The position numbers and the translations under genes were made by a program. The notes below the pieces were generated by a model. That model did not search any database. It was not told the DNA's origin and saw only the letters and a program-made list of their open reading frames with translations. Below, one piece after another: positions 1-64,000 of a stretch of 64,000 nt of DNA (position 1 is its first letter; each line of letters starts with the position of its first letter). Source of the stretch: Henricia sp. BOLD:AAB3569 (taxonomy: Eukaryota > Echinodermata > Asteroidea > Spinulosida > Echinasteridae); assembly GCA_037783545.1 (NCBI GenBank), contig JBBELK010000216.1:248001-312000 (forward strand). The letters are read 5' to 3'.

Positions 1-295
1 AGGGGGATTTCTGCACAGTTGATGGGCTTCTGTCACGAGTGCGTTCGAAACGCGGATCTCCACATAATACCATATTTTATATTGAAAAAAGCAACCGACA
101 TATAATGCGTGGCCGGCCTCGCTGTTTAGCCAACATGATGGCTTCATGTAAGAAACGAAAGTAACTAAAGTTGTGCTCGGTTAAAGTTTTAAACATACTG
201 AACATTAATACTCTAAAACTCCAAAGAATCGTTTCACTTGATCAAATGCAGTCAAGCAAACGTCACACCATAAACCCTTTCTGTCTGACTAAAGA

Positions 296-376
296 CCAAT
301 CGCCTCCAAACAACCAATCACAACACAACTCAGCCTCAGCCCACCAATCACCGTCCACAGAACCGTCACAGCCAAT
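296..376 (+). promoter_or_regulatory. Cluster of four CCAAT boxes
   Basis: Four CCAAT pentamers, all in the same orientation, start at 296, 314, 344 and 372, each inside a similar context (ACCAATC or GCCAATC). Such clusters are typical binding sites for NF-Y/CBF in animal promoters. No gene start could be tied to it. On the minus strand an open frame starts with an ATG near 704 and reads through the same block, but it has no recognisable family. The promoter role is inferred from the motif cluster only. Confidence 0.35.
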
Positions 377-1417
377 CACAACATACCTTCGGCAGTTTTG
401 ACTATAGTTCACATTAGTTGGAGCCACATCTGACGAAAGTTCGACCACTCGGCTATAAACTCGACGGAGCTCTAAGAATATTCTTTCTGCCCCAATACTC
501 TGGCTGCATGTGTTAACTTTAAGACCATTAAATATAAACGCTGCAGAGAAACCCACACGTGTAACCCAACTGTGGATGGCCTGGTAGATTGCCACAACCA
601 ATGACACTTTTAGCGCAAACTGAAATACCACCGTACAGAAAGCGCATTTAAAATGTCGGCGCGCATCATGGAACAGTTCATCAATCCGCGGCGGAATGGT
701 CATTTTTTCCCTCCTCCGCGAACAGAGCACACTGCAATTCCAAGCCACATGTTGTAGATGGTCTAAGCGGTAAATGCGCGATTAATACGACCCGACAAAT
801 CTATCGAGAATGCGTTTCGAGTTTCGCTTTCAGTGTAACATACACACTGAGTTGGCAAGCCCGAGGCATCGTGTGGCCGGTAATTACGTTACATGGGCCG
901 CCACCAAAAACCTGCTCATGCTCTCCCAAAAATAGAAATCCCAGCGTAATAATAGCTGACGTAGAGCACGATTGCTTACTCCTATCGCGAGCTTGCAGCA
1001 TGTAGCTGAGCTGAGATAACCCGAGCTTTAAACCTCTTGGTTCAATCGCGTACTCCGTGATGCCATGTGTAATTTGATGGATCGTTTAAGGATCTTCGGG
1101 ATTACTCAATCGAAGACACATGGACGAGTTTAGCATACCACAGGAATTGACACTCCATAAAAAGGTCACGGCATCACGCCCTTTTATCGTCAAAACGTGC
1201 AATGGCGGAATGCAAAATGAAAATTAGTGCGACGTTATTAAACATTTCCGATGGGTTCATTAATTGCACCACCAAAATACAGCAACATAGTGCATCCTAA
1301 TCGGCAGTGTATCGCTTTCACGTTATTATCTTTCAATGATAGAAAACATTTTGCAGACCGGGAAACCGTTGCGTCAAGTGGTCAAAAGCACAACGATATC
1401 TTGTTGTGACCCCAATA

Positions 1418-1574
1418 TAAAGCAGGCCTCCCACTGTGCGATTTTTGCCACGAATTAGCTACGATTGGGTACGATTGGGTACGATTGTGTGTAGAGTCTA
1501 TAGGCAGTCTCCGATAATCGTACCAATTCGTAGGAAATTCGTGTCGAAAATCGCACAGTGGGAGGCCCGCTTTA
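1418..1574. mobile_element. Palindromic MITE, TAAAGC family, copy 1
   Basis: The two ends are inverted copies: TAAAGCAGGCCTCCCACTG on the left, and its near reverse complement ending in CCCGCTTTA on the right. The arms extend through CACTGTGCGATTTT, and the centre holds short direct repeats of GGTACGATTG. There is no coding capacity. TA at both borders may be a 2-bp target duplication, which would suggest a Tc1/mariner-like origin (inference). Related copies lie at 8416-8487 and 25942-26108. Confidence 0.75.
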
Positions 1575-3898
1575 GATGTCTTACGATTTAGATTTGCCGC
1601 GCCTCGATTACTGTCGAATTTACAACACAAGGATAATTCGGGTTTTCCTCTGTCAATTTTACACTTGAGGTTCTCGAAATAATTAACCTGCTATAATTCA
1701 CGACGAGAAGCCATACCAATGGCTACCGCGTAATACTCAAGAACTTCCGGGAATAGTAGCCTTGTTGCCAGGTATCTCTCCTCTCCAATTTTAGAGCAGC
1801 TTTGACGCAATCTGCTTCACTTTGACGCTCAGGATGATATGAGTATGTCCAGCTCTCTATGACCGCAAAACCGTATTGCCCCAAACCAATTACGTTTGGG
1901 ATGTTTGTCTGATCTAAACTTGTCGTATGAGCAATTCTATCTTTAGGTTTTGCGTCTATTTACGTGTGCTTTCGAGGAGCGCACGTATGAGATTTTGATC
2001 TTTTGTCGTCATTTAGCCAATTCTAAGGAGGTATAGGACGATAACCCCAGAGGTAGATTAGCCGTGGATTCATTATACATGTACTTCAAAGGTACTACAC
2101 AGGCAATTTTATGTAGCGCATAGACGCGAACAGACACATAATATTCGTCTCAATACATGGTTTGTCACCTTCGATTTACGAGTATATAATTGGGGGTTTA
2201 TTGGAAAAGAAGATTCACATTTACGTTGAAAGTCTTAATGAAATCTTAGGCAAATGAGACGATATCGTGTTACTGTTACAACAATGAAGTAACCGTCCAA
2301 ACAGCGAGAAATGTCTTTAAGGTTTATGATTTTAAAATAATTTAGAATTACTGTTTATGAACATTAATTTCGTGCAACGATTGACAGATAAAACGCATTA
2401 AGGTCTAGTATACCTTAGCACATTAATTTATGACGCTAAACTCATTTATCAATTGGAGCAATGCATTCCGATAATAATCAAAGTTCAAAGTAATTAGTCT
2501 TTCAAGATTGGAGGTCACGTACACGCGAGGTGTGGCGAACGGTTTGCGTTCAGATATCAACGCCTGACCAGTGTATCTGTATGAAGCTACTGTAAAGCAC
2601 ATGGTCGTTCGGGCACGACGTTCGGGTGTCAGCGACGATTTGTGAGGAAGACGGTTGCCGTGCAAGGGTATAATACAATAAAGTTCATTATGTTTTTCTG
2701 CCTCCATGGTTCAAGGTCCGCGACATGGCGCCCTTTGCGTCACATCTGTCCTTTGGAGGAGGGACTATACTGGCTCATAGGACGAGTACAATGCACGGTT
2801 GGTGCAGATGGTCGTCTACTTTCGCATACAAAATTAACACTGAGAACCTTTCACTCGTCTTCAAAAGTGGCAGACTACGCCCGTTCGCGAGGATTATCCC
2901 ATAACATTTTTTAGACAAAACCTCTAGGAGTAGATAACAAAAGGCTATAATTAGTAAGCATAATAAAATATTGATAGATACCTAATGGAGGCCAGTGGAC
3001 CGGTGCGGGCCGCGGCTTAGGGCTGTGGCTCGTTTGGTGTATGCCACACACGTAAACAGTGGTTCATATTGTACGCTTAGCCACAAAGGCATGCCCAAAT
3101 TGTCCAAGCTCACTAAAAACGGATCTTGTTGTTCGTAGCCGTTCGTTGATGAGCATGCACAAACGTTCGTTAACGTCTGTCAAAGTAGAACGCCCATTAT
3201 GATCAAAGTTTATAGAACACCTACTCAGCAAAATGTAATTTGTAATTGTCATTATTTTGTTAAAACGTCCGATACCACGCGGTTCACTGTCATACGCGCA
3301 GACAAAAAACCGTCGGGAGAAAACGGCTGTAAACGCATCTCATAAAGTTAACCCCGCAAAATACATGTTTATCGGTTGGACTTCGTGCCGTGGAGTCGAG
3401 AATTAAACCGCTGTTTAAATATCAAATGTTGGCATATATCGAGTATCGACGTCCCTTATCTACACGGTGCTTTTTAAACCTTTAAATTTGGACCGTGTCT
3501 GTCGACAATATGGACCAGACGACGTTTTAAGTGCAGGTCGGTATATAAAATGATTATACCACTCTGAAACGCCGGGTCACTAAACGCACAGTCTGGGTAT
3601 AGACCGTCTGTGTGGCGTTCGGTTGCTAATAGTATTACTAGCAATCAAAACAACTATAGCCTAACTTTTCTGTCTTCACTTGCCGCATTTGCTTTAACCG
3701 AGAATACTTATGTAGGGCCTACATGTATTATGGATTCAATGTCTAAGATGACGTGCACAGCCTTCCCGGGGGCTTTAAAGATGATAACGCAAAAGTCAAA
3801 ATCGAAGACTCGTTTTAGAAACACATGTTTGTTTCATGCGATTCTGTAAAAACGACATTTTTCAACCATTTCATTGGTACGGTACCCTGATTGACTAT

Positions 3899-4090
3899 AC
3901 ACCGTCACGGGCTGTTTTCGAAATCATTGCTTCGGCTTCAGGCTCGGTTTTTGAGACGTCTCCTGTTGTCCTTTAGCATAGATGCAAATTAAAGTTGGTG
4001 TTGAAATCAGATGTCAATACTGTTGAGATGCATCAAGCCTGAGCCGGAGACGAAGCCAGTCGTTTCGAAAACCGCCACAGTGCATCGTAT
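3899..4090. mobile_element. Degenerate palindromic element with TTTTCGAAA arms
   Basis: The left arm contains GGGCTGTTTTCGAAA followed by GCTTCGGCTTCAGGCTC. The right arm holds the inverted counterpart (GAGCCGGAGACGAAGCC, then TTTCGAAAACCGCC). It looks like an old MITE. Fragments resembling the right arm recur at about 56555-56595. Exact ends are uncertain and no target duplication was resolved. Confidence 0.45.
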
Positions 4091-6107
4091 GGGCGAGTAT
4101 TTATTTATGCGCGCCATTTTGCATCGCTGATAAGAACGACTTAAGGCTTCTGCTCATTTACAAACTGATCACTACTGCCTACTCACGTGCGTGCAAATGT
4201 CGTGTTTTATTTACATTGGGGAAAAATATACACATACCCTTTAGTTTTATCCAACGGTTAGAAAGAGACTAACCGCTGCACATGCCGTCTGGGAAACACC
4301 ACTCAATTTCGGCATTTTGATTTTTGGCGGCAAATGGGGACCCCGATAAACATCTTTATTTGCCAAACGCGATGCGAGCTACACGGATAGGCATATTCAT
4401 CTCTCTGAAATTACCAATTTACTGCCTCAGAGGCCAATGCGGACATGCGCAGAACGTCTTGTCTTGGCATTCCCCGGAGGCGATGTCTTAACACCTAGAG
4501 GACATTCCGAGAAGAAGATGCACTATTATCCTAGTCCAGTCTGGAAAAATGGGCAATGCTATTACATTTTAAAGACGTTGCATTTTTTACTTCGTTCGGT
4601 ATAGTTACATGTAATTTAACTTGGACGGACAGTTGACAATGTTGAACGACTGAGTTTCGCGCGATCAATTCGACAAAGAAGCATAAATATATCTTCTTGA
4701 ATGCGCTATATCTGTCGATTTGGTAAACTTTCCTATTTTGTATTAAAGTATGTATACGTTTGTCATCCATGGTACAATCAAAACTGCAGGTGACAGAAAA
4801 ATGAAGGTTCGTTCGGTTTTCGTGTAAGTCACAAAACCTATACAAAATAAATACTCTGCATGCACATTCACGTAATGGACAGCATTAGCTAAGTCTGACT
4901 TTGCTGATCTTTCACACTGTAAAATTAGTAGCCTGACGTTCCGATCATATAAAGCAAAATAACTAGGACATGCACATTAAAACACGATGTTGGGATGAAC
5001 ACAGAGAGAAGCAGTCAGGCAGAACGGGGGAGCCCTTTAACATAACACACAGCAACCTTGATCAGTCCATGTGCCAGCTCGGATAATCAACCCTAATTAC
5101 CAGTTTGCCAGCCAGCAACAGCCTTGCCTGAGTAACAAGCGATGAAACTATAACATCTCCAATCGAGTGAGTCATCCGTGTGTGTCTGGGGGACTCGCGA
5201 AAAGCCACGTCGTGGGACTTCAACCCCCGGCCCTCTTAGCGTTTATATGTAAAGGCTTCTTGTGCAAGTAGACCATTACGAGTTACCACTTGTAATACAA
5301 AGATAAAGTACAGGAAACCTGCTTCTCACACTGGTAAAACAAGAACACCATAAGGGCCGAGAAAGGTAGCAAGCCCGTTTCGAGAAAAGCAAATAGCCTG
5401 TAACCTACATTTTACATAGGAGAGAAAGTATGGTAAAGAGTCTTGCTAAGGGAAACGACACATCACGGAAGTTAATGGCATTAATATGCGACACGGTGGT
5501 ACAACCACACGAGAAGAATCGCAACAGGGAAAAAGCAATATAAAAAGTACGGCCAAGATGATAACCCTATGGCCTCTAAAACAATCGACGTGTCATCACT
5601 GAATGTTTGGGAAAGGCATGCATAAACATCCTGGATACAGTATAGCGTGGCGACACATTTCGCTCATGCAGCCTAACCATAGAATGTGGGGAATTCGAGG
5701 CATGTAATATGCCTTTAGCCCCGAGATAACGTTAAACATCGACTTTACGTTTGCACAAAACGCCCCCAACCAGAATACAGTGACCTCGGCCAAGACGAGG
5801 TCGATACCCTCGATCCCAAGAATGTCAGAATGCATTATTTCCCGCGTTTGTCATTATTGTATACCCTGGAAACGATCACATTTCCACAAACCTAACCAAT
5901 GGACAATATTCGATTACGCGTTCCAAGCGTGGATCCTAAAGTAGTCTGACACCATCCTAATGATCAGTTTACATCTTGTGGGACTGAGGCAGGGGACACG
6001 ATTAAAATGGCTCCCTTGTGAATACGGACTATAATTGGTCCCAAAAGGCACTAGCTAATGATAGGAAATCGTCCTCTGAATACATTGAAAAGGAGGGTAA
6101 ACATATT

Positions 6108-6150
6108 GGAGGCTAATTTCCTCTTTCGAAAGAGGCTAATTTCCTCTTTC
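6108..6150. repeat. Doubled 23-bp segment
   Basis: The string GAGGCTAATTTCCTCTTTCG occurs twice in direct succession. It is a short local duplication with no clear function. Confidence 0.5.
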
Positions 6151-6727
6151 GGTGAGGTAAATTTGCTTCATTTCGACAACTACCAAATTAGTCCAAGTTT
6201 AAGTCTGCAAGCTATAGCCTTGGGAAATGTTCGTTGACAGTAAAGTTGGCGAAAGTAAACCGAACGCATTTTGCAACAGGAATACTTCGTGTCCAATCAT
6301 GTTTGCGTTACTATACAGAATCCGAACGCTCAAAATCCATCAGTCCCACATGTTGACTTCTTGTGTGCTCAGCCGGCAGTTTACTAAACCAATTGAACGA
6401 ACGCTCAATTACAATGACCTGACGGACAGTTAATTATTAGACTAATAACGTAAGGCGGTGGCTAAGTATATACAACCACGCCGATCATTCGTGCGCACAT
6501 CCTGTCCGTAATGTGCGTTTCAAGGGTCATATCGGTGCGCAAAATGGACTAAACATCACGTTGAAGTAACGGCGATCCGGAAATTAAGCGATGCACTGCC
6601 GAAACAGTGGCGTGGTGGTATTTCCAGTAAACGTTTTCTGTATAATCAAACTAAAATCATTTCACCGGTTGTGAAAAAGAAAACATTTCCATCTGATATG
6701 AATAAAATGCAACCAGTGCGCGGCAGA

Positions 6728-6807
6728 TTAAAGGCAGAGGCTCGTCAATGCGCGCGTAAGGCTAAATTCGTGCCACGAAATACGCAGCTCCACGCCTGTG
6801 CCTTTAA
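6728..6807. mobile_element. TTAA-type palindromic MITE, one-armed copy
   Basis: It starts TTAAAGGCAGAGGCTCGTCA and ends with GCCTTTAA, but only one arm is present (GTGCCACGAAATACGCAGCTC), so the hairpin centre and most of the second arm are deleted. It belongs to the family with full copies at 17481, 25443, 39151, 40925 and 56676. Confidence 0.7.
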
Positions 6808-7056
6808 CTGTCAATAATTGAAGAGTTATTGTTCTCTTCTTACAGCATATATTCTTTTACTTTCTGCGCAAAACTTTAGACTGGTATCTTTCGTAAGTAA
6901 TTTAACATTCACAAACTATTAATTGGTCATTAAATAGGAGTATGATGTTCTAAGATCACTGATTTGGAAAACTATGGCGCAAAATTGGCATTTTATTGAG
7001 AGAAACTTGATTGAGCGCCGTCAGTTTATTTATCTATTTATTTTAAGTACATCACA

Positions 7057-7357
7057 AAAAGTGGCTAGGGGCGGTCGGGTCTGCGTACGGGTTCTTTCCT
7101 CGCCTTTCACCTCTGGGGTCCCGGGTTCGAATCCGGGTCGTGTATGTGGATTGGGTTTGCAGTCCCTACTTGACCGCGTGGGTTTTCCCCTGGGGTAATT
7201 CTCTGGGGGTTTTCCTCCCACTTCTAAAACTGCAACTCCTTCTTCGTCATCTCAAGCTAATAATATAGTTAAAGCAAATACCGTATAGTTGATGGCATAA
7301 AGGGCCTTAGTTGCCGAAGATGCCATAAAATATACAACAACAACAACAAAAAGTGGC
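7057..7357 (+). mobile_element. tRNA-derived SINE, family with 'TTTTCCTCCCACTT' body
   Basis: The head carries a polymerase III B-box (GGGTTCGAATCC at about 7122) preceded by tRNA-like sequence. The body reads GTATGTGGATTGGG, CAGTCCCTACTTGACCG and GGTTTTCCTCCCACTTC, and the tail is an ACA-rich run. A second copy in the same orientation lies at 18676-18958 and a reverse, shorter one at 12425-12585. The conserved head plus a family-specific body marks it as a SINE and not a functional tRNA gene. Confidence 0.8.
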
Positions 7358-7915
7358 TTGTTTTTCCTAGAGAGCGTGCGCGAGGCGAGACACAAAAAGA
7401 TAATACAAAATTCAAGCCAAAAATATATACATGTAAATGTCAAATTTGTGTTATTCAACTGGGTATTGTAGTCATATATAACGGCGTGTGTTGATATTAT
7501 ACGAGGCTGTTTTGTATCACCATAGAGCAAAAACACGATGAATGCTCACACAATAAGCAGAGTTCACGTCCTTCAAAGCTTATTGTGCAGACTACAATAG
7601 CGATGACACTTGATTTGTATTGCTGTTGGGTCATCTGGCCATAGTCCGATTGCTTCGTTGAGAATCGTTGAACTGAATTATCGTTGAACATATTTAGCAG
7701 ATTGGTCTCGTGGTGCGCATGTTATGTTTGATCCCTAGGTTTGAGCACGGCTGAAAAGTCGACCACAAAGTACTTATTTGGTTTTAAACTGACATCTTTA
7801 AACTGAAGGAGTTGCTTAGTTTGATAAATAAATGAATGTAAAATAGTATACTGTAAAAAGTCTCGAACACTAAGTGCATTTAATTTTTTGGTAAACATAT
7901 TTCGAGTTTACTTGT

Positions 7916-8108
7916 GGGGTGTATATGGCCGAGCGGTCTAGTGCGTCGAACTTAAGTTCCTGTGCTAGTACTAGAATGTAGGTTCAATTCCTGGCCGTGA
8001 CGGGTTGTGGCACCTGTGCCCTTGAGCAAGGCACTCAACCACCCTTGCTCCCATCCTGTAATTGGCGGTCCCTCCGCTGTTGGATGTGATAAATAAATAA
8101 AAATAAAT
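7916..8108 (+). mobile_element. tRNA-derived SINE, 'CGAGCGGTCTAGTG' head
   Basis: The A-box region reads ATGGCCGAGCGGTCTAGTG and the B-box GGTTCAATTCC, as in class II tRNA-like heads. The body includes CACCTGTGCCCTTGAGCAAG and the tail is (AAATAAAT)n. Relatives with the same head are at 9936-10190 (reverse) and 27417-27778. Confidence 0.75.
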
Positions 8109-8415
8109 ACTCCTTTTAACGATTTCGGTTTTTGTGTGTACTCAGTGATATGACTTCGTATTTAGTGAGTTAACGCTGTGATCGCGCAGGTACGGTTTTT
8201 GATGTCTGCAATGTTAAGAATGTTACGTTGATCGTCTTGAATTATTGATGGCCCGTTTCCGTTACTATGGTAATAAATGACCCTCAACTATAGACAACCG
8301 GTGTAAAGTGCAGCGACATTTGCTTGAATCGATCGGAAGATAATGGTTAATATGCAAAAGGCGTTCTATAAATTCAGAACGAGCATGCGAAACAAACTGT
8401 TTGGGAAGTCATAAC

Positions 8416-8487
8416 TTAAGCGGGCCTCCCACTGTGCGATTTTTTCCACGAATTTCCAACGCGACGATTAGGTACGATTTGGTGAGA
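8416..8487. mobile_element. TAAAGC-family MITE, single arm
   Basis: It begins with AAGCGGGCCTCCCACTGTG, matching the arm of the copy at 1418-1574, and fades after GGTACGATTTGG. No inverted partner is visible nearby, so this is a truncated copy. Confidence 0.6.
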
Positions 8488-8489
8488 TT

Positions 8490-9895
8490 ACCAGATCAGA
8501 GAGCATAATTATACCATAACATAGCTCTCTAGTCGGAACCGCTATAAGCCTTCAAATTAGATCCAACAGTAACATTTCAATAGGTCCTATTTTAGGATCT
8601 AATATGTAAGGAAATGGTACTATAGGCACTGCCTCAATAGTTTCGAGGTATACAAGCGCACGATGGCTTATACAATAACTGACATGTATAATTACATGTA
8701 TAATGACTTGAGGTATGAGGTAACACTTTTCGCAACCGTGGTGTTTTCCCCGTGCTTGCCCCAAATTACAAACGACACAGGCGGGTATTATTTTGGTTTG
8801 AGGAAGCTTACAAAGAAATAAATTGGTTTCGTTTTGTTCCTTTTTGACAAAAACTGACTGCATTGGTATAATTCCACAAAATGAATAGACATGTTACGAA
8901 AACGGGCACGCACCATAAAGCGTTATTATTTTTATATTAGTTTGGAAACTCACATCAAACTTTCGGGCGTTGTGCGCATCTCGCGCAAAGTATTCTGGGT
9001 AACATCTTGTGTAATTATTTTGTACCAAATACACATGACCGATTTCATTTTTGCTATAGTACTATTGTTTTCATCACAAGAATAATGCAGTATACCTCCA
9101 ATCTTTTCTCGATAGCCGAAAGGAATGTGGAGGAAAACAAAACCTCATTCAGTATTTCTCAAATATTTCAGGGTATTTTGTCCAGATGTTTGGTCAACAT
9201 CCCACTACATGTGGTATGACAGACCTCGGGCTTTGGTCGACGTCGCGATCTACACAAAAAAATCTACAACCAGGTTGCTTCTGGCTAAAGGTAAAAGACG
9301 TGTAGGCTCAAGTGAAATGAAATGTAATACTTTTAAAATGTTGTACCAATATAAATCGAGCGAAACGACAACATCCAACTGCATGACAACCTAGGAATGT
9401 TTACCAGACGATATTAAATTCGATTCCATCCTGTTTAGCCGATTTGTGCGGAGGCTATCGCACTTACACTGTAAACATCTGCAGGGCATATGCTATTCTA
9501 AGAATACCATGGAGTCTTTGCGCATTCCAAGTGCTGTAGGAAACACGTATTCTATAACCCGGGAAACATATCAATACAGGACATCTCGTCCAGGTCATGT
9601 ATAGCTCGCATAAAATGGGTTTCACTGTCTTGTCGTGAAATCTTAATGGCTATAACATTCATGCATCTTCGGTTATTTGAAAATCTCACTTAGGGGTCTA
9701 TTCTTTGTGGTAAGGAAATTATAATTCAATGTACAACAAACTGGTGAAAATAGAAAGACAGAAGAGACCAAGGAATTCAGCGGCTCAAAGTGAAACACAT
9801 AGCACAAAAAGGGGAATCCTGAGTCCACAAAATGACAAACAATATCTGCTTTAGTAATCGGCTGAACCAAAGATATTCCTGTTTAAATACTGATA
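8490..9895. other. Intergenic stretch, no supported gene
   Basis: Only short open frames are present. A minus-strand frame (8863-8552) has a CxxC...HxxC..C-like pattern that is discussed as a weak observation. Nothing else stands out except the start of a TATC microsatellite at 9897. Confidence 0.45.
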
Positions 9896-9896
9896 C

Positions 9897-9918
9897 TATC
9901 TATCTATCTATCTATCTA
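9897..9918. repeat. (TATC)n microsatellite
   Basis: Five to six tandem TATC tetramers are directly visible. Confidence 0.9.
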
Positions 9919-9935
9919 TGTCTGTAGCTTAGAGG

Positions 9936-10190
9936 CCGTTGGGGCGACATGCTGATGGCTCTTGAAACACAAGATAGTGACTCTGTCCATCATTGTCGTT
10001 GCAATGGGTGATAATGTTCCACTCAGTGGCACCCGTCTCCTCTCTGAGAGAGGCAATTCATGGCAAAGTGCCTTGCCCAAGGGCACATGCACCACGGACA
10101 CGGGCAGACCCGGATTCGAACCCACGACCTGCAGAACTAACCAAGGTATTGAGTTCGAGTCACTAGACCGCTCGGCCATGGTGCGGTCAA
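9936..10190 (-). mobile_element. tRNA-derived SINE, reverse orientation
   Basis: Read on the minus strand the head is ATGGCCGAGCGGTCTAGTG, with B-box GGGTTCGAATCC. The body contains TGTGCCCTTGGGCAAGGCAC and CTGAGTGGAACATTATCACC. It is the same head family as the copies at 7916 and 27417. Confidence 0.8.
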
Positions 10191-11471
10191 AACAACTACT
10201 ATTTTCTGTAATGAAATGCAAGTACACTGTACACCTGTACCTTGCTACATTACAGAATACTAACATTGGAGGCAGTCTAATGTTTAGACAATTTCTGAAC
10301 TGCAATACTCTGGGTCCACCATCGTGAAATAAGTATTTGGGCAAACCTCCTAATGTATATACTACATTATGTCTAGATTGGAAAGCTCTTATGCCTAATG
10401 GCAACTTTGGTGTCAAATGTATACAGAATTATTTCACAGAAGCATGAAGCAAAACGCAGACGAGAGAGCGGTCAAATTGCGTGCTTCGTGATATACGTTC
10501 GAAACATGCATGAAAAAGATAGTGACTGGCGGCAAGCATGGTGCATGGAATGTAAACAAAAGGATGGATACAACAAAAAAATGGGAAAAAAAAAAAATGC
10601 AGAAAACTTACTAAATTCTTGGTGTTCACTGTTGGACTTCTTAGATTTGGACATGTCGCTACTCGATTCCCGAGTCACACGGAAGCGAATCTGCGATGGG
10701 AAAAGGTTAATATTTTATCCAATTTTTTGGCACAGGTATATAAATCCCAAGGGAAGACGACACGGTGACTCTTTGATTATATCATCTGATCATAAACTCC
10801 ACAGTCCTGGGTTTACGAGATTGACCGCTAAGCGAGCTACTTGACGAGAAATCCGGCCTGCAAAAGTCAGGCGGTGTTATGCAGGAAATGTGACTGAACC
10901 CAGCGGGGCGGCAGACGCGGTTGGCAGGGTTGCCAACGCCGTGAAAACACGCTAGTGGGTGTCACACGAACGGCACACACAACGGGGAATCTAGTCCGCC
11001 CCAGATCAATAATATGAAAACACCGGTTGACTGACATCTCCGTAAACTTTCCCCTTGAATAAAGTTTCAAAGAAAGACTTCAACAAACCTTGTCTATTAC
11101 AGACATGGTTGATATACATATGAATAGCTCGGGCTCCTTGAGTAAGCAAAGCGTAGCACAACACTACTCCACGCACGATCCCACCTAGCTAAACACGCTC
11201 GACATACATTCACTGCACGGTACACAAAACACACTGCATGGTGTGCATGCAACCGCTGTGAAAATTGCTGTGTTATCTATACGACACGACAAGTGTACAC
11301 ATGTGCACTGTATGTGAACCTACACGCGTACGAACCAATGCACGAGGGACGTGGCCGAAATACAGCGTTTGATTGGTTGAGTGCTTAACGCAAAATTAAT
11401 TGCAGACTGGATTTATTTAAAGTACAAAATTCCTTTCTTTTTATGTCTGAAATCAATATCCTGAGCGAGCC

Positions 11472-12148
11472 TAGTCTTGGCCCAAGACTACTCTAGTCGA
11501 TATTGGTTATATAGTGCGCCCTCTTGCAGCACTAACGGACCAGTCTTTGCTCACTAGAGTAGTCTTGGGAACTTCTCCCGGAAGGTTTAACTTTTTCTTT
11601 GTTTTTGCCTAGGCTTTCCTAGGGAGCCAATCAGCGAGTGACCCAAATAGAGCAGCGCGTCGGAATGCAGCGAGTGACCCAAATACAGCGCGTCGACCGC
11701 AGAGCGTGACCCAAATACACCACGTGCACGCGCTTCGAATGGTTTGAAAAATATAAGGCGGCTTACAAGAATCATCGAACATGACCGTTTTATCGTTGCT
11801 AACATTTTCGGTGGCATAAGTTTCTTGGCAAATGTTTGCGAATATATTTACAAACATATTTGCAAAGGCGTATGACACCGCAAAATACATTTGTTTATGA
11901 AGATAATTGCAACATTGCAAATATTTGCAAAGATATCTGTGGTATGCCATGTCCCTTGTGTGCCATCATAAAACCCTCTGCAGCTATTTACATAAAACGG
12001 TACCGCCCCCAATGCTGAACTTCCGGGAGAAGTTCCCAAGACTACTCTAGTGAGCAAAGACTGGTCCGTTAGTGCTGCAAGAGGGCGCACTATATGGCCA
12101 ACGCGTACACAAACCAATATCGACTAGAGTAGTCTTGGGCCAAGACTA
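11472..12148. mobile_element. 677-bp long-TIR element with 9-bp target duplication
   Basis: Terminal inverted repeats of about 100-120 bp open with TAGTCTTGGCCCAAGACTAC and close with the inverse ending CCAAGACTA. Immediately outside, GAGCGAGCC occurs at 11463-11471 and again at 12149-12157, a perfect 9-bp direct repeat. The right arm has a short extra segment (about GGCCAACGCGTACACA) relative to the left. The roughly 430-bp centre has three spaced copies of GTGACCCAAATA and no transposase. This is a non-autonomous DNA transposon. Long arms plus a 9-bp duplication fit Mutator-like or foldback-like elements (inference). Confidence 0.85.
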
Positions 12149-12424
12149 GAGCGAGCCCTGAGGGGATACCCGGGTAGATAATTAGGTCAACTGCTTGAAA
12201 AGCTATTCTTGAAATCCGATCTCGGGGATTTCGTGGTTAAAATTATTGCTTGATTTCATTGTGCGGTCAATCAACGGATTCAACATAGAGGGCGCTATCT
12301 ATACCAGATCGTTAACGCGACCCGTTGTCATTTTTGTGACAACAACCAGAAACATGTTTCTGCCGTCGGTAAAATTGCTTCGAAACATTTCTTGGTAGTG
12401 GTCGCTAGTCACATCAAGGGCACA

Positions 12425-12585
12425 TTATAGTGGGAGGAAAACCCCACATACGATGGGGCCCGGAAACCCACGGAATCGAGCATGGACCGAGAATCCAATC
12501 CACATACTGACCTGGACGGGATTCGAACCAGGACCCGATGGAAGGCTAGGAAAGCACTGCTTGGCCAATCTGATTCCCCAACTTA
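12425..12585 (-). mobile_element. tRNA-derived SINE, reverse, truncated
   Basis: On the minus strand it shows the B-box GGTTCGAATCC, then CAGTATGTGGATTGG and GGGGTTTTCCTCCCAC, the body of the family at 7057 and 18676. The 3' tail is missing. Confidence 0.7.
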
Positions 12586-13305
12586 CCATTATGGCCGTTG
12601 ATGACTTTATACATGTATATAATGCTTCAGTGGGTTAAAAAGGTGTCCCAATCGGACAAGAGAAATCGGATCCTGTGGTACTGGCCTCATTAACGTCAGA
12701 AGGTGTAAAGTACCCGCCAGGCGACTTCTTCAAGCAGCTATATAGTCTAGTCTTGCAAGTCTTGGTCCCGTACGGTTCTTGGTATATAACTTACACATGT
12801 CAGGGAAAATGTTTCCCATACGGAGACTGTGTCTAGTCTACATCTGGTACAACCGGTGTATCATGATCATCCCTGTACTCAGAGCAAAACCTGCGTAATT
12901 ATAGAACTCCACGATGATATTAACTCGTCAAGCTGAGCAGCCATGCGTCGCTTCGTATCGCAATCCCGTTCCGGTACCACCATGGATGTTGAAGGCTGCA
13001 GCCTGAATTTTATTTATGAAATATAATTCGCTTCGTTTACTGTGTTCAATCTGTTATTAAAGCAGTCATGTTGCATGTCATGCGCTGCTTCTGCAAGTAC
13101 AAGTTCTGCTAAACAATGCTAAAACTAAGTGGCTGCATTGGCAATGGTTTCGGTCCAGGGAAGGGGTGTGAGGTGTCCCTCCCAAAATGTTCGTGGTCTT
13201 TTACTAGGTCATTTGAGTCAAGTACACATATGCCTAGCTTGTGGCGCAAAGGCTATGTGGACGTGACCAATGGCTGAGGACATCCAATAAATATTCAAGT
13301 CTCGC

Positions 13306-13354
13306 AACCACTGGATGAGTCTTTAAGAACTCATCCAGTGGATGAGTCTTTAAG
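13306..13354. repeat. Direct and inverted repeat of GGATGAGTCTTTAAGAA
   Basis: GGATGAGTCTTTAAGAA occurs twice, 8 bp apart. The intervening CTCATCCA pairs with the start of each copy, giving alternative hairpins. Confidence 0.7.
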
Positions 13355-13751
13355 AATGTGGCATGCCTTTGGCCATTGAGGATGAGGCTCATACCTCCAG
13401 TACTTCCAATAGAAATAGGTGTATCTCTATCTCGATCCCGAAATAGAGATACATGTACGTGGGTTTGTCCATGAAGTTGGGGCACGGTGTCCACGTAGCA
13501 TCGGTATAGTCTGTGTTAATTATATACTGAATATGTATTTACAACTTCAAATTGTTGTTGCAACGGATATGGTATAGTGCCCGGCTATATTCATTCATGT
13601 TTTCTTTGGGCAATCTCATTGAATATGAGATTCTTGTTTTACCGACGCTACGTGGACACCACATCACTGTCAAGACATTTGACTGAGTCTGTGGTTTGGT
13701 ACACCATAATGCAAGTACTTTTAAGTTTTACTGTAGTGGGATATGCTTTTC

Positions 13752-13787
13752 TTTCTAATAGAGATTATCGATTATCTCTATTAGAAA
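13752..13787. repeat. 36-bp near-perfect palindrome upstream of ALG2
   Basis: The arms TTTCTAATAGAGAT and its inverse ATCTCTATTAGAAA flank a TCGA-centred core. It lies about 230 bp upstream of the ALG2 start codon. It could be a tiny hairpin MITE or a dimeric protein site; nothing further can be said. Confidence 0.6.
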
Positions 13788-14018
13788 TGGAGATCATCTG
13801 TTATCGATAAACACGAAAGCACAAAATTACATCGCAAGAGGGCGCTATTCTACACGAACATGTGTGAACTTTGACATGCAATCAACAAAACTCTTCTGCT
13901 GCGAGTGTTTTCTGATCGAAAAAATGATGCAATTTTTGATTTTGTGCAGAGCTTAGTTTGAGGAATTGTCAGCTATATTTTACCACGTTAACTGTGCGTA
14001 CAAAAAGCATAAATTACG

Positions 14019-16828
14019 ATGGTGAAAGTGGTTTTTGTTCACCCCGATCTTGGGATCGGCGGAGCGGAGAGATTGGTTGTCGATGCGGCGCTGGCGCTGC
14101 AGGCCAAGGGGCATCCGGTGAAGCTTTTCACCGCCCACCATGATCCGAAACACTGCTTCAAGGTAGGCCGTCGTTTGGAGAATAAATTCATAAATTCGCT
14201 TTGTGTTGGTTGACTATTTGTTGATAAAACTGAATTTGGAAATAAAAAATAAAAAATTCTACCTTGAAAGTTGAAACGAGAAGTTTAAGATTTGGCAGCA
14301 AAACATTCTGTGATTGATTTTTTTCTTCGGGATTCAACTTAAATTTTCTTTGTTACATTGTCATTATTATTGACATTATTTCTACATTTTTCAGGAAACC
14401 AGTGATGGTACATTAGACGTCACTGCAGTTGGAGATTGGTTACCAAGGAGTTTGCTTGGTCGTTGCTATGCTCTTTGTGCGTACATCAGGATAATCTATG
14501 TGGCCTTGTATCTTGTGCTCTTCAGCGGTGTCGACTGTGATGTCGTCTTCTGTGATCAGATTTCTGCCTGTATTCCATTCTTGAAACTCAAAAGAAAAGC
14601 AAAGGTAGTGCAAATAGAACCTTTGCACACAGCGGCCATTGTAGGGGACAATCACAATGTCAGTGTTTGTCATACATGAGCAGGTGCTTTGTGAACTTGT
14701 TGTCATATCATTTAAATAAGAAAATATGTCCCCTGTGATGGCCGCTGGTGCAAAGATTCTATTACAGCAATGGCCATGTCATTAATGCAGATTTGATAAA
14801 TGAAATTTAGAAATTTAATAAATAAATGTGTAGATGTGCATATTCTTTGCCAGTTCTCATTTCTGTAAAGTTTCTGTATTCAAATTTTTATTCAAAGGTA
14901 CAACTTGGGGTTTTAAGTTTAAGCAAAACAGTAATTTCTTTCCCTCAATCAAACCAAGTAAATTAGTCTTTTTTTCATTCACCAAGCAATGTGTTTCCTG
15001 GCAGGTGTTGTTCTACTGTCACTTTCCTGATCAACTCCTAACCCAGCGTTTAACCTTACTCAAGCGACTCTACCGAGCACCCATTGATTGGCTGGAAGAG
15101 AAGACTACCGGAATGGCTCACTGCGTCCTTGTCAATAGTAATTTCACAGGTAATGACGGGGAACCAGTCGAGGGTCACCAAGAGAAGTCTTTAATAATGA
15201 AAAATTGTAAGTCACGCACGAGTCGAGCCTCAAGGATAAACTTGTATACAATAATGCTTTCGTTGCACTAATTTCAAGAACTTAAGAGTAAGACCCATGT
15301 GAAGACTTGCAGGGATCTGTGTTTAGAAATAAGATTTACTAAAATGCTCAATAGAGCCTCTGCATCGGCAGCCTTTTTTGGGGGGGTGGTGGGGCAATAA
15401 TAGATTCACAAAGTGTGTACTCTTGCATGACACAGTGACAATATGACTGCCCCCCAAGATGGCTGCCCTTGCAAAGGGTCTATATAGCATTTCAAGTGAC
15501 ATTCTTGGAACGTGAACCGTAATTCCTATTTATTTTTCTCCTACAGCCAAAACCTTTGCAGCAACATTCCCATCACTGACCCACATTAATCCTGAAGTCC
15601 TGTATCCTTCCCTAAACTTCGCTGCATTCGACAGTCCCATTGAACCCCTCGGAGACCTCCTGCCAAGGAAGGTGGAGACACTCTTCTTGTCAATCAATCG
15701 CTATGAACGGAAAAAAAACCTGGACCTGGCTCTAGAAGCTTTGGGTGAGTGCAGTCGTAGATTTTAGTCTTTCTTATAAATAATAGAGGTGGATTCTTGT
15801 CTACCCTGCTGTCCTGCAGGATACTCCTGGTATTGTCAGAATTATTACCACTGCCATCAGGGAATCACCACAACCATTTTGCTTCAACTAGGTGAAGGCG
15901 CACAACCCTATCAGCAGTTAGATTGTAGCACTCCCCCTACAGGGTGCTCCTGGCACTGTAGCCATTATCGCTGCCATCAGGGAATCGCCAGAACCATTTC
16001 GCTTCAACTAGGTGGCTATCTGGCCAAGGTGCACAACCCTATCAGCGCTTAGACTGTGGCATTCCCTTTAACAGCTTCACAAATTTTGCTCAGGTTGACG
16101 AGGCAATTGAGATTAAAGGCGCCTTTCCGCAATGCATGCAAGACGGACTAATGGAAAGGCACCCTAATTGTCTTGCCCAGGAACACAAATATGTTGACAC
16201 CAGTGAGGCTCGAACCCAGGACCTCTTGATCATAAGCTTGGCTGTGTACCCACTAGACCAAACAAGCTCTCACGATATCCGATTAACCCTCAATCTTCTT
16301 TCACCATCTGTCACAGGAAAACTACTTGAAAAGCTTGAAGCAAACAAAAGAAAGCAAGTGCACCTGATAATGGCTGGAGGCTACGACGAGAGAGTGGCAG
16401 AGAATCGCGAGCACTACTTAGAACTCCGCCAACTCACGGACAAGCGTCAACTCCAGGACTACGTCACGTTCAAACGTTCGTTTAGCGATGCCGAAAAACT
16501 TGCTCTCCTTCAACGCTGCACTTGTTTACTGTATACACCGAGCAACGAACATTTTGGCATCGTTCCAATTGAGGCAATGTACGCAAGTCGGCCAGTGGTA
16601 GCAGTTAACAGTGGAGGGCCGCTGGAAACGATCGTGGACAAACAGACGGGGTTTCTGTGTGAGCCGGATGCGGAGCACTTTGCCAAAGCTATGAGTGAAT
16701 TCATTACAAATAAGAAGTTGGCGGACAAATTTGGCAAAGCTGGACGCACCAGGGTCATCAATAATTTCTCTTTCAAGGCATTTGGAAATAAACTGGATCG
16801 GATTGTACGAAAGCTGAGGAAGACATAA
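14019..16828 (+). CDS. ALG2: ALG2, alpha-1,3/1,6-mannosyltransferase (5 coding exons)
   Basis: This GT4-family enzyme adds the second and third mannoses to the dolichol-linked oligosaccharide on the cytosolic face of the ER during N-glycan assembly. Exons: 14019-14162, 14395-14604, 15005-15149, 15547-15744, 16317-16828, all with GT/AG borders and consistent phases, giving 402 aa (human about 416). The N-terminus carries the glycine-rich donor motif ([13 protein letters not shown]). A hydrophobic membrane-associating stretch lies at about residues 75-90. [11 protein letters not shown] and [12 protein letters not shown] are family hallmarks. Near the C-terminus is the GT4 EX7E motif in [12 protein letters not shown], followed by VNSGGPLE. 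Introns 2, 3 and 4 each contain a repeat element, and one MITE begins only about 8 bp after the exon 2 donor. It is convergent with WDR70. Identification is firm; the exact 5' UTR is unknown. Confidence 0.96.
14613..14763. mobile_element. Palindromic MITE, 'GACCCTTTGCA' family, in ALG2 intron 2
   Basis: It opens with ATAGAACCTTTGCAC..GCGGCCAT and closes with ATGGCCGCTGGTGCAAAGATT..TAT. The inner halves contain GTAGGGGACA and TGTCCCCTG. It starts about 8 bp downstream of the ALG2 exon 2 splice donor. Other copies: 15348, 18511, 19648, 43707 and 55585. Confidence 0.8.
15348..15487. mobile_element. 'GACCCTTTGCA'-family MITE in ALG2 intron 3
   Basis: It runs from ATAGAGCCTCTGCATCGGC to GATGGCTGCCCTTGCAAAGGG..TATA and includes the family signature CACAGTGACAATATGACTG. 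It is more diverged than the copy in intron 2. Confidence 0.75.
15783..16272 (-). mobile_element. SINE with internal duplication in ALG2 intron 4
   Basis: On the minus strand the head has a tRNA-like B-box (GGTTCGAGCCTC). The body shares CATTTCGCTTCAACTAGGTG and CAACCCTATCAGC with the copy at 26742-27003. The block with CTGCCATCAGGGAATC and TTCGCTTCAACTAGGTG is present twice, so the element is longer than its relative. Confidence 0.7.
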
Positions 16829-17480
16829 CAGGATTGTTGAGTATTTCTACAGATTTGCCGAAGCATAAATTTTAGTAAATTTCATGTAGTACAAATCCCT
16901 GTTTTTAGGCCAAGAAAGAAAATAGCTGTGTTTCCTGTTACCCGCACCAACGTAGAAAATCGTGCAAAACCTATTTTTTGGTTTGCTCAATAAAAAATAA
17001 AAACATATTGTGCCTACATCACCTCTATTTTTGTTACCCCTTCAATGCATAAAAAAGTGGCTCACTCTTGTACATTAATATGTGCAAGTGGTAAAAAAAA
17101 ATACTGAATGTCATCCCACCCTGAATATTTTCTTTTATGTACATGATGTAATAGGAAACACAGGTGTTTTTTTTCTTGGCCATATAACAAGATGTGGCAG
17201 TAATTCCTTCAATTAGGAACTTCTGTATTATGGACACTTTTTTTTTTGCAAATGATGAAATTTCTTAGGCTCAACAAACCCCGTTTCATAACGAACAAAC
17301 AAGAAGACATCAGGCATATACTTATGTATCAATTGTATTATTTACAATAAAAATTAAAGGAGAAATATTTTACAGTGTGTTCATTCTTGAGTGGTATATT
17401 TAGTTTAACCCATAACCATGCATACAGCAATATGCCCAGAAAATGGGAAATTCTTCACAAAAAGCATATGGAATGGTGCT

Positions 17481-17615
17481 TTAAAGGCACTGGCTCGTCA
17501 GCATTGCGCGCGCCAAATTCGTGCCACGAAATACGCAGCTCCATGCCTTTGCTATGGAACTGCGTGATTCGTGGCACGAATTTGGCGCGCAATGCTGACG
17601 AGCCTGTGCCTTTAA
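17481..17615. mobile_element. TTAA-type palindromic MITE, full copy
   Basis: A nearly perfect hairpin runs from TTAAAGGCACTGGCTCGTCA to its inverse GACGAGCCTGTGCCTTTAA. The arms contain GCGCGCCAAATTCGTGCCAC and AATACGCAGCTCCATGCC. TTAA at both borders resembles the target site of piggyBac-type elements; that assignment is inferred. Confidence 0.85.
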
Positions 17616-17958
17616 TCAAAAGCTAAACAGAGTACAGTGTGTTGATGTCAAATGTCGAGGAGCTGGTGGCCGCCATGGTAATTATAGGACAATGCACGCT
17701 TCTCCAATTTTAAGCAAATGTTTTCAAACTGGACTAAAGAACCATAACAAAGAGATTATTTCCTTGAAGACTTACAACTCGTCTGCTATCAACTGCTTTG
17801 TTTAAAGTGCTATCAGATTCAGTGAAAGGTCCCATAAGATAACTGTATCATCACTCCTCTTACAAGATTTAAAACAAACAACTACGAGTGTACCTTTAAC
17901 ACTTTATGCATTCATCTTGTGGTCCAGCTCCTGTTTTTTTACTGCTTAAGAACATATG

Positions 17959-18141
17959 CAGCACAATATGTGGCAGAGGGACTCCCCCTACCATTGTTTC
18001 CCCATTGTGTCTAAAACATTAAATGAATTTCCAAGGAATTCCTTTCAGTTTTTAGGGGGGTTGGTGCGTTAACAAAAGGGAAAGGTGTGTTGAGGTATTG
18101 GGGGGGGGGGGGGGGGAGTCCCTTTGCCAAATATCGTGCTG
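17959..18141. mobile_element. MITE with CAGCAC ends ('GGGACTCCCCC' family), copy 1
   Basis: Ends: CAGCACAATATGTGGCAGAG on the left, and the inverse of CAGCACGATATTTGGCAAAG on the right. The core includes AAAGGAATTCCTTT..-like sequence, AACAAAAGGGAAAGG and a poly-G run. Relatives: 30278-30626 (interrupted), 40505-40688 and 44311-44453. Confidence 0.75.
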
Positions 18142-18147
18142 GGTATA

Positions 18148-18180
18148 CACCTTTTGTTTCTTAGCCCAATGAGGGACGTC
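18148..18180 (-). repeat. 33-bp duplicate of WDR70 last-exon segment
   Basis: This block is identical to 18239-18271, which encodes the residues DVPHWAKKQKV near the WDR70 C-terminus. It lies 35 bp downstream of the WDR70 stop on the minus strand and only 6 bp from the right end of the MITE at 17959-18141. It is presumably carried in the 3' UTR. Confidence 0.85.
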
Positions 18181-18214
18181 AGAGTAACACCACAGTGAGT
18201 GCGCCTTTAACGCT

Positions 18215-21200
18215 TCACGTATCACCCTTGTTATGGTCCACCTTTTGTTTCTTAGCCCAATGAGGGACGTCGGTATCATCAACCTCTTCCTCATCAGATT
18301 CCTCTTGAAAGATGGCCTTGGGCTGCGTCCTGAGGAGAACAAAAATGTCAAGCTTGGCTACCTCAACAATCACGTTCACTCCAAACAATGCTGGTTAGGT
18401 ATATGCAATGGTTTCATATAAAATCCATGTCCAAAAAGTTTGTTTTAAAAGGGACACTTTTGAAATGCGTGGAGGCAGTAACAATGAGAAAGGATCCGTT
18501 TGTTTGCTGCTATAGAGCTTCTACACCGGCGGCCATGACAGGGGGCAGGTTTTCTTATGTAAATTATGTAACAATAGAACTACAAAGCACCTACTCATGC
18601 TTGACGCAGGGTGACAATGTGACTGCCCCCGTCATGGCCACCGTGCAAAGGCTCTATTGGGAGCTTAAGATGATTAAGGGTGGTCAGGTTGGCATAGTGG
18701 TTCTTTCCCCGCCTTTCACATCTGGCATCCCGGGTTCAATTCCTGCACGTGTATGTGGATTGGGTTTGCAGTCCCTACTTGACCGCTTGAGTTTACCCCC
18801 GGGGATTTCCCTGGGGGTTTTCCTCCCACTTCTAAAACTGCAACTTCTTCGTCGTCATCTTAAGTTGATAATAAAGTATAGTTAAAGCTAAAATCGTATA
18901 GTTGATTGCATAAAGGGCCTTAGTTGCCAAAGAAGCCATGAAATTAACTACAACAACAAAGCTGCTTAGGGCCGTCAAAAGTTGTCAACATTTTCACGGT
19001 TCTACAGAGCGAAGTATTTTTTAAGACCACACCCTCCCTCCCTCCCTTAAAATACTACTTAACATTTGTATTGACTACCATGAAGTGTCAACATTTCACA
19101 ATGCATGTAAAGTCCTATGCGGCCCGCCCCTTCCTACACTTTGTAGACCCGTGAAAATGCTGACAACTTTGGACGGCTCCTCTTACTCTGAATATGCTGG
19201 TGAGATCCAGAAGGGATTATCTGAAGCCTCCTTAGCATGGCGTAGAATGGCTTCACGTGGATTGCTATCATCTTTCTTGTTAACAGCGATAACCTTGGCT
19301 ACGTAGGATGCTAAGCTGCCACCACTAGCTGCTATCCGACCCCCGCGACCTTAGGGATTGACCAATCAAATACAAAGTAATCAAACTCAGTCCTCGCTTA
19401 ATTGATTGCCTGGACAGGCGGAACAACCAAACAAATTGAACATGCAACAAGAAATCCCCTAAATGGTTGCCCGTGGACAACTTGAAAAATCTGGAAAAAC
19501 TGCTGAAGTCATTTGAAATTTTTAAATTAAGTATTAGGGAAAATTATCGTAAGCCAAAGAATACAATGTTTCTTCCCCAACTCACAAAATTAAGCAGAGA
19601 AACAACAGTCAATACGTAGCCTACAAAGAGACTCTCTGCACGGTCGACCATGTAATGACAGGGGGTAAGTTTTCACTAAACATTTCATATTTAGATGGTG
19701 ACACAATAGATCAACATGATGCACAGTGACAATGTGATTGTCCCCGTCATGGCCGCTCTTGCAAAGGGTCTATACATCTGCACAGGTATGACTGGTGAGC
19801 TGAGAACATGTAACAATTTAATAATTTAAGTAATAATTTTCAGCGAGTCTTAAATGATAACCACTTGTCGGATAGAACAAAAATGCAAGGCTTTAATATT
19901 ACAGCCAAACACACCTGTTCCACACTGACCCTAACATTAGAAACCAAACACACCGTCCTTTATAAATTATTAGGGAGTTTTCGATTTGCACGACGGATGA
20001 ATCTACGACGGATGAATTGCTATCCCGACTCATCTGCGCATGCGTCGACTTTGCCATGTCGTCGTCGTCTGATTTCTAGGACGGTAGTTGGGGCAAATCA
20101 ACGTTGTGGCGACGACGGCAACGTTTAGGTAACATTTGACCTTCAACAACACATTTTTGGATCTCATGATTCGATCTCAAGTCGTCGTGAAAATCGAAAT
20201 GGATTAAAAGTAGGACAGGACGTTTTGTGCAACGACATGTTCGCGGTCAGATTTTTCACTGTCGTGTTTCTCTCCGTTGTCCAATCGAAAGCTCACTAAT
20301 GTTGGATAAGGAACATTACAATACCTGACTTAATAGGCAGATCTGGTCTGTGTGACTTGACAGGGTCCTGTCGGTCTTTCTGAGCCTGTTTGTATGACAT
20401 CAGTAGTTTAGGCTGGTCCTTGCGATACATCCGCAGCATGTGTGCTATTGGGAGATAAAACGGAGTTTACAAAGTACGTTTATAAAGTACCCAAGCACCA
20501 AATTGAACACTGTTTATTTACAGCAACACACAACTATACCGGGCAACAAAAGAATCCTACATTTTGACTTAGTCAAAATTTGAACATTTATTTTGTAATT
20601 ATTAAAGTTGACATAAAAACATTCTCACACCAGCTTGGTTACGCATTACTGCAAAATTTCCACTCAAATTGTTTGTAGGTTTTGTTTTCCGCGAGTCGCT
20701 GTGCCTGGAAACAGCGACTTGTAATCAAAATTCCAAACGGCAAAATGAACCTACGTGTAATGATGCTCTCGTTTCTGACTATGTCTAGTTCCTTGACTTT
20801 CCTCCTCCTCTTGACCACACACAGCTTAGCACCCCTGCAGTTTGAGAATCACAAGCAGAGATGGTTAATTACAAAATAGCAAATCCCCAAGATTTCTTGC
20901 AGCGATCACATTTTGACAGAACTTTAAGGAAATACAGAAAAGTCTGCAAATCCCCAGTCATCTATACACCAATCCGGTAACTAAGGTCTCATTCCCTGTA
21001 CATCGCTATAGCTGGGGGACTTCCACAGAATGAACTGTATGTTTTTGCTGAAGCTGCATTTGTTTACTTCGAACAAGTTGCGCGTCTTTGTAGGGTTCTT
21101 TGTAGGGCACGTCGCGTGTACGCGAAGAAGGCGCGTCGCGTGCACGCGGAGGGGGCGCGTTCGTGCATGTAATGGATGAGCGCTTTTCGTTCTAACAGCA

Positions 21201-24200
21201 ACACAAAAAGCACAGCCCATGCACTGGACGCCCCCAGCTATGGCGGATATACAGGGAAGGCGACCTTAGTTACCGGATTGGTCTATAGGAATAGAGTTTG
21301 AGCTTACCGGTGACTCTTGTCAGGGTCATAAAGAATCCGTGCGTCTCCGTTGGCACAACCAATAATAATCTGGTTCAGCTTGGGATGCCATAGACACCGA
21401 GCAATGCCCTGAAACGACAAAATGACAAAAGGAACACATGAAAGACAGATTACATGATTGGAAAACTTTTAAAAACAAAATACATGTAATAATGTTGATA
21501 AACTACCTTGTTTAAATTTCAGCCACAGAAAACCTGAAAACCTGAAAAATCCACGCATGTTTTTTTTACATGAATGAACGGTGAAAAAAATTGTCTGCAG
21601 ACACCTTCAGTTGGCAATTTATCCCACAAAGGTACCACAATTTTAAACAGGAAAAAAATCATATGCTGTCAACACTTTGTCGGGTTTTTCTTGTCAACTC
21701 GTGAAGTAATGATGTATTGAGGTTTCAAACTACTTTTCTACGTACATTGTTTCAAATTTTCAGTTTACAAAATTAATGTGAAATCAGATTGTAAAAACTA
21801 AACCCAATATTTTAAAATTGGAGATTTAAGTCCCAACACAAGATTAAACTCACCGAATCACCACAGGGGATTTCTGCGACTTTGTCAAACGTTTCTCGTT
21901 CCAGGAAGATTAACTTCCCTTCGCCTTCTCCTTTCTTGACCGACGTACACGTTACTAACATCTTGTCGTCTGGACTGAACACGCAATCTGTCCTGTGATG
22001 GCATGAGGCGGTAGATGTCAATATTAGGCAACGTTCTGGAGTTATGAACATTACAAATGTGCTACACTTATTGGCTATTATAAAGCAAACTTTGATAAAG
22101 ACGTACGTATGTTGCATCAGCTGCAGTTGGCGGTGAGAGTGGGGGGCGACGGTGCAGGGGGAGTTAAGGGTTAATATTCATAACAATTTCAATGAGTAAA
22201 AGCCGAGTAAAAAGTTGTCAACATTTTTACAGTTCTACAAAGAGTAGGAAGAGGGAAGGGAGTCCAAGGCCAGGTAGGATTTTAAATGTTGACATTTCAT
22301 GGTACTGACAGGAAAATTTTGATAAGTAGTATTTCGGGGAAGGGAGGGATCTTGAAAAATACTACACTCTGTAGAACTGTGAACTTACATGGGGAAATAG
22401 TTTGTGAGACCGGTAGCTACGTTTAGCGGCCTCTTGAAGTTTCTGAGGTCCCATAGTTTCAGGGTGTCATCGCCTTGAGAAAAGAAAAGAAAAAGGACAA
22501 AGATAATGGTGATAAATTTTGATTCCTTTCAAATTTTTTTTTTTGCTGTAGTTTTTGGGCCGATTCTGTAATGAACTTAGATTGGAAATCATGCCGGTTG
22601 GGATCGGCCTTATGGCATTATCACACAGGAATAATTTTAAAAATCATACTAACTTTAGAGGTTTTTAGGAGCGTTAGTTTTAACCATAATACTCCCTAAT
22701 TCTTCAAAATCAAACCAATTTATTTTGCACACATTGTGCACACTTTCGATTGTGTAGCAGAGAAGAGAAGGAATTCCAACTGAAATAGAAAAATGATGCA
22801 TGCTGCATGCTATTAATAAAAAGCTATATATTCTTATGTTGGTGCAAGACTCTTTCTGAAAGACTCTGAAATACTCTTAAAGCTGTGCTTACCGCCCCTT
22901 GTCGCAAAGACCCTATTGTCATAAGAGAATGTGATGCAAGTGCTGTCACAGCCTACAGCATGGGCCGTCTTATGCTTGTAGGTGGGCCTGATCTGTATGA
23001 AGAAAAACAAGTTTCAGCAGTTAAATATTAGAAGCAGACAGTGCAACCGGATTTCAATATTAAGGTAATAAGGATTGAAACTTTAACTATTACTTTTTTG
23101 TTGTAATTTTTAAAGTTATATTTGGCTTTGGCTGTTTAATGACACAAAACAAAACACAATGCACAGAAAGTTAGCGTTAAAAAATACAGTCATTACAGTA
23201 AATAATGTGTTCTACTTCTTCTTGAATTTGATAAAAAAACTTAAATCCTGGTGTCGATTTCACAAAGACTTGCGGCGCGTCGCAAGTACCCGAATCCATC
23301 GCAACTCGCCAAACCCATGGCAAACTTACAAAGGGGTCAACAAGTTGCGATGGATTTAGGTATGCGCAAGTTTTTGTGAAACCAACCCCTAAATGAGCAT
23401 TGGAGTACATCTGTACAAGTCCAACAATGCACAGTAAGACCAGAACACATTCCTTGGACTGAAAAATGTTGGTGTTGAAGTTTGAAGGAGTCTAGTAGCG
23501 GGTTGATAAACGTAATGAAATGATTTAAAATGAGCTTACGAATGGTTTCTTGACGTCCCATAGTTGCAAACTCCCATCTTGACATGGGCTTGCAATGAGT
23601 TTCCCGTCGCGGCTAAACGTGCAGCACGTGGGGACCGTCTTATGACCACCGACTGACCGAAACTTGATCACTACCTTCTGACGTTTGGGTTGATTAAAGT
23701 CCCATATCCTGACAGTCCTGTAGATGTCGTTATTGGGGTAAATTAGAAAGCTTAGAGTTTGGATGAACAAGGGAAAAGGAGTATGAAGCTCCATAGCGAT
23801 GATGTGCCTATGAGCAAGGCAAATACTGCTTTTCATCCCAGTAGTAAATCTGTATGTGCAAAGGAGGGTTGCAGTCGAGTCCATCACAAGTCCTCATAAG
23901 CCTTCACAAGTCCCTGGGTCTTAATTCAAGTCACAAGCTATTTAAAGGCATTCAAAGGCATTCTTTTGTGCGTGTTCATCATTTGCTTCTTGTTACTAGA
24001 CTTGTGAGTGACTTGTCACAGACTTATGATTTTATCGGATCTGGACTTGTGATAGACTTGTAAGGGACGCGACTACAACCCTGGTGCATAGAGGCAAATG
24101 TGATGCATTTGAATACATGTAGTTCCTGCAATACACAGGTGAAAGGGAAGGGTGGAAGAGGCAGTGAGCTTACCCATCATCTGAACATGTGATAAATTCC

Positions 24201-27200
24201 TCCTTGACCTTAGGGTTCCAACAGGCTCCATTTAAGGATGCGACGTGACCCTGATGAGAGAACATTCATGTAAAGTCAACATTGAAGGACAAGATTTGCT
24301 GTACAACATTTTGGGGTCAGATGTTCTTGAGGTCAGATTGAACACAATGACCAAACTATCAGCATATCTGAAGGACCGCTACATACTATTATTATTATTA
24401 TTATTTCTTTCTGGTATTCATACCAAGGATTCCTCAATAGTGCTCATTGCACTGTCACTCGTAAGCGTGAGGAAACCCATGAAGAATTAGAATTATAAAT
24501 GGCCAGAGACACCGGGGAATCCCCTTGCTCTTCACGAAAGAATGCTCTGGGATCTTTAGAGTGCGTTACCATTACCTAACACACTGGACCAACGGCTTTA
24601 CATCTCTTCAAGTGTGGTTAGTGCCTTGCCCAAGGGCACAGGTACCGCAACCGGATTCGAACCCGTAACCCCAAGTTTTCACCCATGATTGCGAGTTGAT
24701 GGCCCTAACCACTCGGCCACGATACCCCACCTGTTGCTTGTCACCCTAAGGTTGTGGGGTACCATAGCCAAGTGGTTTGGGTCATTGGCTCACAACACTG
24801 GGGTTAAAACCTGGTGTTGTGGGTTTGATACCCGGTCGTGGTACCTGTGCCCTTGAGCAAGGCGCTTAACTCCATCCAACGGAAGGGATGTAAAGTTGTT
24901 GGTCCAGTGTGTTGTGTGAAGCACTTATAAGATCCCAGAGCATTCTTTCGAGAAGAGTATGAAGATTATCTAGTGTTTCTGGCCGTCGGCTGCCAATGTC
25001 GCCACCCACCTATGTATCTCGATGTTTAGGTGGAAGACACTTGTAATTCAGCCTGAATTTAGGTTCTATAAGCCGATCGTAATGTGCAGTGCACTTGAAC
25101 AATATATATTCATATAAATATATCAATATAATCATTATCATCATTATCAAAGAAAGAGCATTTTCAGGAGTACCGTTGTCCTTGCCATATCCACGATGTA
25201 CTGGTCTCCTTTAGCGCATTCCATGACCTCAAATCCGTCTCGGTCGATGATCTTTGCCCGTGCTTTAGCTGCCGCTACTAGAATGCAGTCTCCAGTGATG
25301 CTGTATTGAAGAGTCTTAATCTGGTGGCTTAAATGGGTTAGGAATCCTTAATATCATCTTGTGGATGCTTGAGATAATGTCTTATTGACAAATATCAAAT
25401 TAGCGCCGAAAGCCTGGACCTAGGATTGTATTTAGAAAAACCACAGGCTCGTCAGCAATGCGCGTGTGCTACATACTATAGCAAAGGCATGGAGCTGCGT
25501 ATTTTGTGGCCTGAAATTGGCACGCTCACATTGCTGACGAGCCTCTGCCTTTAAATCATGCGTCTTTTCATTTGCAAATTTTATCATAAAAGAAAGCACC
25601 GAGACCCTTTATTCAATGACAATTTCAAATTTCTCTTCATTAACCCTTAAAATCCTGCTTAATCTACAAGCTTACGGTAAATCCCAACTAAGAACGAGCA
25701 TTCTCTCTGGAACATGACAAGGCTTTTTCTTTTCTTTTTGTCTAAGTGGAAAGATGGGTGCATTCCTGGACACTGAAAGAGTGCACTCCATTGTTCTTTG
25801 TACTTGAGTAAGGCACTTTACCCCAATTGCTCCATCCTTCGGATGGGATGTAAAACTGTAAGTCCAGTGTTTTGTGTAATGCCCAGACCATTCGTTCATA
25901 GAAAGAAGGGGATTCTCTCCCGTGTTTTTGGCTTGGCTTCCTAAAGCCCGCCGCACATCGCCCATCGGACACCGGACCATCGGATCATCGGTTTGATTTG
26001 CTCCGGTCTATGGTGTACGGTCAGACCGGCCCGAATTGTTTCAGCGCACACCTGTCCGGTAAGTGGTCCGATGATCCGGTAAATCGCAAAGGTGTGCGGC
26101 GGGCTTTAGGCACTACCCGCCTATGTATCTCAGTGCCAGATTAATCACAAACTCATTTAACAAAAGTGGCAGGGCCATGACGGGATACCTATCCATACCT
26201 CTTGCATGGCTGCAGCGATCGGAATGACTGGAGTGATGAGTCCATGGCGGCAAAATCCCACATCTTCATTTCGTAGTCGTAACCGCCAGTTACCAACCGA
26301 GAACCGGACGGATCCAAACTAATGGCAGAGACCTGAGAAGTGTGTCAAGATGAACGACAAAAACAAGGTGTGATGAGCAGCTGGAAACCAATAGGACATA
26401 CAAGCGGCAACAGTTGGTCTGTTTTAACCCTCAAATTGTGACTGCCTGCCCTTCTAGAACTGGAAATTACCTCTCCAGAAGGCGCAAAGAAACAACTTTT
26501 GGAATTCTGTGTTTTTTACTCACTGCTTTAGGTCCGTGATTCAGGACAATTTCATGTGAAGCCGGTATTCTGTTTACAAGACTCTGTAAAAACAAACAAC
26601 ATATATGTATCATTTACAAGTAAAGAAAAGAGTGTGTTCTATCATTGCAGATCAGAACCCCCCCCCCCCCCCCCCCCCAAAAAAAATGTTTTTCCCATCA
26701 GGGTTTAATTGCACCTTGTCAAGTTATTATCCCACAGCATAATAATAATAATAATGGTGGATTCTTATAAAGCGCACATGTCCACCCTGCGGGGTGCTCC
26801 TGGTGCTGTTGCCATTTCGCTTCAACTAGGTGGCTGCTGGCCAGGAGCTCAACCCTATCAGCAGTTAGATTGTGGCATTTCCCCTAACAGCTTCCTAAAT
26901 ATCGCTTAGGTTGACGAGGCAACTGGGATTAAGTACCTTGCCCAGGGACACAGACACGTTGGTCATAGTGGGGCTTGAAACCACAACCTCTGATTGCGAG
27001 TCCCACTTCATACACAGCAGATCAAATTCGAAATCATTTTGTGTTATATAATATAATCCAATGGTTATTGTTCTTGTGATTTTGGATTGACCTGTATTTT
27101 GAAGAGATGTACATGTATGTATTTTTGCATGTCTGATTAATTTTTTGAAGACATATATTTTAAAGATTTTTAAGCATACTTAACCGAAGACACATTTTAC

Positions 27201-29603
27201 TTTATATGCGATTGACATTTGAATTCTTCAAAATCTGCTTACATCATCTTCCTCTCCTTCTTCACTACTGGAATCATCATCATCAGAATCATCATCATCA
27301 GATTCGTGCCTTGCCTTAGTAGATGAATTCTCAGTGGCAGATTGTTGCCGAAAACCAGGGGGCAGAGGCGGACCTTGTAAAGTAAACAACATAAAACACA
27401 AAAATAAATAATAACAGTGGCGTACTGTGGCGGAGCGGTCTAGTGGATCGTATTCAAAACCTGGGTTAGTTCCAAAGGTAGTGGGTTCGAATCCCGGTCT
27501 AGTCCGGTCCATCCATGGTGCGTGTACCCTTGGGCAAGTTACTTTGCCACGCATTGCTTCTCTCCACCCAGGAGCAAAATGGGTACCTGAGAGGGTAGCG
27601 AAGGTTGATGTGTTTGATTAGCCATTGAGTGCCTAAGGCAGTCGGGGCTGTATACTCCCCAGGGAGCTGAGAGATATGGAGTGATTTAGTGGAGCCCTAT
27701 GATCAGGGTGATAATGTAGGCGCCTTGATCGGGATTTCCACGGATAAGTGCGCGGTACAAATCCATATCATTATCATTATAACAGCACACTGTTTCAGTA
27801 CGCGCACATCCTGACTGCACTTTTCAAATCAGCTACAGACAAGATTTTTATTCCTAGTAGATTTATTGGATTTCAATTTGCAGCCAGTAGGCTGAATTAC
27901 GTGATGTTTCTTCCACCTGAACATTGCACATAGGTGGGTGGTGCCATTGGCAGCTGATGGCCAGAGACACCGGATAATCCCCTTACTCTGGGATCATTTA
28001 AGTGCATTAAACAACACACTGGACCAACAGCTTTACATCCATTCTGAAGGAATGTGGTTAAGTGCCTTGCTCAAAGGCACAGGTACCACAGGTGGGTGTC
28101 AAACCCGCAATACCAAGATTTCACCTGAGTGTTGCAACTCAACGACCCAAACTACTTAGATATGTAAATACCTTACCAATTGTTTCCGAGTCGCTGTCAC
28201 TTGAGTCATCCGATTCAGATGGATCACTTCGTCTTGCGCCATCTTTGACTGTTCTTGTGCTCCGTTTTACTGGCCCCTCTGGTTTCTTGGCGCTAAGTTG
28301 CTTGGCTGTACGTCGCGTTTGCTCAAACATGGCACTCACGTCAAAGGTTCTGGGTTTTTTACCTTCAGGAAAAAAATGAAACACTATCGTTGTGAGGTGA
28401 TTCTATAACAAGCTACAAAAACGGCAGTTTGTGAAAGTCAGACCCTCCGGATCTTCCGGATCTTTGTTAAAAATTGTTATTTAACAAACAGAAAGTACCT
28501 AGTTTGACTTCTAAATACGCTTACATACCTTTTACCACCATGTATTGCACCAATTAGTAATCATACACCACATCAACTTTCCACAAGTGAAATTTTCGAA
28601 GATATGGGCGTAGGAAGTGCAGGACACTAAGAAAAAAGAAATGTTTTTTTTCCAAGTCGGATCTTTAAAAATAAGGCCCGTACATGGCGGTAAAAGGTAT
28701 GTAAGCGTATTAAGAAGTCAAACTAGGCACTTTCTGTTCGTTAAATAGCCATTTTTGAAAAAGATCCGGAAGATCTTGAAGGATCAGGAGGGTCCGTTTT
28801 TCACCTGCACGTACCCTACAAAAACACAAGTAAAGCAGTATTGTCGTCAGTAAACACATTCGGTGGTAATGGAAACATTACATTCATTCCATTGTAAACC
28901 CATCAATATGGTGTGTAACATAACAATCAAATTAAAATGAAATAAATTTAAAGAATTTATAACAAAAACCAGGAAAGCCTCCACATACATGACATAGGCC
29001 TACATACCAAAACCAGAGAAACCCATGACCGCTGCCATATCATCATTCTGCAGGGTTGAAGGTTCCTTTACGGGGTCATTTTCTTCTGCAACCATGCTGG
29101 AGTGGTCCCTTGCACCTAGAAATTGAAAAAGTTACTGCAAACATTAAACAAAATGAGATGCAGTGTGCAAAGTTTATCAGTTTATAAGGCCTACATCATA
29201 GAAAAGAAATTCAACATGTTCAAGGAAATTATCAAATGATTGTCACTTCTCTTCAAAATATTAACACTTTTTGGTGGTTATTGGGTCATATTAAGGAGAA
29301 TAAATGGCGACCAGTGAACGGAATTCCTCCCCACCACCCCCCACAAAGAAAATGCATCATATGTCGTACCAAAGGTTTTATCACGAAAATGGTGCAGTGC
29401 TTAGCAAATGGGTTTCGTCTGCCACCAGACGATGCACTGATGAAATGGGAATTCTAAGATTTATTTTATGGGGCAACAACCAATAAATTCCATCAGGAAA
29501 ATGTTAATAACACTTTCCCTACCACTCTCCGTTTTTTACTAAAAAGAAACGTACGGTTGCGAAGTTGTCGCATTTCTTCTAAATCGTCGTCGGAATCCGC
29601 CAT
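18215..29603 (-). CDS. WDR70: WDR70, WD40-repeat protein (17 coding exons)
   Basis: WDR70 (gastrulation-defective 1 homologue) is a nuclear WD40 scaffold linked to chromatin and DNA-damage response in other eukaryotes. Exons in transcript order: 29603-29555, 29115-29008, 28362-28177, 27373-27243, 26583-26524, 26332-26199, 25327-25174, 24250-24174, 23717-23540, 22992-22893, 22473-22389, 21992-21854, 21408-21308, 20834-20755, 20444-20325, 19349-19187, 18329-18215. All borders fit splice consensus and phases close to 659 aa (human about 654). The N-terminus has the family motif MGFSGFGKKPRTFD and AMFEQTRRTA, then a Ser/Asp/Glu-rich region with PPLPPG. WD repeats follow (GGYDYEMKMWDF, TVRIWDF, SLQLWDV, DTLKLWD, RCLWHPKLNQI). 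The tail has DDSNPREAILRHAKEA and DVPHWAKKQK. The start is the first ATG of the frame. Several introns are loaded with MITEs and SINEs. Confidence 0.95.
18511..18659. mobile_element. 'GACCCTTTGCA'-family MITE
   Basis: It runs from ATAGAGCTTCTACACCGGCG to GTGCAAAGGCTCTAT, with GGCCATGACAGGGGGCA and TGCCCCCGTCATGGCC as inner inverted repeats. It lies in the intron between WDR70 coding exons 16 and 17. Confidence 0.8.
18676..18958 (+). mobile_element. tRNA-derived SINE, 'TTTTCCTCCCACTT' family
   Basis: The head is GGTTGGCATAGTGG with B-box GGGTTCAATTCC. The body GTATGTGGATTGGG..CCCTACTTGACCG and tail TACAACAACA match the copy at 7057-7357 along most of its length. It is antisense to WDR70 inside the last intron. 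Confidence 0.8.
18971..19177. mobile_element. MITE with GCCGTC ends abutting a WDR70 donor
   Basis: Inverted ends: GCCGTCAAAAGTTGTCAACA and the inverse of GCCGTCCAAAGTTGTCAGCA, continuing through TTTTCACGG.TCTAC. The right end lies about 8 bp from the splice donor of the exon at 19187-19349. A relative occurs at 22202-22383. Confidence 0.8.
19648..19775. mobile_element. 'GACCCTTTGCA'-family MITE
   Basis: It contains AATGACAGGGGGTAAGTTTT, the signature GCACAGTGACAATGTGATTG and the right end CATGGCCGCTCTTGCAAAGG. The left terminus is eroded. It lies in the intron between WDR70 coding exons 15 and 16. Confidence 0.7.
19971..20298. mobile_element. Candidate element with TAGGGAGTTTTCGATT ends
   Basis: The left end TAGGGAGTTTTCGATTTG matches the inverse of the right end (TAGTGAGCTTTCGATTGG) at 15 of 18 positions. 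The interior has CGACGACGG-type repeats. It ends close to the WDR70 exon at 20325. TIRs of this type occur in hAT-like MITEs, but no clear 8-bp duplication was found. Confidence 0.45.
22202..22383. mobile_element. GCCGTC-type MITE, truncated, abutting a WDR70 donor
   Basis: The left part (GCCGAGTAAAAAGTTGTCAA..TTTTTACAG.TCTAC) and right part (CTGTAGAACTGTGAA) are the arms of the family seen at 18971-19177. The right terminus is cut short and ends about 4 bp from the donor of the exon at 22389-22473. Confidence 0.7.
23248..23388. mobile_element. Palindromic MITE with TTTCACAAA arms
   Basis: The left arm GTGTCGATTTCACAAAGACT and the right arm AAGTTTTTGTGAAACCAAC are inverted, with GCGATGGATT / AATCCATCGC further inward. 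It lies in the WDR70 intron between exons 22893 and 23717. Confidence 0.7.
23864..24083. mobile_element. Palindromic MITE, 'AGGGTTGTAGTCG' family, copy 1
   Basis: The ends are GAGGGTTGCAGTCGAGTCC and the inverse of CCAGGGTTGTAGTCGCGTCC. The interior consists of repeated ACAAGTCC/GGACTTGT words. A second copy is at 44960-45186. Confidence 0.75.
24393..24735 (-). mobile_element. tRNA-derived SINE, 'GGTCCAGTGTGTT' family, reverse
   Basis: The minus-strand head TGGCCGAGTGGTTAGGGCC is followed by B-box GGGTTCGAATCC, then GCCCTTGGGCAAGGCAC, CCGTTGGTCCAGTGTGTTAG and a tail of (AAT)n. It sits head-to-head with another copy at 24764. The closest relative in the window is 41567-41936, which even shares the same tail sequence. 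Confidence 0.85.
24764..25105 (+). mobile_element. tRNA-derived SINE, 'GGTCCAGTGTGTT' family
   Basis: The head is GGTACCATAGCCAAGTGG, with B-box-like GGGTTTGATACC. The body carries AAGGGATGTAAAGTTG, TTGGTCCAGTGTGTTGTG and CACCTATGTATCTCGATG. The tail differs from the copy at 24393, so two subfamilies are present. Confidence 0.8.
25443..25554. mobile_element. TTAA-type palindromic MITE, diverged copy
   Basis: The arms ACAGGCTCGTCAGCAATGCG and GCTGACGAGCCTCTGCCTTTAA are present, but the left TTAA border is lost. It lies in the WDR70 intron upstream of exon 25327-25174. Confidence 0.75.
25795..26145 (+). mobile_element. SINE body interrupted by a MITE
   Basis: The left part (AAGGCACTTTACCCCAATTG, GGATGGGATGTAAAAC, GTCCAGTGTTTTGTG) and the right part (GCCTATGTATCTCAGTG) join as one 'GGTCCAGTGTGTT' SINE once the MITE at 25942-26108 is removed. 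The tRNA-like head is missing. Confidence 0.75.
25942..26108. mobile_element. TAAAGC-family MITE nested in a SINE
   Basis: The ends TAAAGCCCGCCGCACA and TGTGCGGCGGGCTTTA are exact inverses, and further inward ATCGGACACCGGACCATCGG pairs imperfectly with CCGGTAAGTGGTCCGATG. TA at each border may be the target duplication. The insertion splits the SINE at 25795-26145, so it is the younger of the two. Confidence 0.85.
26658..26687. repeat. Poly-C/poly-A tract
   Basis: About twenty C residues are followed by A residues, in a WDR70 intron. Confidence 0.9.
26742..27003 (-). mobile_element. tRNA-derived SINE with 'TTCGCTTCAACTAGGTGG' body
   Basis: On the minus strand a B-box-like GGTTTCAAGCCCC lies near the head, followed by TGTGTCCCTGGGCAAGGTAC. 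The body includes CCACCTAGTTGAAGCGAAAT and the tail is (ATT)n. Related to 15783-16272. Confidence 0.7.
27417..27778 (+). mobile_element. tRNA-derived SINE, 'GGAGCGGTCTAGTGG' head, long body
   Basis: A-box GTGGCGGAGCGGTCTAGTGG and B-box GGGTTCGAATCCC are intact-looking. The body includes ACCCTTGGGCAAG, GGGTACCTGAGAGGGTAGCG and GCGCGGTACAAATCC, with a (TATCAT)-like tail. It lies between WDR70 exons 3 and 4, antisense to the gene. Confidence 0.8.
27931..28158 (-). mobile_element. 'GGTCCAGTGTGTT' SINE, reverse copy
   Basis: The minus-strand body has GTGCCTTTGAGCAAGGCAC, AGCTGTTGGTCCAGTGTGTT and CCGGTGTCTCTGGCC. The head is degenerate. Its 5' end is close to the WDR70 exon at 28177-28362. Confidence 0.75.
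28423..28815. mobile_element. 393-bp MITE ('GACCCTCCGGATC' family) with 9-10 bp target duplication
   Basis: The subterminal inverted repeats read TGTGAAAGTCAGACCCTCC and the inverse of GGTGAAAAACGGACCCTCC. Longer internal arms include AAGTACCTAGTTTGACTTCT and AGAAGTCAAACTAGGCACTT. The direct repeat CTACAAAAAC flanks it at 28413-28422 and 28816-28825. A second copy is at 34144-34517. It lies in a WDR70 intron. Confidence 0.88.
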
Positions 29604-30277
29604 GTTGTTTCCACTTGTCTGCGCCATGCAGGCAATAGAGGGCGTCCTTACCATTTGTCAGTGGTACGTACGTGTGGAGGCAACCTAGACTGGTTCCCGC
29701 TCCACATATTCCACATACAACGACTGAATATATGTGGAAGATTTGCAATTGCCCAATTTGAGTCAATCATTATTTTGACCGAAAACCATCACTCATATAG
29801 AAGATATAGATGGTGGTTTCAAGTCCCACTGTCTAATGCAATGAATCCATTCAAGGTGACATTTTTTTTTCAATCGATTGGCCTAACTGAAGATGAGTTT
29901 ATATACACGTGTGTAAATGCGGGTGCACTCATTTTTTTTCTTCCAAAGGGCACTAGTCCCCCGACTACTGTCATCACAGTGATATTAATATGGTGCTGTT
30001 TTCCGTGCAGTATAGGCCTAACCAAGGAACCAGCCTGAATAGGACGGTGGCTTAGCACACTTTCTTGAAAGCATGGATACATTTGTTTTCACTGTTTTCT
30101 CGAAACTTGGATGAGGTGGTTCAATGAGGTATACTGAGCTGACTTTTCCCCCATCCCAACACCCGTTCCCCTTTGCCGTTTCCCAAAACTTGCCGATTCT
30201 TTTGAATAGACAAACTTGTGCAGATGACATGACCCTCGGAAGATGAAAAATAAACAGTCAAGTCGGGAACGTATACC

Positions 30278-30626
30278 CAGCACGATATGGGGCCTGAGGA
30301 TTCCCCCCTAACGCCCCTATATATACCGTATCGAATAGCCGCCATTTCGTAGGGCAGTTTCCTTGTTCCTTGAGGACATGTGCATGGTTGCATATATTGT
30401 GCTTCCATTGTTCAACGGTTTAAGTAACAAAATGTACCCCACGAAATGGCGGCTATTCGATACGGTCTATATGACTCAACACACTCTTCCCTTTTGTTAA
30501 GGAAACCAATCCCCACCCCCTAAAAACTGAAAGGAGTTCCAAGTTGGGAATTCCTTGGATGTTTGAGACACAATGGGGGAACAATTAATGGTATGGGGAG
30601 AGTACCCTCGGCCCCATATCGCGCTG
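30278..30626. mobile_element. CAGCAC-ended MITE interrupted by a second MITE
   Basis: The left end CAGCACGATATGGGGCC and the right end GGCCCCATATCGCGCTG are inverted. The body (CCTTTTGTTAAGGAAACC, AAAACTGAAAGGAGTTCC) matches 40505-40688. The MITE at 30320-30471 is inserted near the left end, so this copy is the older. Confidence 0.8.
30320..30471. mobile_element. Palindromic MITE with TATAGACCGTATCG ends, nested
   Basis: The left arm ACCGTATCGAATAGCCGCCA and the right arm TGGCGGCTATTCGATACGGT are inverted. The centre carries CCTTGAGGACATG and TTAAGTAACAAAA. TA borders suggest a 2-bp duplication. It is inserted in the CAGCAC-type element. A second copy in reverse is at 36159-36307. Confidence 0.82.
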
Positions 30627-30817
30627 CATATGCATGAACAAGCCTTGACAAATAAAGCCTTGTTCTGAAATACCGTGTAAGACCAGGGACGTGGAGTAAA
30701 GTGACCGTACATAACAGAAGCGTTTTAGTCAAAAAAAAACTTGACCTTGTCTTGGAGATGGCAGAATACAAGACAACTGCATGGGCCCTGTTTTCGAAGC
30801 CATAACCAACAATATTA

Positions 30818-30997
30818 CAGTGAAACCTCCTATTAAGGCCACCTTGATAAACTGGCCACCTGCATATTGTGGCCACCCACCTTTGGTCCCAAATGCCATG
30901 TGTATAATGCTTAAGAAACCTCTATAAAGAAGCCACCTCTTTATAGTGGTCAGTTTTTTACGGTCCCGAGGGTGGCCACTATAGACAAGTTTCACTG
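30818..30997. mobile_element. Pogo/Tigger-like MITE
   Basis: It starts CAGTGAAACCTCCTATTAAG and ends with the inverse, CAAGTTTCACTG, flanked by TA on both sides (30816-30817 and 30998-30999). Internal repeats of GGCCACC and TATAAAGAAGCCACCTC occur. CAGTSAAACCTC ends with TA duplication are typical of pogo-type MITEs. Confidence 0.8.
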
Positions 30998-31219
30998 TAC
31001 ATGTATTATGTTTCTGACGTAATTAAAGATTCGACCAATGAATGGCTTCGGTCAACCAACACACTGGTCAACTTTCAGTTGAATTCATGAACGTCACGCA
31101 TATGGTTATGAAAGCAAAAACAGTATAGTAGCCAAAATGCCCGGCCTTGTAATGTACGTGGCAACACACCGATCATTGTTCGTGGGTTCCATTGGGACAA
31201 ACAGCATGGTCGGGCTTTT

Positions 31220-34140
31220 ATGATCCTGCTTATGAGATCAAATCCTATAGTGGCGATGTTTGGCCGTAATTACGCGATTGACCAAGGCGTTGTCAAAATG
31301 GTATCCAAGCCATTTCTGACAAGAAAAATGACCGCCGATGTTTTGTGGCAAGTGTACGGTCTTCGGGCGGAAATCATTACGTGGTTACCAAGTTACTGCG
31401 ATCAAAACTTCCAAGTGGTGGTGACGGAGGGGGTCTGGGCGAGCGAGAAAAGGGGGAGTCACGGTGGCAAGTATATTTTGAAGATTATCAACACTGACGA
31501 CTCGCTGCACAGGGCCGACTCGTACGCGGAGATTGTGTCCATTCTCGAGGCTCTTCGGGGGGAGAATGGGGTGCTGTACCCGGCGCCGTTCAAGAATATC
31601 CACGGTCGATATATGGAGCTACAAAAATTCCGGAGTGGTGAGAACATCTTGCTTTGAGTTATATTTATTTATTGACTTATTCCATTTATTTACCCAGGGT
31701 GTGCCTAAAACAGTTTCGTTTGAGGTCCTGCAAATCACCCATAATTGGTACAATGAAATAACTGTTTCTGTACGCTTTAAGTTTAACAACGACATTTCAG
31801 ATTACCAACGAATGTTCAGACGCAGTAACATGATTTCGGCGTGTAAAGCCCAAAATCGTGACCTTTCGCTATCCGTTTTTCATTTAGGTTTGGACGCGTC
31901 GACAACAACATTTGAGGCTATCTTTAGGACCGATGACGTGTTAAAAATACACCAAAAGTCGTCGTATTGGCCTACTTTTGTGCGACCAAAACCTCCCTAT
32001 AATGCAGAATTCCACAACAGTTGACACAAAATGTAACATTTTAACTCCATGATATAACAGTTGTTTGACGTAAAATATAACGACGCCAATGTTAAGTAAC
32101 AAAATTGAATTTTCTTAGTGCCTGTTTTCAGCACAGCCTTTACGGAATATCTTCCTCCATGATACATGTACGTCTAGCGCGGCCCTAGGCCCACGAAGGT
32201 ACTAGGTGGATATATCCTCATGTGTTTTTAATGATTGAAAGTGGTTTCCCAGTAGAAAATAATTATTTTTATTTGAACAACTGCCACTCAAATTTAATGT
32301 TTGTGTGTAGATATGGCACCAAGGTTTAAAATGCAAACTCATTCTACAGCCAATTTTCATTGGCGTAGGTAACCCGGGACACCAAACTCCTATCCAATAC
32401 CATGGAACAAATTATAAGCCTTTATGCATGGTCTTTTGTTTTGAATATTTTTCAGGAATCAGAAAACTAAATATTGAAGAAAATGATGCTGCCCCCTAGC
32501 CCTATAATCACAGGTCACAGTCCATTACTGAGAATTTGTTGTCATAAATAAGTGGTGATTTTTGAAGCAGAGTGTCGTACGTAACTGGGACACCAACCAT
32601 TTTTGACCCCTAATTTTGGGAATTACCCATATATCATGTAAACAATTTTTATCAGACTGGCACTTGTAGGCCTATTTATTCTATGATAGGCCTAATGGGA
32701 CGGTCAAGGTTAAAGATTAAAGGAAAATGGTTTTGCTCTAACAGAAACAGACGGATCCTACGGCATCTTCCGCATCCTACTCCTGTCATATATTCCCGGG
32801 ATAATCTTGTCCGAGGTCCATCTAAGCAACCAAATCATCCAAAATGTCGGCAAAGCAGTGGCTAATCTCACGACACAACTTATGGTAAGACCTGACCGTG
32901 CAATCTTGGACCATTATTGTACAAGTAGGTCAGTGAATTAGACGCTTCGTGCAGAAGACAGTGGTCGCAGGTTCGAATATCGTTTGATTTGGCAAGTTTT
33001 CGAAGTTACAAAAAGTAAACAGATAGCGACTCAACTTTTCGAGTATTTTCCAATACGAGATCTGCCACCATAAAAGGAGACACATAATTATAGTCCAATC
33101 ACGACCCTCTTGCGAAACCTCGTTTTGCCCAATGGTGGACATTCCTGTTGGCCGGAGGAGTAAAAACCACTACAAAATTAATCCTAACTTTCGACTGATT
33201 TTCCTCGCGAGATATCCGTTTCGTTTATTAGGAAACAAATATCACATCAATTTAATGTATCTACAAATATATGGACACTAGTCATCATTAAATCAATGTC
33301 TTTCCAGAAAAACCGCAAGTTGCAAAATTGCCTTACGAGTTTCTTACCAAATCTTCGACTTGTTTTCCTCTTTAAGGCGTTGAAGTGCGAGACTGAGCAT
33401 TTAAGACGGCGTGCGGAAACCGATAAATGGTGTTTGACCAGCGTGGCCAAAGTGCGACCATTTATCGCCGCAGTACCAGACGCGAAACACCGTCTGCTGG
33501 CTGCAGACGTCTTGAACAGGTTCCTTCGAGACGTGAAGCCGCTGGAAAATTGCATGCCCAAAGGTGACATTTCTTAAAACAGACTCCAGTGTTATAAATT
33601 ACACAATTGTTTGGTAATATCAGGAATGTGACAAATATTTTCTTTCCATTTTCAGGCATCGTTCACGTGGACTTGAATCGAGCAAACATTTTAGTCAAAC
33701 CCGCTCAAAAAACCACCAATCAAGACTGGAGTGACGATGACGTCACCGACATGCTCCACCAATCAGTGAGCTACAAAGTCAGCGGGATCATTGATTTTCT
33801 AGACATGGCGTACGAGTGTGTTGTATACGATGTAGCTGGAAGCCTTGGGGATATTATGCTGGGACGGAAAGACCAAGATCCAGTGATGGTTGCACGCCAC
33901 TACCTGGCCGGGTACACCTCCGTGCGGCCCCTTAACCCAGCCGAGATGAGCTCGGTGCTTATCGCGACGGCGGCCAGGTTGGCGCAAATTCTCGTCTTGG
34001 GGCACGAGTATTTCCGTCAGTCTGGGGAAAGCGATCAGTACATCATGCGCATTGCGAATGACGGAGGATGGGAGCGGCTGGAGAAATTGTGGCAGACGGC
34101 AAGATGCGAAGTAGAAGCCTTGTGCGGCGAGTTGTTCTAA
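31220..34140 (+). CDS. HYKK: Hydroxylysine kinase (HYKK) gene, apparently missing an internal exon
   Basis: HYKK phosphorylates 5-hydroxy-L-lysine with GTP and belongs to the aminoglycoside-phosphotransferase-like kinases. Visible exons: about 31220-31637 (N-lobe: WQVYGLRAE, LPSYCDQNFQV, GGKYILKIIN), 33377-33563 (LRRRAETDKWCLTSV..VKPLENCMPK) and 33656-34140 (catalytic loop GIVHVDLNRANILV, metal-binding GIIDFLDMAYE, then LAGYTSVRPLNPAE). The second and third join in phase. The first ends in phase 1 but the second begins in phase 0. The segment expected between them (the conserved VR..YLPG and VP.TP..L region) is not visible in 31638-33376. The usual HGD and DFGD are HVD and DFLD here, keeping the catalytic Asp, Asn and metal Asp. 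The locus could be a damaged gene, an allele with a deletion, or have a diverged exon I missed. The start codon is uncertain (31220 or a later in-frame ATG). Confidence 0.75.
31638..33376. other. Large HYKK intron / missing-exon interval
   Basis: No frame in this 1.7 kb resembles the middle part of hydroxylysine kinase. A plus-strand open stretch to about 32024 has no recognisable family. A tRNA-like remnant is present at 32915-32995. Nothing else was identified. Confidence 0.5.
32915..32995 (+). repeat. tRNA-like remnant
   Basis: TAGGTCAGTGAATTAGACGC resembles a tRNA D-arm/A-box and GCAGGTTCGAATATCG a B-box. The acceptor stem does not close convincingly, so this is a SINE head or tRNA pseudogene and not a functional tRNA. 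Confidence 0.4.
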
Positions 34141-34143
34141 AAC

Positions 34144-34517
34144 GGCAGTCTGTGAAAGTCGGACCCTCCGGATCTTTGTTAAAAATTGATATTTAACGAA
34201 CAAAAAGTACCTAGTTTGACTTCTAAATACGCTTACATACCTTTTACCACCATTTATTGCACCAATTTGTAATCAAACACCACATCGACTATCCACAAAG
34301 TGAAATTTTCGAAGAAATAGGCGTAGGAAGTGCAGGACACTAAGAAAAAGAAATTGGTTTTTTTCCACGCCGGATCTTTAAAAAATAAGGCCTGTACATG
34401 GCGGTAAAAGGTATGGAAGCGTATTAAGAAGTCAAACTAGGCACTTTCTGTTCATTAAATAGCCATTTTTGAAAAAGATCCGGAAGGATCCGGAGGGTCC
34501 GTTTTTCACCCACACCC
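34144..34517. mobile_element. 'GACCCTCCGGATC' MITE at the HYKK stop codon
   Basis: It is a second copy of the element at 28423-28815, very similar along its whole length, with arms TGTGAAAGTCGGACCCTCC and GGAGGGTCCGTTTTTCACC. The flanking 9-mers are TTCTAAAAC (34135-34143) and TTATAAAAC (34518-34526), a target duplication with one mismatch. The left 9-mer contains the HYKK stop codon TAA, so the HYKK 3' UTR starts almost immediately in MITE sequence. Confidence 0.88.
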
Positions 34518-34654
34518 TTATAAAACAAAACATTCGCTGGTGGTGTGTAAAGATCATTGCTAAAATGTATGAAAACATGTGTAGACCTAGTAACCTTGGC
34601 AACAAACAAATCGTGACGTTTTTACTTTTGTGCTCTTCCCACCGAGAACGTCAC

Positions 34655-34745
34655 AAAGGATATAGAGACGGCGCATGCTCGAGCTGGTAGACCATCTATA
34701 CGTTTTGACAGGTCTCTGGTTCAAATCCCGACTTGAACCACATTT
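34655..34745 (+). repeat. tRNA-like remnant
   Basis: GCTCGAGCTGGTAGACC resembles an A-box/D-arm and CTGGTTCAAATCCCGA a T-arm with B-box. The anticodon and acceptor stems do not pair well, so it is probably a tRNA-derived repeat. Confidence 0.4.
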
Positions 34746-35914
34746 CTTTTTTTATCTCGCTCCATATTCAATTTTACATACAATATTTCATTTCACACCA
34801 GGAAAACTAACATAAATGGTCGTCGTAATAAAGTATCGATGAGTTTATTCCAATACACGAACATCTATCTATCTACTAAAATGTTTACAACCAAACTCCA
34901 GTTAAATAAAAACAGAAAAAAAGAAATACTCCCGAAAAATTCACATTTTTATGTGTTACGAAACAAATGCACAATTTAAAAAAAGTTTGCAAAATTTTCT
35001 GCGTGGGGCACATCCGGTGGTGGGAACGTTTTCTTTTTTGAAAATTATTAAACAATGCAACAATATAAAAAAACTTACCACATTTCCCTATTACTTATAG
35101 AAAATAGACTATACTCCACCTCAGTAATAATGTTAGATCAACTCAAAATATACAGACAACAAATAAATTGATCATTGATGATTGCAACAAAAAAATGGAT
35201 TTGAAAGAATGCACTATTATAAGATTTAAACACTGTGGGGAAAACTACAAACCATTGCATTTATTTTTGGCAAATTTGTTATACAGATTCCACAGGGCAG
35301 AAAACAAGGGGATGATTTATCAAAAACACAAGAGCATTGCAATGACACACACACAAAAAATCAAAATAAAATATTTTCTCTCAACTGTATGCAAACACAA
35401 TTAGTACCTGGCAGAAAAAACACAAAAACCATAAATGAGTCTTTCCAATATGCCTTTCTAAAAACCCTTTGTACAAATTTCCAATATATGCTCGTAACCG
35501 GGACGGCCTAAAATGTAACAAGTTACATTTTAGAAAGGCATGTTGTCACACTATTTATAACCCTTTTTGGACCTAAGTTATCTCTTCAGAACAACTGACA
35601 CTGATTTCTTTTATTTTAAGACCAGACAAAGGTATTTTCTGGAAAATTTGGTCTGTGTTGCCAAAATACTCTTTTTACTGTGAAAAAACACAAGGATCAG
35701 AATGACACCCTTTAAGTAACAAGACAAAGCATCACACCTAAGTATACAAGTGTAAAATTTAAATCATCTCATTTAAATACTTTTGGTAAACTACGAACAA
35801 AAAAATCCACTTGCACTGGATGATTAAAGAAAGACTATTCAAGCACTTATTTTAAATGAAACGCTACAGTTGTCAAAAACCACTTAGTTCAACGTTGGCA
35901 CATGAGGTCAAAGG
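34746..35914. other. 3' flank of TXNDC12, AT-rich
   Basis: This is AT-rich non-coding DNA downstream of the TXNDC12 stop on the minus strand, presumably including its 3' UTR. No repeat with clear ends was found, apart from a short inverted pair around 35445-35545 (TGCCTTTCTAAAA / TTTTAGAAAGGCA). Confidence 0.5.
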
Positions 35915-38900
35915 TTAAAGTTCATCTCCACCACTAACACCAAGTTCATTCAGAGCTTTATGCATGGTGTTTAAAACTACAAGAGAATCAGACAAGAATT
36001 AATAAATTTCAAATTAACACTGGCAGCTTTCGTTGACAACTTGAAATTCCTCTATAAATGTCTAAATGATTACCCCCTCCCCACCACCCCCCACTACAAA
36101 ATGGCCAACAGGGGTAACAATGAGTTGACTAGGGAGGGAGGTTCAAGGCTTTCCACTCTATAGACTATCAGATAGCTGCCATCTTGTGGGGCACCTTTTG
36201 TTACTTAAACTGTTCAACAATGTAAGCACACAATATGTGCAACCATGCATGTCCTCAAGGAACAAAGAAACTGCCCACAAGATGGTGGCTATTCGATACG
36301 GTCTATAACCGGCTGTTGCTGGATCTGTTTAGTAATATTACACTTCAAAGCTAGTAATTTGGGCTAACCAAGAAAATCATAAAATTGTTATTTGTTAATT
36401 CTTTTTATTTTTTTAAATTATTTTTTTAAATATTCCCCCCCCCCTTACCCTAATTTGAAATCTGCCCTGAGCATGGACAATAAAGGAACATACATATTTT
36501 TAAAATAAAATGAGTCTCTGTTGTTTGAACTTACCTCCTTGTGCATCCGAGTAATAATACTTGTACTTTTTATTTCCCTGTTCATTGATGAGATTGGTCT
36601 GTACTTCACCAGCAGAATCCAAGAAGAGAATGCGGGGGATGTAGCCCCCATCAGGCACGTATTTACTGTCTGTTGGCTCCTCATCATCCTAAGGTAAAGG
36701 GGACAGGCGAACCTCGATAATAAGAGCACTGTTAATACAACATTCTGCTTATAACCAGGACAATTCTAGGTCCCATGCCTTTGTTCTACATTTTTTCATT
36801 CCTTATAATACAAGATTTCTGTTATAATGAGGTAATCTGCAAATTTCCAAGGGCCTCTTATTAACAGGGTTTGACTGTATAAATTTTCTTTAAGACCACT
36901 TTGTCGGAATAGCCACCCTGGGCTACAATTTTTTTACTTCCCCACTTTTAAACCACATCCATTGGCTACATTTTCTTAGGGGGGAGGGGGAGGTGAGGGG
37001 AGGGGAGGGAGGGGGGTGGGGGAGGTGAGGGGGGGGGTAAGGGGGGGTAGGGGAGGTGAGGGGGGAGGGGGGGGGGGGGGGGGGGCGGGGGGGGGGAGGG
37101 AGGTGAGGGGGGCGGGGGGGGGGGGTGGGGGCAGCTTTTTCAGGGCAATACAAAAAATATGTATCGTGATTTTTCAGTGGGGCACATTTTGGGAGACTAA
37201 CTTCCGCCAAACAGTTTTTTTTTTATAACCACTTTATGCATAATTAACATCTTACCAATACATTGACCATTATGAACAGCTTACTGAGGTCCGTAATTTT
37301 CTGGGAGGATTCAAACTTGGGCTTCAAAGCTGGAAATAGAGAACAGAATCATGATTCAGTGAAATGTTCATTGCTTGATTTGAACTACGTCATGTACAAT
37401 TGGTTGATTTCTCTTGATATGTTTAATACTTTATAGAGTATTAAAAGGCAAATCATAATTTGAGACCCGACTGCGTAAAATGAGTCGCAACCAGTACTTG
37501 TAATGACTCAGACTCGAGACTCGGGACTCGAGTCCCGTATTTCACTGACTTGACTCAACTTGAAACTCGAACCTCAAATGACTTGACTCAGACTTTTATG
37601 CATTTTTTGTCATTTTGGGTACCAAATTGTATTTCAGCGCTACAGAAACCCTGGACAAAGTAACATAAATGCGAGTTTCAACATTTAGACTCATTTTGAA
37701 ATTAGCATTCAACAAATTTCCTGTTATGACCAATTTGCCTGACTTGACTTGAGACTCGAAGGCAGAGGAAGACTCGTTACAACCCTGGAAATCAGCAGCA
37801 GATCCAGGTCCGTTACAATACGAAAATACAATGGAAATTTCGAGCGGTGCCCAGTTACCACCTAGAATGTCCATTTTAGCACTTTAACTGCCTGGATCCT
37901 CCACGTATTTCTGGTTATTGTCACAAAAACTTAGCCCAAACTGTGCAACATTTGACCGATTTCACGGTCGGGCCACATTTACCGGTGTGAAGTTGGTTAC
38001 TTATTCGACGTTCGACGTTCAATATTCAATAGGGAGCTGTTACTTATTCAACATTCAATAAGGAGCTGTTACTTATTCGACATACAAATGCACAGAATTT
38101 TATTTCAAAGGGTCAAATGCCCCTCCCTGGGGCATGCAAAACGTGACCAAACCCCCACCTACGGGATGGGGTTTGGGGGAACCAATTGATAGGTGTATAA
38201 GTAACAGCTCCTTATTGAATGTTGAATAAGTAACAGCTCCTTATTGAATGTTGAATAAGTAACAGCTCCTTATTGAATATTGAACGTCGAACGTAGAATA
38301 AGTAACCAACTTCACACCGGTGCCACATTTTACCTATTATTTGCTTGCTTACCCTTGCACGCTCCACACCAAGACTTGTGTATGATCAGCATAAGAGGCT
38401 TTCCTCTGTGGGTGAAAACAGAAAGTGAAGTAATTACTTGTCAATTTGGGCAACAAAATGATCTGCAAACTAAAGGCTGTTACGAAATTAGAGAAATAAC
38501 CTACGATGTTTTAGACTGCGTTAAGCCGTCTGGTAATGACCACCATTCAATATCGTCTCCAAATCCTGTCAAAGAGAGAACAGAGAAAAAAAAACAGTAA
38601 AGTATGATGTGCGGCTTGGGATATAACTCAATTAAAAAAGCAGACCCAAGGCTCATTCTCAGGGTAGTGAAGGGAGGCAGACCCCCTTCCCACCCCCAAA
38701 CATGCCAAATGAGCACTTGCGCCTTCCTTTTGAAGTTTTCCTAATACTACGGTAAGAGTTAAGAAGTTAATCAGAATTTGTTTTCTTTAAAATGACACAT
38801 CAAGCATTCTTTGTCAAGCATTGGAATGTGCAGATTTAATGGAAAAACCCAAAATGTCGAGTGGGACAGTTCCAAGTATTGTTGGGACCGTGGCCGTAGT

Positions 38901-39628
38901 TAATTTGGGGTGTTGTTGAAACCCGGAGGTCGGAGGTAACCCGGAGGTAGAATTTGTTGTGACCGTGTAGTACATGCTACAACCTACCTCCGGCTTGTTA
39001 TTTTAATACTGCGTAGCTCCGGGCCACCGTCAACGCACCAACTACACGTTAGCAAAAACAATCTACCTCCGGGTACCTTTGGGTACCTCCGACCTCCGGG
39101 TTTTATAAATTTCCGTTAATTTGGTGCCAGTAAAAGGCAGTATTAGCCGGTTAAAGGCAGAGGCTCGTCAGCAATGCTCGCGCGCCAAATTCGTGCCACG
39201 AAATGCGCAGCTCCATGCCTTTGCTATGGAGCTGCATATTTCGTGGCACGAATTTAGCGCGCGCGCATTGCTGACGAGCCTGTGCCTTTAAATACAGATA
39301 AGCGATCAAATTCTTGTTTGACCACGCCCACCTATCTGCGACCGACCGGCGACCACACTTGACTTACACCATGGAGGAAGAAACACACGCACTGACCATG
39401 CTGACGCAGTTTCCGTTCTAAAAAAACTTTTCGGGTGTTACATTTGACGGTCTTGTGAATATAAAATGAGTTGCACTGATTCCGACTCATCTTCGTTTTG
39501 CACCGTGGCCCTTCTAGCTTACCATTCCCTTGAGCTTGAGTTCCCTCCGTACCAGCGTGGATAACGGAGGGGAAAATCGTGACGAGAGTGATGAATGTTG
39601 CTGTCCACGTACACATGTTGGCCGCCAT
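35915..39628 (-). CDS. TXNDC12: TXNDC12 (ERp18/ERp19-type thioredoxin, 6 exons)
   Basis: This is a small ER-lumen thioredoxin-fold oxidoreductase that catalyses disulfide exchange. Exons in transcript order: 39628-39523, 38565-38505, 38405-38353, 37329-37256, 36688-36535, 35976-35915, giving 169 aa (human 172). The N-terminus is a signal peptide (MAANMCTWTATFITLVTIF then PSVIHAG). Mature motifs are GFGDDIEW, the active site HKSWCGACK with CGAC, FIMVNVLDDEEP and PDGGYIPRILFLD (cis-proline region). The C-terminus is GGDEL, a KDEL-type ER-retention signal, where human ends in EDEL. The ATG at 39628 has A at -3 and G at +4. Introns are crowded with MITEs, two of which lie within about 22 bp of splice sites. 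It is convergent with HYKK. Confidence 0.96.
36159..36307. mobile_element. TATAGACC-ended palindromic MITE, copy 2
   Basis: It carries TATAGACTATCAGATAGC at one end and the inverse of TATAGACCGTATCGAATAGC at the other, with the same centre as 30320-30471 but reversed (CATGTCCTCAAGGAACAA). It is in the last TXNDC12 intron. Confidence 0.82.
36704..36877. mobile_element. Pogo-like MITE next to TXNDC12 exon 5 acceptor
   Basis: The right end read inward is CAGTCAAACCCTGTTAATAA, preceded by TA. The left end CAGGCGAACCTCGATAATAA is its diverged inverse. The left end lies about 16 bp from the acceptor of exon 36688-36535, so it forms part of the branch/polypyrimidine region of that intron. Confidence 0.7.
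36978..37131. repeat. 150-bp G-rich tract in a TXNDC12 intron
   Basis: There is an almost uninterrupted run of G with scattered A and T, including GGGGAGG and GGTGAGG words. On the transcribed minus strand it is C-rich. The plus strand could form many G-quadruplexes. Its length may be poorly determined in assembly. Confidence 0.9.
37440..37795. repeat. Repeat-like block rich in GACTTGACTC / GAGACTCG words
   Basis: ACTTGACTCA, GACTCGAGACTCGGGACTCG and GACTTGACTTGAGACTCG recur, and the right edge reads ACTCGTTACAACCCTGG, resembling the end of the MITEs at 23864 and 44960. It is probably a degenerate member of that family. The left end is not defined. Confidence 0.45.
37981..38321. mobile_element. 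341-bp mini-foldback with internal tandem repeats and 9-bp target duplication
   Basis: The terminal arms start ACCGGTGTGAAGTTGGTTAC and end with the exact inverse. Each arm contains copies of a unit with GAGCTGTTACTTATTC (two on the left, three on the right, inverted). GCCACATTT directly repeats at 37972-37980 and 38322-38330. The right border is 21 bp from the donor of TXNDC12 exon 38353-38405. The architecture, repeats stacked inside TIRs, mirrors the large foldback at 46285 on a small scale. Confidence 0.92.
38919..39102. mobile_element. Palindromic MITE with AACCCGGAGGTCGGAGGT ends
   Basis: The left arm AAACCCGGAGGTCGGAGGTA and the right arm TACCTCCGACCTCCGGGTTT are inverted. Inner GTAACCCGGAGGTAGA pairs with TCTACCTCCGGGTACC. 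It is in TXNDC12 intron 1. Confidence 0.8.
39151..39291. mobile_element. TTAA-type palindromic MITE, full copy
   Basis: It runs from TTAAAGGCAGAGGCTCGTCA to GACGAGCCTGTGCCTTTAA with nearly perfect arms and the centre CATGCCTTTGCTATGG. It is in TXNDC12 intron 1. Confidence 0.87.
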
Positions 39629-39699
39629 GTTTTCAGAATTAGGCACATGAGGGCGCTCTTTGCGCTGCCTAAACTTTGTAGTCTACTAGCAGACGACAC

Positions 39700-40480
39700 T
39701 GTGCAAAAAAGACAACCAACCACACCCATCACGACCACACCCCCAAAAAACAAAAATAAAACAAAGAGTACAATTTGTGGAGTAGTTAATTTTTTGGGCA
39801 CGACAATTAAAAGTTAGTCAATGTAATAATGAGCCAAACTTTGTTAGGAGTGCACTTTTTAATCCCATATGGTATTGTAGCTCCACAAAAAGCTGACATG
39901 TAAGAACATGTGATTTTATTATATGAGATTATTGTCCAAAGGTATTTAGGGTATACAATGTTTATTTTTTTACAGTTACTACAGTCTATGGTGATGTGGG
40001 ACAATGGAAGGAATAAGCGACTGTAAACAAAAAGTCAATTAAAATCTCATTTTTTATTCTATTAAATGTTTACTTGAACAAAATATATATATAAACAAAC
40101 ATGTCACACAATGATGCCCTAGCTTCAGGCTGCAAGTAGCCTTAACAATTGCCATGAACTGTCATTAACTAAATTAACATAATAGTCGGCCTTTTCAAAA
40201 ATAAATTTGGAAGGACGATCATTCAATTGAATTTTTTTATGGCTTTTTAGGGTACTTTTGGAGCCGAAAAGCATTTACTCTACGACACAGTTTTGTTGAA
40301 CTTGAAACAATTCCGAAAGACACAGTGATTCAATCACCAAATCCGGCTTGCCAAATAATTATATTTTTAAAATGAAGCTAGAAGATAAAGACTCTACTAG
40401 ACATAAAAAAGAGGACTCATAGTAAACTAATCACAATAAATTCCAGCTCTACAGATGTAGTACATGTACTATAGAAATGC
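39700..40480. other. Intergenic region between TXNDC12 and UBE2U
   Basis: This is AT-rich sequence upstream of TXNDC12 and downstream of UBE2U. I see no gene or bounded repeat in it. Confidence 0.5.
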
Positions 40481-40504
40481 ATTTGCAATACACACATGTA
40501 TACC

Positions 40505-40688
40505 CAGCATATGTGGCAAAGGGACTCCCCCTCCCCCTAACGCCCCTATACCTGAACACACTCTTTCCTTTTGTTAACGCAGCAGCACCCCAAAAAACTG
40601 AAAGGAATTCCTTGAAAATTCCTTGGATGTTTAAGACACAATTGGGGAACAATGGTAGAGGGGATGCCCTCTGCCACATATCATGCTG
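40505..40688. mobile_element. CAGCAC/CAGCAT-ended MITE, intact copy
   Basis: The left end CAGCATATGTGGCAAAGGGA and the right end, inverse of CAGCATGATATGTGGCAGAG, frame a body with TTTCCTTTTGTTAACGC and AAAAACTGAAAGGAATTCC. It serves as the intact reference for the interrupted copy at 30278. Confidence 0.8.
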
Positions 40689-40720
40689 CATATGTACACA
40701 TGTACAATAAGATATTACAA

Positions 40721-40890
40721 CAGTGGTGTATCCAGAAATGGTTCCAGGGAGGGGTCAAGCCCTTCAAATTCTGTATGTCAGATGGTTACAGACAGACGGA
40801 CACATGTAATGCAATACATTTTGTTTTAATGTTGGTGTCACAGCTGATCCCCAACTCACCCCTCCCCCGCCCCCTCTGGATATGGCTCTG
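40721..40890. mobile_element. MITE with CAGTGGTGTATCCAG end and 5-bp target duplication
   Basis: The left end CAGTGGTGTATCCAGAAATG pairs with the right end CTCTGGATATGGCTCTG. TACAA repeats at 40716-40720 and 40891-40895. The end sequence resembles the CAGGGGCGGATCC element at 48654. Confidence 0.75.
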
Positions 40891-40924
40891 TACAAATAAT
40901 AAGCATGCTCATGCACTCATTTCT

Positions 40925-41065
40925 TTAAAGGCACAGGCTCGTCAGCAATGCGCGGGCGCCAATTTCGTGCGACGAAATACGCAGGTCCATGCCTTTGCTA
41001 CATGGTGCTGCGTATTTCGTGGCACGAATTTGGCGCGCGCATTGCTGACGCGCCTGTGCCTTTAA
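40925..41065. mobile_element. TTAA-type palindromic MITE, full copy
   Basis: It runs from TTAAAGGCACAGGCTCGTCA to GACGCGCCTGTGCCTTTAA and lies 86 bp past the UBE2U stop codon. It is very similar to the copies at 17481 and 39151. Confidence 0.87.
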
Positions 41066-41151
41066 ACCATCTTAAATTCTTTTAAATGGCATTTTATCCG
41101 GTAAAAACCCGTAAAATTGCTCAGCAAAAAACAAGTATCTGGTACACGACT

Positions 41152-44100
41152 TTAAAACTCCTCCATGAGTTCTCCTTCATCTAGATTGGCCGTCCAATCA
41201 ACGAGGTCATCAACCTCTTTCTCCCAAGGCTCACCTGTCTCACTTTGGGCAGTAGAGGGCGGTGGTACTGTGGTGAAAGTTAAGAAGCACAAAAAGTTAA
41301 TTTTAGAACAATTAGTTTTGCGTCAGGAGTTTTCACTGTAAAATTTAATGCTGCACAACATTTAGTACTTAGATTAAGTGCAAGTACTCACTCAGATTTG
41401 TACTGGAAGTGCGTAACGGTAGGTAAATCTTTTTCATCTTATTGATGTGATCTAGTTTCTTGTCCTGTGAGTCCGGTTTACTGGGTTTGGCAGCAAAGTT
41501 ACCGTACATCAAGGAATTGTGCCTGCCGAGAAAAGGTAAAGTGTGTAGTTTTATATTAGTTTACGGTGGGGTACCTTGGCCGAGTGGTTAGGGCCACTGA
41601 CTCGCAATCATGGGTGAAAACTTGGGGTTGCGGGTTCGAATCCGGGTTCGAATCCGGCTGCGGTACCTGTGCCCTTGGGCAAGGCACTCAACCACACTTG
41701 CTCCATCCTTCGGAAGGGATGTAAAGCCGTTGGTCCAGTGTGTTAGGTAATGGTAACGCACTCTAAAGATCCCAGAGCATTCTTTCGTGAAGAGCACGGG
41801 GATTCCCCGGTGTCTCTGGCCATTTCTAATTCTAATTCTTCATGGGTTTCCTCACGCTTACGAGTGACAGTGCAATGAGCACTATTGAGGAATCTTTGGT
41901 ATGAATACCAGAAAGAAATAATAATAATAATAATATAAACAACACAATATTGTAATCAATAGCAAAGAATGAGAAGAAAACAAGATTTTTTTAAGGGGGA
42001 GTGAGTGGGTAGATGGGTGGGTTCGTTGCTTGGTTATTTTCCTTGAATCAGCATGGGATATAAAAACTAATAAATGAGTAGCTGCAATTAATTCATTTTT
42101 TTTTTACAGCTGTTTAAGTTTTATTTTAAAATCTTTATTTGTGTTTTCTGAAGATTTTATGCTGCCTGAAAAATTGATGACAATCCTCGCATTCTTTTAA
42201 AATAGAAGTTTTTTAAAATTTCAGAATAATCTTGAAAACCTAACCTCATTCACACATTTTCTGCATAAAACGTTAACTACAGCAGATTTTGTTTCATAGT
42301 TTGCATCAATGTATGATAAAGAATGAAATCTTGGTGTGCTTACTCTTGTAACTGTTTCTTCATATGCTCTTGTAATTCCACTAAAGGGAGACCAAAATGG
42401 GCCGTCTGCAACTTGGGGTCGTTCTTAATTGCTTCCAACACTGAAACATAGAAAAAATAAATACACCGTAAAGAATTTAAAAATAAAAATAAAAAATGTC
42501 TTATCAAATTAAACCTATTAAGCAGTGGCATCGGCAGACTTTTTGTAGTGGGGGCAAAACATTTTATTGGTGGGCTATTTTGCATTCTAACCCCTTGCCC
42601 CCTTCCCCCTTCCCTGTTGACGCTTCTTCAATTAGTGTAATTACTAAGACACTCACATGGATTTTTCATGCTGGCCTCTGACTTGCTTGTAGCAATACCA
42701 CTCCATGTTGTCAGGTAATCATCAAAGGATATCCTGGCCTGTCTCGGCTGGGTGGATTTCGGGCGCTCTATAGGCTCACTGTCATCAGGTTCGATACCAA
42801 GTTTTTGGTTAGTATCGTCTTGCAAACTCTGCCCAGCTGAACAAAAAATAGAGGAGGAATCTTTCATGTTTGGTTTTCGTTAACACGGATAAAATAGAAA
42901 GAAGGCAAAGTTATAATCACAATATTGCAAGTCTCATCCAAACTTTGCTTGTTCAAGTTAACTGTCATAGATAAAAACAAGGGATGGAATGCAATATAAC
43001 TGTCTTTGAGACACAACATATGCCATAACTGAAATGAGGGGTTTAAAGTCTGTGTGTCTTATTGCAGGATAAACTAATTTATTATGTCTCAGAAGAAGTC
43101 TTAAGTGTCAAGATATCTTAACTTTCTTTCTTCAGTCCACCCAACTTTAGAAGTGATGTTAAAAGCTATTTAAATTGTTTAATATTTTAACAAGATAACG
43201 GCAGTATTTACCATGAACCCTCTGGCTCGCTGTTACACATTCCACCACCATCTGTCTGTAGAGATCTGGTGAGTCTCTTAAGATGCTACAAGCCTCTGGG
43301 TTAACTGCATCGTCCATTACAGGATAGGACAACAGACACTACAAGGAAAAACAATCAAACCAACTAAAAACAAACATTTATTTAAGAGCAACTTCGCAGT
43401 AGCTCCAGAGCAGCCAAGTAACCCTCCTAGACTTTGCAACAGATTCCTTGAAATTGACCGACTCATGACTTCCACTAAAACAGACTAAAAAAAACTCCTG
43501 GATTATCGATAACAATCTCACAGATTATTGGATGACTAAAGTTGGAAAATTTATTTCTTTTCTGGCCACTTTGTCCAAAATCTGGAGAAAAAAATTGGCA
43601 GCTCTATAGCTTTACAAATTGTCTGCGTACAAACATTAAAACCTTTAATCAGATACAAATGGCAGAGAGTGAGATTGGAGGCTGGCAAACATGAAGCCAG
43701 AGAATGATTATAGGACCCTTTGCACCGGCGGCCATGATGGAGGAAGTTTTCCATATTTAAATGTTACAATAGACACATGGTGACAATGTGACTGCCCCCT
43801 GTCATGGCCGCCCATGCAAAGGGTCTATTGATTTATGGCACAATGAGCAGGGGTAACACAAATGGTCTTCAGACACTCAAACTAAAACTGATCACCTGTA
43901 TTGCAAGGAGGACCGACTGTATGCTGTATGATTCTTTCCATGCTTCATGATCATCAAGGAAATCCACACAGGGACGGCCGGTGTTCATATCAACTGAGAA
44001 AATAAAACAAACACAAACAAGAGTTTTATCACCAACTCAAACTTCTAAGCACTTCCTGATATTAGGATTTACACACAGTTACAAATATTTTTTTGAAGAA

Positions 44101-45412
44101 AAAAATACTTACTGTTTGGATGAAATGGAATCGTGTGAAAATGCACTTTGGGAGGAATACTGTTGAATTGCTCGTCAAATTTCAGATTCACTGCAAAAAT
44201 GCCACCTGATGAGGATAAAGTAAAATTATTTATTCAGCAAACAAATCAGAGTATGAATGATAAAGGAAGTTGTTTGAGGTTTTGCTGATTTTCAAAGAAA
44301 TGTTTTGATCCATTGTGTCTCAAACATCCAAGGAATTTCAAAGGAATTCCTTTCCGTTTTTAGGGGGAGTTGGTGCATTAACAAAAGGGAAGAACGTGTT
44401 GAGGAATAGGGGCATTAGAGGGGAGTCCCATTGCCACATATCTGGGTATAGGGGGAGGGGGGGCAACAGTAATTCATAGGGGGTAACAGTAATCATACCT
44501 TCCCAGATAGTGTCCTTAAGTCCCTGAATAGTTGCCACCCACTCAAACAGATTGCCTTCTGTCAGTGGTTCAGCTTCTATACCCTGAAATCAAAATAAAA
44601 CAATGAAGAAAGAGCAGAAGAAATAACAAGCTAATAAAGTCTTTAAGAATTGAAAACATTGGAGATCGTTTGCTGAATAAGTCGTCTAAATTTGACAGAA
44701 AGGCTACCATACACGTTTTAGTTGACATCCTAAATACTACATGTATCTCATGAACAGGACGATTTTTTTGAAAAGCAAATAAAAAGTTTAAAGTCATTAA
44801 TGGAGCCCAACTAAATGAAAACACACTGCTGATGAGAATCAACATTAAAATCCTCTTTATAATGTTTTGTGTTATTTTAATTTACACTTTGTGTGCATCA
44901 AGATGTTTTCCTTTGCTAAAATAAGTTGATTTAAATTTTAAAATGCTGTATGCACCGTACCAGGGTTGTAGTCGAGCCCATCACAAGTCTTTCACAATTC
45001 CACAAGTCCGTGACAAGTCCCACACAAGTCCAGTAACAAGAAGAAGAAGCAAAGGATGAACACTCACAAAATAAAAAATGCCATTGTTGGAGTTCATTTA
45101 AATAGCTTGTGACTCAAAGACCCAGGGACTTGTGTGAACTTGTAAAGGCTTGTGAGGACATGTGATGGACTCGTCTTGAACTCTGGTATGCACACTAATA
45201 CTCGTGGTAAATGACACTGCCTCAAAAGGACACCTTGTCTTTTTCAATGAAACAAACAATTATTCGATCTTAATAATGTGGGCAATTGTGCAATATAGTC
45301 TATAATGTTCAAATGGCGTTGTCTCTACACAGGATACGATACATACCCAAGCTGGATCTCTGAGTAAGACGTTGTATTCTTTCTCCAGCAGCATGTGCGC
45401 TCTGGAATGCAT
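41152..45412 (-). CDS. UBE2U: UBE2U, ubiquitin-conjugating enzyme E2 U (9 exons)
   Basis: This E2 accepts ubiquitin as a thioester and passes it on with an E3. Exons in transcript order: 45412-45347, 44583-44499, 44205-44113, 43993-43896, 43338-43212, 42836-42657, 42440-42344, 41522-41392, 41267-41152; phases close to 330 aa. It opens MHSRAHMLLEKEYNVLL as in the vertebrate protein. The UBC fold continues with GLKDTIWEGGIFAVNLKF and FHTIPFHPNVDMNTG, and the catalytic cysteine is in GRPCVDFLDD. The UBE2U-specific C-terminal extension is recognisable: FDDYLTTWSGIATSKSEA and the acidic tail EKEVDDLVDWTANLDEGE. Introns hold two MITE copies. The start at 45412 is chosen because it matches the family N-terminus; an in-frame upstream extension exists but lacks homology. 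Confidence 0.94.
41567..41936 (+). mobile_element. Full-length tRNA-derived SINE in UBE2U intron 8
   Basis: The head is CCTTGGCCGAGTGGTTAGGG, with a doubled B-box (GGGTTCGAATCC twice in succession). The body contains CCTGTGCCCTTGGGCAAGGC, TTGGTCCAGTGTGTTAGG and CTCACGCTTACGAGTGAC, with tail (AATAAT)n. It is antisense to UBE2U and the best-preserved copy of the subfamily at 24393. Confidence 0.88.
43707..43830. mobile_element. 'GACCCTTTGCA'-family MITE in UBE2U intron 4
   Basis: It runs from ATAGGACCCTTTGCACCGGC to GCCCATGCAAAGGGTCTAT, with the inner signature GGTGACAATGTGACTGCC. The ends are well preserved. Confidence 0.82.
44311..44453. mobile_element. CAGCAC-type MITE, one end lost, in UBE2U intron 2
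   Basis: It contains TCCAAGGAATTTCAAAGG, TTTTTAGGGGGAGTTGGTGC, AACAAAAGGGAAGAACG and GAGTCCCATTGCCACATAT, the reverse of the body seen at 40505. The left terminus is absent. It lies about 45 bp from the exon 2 donor at 44497-44498. Confidence 0.7.
44960..45186. mobile_element. 'AGGGTTGTAGTCG' MITE, copy 2, in UBE2U intron 1
   Basis: The left end is CCAGGGTTGTAGTCGAGCCC and the right end the inverse of CCAGAGTTCAAGACGAGTCC. The middle shares CAAAGGATGAACAC, ATTTAAATAGCTTGTGACT and CCCAGGGACTTGTG with 23864-24083 in inverted order. Confidence 0.75.
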
Positions 45413-46274
45413 TGTTACATCCACATCAGTACTGAATCCAACGAAACACCTGGTCAGCGTCAAGTTAACTGACTTTGAATAAGTAATACTCGCATCGATG
45501 TGATATTCATTACCGTACAGAGAGAGATGTCATTGTGGCACATCAAATCCATCTTGACCACGTTGTCCGATTTCATCTTCCTATAATTAGACAAAAACCA
45601 AAATAGACTTTGATTGAGTTGAGGAAACATAATTCACCTTCAGCACTCTACTTATCATAGGCAGGACCAACGTTAGTACCTTCACTGCCTTACAGTGTGC
45701 AGCGAGGAGGCAAGACCAGTCTGGGCTAGCCTAACATTAGCTTATTTATTGTAACAGACAGTTGACATTATTGAAATGAAGAATGGAGTAAGAAACACAG
45801 ACCCTAGATCTATTTAATACGTAGGCTTAATTTGGCAATTATGTAAACATCGGATATAGGACAGCTCATTCGGAGAAGTTGTCTGCTGAAACAGCTCGTC
45901 CAACAGAGTACAATTTGTCAAAACAATTTGTTGAACAATTTGTTTCTTCCAATCATATTATTGTATTATTAATAGGCCTATTATGTTAACCTGCCAAAAA
46001 ATATTTTGTTGTTGCTTTGAACAATCATGATTAAATTTTTTTATTTTTTTGCACGGCGCGCGCGGTGCAAATTTGCACGGCGGTCAAGCTGTCTTGAAAA
46101 ATTGAAGTCGTCTTCCTGTAAGAGTCGAGTTGTCTCAAGATATGAGTTGTCTCGACAACCGTCTCAACGATCTCTGACTCTGTCTAGACTATAGACTCTT
46201 TCTAATCTAGTCACTCTCAAGACGTTCGACTCGAGGAACAAAACGGGTAACCATGTGGTAACCAACGAAACATA
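45413..46274. other. UBE2U 5' flank up to the foldback element
   Basis: This 860-bp stretch should contain the UBE2U promoter and 5' UTR. It has no TATA box that I can identify and no bounded repeat. It is the only upstream space left to UBE2U before the foldback element begins. Confidence 0.45.
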
Positions 46275-46398
46275 GGCCTACTACGGATGGGTGTAAAACG
46301 CGGAACGACGGAATGACGGAACGACTAAAAAATGGGTGTTACAACAGATATTGTCCCCCGGCCCCATATACCGATATACACAATAAGCACTGTTCATA

Positions 46399-48428
46399 CG
46401 TCTGCATAGAATTAAATGTTTTCGTATCAAGAACGCTTTGTTCCAGGATAACCTTTCTGGTTTTGTATTCTACAGTCCTCGGACTATCTGTACATCATCT
46501 TAAAATTCTGGAACAACCCGTCCCAAGGGGCCTAAAACGGCCATTCCTTAACGGTTATTCTCAATGCACGCAATTAGTGCGGTAACTGCATTTTATTAGC
46601 CTATATTTTACGTCTGCATAGAATTAAATGTTTTCGTATCAAGAACGCTTTGTTCCAGGATAACCTTTCCGGTTTTGTATTCTACAGTCCTCGGACTATC
46701 TGTACATCATCTGAAAATTCTGGAACAACCCGTCCCAAGGGGCCTAAAACGGCCATTCCTTAACGGTTATTCTCAATGCACGCAATTAGTGCGGTAACTG
46801 CATTTTATTAGCCTACATTTTACGTCTGCATAGAATTAAATGTTTTCATATCAAGAACGCTTTTTTCCAGAATAACCTTTCCGGTTTTGTATTCTACAGT
46901 CCTCGGACTATCTGTACATCATCTTAAAATTCTGGAACAACCCGTCCCATGGGGCCTAAAACGGCCATTCCTTAACGGTTATTCTCAATGCACGCAATTA
47001 GTGCGGTAACTGCATTTTATTAGCCTACATTTTACGTCTGCATAGAATTAAATGTTTTCGTATCAAGAACGCTTTGTTCCAGAATAACCTTTCCGGTTTT
47101 GTATTCTACAGTCCTCGGACTATCTGTACATCATCTTAAAATTCTGGAACAACCCGTCCCATGGGGCCTAAAACGGCCATTCCTTAACGGTTATTCTCAA
47201 TGCACGCAATTAGTGCGGTAACTGCATTTTATTAGCCTACATTTTACGTCTGCATAGAATTAAATGTTTTCGTATCAAGAACGCTTTGTTCCAGGATAAC
47301 CTTTCCGGTTTTGTATTCTACAGTCCTCGGACTATCTGTACATCATCTTAAAATTCTGGAACAACCCGTCCCAAGGGGCCTAAAACGGCCATTCCTTAAC
47401 GGTTATTCTCAATGCACGCAATTAGTGCGGTAACTGCATTTTATTAGCCTACATTTTACGTCTGCATAGAATTAAATGTTTTCGTATCAAGAACGCTTTG
47501 TTCCAGGATAACCTTTCCGGTTTTGTATTCTACAGTCCTCGGACTATCTGTACATCATCTTAAAATTCTGGAACAACCCGTCCCAAGGGGCCTAAAACGG
47601 CCATTCCTTAACGGTTATTCTCAATGCACGCAATTAGTGCGGTAACTGCATTTTATTAGCCTACATTTTACGTCTGCATAGAATTAAATGTTTTCGTATC
47701 AAGAACGCTTTGTTCCAGGATAACCTTTCCGGTTTTGTATTCTACAGTCCTCGGACTATCTGTACATCATCTTAAAATTCTGGAACAACCCGTCCCAAGG
47801 GGCCTAAAATGGCCATTCCGTAACGGTAATTCTCATTGCACGCAATTAGTGCGGTATAACTGCATTTATAGGCCTACATTTTACGTCTTCATAGAAATTC
47901 AATTTTCCGGTTCAAGAACGCTTTGTTCCAGGATAACTTTTACGGTTTTGTATTCCACAGTCCTCGGACTATCTTTACGTCATCGGGAAATTCTGGAACA
48001 ACCCGTCCCAAGGGTCCTATAAAATGGCCATTCCGTAACGGTAATTCTCATTGCACGCAATTAGTGCGGTATAACTGCATTATAGGCCTACATTTTACGT
48101 CTGCATAGAAATTCATTTTTTTCTGTATCAAGAACGCTTTGTTCCAGGATAACCTTTACAGTTTTGTATTCCACAGTCCTCTGACTATCTTTATATCGTC
48201 GGGAAATTCTGGAACAACCCGTCCCAAGGGTCCTAAAATGGCCACTCCTTATAACGGTCATTCTCAATGCACGCAATTAGTGCGGTATATAGGTCTACAT
48301 TTTACATCTTCATAGAAATGCATTTTTTTCCGTATCAAGAACGCTTTGTTCCAGGATTACTTTTACGGTTTTGTATTCCACAGTCCTCGGACTATCTTTG
48401 CATCATCAGGAAATTCTGGAACAACCTG
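46399..48428 (+). repeat. Left arm: tandem ~212-bp units (about 9.6 copies)
   Basis: Units start with CGTCTGCATAGAATTAAATG at 46399, 46611, 46823, 47035, 47247, 47459 and 47671 (exact 212-bp spacing), then with diverged starts near 47884, 48098 and 48305; the last is partial. Constant words are CAAGAACGCTTTGTTCCAGG, CAGTCCTCGGACTATCTGTA, GGAACAACCCGTCCCA and GCACGCAATTAGTGCGGTA. The outer seven copies are almost identical and the inner three clearly diverged. Short open frames across the array are by-products of the periodicity. Confidence 0.95.
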
Positions 48429-49479
48429 TCAAGAAACAGAAAATAGCTTTATGTTCATTAAAGGCATTATAAAAGTCATCAATAACTCGATGTAAACATG
48501 ACTTTGTAGAGTGGTTTTAAGAAATGCAAATTGATCAGCTGTAAACATAATAGATAATCCAGAAGTTGAATTAATTTTTGACAAACAGAGATTGGTCTGT
48601 AATTACCTTTATCCTTTTTACAACCTTTCCCTTGTAAATCGGAGTGGTATACGCAGGGGCGGATCCAGGAATTTTTCCGGGGGGGGGGGGGGGGGGGGGT
48701 TTCGGCCCGTCAGATTTTGTTATATATATATATATACATATATATAAAGTACATGGACATCTTTTTTCTTGCGTAAAAATGGACGTATAATATTAACAAT
48801 AACATTTTTTGACAAGATTTTCAATTTTTGTAAAAATTTATTTTTAAGAGCAGGGCGGGGGGTGGGGGGGGGGGGGGGGGGGTGGTTTGACCCCCCCCCC
48901 CCCCCCCCCCCCCGGATCCGCGCCTGATACGGGAAAATCTCCAATCATCTGGAATAAATCCACTTTTATAAGAGACCGATTAAAAATGTACCAGAGTGTA
49001 AATGATGCACATATATAGCCTGAGAGTCTAGTATATCAAAGTCCAAAAAACATCAAGATTACTATCTGCACTCGGATGACGTAAGGACTTCAAGATTATA
49101 GACTCCTCAGGGATAGGGTCAAAACGAAGAGTATATAAATACACTCAGGATTCTTGCAAATTGAAGAAGCCTTTTTAAATGAGTGAGCTATTTTTTTTTT
49201 TTACCAATGCCAGTAAAAAATATCATTCATTTTAGAACAAGATCTGGATACGTACTGTTAATAAATGTATTATTTCCCGTGACTTTGTGAACCTCATGCC
49301 ATAACTTTTTAGGATTCTTACTGTATACTGGGCCTACTTGGCTGACACATGATCAAAATATTCACGTTTAGCTTTTCTAATTAATAAAGTAACGTGATCC
49401 ATGGTTTTTCTATAATCATTCAATGTATCCAGACAACCACTATAGAAGTGGAGAGTGATGGAGAGTTTAACAATGTCCG
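48429..49479. other. Spacer (loop) of the foldback element
   Basis: This is single-copy sequence between the opposed arrays. It contains no open frame suggestive of a transposase. A 273-bp MITE is nested at 48654-48926; the remaining about 780 bp is AT-rich and unrecognised. Confidence 0.6.
48654..48926. mobile_element. MITE with CAGGGGCGGATCC ends and 5-bp target duplication
   Basis: The left end CAGGGGCGGATCCAGG leads into a long poly-G run, and the right end is its inverse (CCGGATCCGCGCCTG) after a poly-C run. ATACG repeats at 48649-48653 and 48927-48931. A (TA)n microsatellite lies inside. The termini resemble 40721-40890. It is nested in the spacer of the foldback element. Confidence 0.85.
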
Positions 49480-52400
49480 AGGTCATCCAACGACAATCTA
49501 TTCCACGAACATTGAGAATTACCGTTATGGAATGGCCGTTTTAGGCCCCTTGGGACAGATTGTTCCAGAATTTCCCGATGATGTAAAGATAGTCCGAGGA
49601 CTGTGGAATACAAAACATTAAAAGTTATCCTGGAACAAAGCGTTCTGTTACGAATAAATCAAATTCTATGCAGACGTAAAATGTAGGCCTATAGGCCTAA
49701 TGCAGTTACCGCACTAATTGCGTGCATTAAGAATGACCGTTAAGGAATGGCCATTTTAGGACCCTTGGGACGGGTTGTTCCAGAATTTCCCGATGATGTA
49801 AAGATAGTCCGAGGACTGTGGAATACAAAACCGTAAAGGTTATCCTGGAACAAAGCGTTCTTGATACGGAAAAATGAATTTATTGCAGACAAAATATGTA
49901 TACTGCATTACCCCAGTAATTCCACGCATTGAGAATGACCGTTACGGAATGGTCATTTTAGGGCCCTTGGGACAGGTTGTTCCAGAATTTCCTGGTGATG
50001 TACGGATAGTCCGAGGACTGTGGAATACAAAACCGTAAAGGTTATCCTGAAACAAATTGTTCTTGATACGGAAAAATTAATTTCTATGCAGACGTAAAAT
50101 GTAGGCCTATAATGCATTTACCGCACTAATTGCGTACAATGAGAATGACCGCTATGGAATGGCCATTTTGGGACCCATGGGACGAGTTGTTCCATAATTT
50201 CGCGATGATATAAAGATAGTCCGAGGACTGTGGAATACAAAACCGTAAAGGTTATCCTGGAACAAAGCGTTCTTGATACGAAAAAATAAATTCCTATGAA
50301 GACGTAAAATGTAGACCTATATATATACCATTGCGTGCATTGAGAATGATCGTTATGGAATGGCCGTTTTTGGCCCCTTGGGACGGATTGTTCCAGAATT
50401 TCCTGATGATGTAAAGATGGTCCGAGGACTGTGGAATACAAAACCGTAAAAGTAATCCTGGAACAAAGCGTTCTTTATACGGAAAAATGCATTTCTATGA
50501 AGACGTAAAATGTAGACCTATATACCGCACTAATTGCGTGCATTGAGAATGACCGTTACGGAATGGCCATTTTAGGACCCTTGGGACGGGTTGTTCCAGA
50601 ATTTCCCGATGACGTAAAGATAGTCCGAGGACTGTGGAATACAAAACCATAAAAGTTATCCTGGAACAAAGCGTTCTTGATACGGAAAATTTAATTTCTA
50701 TGAAGACGTAAAATGTAGACCTATATACCGCACTAATTGCGTGCATTGGGAATGACCGTTACGGAATGGCCATTTTAGGACCCTTGGGACGGGTTGTTCC
50801 AGAATTTCCCGATGACGTAAAGATAGTCCGAGGACTGTGGAATACAAAACCATAAAAGTTATCCTGGAACAAAGCGTTCTTGATACGGAAAATTTAATTT
50901 CTATGAAGACGTAAAATGTAGACCTATATACCGCACTAATTGCGTGCATTGGGAATGACCGTTATGGAATGGCCGTTTTTGGCCCCTTGGGACGGGTTGT
51001 TCCAGAATTTCCCGACGATATAAAGTTAGTCAGAGGACTGTGGAATACAAAACTGTAAAGGTTATCCTGGAACAAAGCGTTCTTGATACAGAAAAAATGA
51101 ATTTCTATGCAGACGTAAAATGTAGGCCTATAATGCAGTTATACCGCACTAATTGCGTGCAATGAGAATTACCGTTACGGAATGGCCATTTTAGGACCCT
51201 TGGGACGGGTTGTTCCATAATTTCCTGATGATGTAAGGATAGTCCGAGGATTGTGGAATACAAAACCGTAAAAGTTATCCTGGAACAAAGCGTTCTTGAT
51301 ACGGAAAATTTAATTTCTATGAAGACGTAAAATGTAGACCTATATATACCGCACTAATTGCGTGCATTGAGAATGACCGTTATGGAATGGCCGTTTTTGG
51401 CCCCTTGGGACGGGTTGTTCCAGAATTTTCAGATGATGTACAGATAGTCCGAGGACTGTAGAATACAAAACCGGAAAGGTTATCCTGGAACAAAGCGTTC
51501 TTGATACGAAAACATTTAATTCTATGCAGACGTAAAATGTAGGCTAATAAAATGCAGTTACCGCACTAATTGCGTGCATTGAGAATAACCGTTAAGGAAT
51601 GGCCGTTTTAGGCCCCTTGGGACGGGTTGTTCCAGAATTTTAAGATGATGTACAGATAGTCCGAGGACTGTAGAATACAAAACCGGAAAGGTTATCCTGG
51701 AACAAAGCGTTCTTGATACGAAAACATTTAATTCTATGCAGACGTAAAATGTAGGCTAATAAAATGCAGTTACCGCACTAATTGCGTGCATTGAGAATAA
51801 CCGTTAAGGAATGGCCGTTTTAGGCCCCTTGGGACGGGTTGTTCCAGAATTTTAAGATGATGTACAGATAGTCCGAGGACTGTAGAATACAAAACCGGAA
51901 AGGTTATCCTGGAACAAAGCGTTCTTGATACGAAAACATTTAATTCTATGCAGACGTAAAATATAGGCTAATAAAATGCAGTTACCGCACTAATTGCGTG
52001 CATTGAGAATAACCGTTAAGGAATGGCCGTTTTAGGCCCCTTGGGACGGGTTGTTCCAGAATTTTCAGATGATGTACAGATAGTGCGAGGACTGTAGAAT
52101 ACAAAACCGGAAAGGTTATCCTGGAACAAAGCGTTCTTGATACGAAAACATTTAATTCTATGCAGACGTAAAATGTAGGCTAATAAAATGCAGTTACCGC
52201 ACTAATTGCGTGCATTGAGAATAACCGTTAAGGAATGGCCGTTTTAGGCCCCTTGGGACGGGTTGTTCCAGAATTTTAAGATGATGTACAGATAGTCCGA
52301 GGACTGTAGAATACAAAACCGGAAAGGTTATCCTGGAACAAAGCGTTCTTGATACGAAAACATTTAATTCTATGCAGACGTAAAATGTAGGCTAATAAAA

Positions 52401-53016
52401 TGCAGTTACCGCACTAATTGCGTGCATTGAGAATAACCGTTAAGGAATGGCCGTTTTAGGCCCCTTGGGACGGGTTGTTCCAGAATTTTCAGATGATGTA
52501 CAGATAGTGCGAGGACTGTAGAATACAAAACCGGAAAGGTTATCCTGGAACAAAGCGTTCTTGATACGAAAACATTTAATTCTATGCAGACGTAAAATGT
52601 AGGCTAATAAATTGCAGTTACCGCACTAATTGCGTGCATTGAGAATAACCGTTAAGGAATGGCCGTTTTAGGCCCCTTGGGACGGGTTGTTCCAGAATTT
52701 TAAGATGATGTACAGATAGTCCGAGGACTGTAGAATACAAAACCGGAAAGGTTATCCTGGAACAAAGCGTTCTTGATACGAAAACATTTAATTCTATGCA
52801 GACGTAAAATGTAGGCTAATAAAATGCAGTTACCGCACTAATTGCGTGCATTGAGAATAACCGTTAAGGAATGGCCGTTTTAGGCCCCTTGGGACGGGTT
52901 GTTCCAGAATTTTAAGATGATGTACAGATAGTCCGAGGACTGTAGAATACAAAACCGGAAAGGTTATCCTGGAACAAAGCGTTCTTGATACGAAAACATT
53001 TAATTCTATGCAGACG
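49480..53016 (-). repeat. Right arm: tandem ~202-215-bp units (about 17 copies)
   Basis: Read on the minus strand the unit is the same as in the left arm. On the plus strand unit ends (..CAGACG or ..AAGACG) fall near 49676, 49891, 50094, 50304, 50505, 50707, 50911, 51115, 51327, then at exact 212-bp spacing 51532, 51744, 51956, 52168, 52380, 52592, 52804 and 53016. The outer eight units are nearly identical. The inner ones vary in length and sequence, except two adjacent 204-bp units (50506-50911) that are near-identical to each other. Confidence 0.95.
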
Positions 53017-53139
53017 TATGAACAGTGCTTATTGTGTTATCGGTATATGGGGCCGGGGGACAATATCTGTTGTAACACCCATTTTTTAGTCGTTCCGTCA
53101 TTCCGTCGTTCCGCGTTTTACACCCATCCGGCCTACTAC

Positions 53140-53552
53140 TTCCATGACTTCTACTACTACTATTACTAGGACTGTGGAGCGTGTGGTCTGTCTCACATTT
53201 GACAATTTGGCACTGATAGAAACTGTACATTCGATCGTGCAGGTTATAGGATAACAGAGGCTACAATTATCTTTTAAATTATCACTTAGCAACACGCGAA
53301 AACTGTTTACAGCGCCGCCATCTTGGCTCTAAGTTTACTGACTGTGGGTAAAAGGTTGATACAAGTAACATTTCTCAATAGCTTCGGGATCGTACATATG
53401 GATACGAGTGTGTACTTCCAATTCCGCATGCGTAGGGGGCGCTATTTATGTGCGGTTCTGTGGTGATCGTAGATGTTTCTGTGCTTTCTTTTCTCTCATG
53501 TGGAAACAATTCTGTCCACAACCGACAAAATATATCCTTGTAGTAGTAAATC
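53140..53552. promoter_or_regulatory. FBXL12 upstream region
   Basis: About 410 bp separates the foldback element from the FBXL12 start codon, so the promoter and 5' UTR should lie here. I see no TATA box. The block contains GCGCCGCCATCTTGGC (about 53310), a YY1-like CCATCTTGG core that is common at TATA-less starts. Confidence 0.35.
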
Positions 53553-55092
53553 ATGGATGGTCTACCAGTTTCTCTGCTTGTAGAGATCTTTTCCTATTTG
53601 GATTTGACTGATAAATGTAGATGTGCAAGGTGAGAATTAAGCAACAGCTCGCTAGCTGCTGCAGCTGGCCGGCCCGCGCGCGCATGGGGAGTGGGGGTGG
53701 TGGGGTAGGGGGCGGGGGGGTGGGGGGGGGGGGGGGGGGGGGGGGAGAGTTGTTTGAGTTGTTTGAGTGGGGGGAGTAGGGTTAAGGGGTGGAGGCGAGG
53801 AGGGTGCGGAAGGACTCAGGAGGATTTATTAAACTTTAAAGTATTTTGGGTTCATTTATGCAGTATGATGCACGGACACATAAAAAAATGACAATGTTTA
53901 GTTGTTACAGTTTGATGATAAAAAAACACAAATTAAGAGTGAAAAATGTTTTTACTGAGGAAAAACTTATAATTTTTCAGGAAAAAATACCATACACCCT
54001 TCACCCTTGCCAGTTTAGACAAAGACTATGGAGCATGACGTAAAAGTGTTTTCAAAGGAAAAGTTGAAATTTGTTTGTACAGTACTTATACCAAAATTGG
54101 TCGTAACCAGTAAACAGAATTCTTTCTGAAGATTTACTGTATTTATTTAAAGAACCTCATGCTCAGAAATCTGTTTAAATATTTGTATTTTTTACTGCAG
54201 AGTTTGCAGATCCTGGTACCACCTCATGCGCGAGAAACAACTCTGGAAAACGGTTGACTTCACACCCTTCCGTATTAACCTACAGTCCACCTGGAAGATC
54301 GTTCGCTGTTACTTCACTGACGCCTTGAAAACATTGAAACTCAAAGGTTTTCTGCACTCTGTCAGGAACACCGAGTGCCTCTCCAATGCCATACTGGCCG
54401 ATCTCAGCGAGCGATGCCCAAATTTAGAGCACCTATTCATCTTATACGCTAATCTGACAAAAATAGACTCCAGCAATCTACCGTCCAAGTTGAAGATCCT
54501 AAATCTTGCAAGCTGTCAAATTCCTCCTGGTTGGTTTAAAGGGGCAGTGGAACAGGATCGATTTAGCTCCCTAGAAGTTCTAAATGTGACTGGATGTACC
54601 AGATTCTGCGATCAGGATCTCGAGGATCTAGCTTTACTCCCCGACGGAGGCAAACTTCGGACTCTCTTTCTCTCAAACAACTACCGGGTCTCGCATGCTG
54701 GCTTTACTAGCATGTCCGAGCATCTCACTAATCTGACTCGTCTGGACGTCAGCGGGACCAACATTCAAGACGAAGACATGCACTTTGTCTGCCGCAACCT
54801 GAAGAAGCTACACTGGCTGGAGCTGAGAAACTGCGAGTTTCTGACGGACCTTTGCATCGGGTCTCTGTCGACCCTCCCCAATCTTGGTTCGTTGGACGTG
54901 AGAGGGTATGAAATGAAGCTAACAGGAGGTGCCTTAATTGAACTATTACCAAAGCTCAAGAAGTTAGTGTACCTTGGCATTTCTCTTTCTCCAGCTATCT
55001 CGGATGCTGATTTAGATTTGATTACTCAAATAAATGACAAATGTGAAGTACTGCATGATTGCATGGGGTACCAAACAGCGCCACGGTACTGA
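53553..55092 (+). CDS. FBXL12: FBXL12, F-box/leucine-rich-repeat protein (2 exons)
   Basis: This is a substrate-recognition subunit of an SCF (SKP1-CUL1-F-box) ubiquitin ligase. Exons 53553-53629 and 54201-55092 join in phase (AG|A) to give 322 aa; human FBXL12 has 326. The F-box is at residues about 4-40 (LPVSLLVEIFSYLDLTDKCR, CARVCRSWYHL). It is followed by the FBXL12-like segment LWKTVDFTPFRI and then leucine-rich repeats (CPNLEHLFILYANL, SLEVLNVTGC, LTRLDVSGTNI, LHWLELRNCEFL, LVYLGISLS). The start ATG is the first in frame, and the exon 1 donor is GTGAGA. The intron contains a long poly-G tract. The second exon has codon usage typical of a constrained gene. Confidence 0.92.
53690..53748. 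repeat. Poly-G tract in FBXL12 intron
   Basis: G-rich words GGGGTGG lead into an uninterrupted G run of about 25 bases. It could form a G-quadruplex in the sense RNA. Confidence 0.9.
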
Positions 55093-55330
55093 AGTGAATT
55101 AGCTAAGGCGGCATGAATTCCGCTGGTCGCCACTGAGATGCCGTGTGGAAAGTCTATGAGACATGGCAGAATAGGTTTTAGTATTTTCAACGAAATTATT
55201 ACATGTTCTCACTCCTAAAATCACTTCCCATTTTAAATATTAACACTTTTTGGTGGTTATTGAGTAATATTAAGTAGGCAACCAGTAAATGGAATTCTTT
55301 CCGATGAGGCTAATGAATTTATACGTAGGT

Positions 55331-55522
55331 GGGTCTTTCTACAGTAATGGGGTACATTTCTGTGATATTCAAGATCTTAGGTCCCAGTTCACTTCAAATG
55401 TCCTAATGTTATCTTTAAATTATCCAGCTAAACTGAGGAAATAACTTTTGCAGCAAGGAGTAAGAAATTCTGAAAGGAATTGACTTATTTTTTAAATGTA
55501 CCCCATTACTGTGGAAAGACCC
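55331..55522. mobile_element. Palindromic MITE with GGGTCTTTCTACAGTAATGG arms
   Basis: The left arm GGGTCTTTCTACAGTAATGG continues with GGTACATTT. The right arm is the inverse (AAATGTACCCCATTACTGTG, GAAAGACCC). It lies in the FBXL12 3' flank. No clear target duplication. Confidence 0.8.
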
Positions 55523-55584
55523 ATTTCACTTAAGACTTCAGCAAGAAATAATAAACATAATTTAATGATTTTAGAAATACATGT

Positions 55585-55727
55585 ACATAATGCCATGACA
55601 GGGGCAAGTTTTCATATTTAGATGATGTGACAATAGATCCACAAAGTGCCTACTCTCGTGCATGATGCACAGTGACAATGTGACTCACTGCCCCCTGTCA
55701 TGGCCGTTTGTGCAAAGGGTCTATTAC
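55585..55727. mobile_element. 'GACCCTTTGCA'-family MITE, right end intact
   Basis: ATGCCATGACAGGGGCAAG pairs with TGCCCCCTGTCATGGC. The right terminus TGTGCAAAGGGTCTATT is complete while the left terminal 15 bp are replaced. Inner signature GCACAGTGACAATGTGACTC. Confidence 0.78.
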
Positions 55728-55913
55728 AAACATGGTTCTCTGCTACCTAGATGTCTTGGTTTAGAAAGGGAATGGTTGTATGGGAAGTACATATAGTATT
55801 TTCAAACCTTCAGCAAGGATTGTACATATGTAGTCTACTCTCAAAATTAAAATGAACAATGTGAAATTAAGTCCATCAGAAATCAGTGTAAATTGTGGCG
55901 TGGTCAGGAAGCT

Positions 55914-56166
55914 CATTAGCCTTTTTGAAGTATGGCGGACACAATAGGAGGGCGCACTTTGCAGTGGGTATAAAATCGACTAAAATGCAAAATAACTCAG
56001 TTTTTCACTTTACACTTATTAATTTTATTTATAATTCTGTCTATGTATTATAATTACAACATGTAAATCAAGTTTTTGGAAAGAAATACAATTGATAAAA
56101 AAATTCATACCCAAATGAAATTGCGCCCTCTCCTTTTGTTCCGCCATACTTCTAAAAGGCTAATTG
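55914..56166. mobile_element. Palindromic MITE with CATTAGCCTTTTTGAAG arms
   Basis: The left arm CATTAGCCTTTTTGAAGTAT, GGCGGACACAATAGGAGGGC pairs with the right arm GCCCTCTCCTTTTGTTCCGCC, ATACTTCTAAAAGGCTAATTG. The centre is AT-rich. Confidence 0.82.
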
Positions 56167-56675
56167 TATTGTACTTTTTTAAATGAACTACATACATGTA
56201 ATTTGTAAAGAAAATTTTGTACATTTATAAATTCATGAATTGCAGTCCAGTGCTAAATTAGAAGATTTTGAAACGCATTTTTCTATATTTATACATCATG
56301 TACCGTATTCTATACAGGTGATTTTGAAACTACAATTATATGGATGAGTGGACACATTTTCATAACATTGATCTTCTTGGAAACGATCCAAATAAAAGTA
56401 TGTGTAGTCAAACCTCAGTGAATGATGATTGGCTGTACATTTTTGTGATCTATTCTTTTGTTTGTCCCTTGGGGGATTGGGAATTTGGGCAATATGTTTT
56501 GTATTGAAGGAAAAATTAGCCATTAATTTGTTAAAAAGCATCCAAGCAGACAGTGTTCTCGAAACGACCGGCTTTGTGTCCGGCTCGGGCCTGGTGCATC
56601 TCAAAATAACACTACCAAAGAAACATCTGATTTAAGTGATTTTAAGTTGAACTTTCAGCTCTGTCTAAACATGAT

Positions 56676-56819
56676 TTAAAGGCACAGCTCGTCAGCAATG
56701 CGCGCACGACAAATTTGTGCCACGAAATACGCAGCTAGCTCCATTCCTTTGCTATGGAGCTGCGTGTTGCGTGGCACGAATTTGGCGCGCGCGCGTTGCT
56801 GACGAGCCTGTGCCTTTAA
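56676..56819. mobile_element. TTAA-type palindromic MITE, full copy
   Basis: It runs from TTAAAGGCACAGCTCGTCAG to GACGAGCCTGTGCCTTTAA. The arms hold GTGCCACGAAATACGCAGCT and the inverse. It is the sixth member of the family in this window. Confidence 0.87.
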
Positions 56820-57603
56820 GGCGAAAAGGAGGAAATTAAGCAGATCAACTTCGCACAGGATGAAAACGGATAATCTAAAACCCTGAACGTACATAAAGCC
56901 GGTTCCACTGTTTCGAAAACGACCATAACGACTCTGCAAAACCAGTTTGTCGCCACCTAGCGGCCTGTTTTAAAACTGACACGAAATGGAATACTCCAAT
57001 ATTTTATTAGGGAAAGATGGAAAACGACAACTTTTACATGAAATAAAATGTCACAAAAGTTGACGTTTGTTAATTTTGTTTACAGTTTCTATTTAGCAAT
57101 ATTTGATATTGGTGCGGTATATGTTCTGATTTCGTGTTGTTTTAGTTCATGCATAGTCGCTTGCTGTATTACGCACCCCGGTTATAATATACGATTCCAA
57201 ATCAACAACACATGTCCCTAGCCCTTTGACAGTGACAACAACGTGCACGTAGTGTATGTGCCGTGTTGTGTACAATGTGCAACGTGCACGTACGTCACAC
57301 CAGCTGATGAAAAACAGCGGCGTTCCAAATTTTGATTTCACGAAGCATTGACGTCTGTTTTCGAACCCAAATTCCTTCAAGAAAACGTCACCGAAACACT
57401 CATCCTGTTCACCCACAAAGACCACAAAAGCTGAAAAGTTAGTAGGCAGGTTTTGACCAGTAAAGCCCCGATCGTTTGGTGCTGTTTTCGTTTGAAGTTC
57501 GGAGGTTGACCGGGGATCGGAGGGCGAGCGGGCAATTCACGAGGTGTGTACGGGTTAATGTGACCAGATTGCCCCGGCTCGTGCACAGCTAAACACGCTC
57601 GGC

Positions 57604-57694
57604 ATGTATTTCGAGACCGGTGGAGCGGGATCGTCGGGGAGGTGTTCTGCGGTGGTAGTGATCCTGCTGTGCGTGTGGTCTTTACGGGCCCAGG
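57604..57694 (+). CDS. First coding exon of a secreted or membrane protein (signal peptide)
   Basis: ATG at 57604 opens 30 codons and one extra base before a strong donor (CAGG|GTAAGT). The peptide MYFETGGAGSSGRCSAVVV then ILLCVWSLRAQ has a short polar start, a hydrophobic core and a small-residue cleavage region, i.e. a signal peptide. A phase 1 intron right after a signal peptide is the usual arrangement for extracellular multidomain proteins. The preceding sequence is GC-rich, as expected for a 5' UTR and promoter. No later exon is recognisable up to the window edge, so the protein cannot be named. It is inferred from a single exon. Confidence 0.55.
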
Positions 57695-59131
57695 GTAAGT
57701 ACCCATCAACATTTTATTGACTTCATAAAAAAACCTGAAATTGTTAAAATTTTAAAATGTATTTTGAGAGAGAGTTTTGCAGTTTTCATGTATTGTATTA
57801 TTACTCTTACATGTATTATTGTTTGACGTCTGTTCCTTGCTCTATGCTATGGTCTGACCTTGCTCTATATATGGTCTGACGATGACTTGTAAGTCTTGTT
57901 TTTGAAAAATGTTTCTAATGTTATGGATCAAGCAGGAATAGGGCCTATCATGCGTTTTCTTACATTTATTTGCGAAAGATGTGTGCATAGGAAAGGACAT
58001 ACATCTCTTTGATTTAATCACTTTGGAATCATTTACGTGTAAGTTGTTGATTGCAATCACATCAGTTAATTCCGTAGCATCAATTAATTCTGTCGTCACA
58101 AGTTTCTGGGTCTGTCTTAGTTGAAACACAAACATTCAGTTGTACATACATGTATTTATCTGTTTTATACCCTTTTCTATTATTCTTGCTTGTGTTTGTT
58201 CATAGCTGTCCTAGAATTTGCAAGCGTCAACACACATGCTTAACACAGTTGTAATGTAAACACCCAGTATGTTGGTACATGGCAGATCACACATTGATAA
58301 TAGCCGAACATTAGAGATTTTTATAACAAGTTTTTTAAAGAAAATAAAAATGAAAACAAAATTGCACCTAATTTCATGCTTTGCAACCTCTCTATTATTG
58401 TTGAATTGAAGGACGACAGGAATTTGAATAGCGGCTTGGTTCAAAGGCATCCCAGTAAGAACCCCCACTGATTCCATAGTCCCACATGGTTTACTCATGA
58501 AATTGAGCAGACACTAAAGTGGCAAAAGAGCATTGTTGTCTGGGATAGTTTCCATTGCTTTGAGTCTGTAATACTCTCTCAGGAAGCTACCAGTTTATGA
58601 GGGTGTCAAACTTTTGGCCAAGGATAGGTCAATAGCAGGTAAAACATTTCAAGATGTGTATTCTCTGATGAATGGTTCGGATAATGCCGCAAAAAGACTT
58701 GGGTTTCAGTTGGTATACCTTGGGAATACGGAGTGCCACAAACACTCGTTCCCTTCTGAACTTTCAATATCCCATGCGGCAGAAGATTAAAAAAGGATTT
58801 ATTTTTCACAACACCCTCCCCTGAAAATGAAAACAAAAAATTTCTCGTCATTTGACTGTGACAGTTAAGTAGTGAGGCTTTATTACTGTCAATACATTTT
58901 GTGCGGAAAGCCTTTTGAAGTCTTTTTGGGAAAATGGTTAACCCTGAAAAGGATGTGTTTTATCCCCCTTTTTTCTTCTTGAGGATTACACAAACCTGTA
59001 CCACAATAGATACTGAAGGCTGCTAAAAGAGCCATCTGTCCAAGTTATAAAACCTTTGACTCGATTACATTCCACAGGGTGTCATTATGACCTCTTTTGT
59101 ATTCAATGGACAAAACTTCCAACAACTCTTT

Positions 59132-59577
59132 CACCGTGTTTACACTGGTCCCGAGCTCGGGATCAAGATTGATCCCCTGATAAGAAGGCGTTAGTGTTAA
59201 CCGCAATGATCCTGAGTGCCGCGTTTACATTCTGTAGTTGGTCTCGAGCGCGGTGCCAGAAGTTGCAGTCAAAGGTCATGCTCTGTGTGTGCATGGGTTG
59301 TGCATGTACAGTGTACAAGGCCACTTGAATTTCGCGGGCTTTTCCCCCGCTACGGCTGTGGAGCGGATGTGGCAGGTTGCGGTAAAGACTAATTGCTTAT
59401 CTAACCGCAAACTGATCCCGAGCTCGGGATCGAACCCTCCGCCAACGCGAGACCAAAATCTCGGGGTCTGATCCGGGGCCAATTTGGTTCCGAGAGCGTT
59501 TACACTTAGTTGTGATCCGGGGCTGATCCCGAGCTCGGTGTTCGATCCCGAGCTCGGGATCAAGTGTAAACAGGGTG
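59132..59577. mobile_element. Long palindromic element with GTGTTTACACT ends
   Basis: The left end CCGTGTTTACACTGGTCCCG and GAGCTCGGGATCAAG pairs with the right end GATCCCGAGCTCGGGATCAA, GTGTAAACAGGGTG. Multiple internal copies of the self-complementary CCCGAGCTCGGG give several alternative hairpins. There is no coding capacity. It is about 446 bp long. Confidence 0.8.
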
Positions 59578-60102
59578 TGTGAGGCTGTTTTACTACATGT
59601 ACTATAATTAATAGTGCAGTGTCCTTGGTCACCTCTGGATAATTGGCCCATTAGTTTTGTTGGATACAATTCAAAGGCTGTCTTTGAACCTATTTAGTTA
59701 CCGCTTGTAGAGTGTATGAAACTCAAACACAAAGCCATCTTGAGTACAAGTGTGAAATGCAGCTGAATATGGTGTGAATATTTTTGCTTGAATTTTTTTT
59801 TCCAAAACAAATTGCAACAAAGCATTTTCATCAAGGCAAGCAGACAATAATCAAAAGGACATTGAAGGAAGTTTTTGTTAAATAAACTTTTTATAAATGT
59901 TTTTTATGGTATTTTGGCAGTGATTTGCTGCTTTAAAAAGACACAAAATAAAAATTAAAGGGGCACTGAGGCAGTTGGGCAAGGGCATTGAAGGCAAAAT
60001 TGACTCCTTTGCCTTTGTATAAAAGTTACTCCCCTGTACTACAAAGGAAAGCAAGACTAGGGCATAGCCTTTACATCTGTGAACATTTTGGTTTGTCTGT
60101 GA

Positions 60103-60424
60103 TGTACCGTGGCCTAGTGCTTTGGGTTGTTGACTTGCAATGTTTGGGTGTAATCTCGGTGTTGCCCCTGAGCAAGGCACTCAACCACAATTGCTCCATC
60201 CTTCGGAAGGGATGTAAAGCCGTTGGTCCAGTGTGTTGTGTAATGCACTTAAAAGATCCCAGAGCACTCTTTCGCAAAGAGTAAGGGGATTCCCTGGTGT
60301 CTGGTCATTGGCTGCCAAAGGCGCCGCCCGTCTATGTATCTCGATGTTTAGGCGGTACATGTAAAGCGCTGTTATACCTCGTGTAAGAGCGCTATATAAA
60401 TGCCAAAATAATAATAATAATAAT
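60103..60424 (+). mobile_element. tRNA-derived SINE, near full length
   Basis: The degenerate head ACCGTGGCCTAGTGCTTTGG is followed by TGAGCAAGGCACTCAACCAC, CCTTCGGAAGGGATGTAAAG, TTGGTCCAGTGTGTTGTG, CTATGTATCTCGATGTTTAG and GAGCGCTATATAAATGCC, and a tail of (AAT)n. It represents the subfamily ending in AGCGCTATATAAAT. Confidence 0.85.
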
Positions 60425-63400
60425 CTGTTTTACTCTTCATACATGTACATTGTATGGTAGCCATACAGACTTCAGACACTCGTCAATCAATATTTTCTAA
60501 TTCATAATATCCTCCGGATGTTCCCCAACATGTAACAGTCCGTCCACCTGACCCATTATTCCATGGGCTTAATCACTGGTGTCCCACAATACGGCATCAA
60601 GAGGCTTGGCAGCAGAATTGGTCCTTTTGCATGACTGGTCCCAGTGAATAGAAATCGCATTCTGCTGCATTAGGCACTGGGAATGTGGAAGGCTTGTAGG
60701 AGTGCTTGGACCGTGCATTCAGCTGTCCAGTTTGCCTTGAATGGCAGTCTAGTTACAGCTAGGATATGTCTGTGGTTTCAGAAAACACTTCAAGGACATC
60801 TTAGATGTTGCTTGATGAGTCAAATTTGTGCACATGTGTGGACCTAACCTAATTATAGTTATTCACTAAAACAGATGTCACTTATGATTTTGTGGAAGAT
60901 ATTTTATAGAAAAATTGTTGTGGCCTTTTTTTTCTTTTTTTAAATCTGCAGTAAAGCAGAGATCAGTAAATAACCTGGGAATGAAATACGATGCAGCCAG
61001 TGACATTTTAACAGATGTTTTAAGTAACGGTCCCCAAAGCATGCAAACATTGTACACGCAAGAATCTGCATGTTTGGCTGTGTAGAGTCTACGTGCTTGC
61101 ATGACAGGCATGTGTATAGATGAAGCAATTTTTATGTTTAAACTATAAAAATGATTACAGTTATCAGTTGTACTGTAAAATATATTTTGCTTTTCAATTA
61201 CCGTTTTCCAAGGAGATGCAAAAAAAATCAATAAAAGACAATTACAAGGAGGGGGAGAGTAAAATTGGCCTCCCTCTGTCTCGTTAATTGGCTAGTGAGG
61301 ACAATGGTAAGATGGAAGCACAAATGAATTGGCAAGGTTATCATGTGGATGGAACAAAGGAGTGCAGGTCTGTATGACCAAGGGCTGCATGGTATACTGG
61401 CAAATAAGCAGGCTGGCAGAAATTATGCTGGCGTTGTCCATTTTATGTGAATGTTTTGCCCAAGTACGGACTCCTTACACGATTGTATTAAAAAAGAGGC
61501 TATAAATGAAAAAGAAAAACAAAAGATTTACAATGGATCACTACGTCATAAGAAACAAACAAAGACATTGTTTTTCAAAGCAACCTCATTGCTACTGTAT
61601 AAATTAACAGGGTACAGTACATAAGACAGGGACGGTTTAGCATCTTAAATTGAAGGGTATTTGTGTAGTATAGTACATGTATATGAAAAGGCAGTGACAT
61701 TAGGCACTATAAGTCATGGTCTAGTCCCAGGGTCATTATTAAGGTCACTACACCAGTTGCTTTATAGACTCTGATCTGACCCCAAGCGCCTTGATAAGTT
61801 TGTCTCATTCTAAACCCATTTGTCTTACTTTGTGACTGACGTTTTGACAAGGCTTTTCTCTTTTGGCAGTGAGTCCTTGTGCTGTTATCATAAAGTCTGC
61901 TTGCAGAGGCTGGCCCATGTGCAAATGTCAAATCGGAGATAATACATATTGTGGACAGTGGCTTCCAAGTTCCAAATGTACTGTATTACTAGCGTAGGCT
62001 ACTAATTTACATGAAAGTCACAAAATTGCAGAGTTGTAATTTTTAATGCAAGACTTTAGTAAAGTAGAACTAGAATATATTGTGATTTGCTCTAGTTGAG
62101 TCAAACTTGAGTCGAGTCATGAACCCAAGTTATTACAACTCAGTCAAATTGATTTGGAAGGATTTAAAATTCAAATTTAAATTGGGATTGAGATATCAGG
62201 GTTAAGCTTTATCAGCCGATTTCATTTGGTCCGTAGAGTAATTTCCAATTTTGTTGTCTGAAATACTACATTCTATTGCAGCCGATGGGCATTCTTTGAA
62301 TACCTCCACCAGCGAATATGACATCTGTGATTGATGAAACTCGTTAACGAGTCGTAACCCTGTTGAGTCAATTAGCAAATTGCTTCTCAAAAAAGCCATC
62401 ACAAAACCTCAATACTCTAATTTGTACCGCCTCTTCACTATACACGTATCATTTCAAATTAAGGCCATTTCCTTTTGAAATGGCTCATTTGATCGCGGTT
62501 CCATTATTTATTCATAACTCTCGCAATCGCATTCAGATTTTCTAGTCAGCAGTCGGCCTTGGCAGTACTAGTACTGTATCAGGATCTGTGAGTAGCCTAG
62601 GTCTAGATGGTGCTTTTCTCTAGCGCTTTCTGCCCCTAGGGCCTACAATTTTGCGCTCTGTTGATCACCCCAGCATAGGGAGTCTGTGAGCAATGGGGCG
62701 GAAAATAATTCTGGCGGTTGTGGCTCTCCCTGTGCTGTGGTTTTCTGAGTAGTTGCGGCTCTGATTTTCCTCTTTTCTTGAATTAAAAACTCAGTTGCGT
62801 GTGATTATGTCATTTACAATTACAGTGTCCTGACTGTAAATACAGTAGCCCAGACAGAAGGAATATTAAAGAGTAATTTGTTTAAACTAGTGTAGACTAA
62901 ATTGGTAGAATTTTCCAACAAGAAGTAAAATTCATTTGCAATTTTATCTTTTGCAGAACTGACAAAAAAAACTAGTTGTTTAAAACTGTGAACAGACTTG
63001 TGTGAATTTAGGCCCCAGCGTCTCAAATACGATACAGTATTAATTTGTGGGGAAAAAAGAGTCTTCAAAATCCTGTAACACTGTTACTGCTGGCATTTTG
63101 GCATCGTACTTGTTCGCACGCTGTCTCTTCGCTAATTTGATCCTGCCTGAATCGGTAAGTTGGCATTCCACTGCAAACAATCAGCGTTAGCCTGGCAACT
63201 CTAAATCCGAAGACTAGTAATCAATGCACGCCCTGTAGCCAGCCGATAACTTCCTCGCATTCACTCCCACGTTCCAGAGCAAGCGACACGCTCAGAGGCA
63301 TAATCAAAGAATCGTACATCCGATACGACGCTCTTCTTTAGCGGAGAAGGGAAACTTAAGAGTAAAACGTTACAGCGAGTATTCCACGGCCGTTCGTGTG

Positions 63401-64000
63401 ACTCACGGTAGCTGTTAGAAGTCAAGTCCCTGTCCCAGGAATCAATGGAATCCATTGCTTGAAGATTAGATGGGCTATCTTTTTTCCAGCTAGACTTTCA
63501 ATGGTTTGTCCACTTGATCTCTTTTCATTATCATTTTGACATGGCGTGGGAAAAACCTGCACACTCTTCAGCCCATTTTGTTCCATTTTGTTTTATTTGG
63601 GATACTCTACAATGAGCATTTAGGTCAACAATTATTGGCATTCTTCTTTTATCAGATATTTGATCACAACCTTTGCTAGCCTGGTTGACCACATGCAAAA
63701 ACTGACTACTCTAAACAAGACCAACTGTCAGTTAACAATTCTTTACTTGTGCTACTGGTATTTTTAGCTCGTCGCTGTCTGGTATGCTGATGTAATTCAA
63801 AGTGCGACTAGCATTGGCACATGCGAGTAACAGTTTGATTGGCTTGTGGGGTGCAGCTCTCTGAGCTCTGATTGGTTAAAAATTTGCTGGTTGTCAGTAA
63901 TAATGCGATCTGATAAACCAGTATACTGTTTCCAAATGTTATACATGTAAGTCATTTTGTCTGTTTGATCACTTCAAAAACACCACAACCTCCCCATACA

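What the first reader, a model, noticed from the sequence alone, without database searches (positions are those of the whole stretch)
46285..53129. Giant foldback element built from opposed arrays of a 212-bp unit
Seen: unique 113-bp inverted ends, opposite tandem arrays, a 1-kb spacer and a perfect 10-base flanking direct repeat (GGCCTACTAC). Known: foldback transposons with repeat-built arms exist in Drosophila (FB) and sea urchin (TU). The 212-bp unit and the 114-bp unique caps are not something I recognise as a named family. Inference: a non-autonomous DNA transposon that could fold into a stem of about 2 kb and that may be mobilised by a Mutator- or hAT-like enzyme. It occupies most of the shared upstream space of two genes.
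Basis: partly seen in the sequence, partly recalled or inferred. Interest (0 to 1): 0.85.

Follow-up and report, generated by a model that had tools for sequence, protein, structure and literature searches.

The report
Foldback transposon family with modular arms
This is a jumping DNA element with long mirror-image arms made of a repeated 212-base unit; many copies sit in the same animal genome, a version of this site without it also exists there, and no moving enzyme was found inside it, so it is a new family of a known kind.

Summary
The window holds a 6,845-bp element (46285-53129): a 112/113-bp cap, 9.6 plus 16.8 opposed ~212-bp units, a 1.07-kb core, and a 10-bp flanking duplication. In the host assembly (740.7 Mb) the cap's end motif occurs at 48 places, 42 of them as 21 facing pairs. 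Of 17 two-capped copies read at base level, 14 have exact 8-10 bp target duplications, 9 bp in 11. A contig with 95.7%-identical flanks lacks the element: an empty site. The core is a dead fragment of a LINE reverse transcriptase, shared family-wide; no transposase was found in the parts scanned. Duplication length points to a Mutator-like enzyme and away from hAT. Nineteen MULE-domain places were found, none within 20 kb of an end motif, so the driver is not identified. Closest known: Tetris of Drosophila virilis (~220-bp arm repeats), then Tm1, FB and Galileo. Cap type and outer unit type travel together, older units lie inside, and 5 of 16 complete copies have different ends, four of them with exact target duplications. 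New member of a known kind.

The parts
46275..46284 (.). left target-site duplication GGCCTACTAC
   Evidence: exact match to 53130-53139
46285..46396 (+). left cap, type A (GGATGGGTGT...), with three 8-bp repeats GGAACGAC/GGAATGAC/GGAACGAC
   Evidence: identical to the right cap but for 1 bp; end motif at 48 places in the genome, reversed control 0
46397..48436 (+). left array, 9.6 units of ~212 bp; units 1-6 and part of 7 type A, inner units type B
48437..49505 (-). core: fragment of a non-LTR retrotransposon (LINE) ORF2, linker to start of reverse transcriptase, with stops and frame changes
   Evidence: family-wide core, 27 places in the genome; collinear tblastn to a LINE ORF whose RVT_1 match is E 4.5e-38
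48654..48926 (.). nested 273-bp element (CAGGGGCGGATCC...GGATCCGCGCCTG) with 5-bp duplication ATACG
   Evidence: absent from the cores of L042 and L043, which show the empty site; its start is seen in 6 of the 16 complete copies, while L044 and L045 lack that part of the core
49506..53017 (-). right array, 16.8 units; outer 7 and part of 8 type A, inner units type B
53018..53129 (-). right cap, type A
53130..53139 (.). right target-site duplication GGCCTACTAC

Best explanation
A non-autonomous foldback-type cut-and-paste transposon. A transposase made elsewhere recognises the caps (and perhaps sites in the arm units), cuts at GGA...TCC and inserts the element with a duplication of about 9 bp; the enzyme is most likely Mutator-like. 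The element shows no gene of its own: its middle is a dead LINE fragment taken up before the family spread. The arms grew from few units by tandem duplication and exchange units and whole ends with other copies. Shown: copies, ends, duplications, empty site, shared core, arm mosaicism. Inferred: the enzyme class, binding sites in the units, the growth of the arrays and the route of end exchange.
For: End motif at 48 places, 21 facing pairs by eye, reversed control 0. Exact target duplications in 13 of 16 complete copies: 9 bp in 10, 10 bp in 2 (window and L041), 8 bp in 1 (L031); none in L038, L040, L044. A 17th copy, 19.4 kb on C1087, has 9 bp TGAAATTTG (read by eye). The 360-bp flanks of the 16 copies give three short cross-matches, one of them within a single locus. 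A contig with 464 of 485 aligned bases identical to the two flanks has no element. The window's core is 99.4-99.8% identical to L034, L035 and L038 (98.1% to L032, 97.7% to L041), so spread was recent. An old relative has only one or two partial units per side (L055). Pfam scans of three non-repeat interiors gave 0 families. MULE duplications are given as 8-11 bp in PMC6446971 (passages read).
Against: No transposase is linked to the caps: none of 19 MULE-domain places (E up to 0.001) lies within 20 kb of any of 48 end motifs, so the enzyme class is inferred from duplication length alone. Three of 16 complete copies have no duplication. Merlin-like enzymes also make 8-9 bp duplications (recalled) and my search for them did not complete. 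Four of the 21 facing pairs (on C7, C108, C359 and C9:726400-732040) were not read end to end, and six ends are single. The empty site differs from the filled one by small gaps near the junction, so it does not give the duplication length; whether it is an allele or a paralogue was not settled.
Confidence: 0.88

Rival explanations
1. Same element, moved by a transposase of another superfamily that makes duplications of about 9 bp, for example Merlin-like; or hAT with 8 bp.
For: No linked transposase was found. The window copy alone allows an 8-bp reading, and L031 has 8 bp.
Against: With GGA ends the exact duplication is 9 bp in 11 of 17 copies read and 8 bp in one. hAT makes 8 bp (recalled). 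Merlin was not tested: the search did not complete.
Confidence: 0.2
2. Assembly artefact: inverted arrays made by mis-joining satellite reads.
For: Long near-identical inverted arrays are hard to assemble, and no reads were seen.
Against: The arms differ in length and inner sequence, the same plan recurs at unrelated sites with matched duplications, and a homologous empty site exists.
Confidence: 0.03
3. A palindromic satellite or inverted duplication made by DNA repair, not by transposition.
For: L043 is a palindrome of 3.1-kb arms at 95.8%, and three of 16 copies lack duplications.
Against: Fixed ends, matched 8-10 bp duplications in 14 of 17 copies and unrelated flanks.
Confidence: 0.03

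Closest known systems
Tetris, Drosophila virilis (PMC4079207; passages read)
   Same: Foldback; arms with an outer flanking domain, ~220-bp tandem repeats in varying number and an inner domain; middle with no apparent coding capacity; duplications of 8-10 bp; no autonomous copy found; placed in Mutator by its authors from duplication length.
   Different: Different host; no Tetris sequence was at hand to compare. Tetris repeats also form long satellites (up to 66 copies); of the unit matches listed here one (C1129) lies on a contig without an end motif (40 of 70 candidates scored, list cut).
Tm1, root-knot nematodes (PMC3169594; passages read)
   Same: Mutator/foldback family, composite arms with varying tandem repeats, most commonly 9-bp duplications, mostly non-autonomous.
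   Different: Unit about 14 bp; asymmetric outermost motifs; some Tm1 copies encode a Phantom-like transposase.
Galileo, Drosophila mojavensis (PMC3573991; passages read)
   Same: Long arms with a tandem repeat of about 210 bp in one subfamily; copies with two arms of different subfamilies.
   Different: P superfamily, 7-bp duplications. Its 12 chimeric copies lack matched duplications; here 4 of 5 mixed-end copies have exact ones.
FB of Drosophila and TU of sea urchin (recalled; foldbacks in fly and sea urchin are mentioned)
   Same: Foldback plan with repeat-built arms.
   Different: Much shorter repeat units (recalled); sequences not compared.
Rehavkus (PMC6446971; passages read)
   Same: Mutator relatives with 9-bp duplications and a minisatellite near one end.
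   Different: Encode a transposase; known there only from arthropods and annelids; minisatellite on one side.

Membership tests
Foldback-type DNA transposon | long inverted arms built of tandem repeats around a middle domain | tested here: met
Foldback-type DNA transposon | several copies at different sites with target duplications | tested here: met
   48 ends, 21 pairs; 14 of 17 copies read with 8-10 bp
Mutator-like (MULE) superfamily | 8-11 bp target duplication | tested here: met
   9 bp in 11, 10 bp in 2, 8 bp in 1, none in 3 of 17
Mutator-like (MULE) superfamily | MULE transposase in the element or in a relative with the same ends | tested here: inconclusive
   19 MULE-domain places, none within 20 kb of 48 end motifs; 4 of 19 read, none with cap, unit or core at E below 0.1
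hAT | 8-bp target duplication (recalled) | tested here: not met
   1 of 17 copies has 8 bp
P / Galileo | 7-8 bp target duplication (7 for Galileo; 8 for P, recalled) | tested here: not met
   1 of 17 copies has 8 bp, none 7
Merlin | Merlin transposase with matching ends | not tested
   PF12762 search not answered
Tetris family | sequence similarity of caps and units | not testable with these tools
   no Tetris sequence held

The most novel reading that the evidence does not exclude
Element ends behave as exchangeable cassettes. The newer 'A' end (cap plus homogeneous 212-bp units) is copied onto other elements' arms by recombination in the unit arrays, without disturbing the insertion site, so that one end type sweeps through a family whose cores stay put. 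Repeat-built arms would then serve as homology for end replacement and not only as enzyme binding sites.
Probability: 0.35. Interest if true: 0.6.

Novelty: new member of a known kind. Interest (0 to 1): 0.42.

Why it matters
Large foldback elements are hard to see whole. This genome offers a recent family with complete copies of 2.8-9.1 kb (one of 19.4 kb), an old relative with only one or two partial units per side, and mixed-end copies, so the growth and turnover of repeat-built arms can be followed step by step. One copy sits between two head-to-head genes and is absent from a homologous contig, which would allow a direct test of its effect on both promoters if the two contigs prove to be alleles.

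Tried and rejected
hAT as the driver: rejected on duplication length. Autonomous copy: looked for in L043's centre (6 frames), in L047's inner gap (4 of 6 frames) and in the interior of the C1087 copy (6 frames; the last ~0.6 kb before its units was not scanned); 0 Pfam families at E 0.01. Window reading frames in caps, arms and core: no match above a curated cut-off (best Pex16, E 0.018). The two non-unit gaps of L044 were listed for ORFs but not scanned; the other complete copies are by blast almost wholly cap, unit and core. MULE loci: 4 of 19 fetched; L052 has an open 479-aa MULE frame (PF10551 E 1.4e-10; FLYWCH 0.29, not significant), ends of ~16-bp repeats and a 10-bp direct repeat, but no cap. 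Homogenisation between the two arms of one element: not supported. Among 82 units at least 98% like the reference, identity is 99.0% between arms of one element and 98.9% between elements; 64 of 300 label shuffles reached the observed value. Cap derived from unit, as in Tetris: no match above shuffles (435 of 500 as high). LINE core by Pfam or PDB directly: no hit; shown through a LINE ORF of the genome instead. Rfam and tRNA scans of the window: 0. Exact end sequences in viral contigs: 0.

Rows left out of counts: L044, L045, L047, L048 from the core tree (short cores); L046-L050 from duplication counts (one end only in the fetched stretch; L047 was later completed as the C1087 copy); L044 gave only one typed unit per arm. 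In the core tree script the nested insert was cut from some rows only (L034 and L041 kept it), which column trimming may not fully remove.

Full report
What is there. The element runs from 46285 to 53129 between perfect 10-bp repeats. From outside in it has a 112/113-bp cap, an array of ~212-bp units, and a 1.07-kb core; then the same in reverse. The arrays hold 9.6 and 16.8 units. Outer units are 96-100% alike, inner ones 80-90% identical to them. The inverted repeat is 1,572/1,571 bp with one gap at 98.8%; with more gaps 2.15 kb at 95.3%.

It is a family. A 21-base end motif with up to 2 mismatches occurs at 48 places, 37 of them exact, with 0 in the reversed control; 42 of the 48 form 21 facing pairs on one contig and 6 are single (pairing by eye). 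Sixteen complete copies (15 plus the window) were read. All 16 have cap, units, core, units, cap, though L044 and L045 keep only part of the core, L044 is disrupted and L043 holds the core twice. Lengths are 2.8 to 9.1 kb.

It moves. With ends fixed at GGA, exact target duplications are 9 bp in 10 of 16, 10 bp in 2, 8 bp in 1 and absent in 3. A further copy of 19.4 kb on C1087 has a 9-bp duplication and 14.5 kb of non-unit sequence between its left cap and its units. The 360-bp flanks of the 16 copies show three short cross-matches, one of them within a locus. A query made of the window's two flanks without the element gave six rows: the two flanks in place, a stretch of contig C204 along the whole query, and three partial rows on C105 that I did not read. 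Over 501 bp of C204, 464 of 485 aligned bases agree (95.7%), with 101 gap columns and no element; the last 106 aligned bases towards the right-hand gene have no gap and one mismatch. This is an empty site. I infer another haplotype, but the test (is the gene there too?) did not complete. Gaps beside the junction hide the exact duplication length in that copy.

The core. On the minus strand it reads as a broken LINE protein. A 65-aa probe, mixed from L055 and window letters, matched all 16 complete copies and, weakly, long open frames elsewhere (1,026 aa, 40% identity, E 2.4e-5). The fetched part of one such frame (566 aa) matches RVT_1 with E 4.5e-38. That LINE aligns in order with the cores: residues 113-195 with the window core (E 7e-5) and 296-346 with L036 (E 0.002); in the window copy this second stretch was not reported. 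Direct Pfam and PDB searches of the broken protein found nothing. The core DNA occurs at 27 places, all candidates scored; by eye 25 lie within 9 kb of an end motif and two are old copies at 83%. So one LINE fragment most likely was taken up once and travels with the family. The window's core also carries a nested 273-bp insert; L042 and L043 show the site without it.

Arms as mosaics. Caps come in two types: A (GGATGGG...) and B (GGACCCG...), 84-90% alike over positions 7-113. Eight of 16 copies are A/A, five A/B, three B/B. All 21 A-capped arms begin with units of 95-100% identity and then, mostly through one intermediate unit, fall to 72-91%; the 11 B-capped arms begin with units of 79-89%. 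Exceptions: L039 right has an A block inside a B arm, and L031 left and L032 left show a second A block further in. Copies with nearly identical cores (L031, L033, L036, L037, L040; 99.3-100%) differ in end type. On the core tree the end classes need 5 changes where 3 is the least possible; the labels are still clustered (3 of 200 shuffles as low). Four of the five mixed copies have exact 8-9 bp duplications; L040 does not. Thus ends were exchanged while the rest of the element stayed much the same. Whether this happened in place (conversion) or in the donor before transposition is open. Within-element homogenisation of arms was tested and not supported.

Mechanism. Shown: copies, ends, duplications, empty site. 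Not found: coding capacity for a transposase in the parts scanned. Inferred: a transposase acting in trans. The 9-bp mode points to a Mutator-like enzyme; [quoted passage not shown] The genome has 19 MULE-domain places at E up to 0.001 (56 of 56 candidates scored), at least one with a long open frame and repeat-built ends (L052), but none lies within 20 kb of an end motif. For Galileo, secondary binding sites in arm repeats are reported or proposed (PMC3573991, passages); for this element that is a guess.

Age. Window core against L035 and L038: 99.7 and 99.8%. L036 and L037, 1.2 Mb apart on one contig, have identical cores and different 9-bp duplications. An old relative, L055, has cap-like stretches, a core at 81%, two partial units on one side and one on the other, which suggests that the arrays grew later.

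Place. Start codons read by eye put the element in 84% of the 8,140 bp between a UBE2U-like gene (name recalled; UQ_con E 2.3e-24; best solved chain 1yrv) and an FBXL-like gene (LRR matches; F-box match below its cut-off). No effect on them was tested.

Literature. No repeat library such as Repbase was available.

Noticed in passing
48654-48926: Nested 273-bp element with G/C-runs, ends CAGGGGCGGATCC, 5-bp duplication ATACG, inside the LINE core; its start is seen in 6 of the 16 complete copies.
   Followed up: partly
L057, L058, L047 (C1087:131930-151357): A 19.4-kb copy: matched 9-bp duplications, left cap directly followed by 14.5 kb of sequence with no Pfam family in the part scanned. Insertion or capture not resolved.
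   Followed up: partly
L043:407-7800: A double palindrome: arms of 3.1 kb that include the LINE core on both sides, around a 1.2-kb centre.
   Followed up: partly
L052:2569-5001: MULE with open 479-aa transposase frame, ends of ~16-bp repeats and a 10-bp direct repeat, 0.7 Mb away on the window's contig: a possible second foldback-like MULE family.
   Followed up: partly
window 17477-17615, 39151-39292, 40924-41066, 56675-56819, 25478-25560: Self-complementary repeat of about 140 bp in several copies, MITE-like.
   Followed up: no
window 28418-28829 and 34139-34530; 24387-24731 and 41565-41935: Two further dispersed repeat pairs at 88% and 90% identity.
   Followed up: no
   Followed up: no
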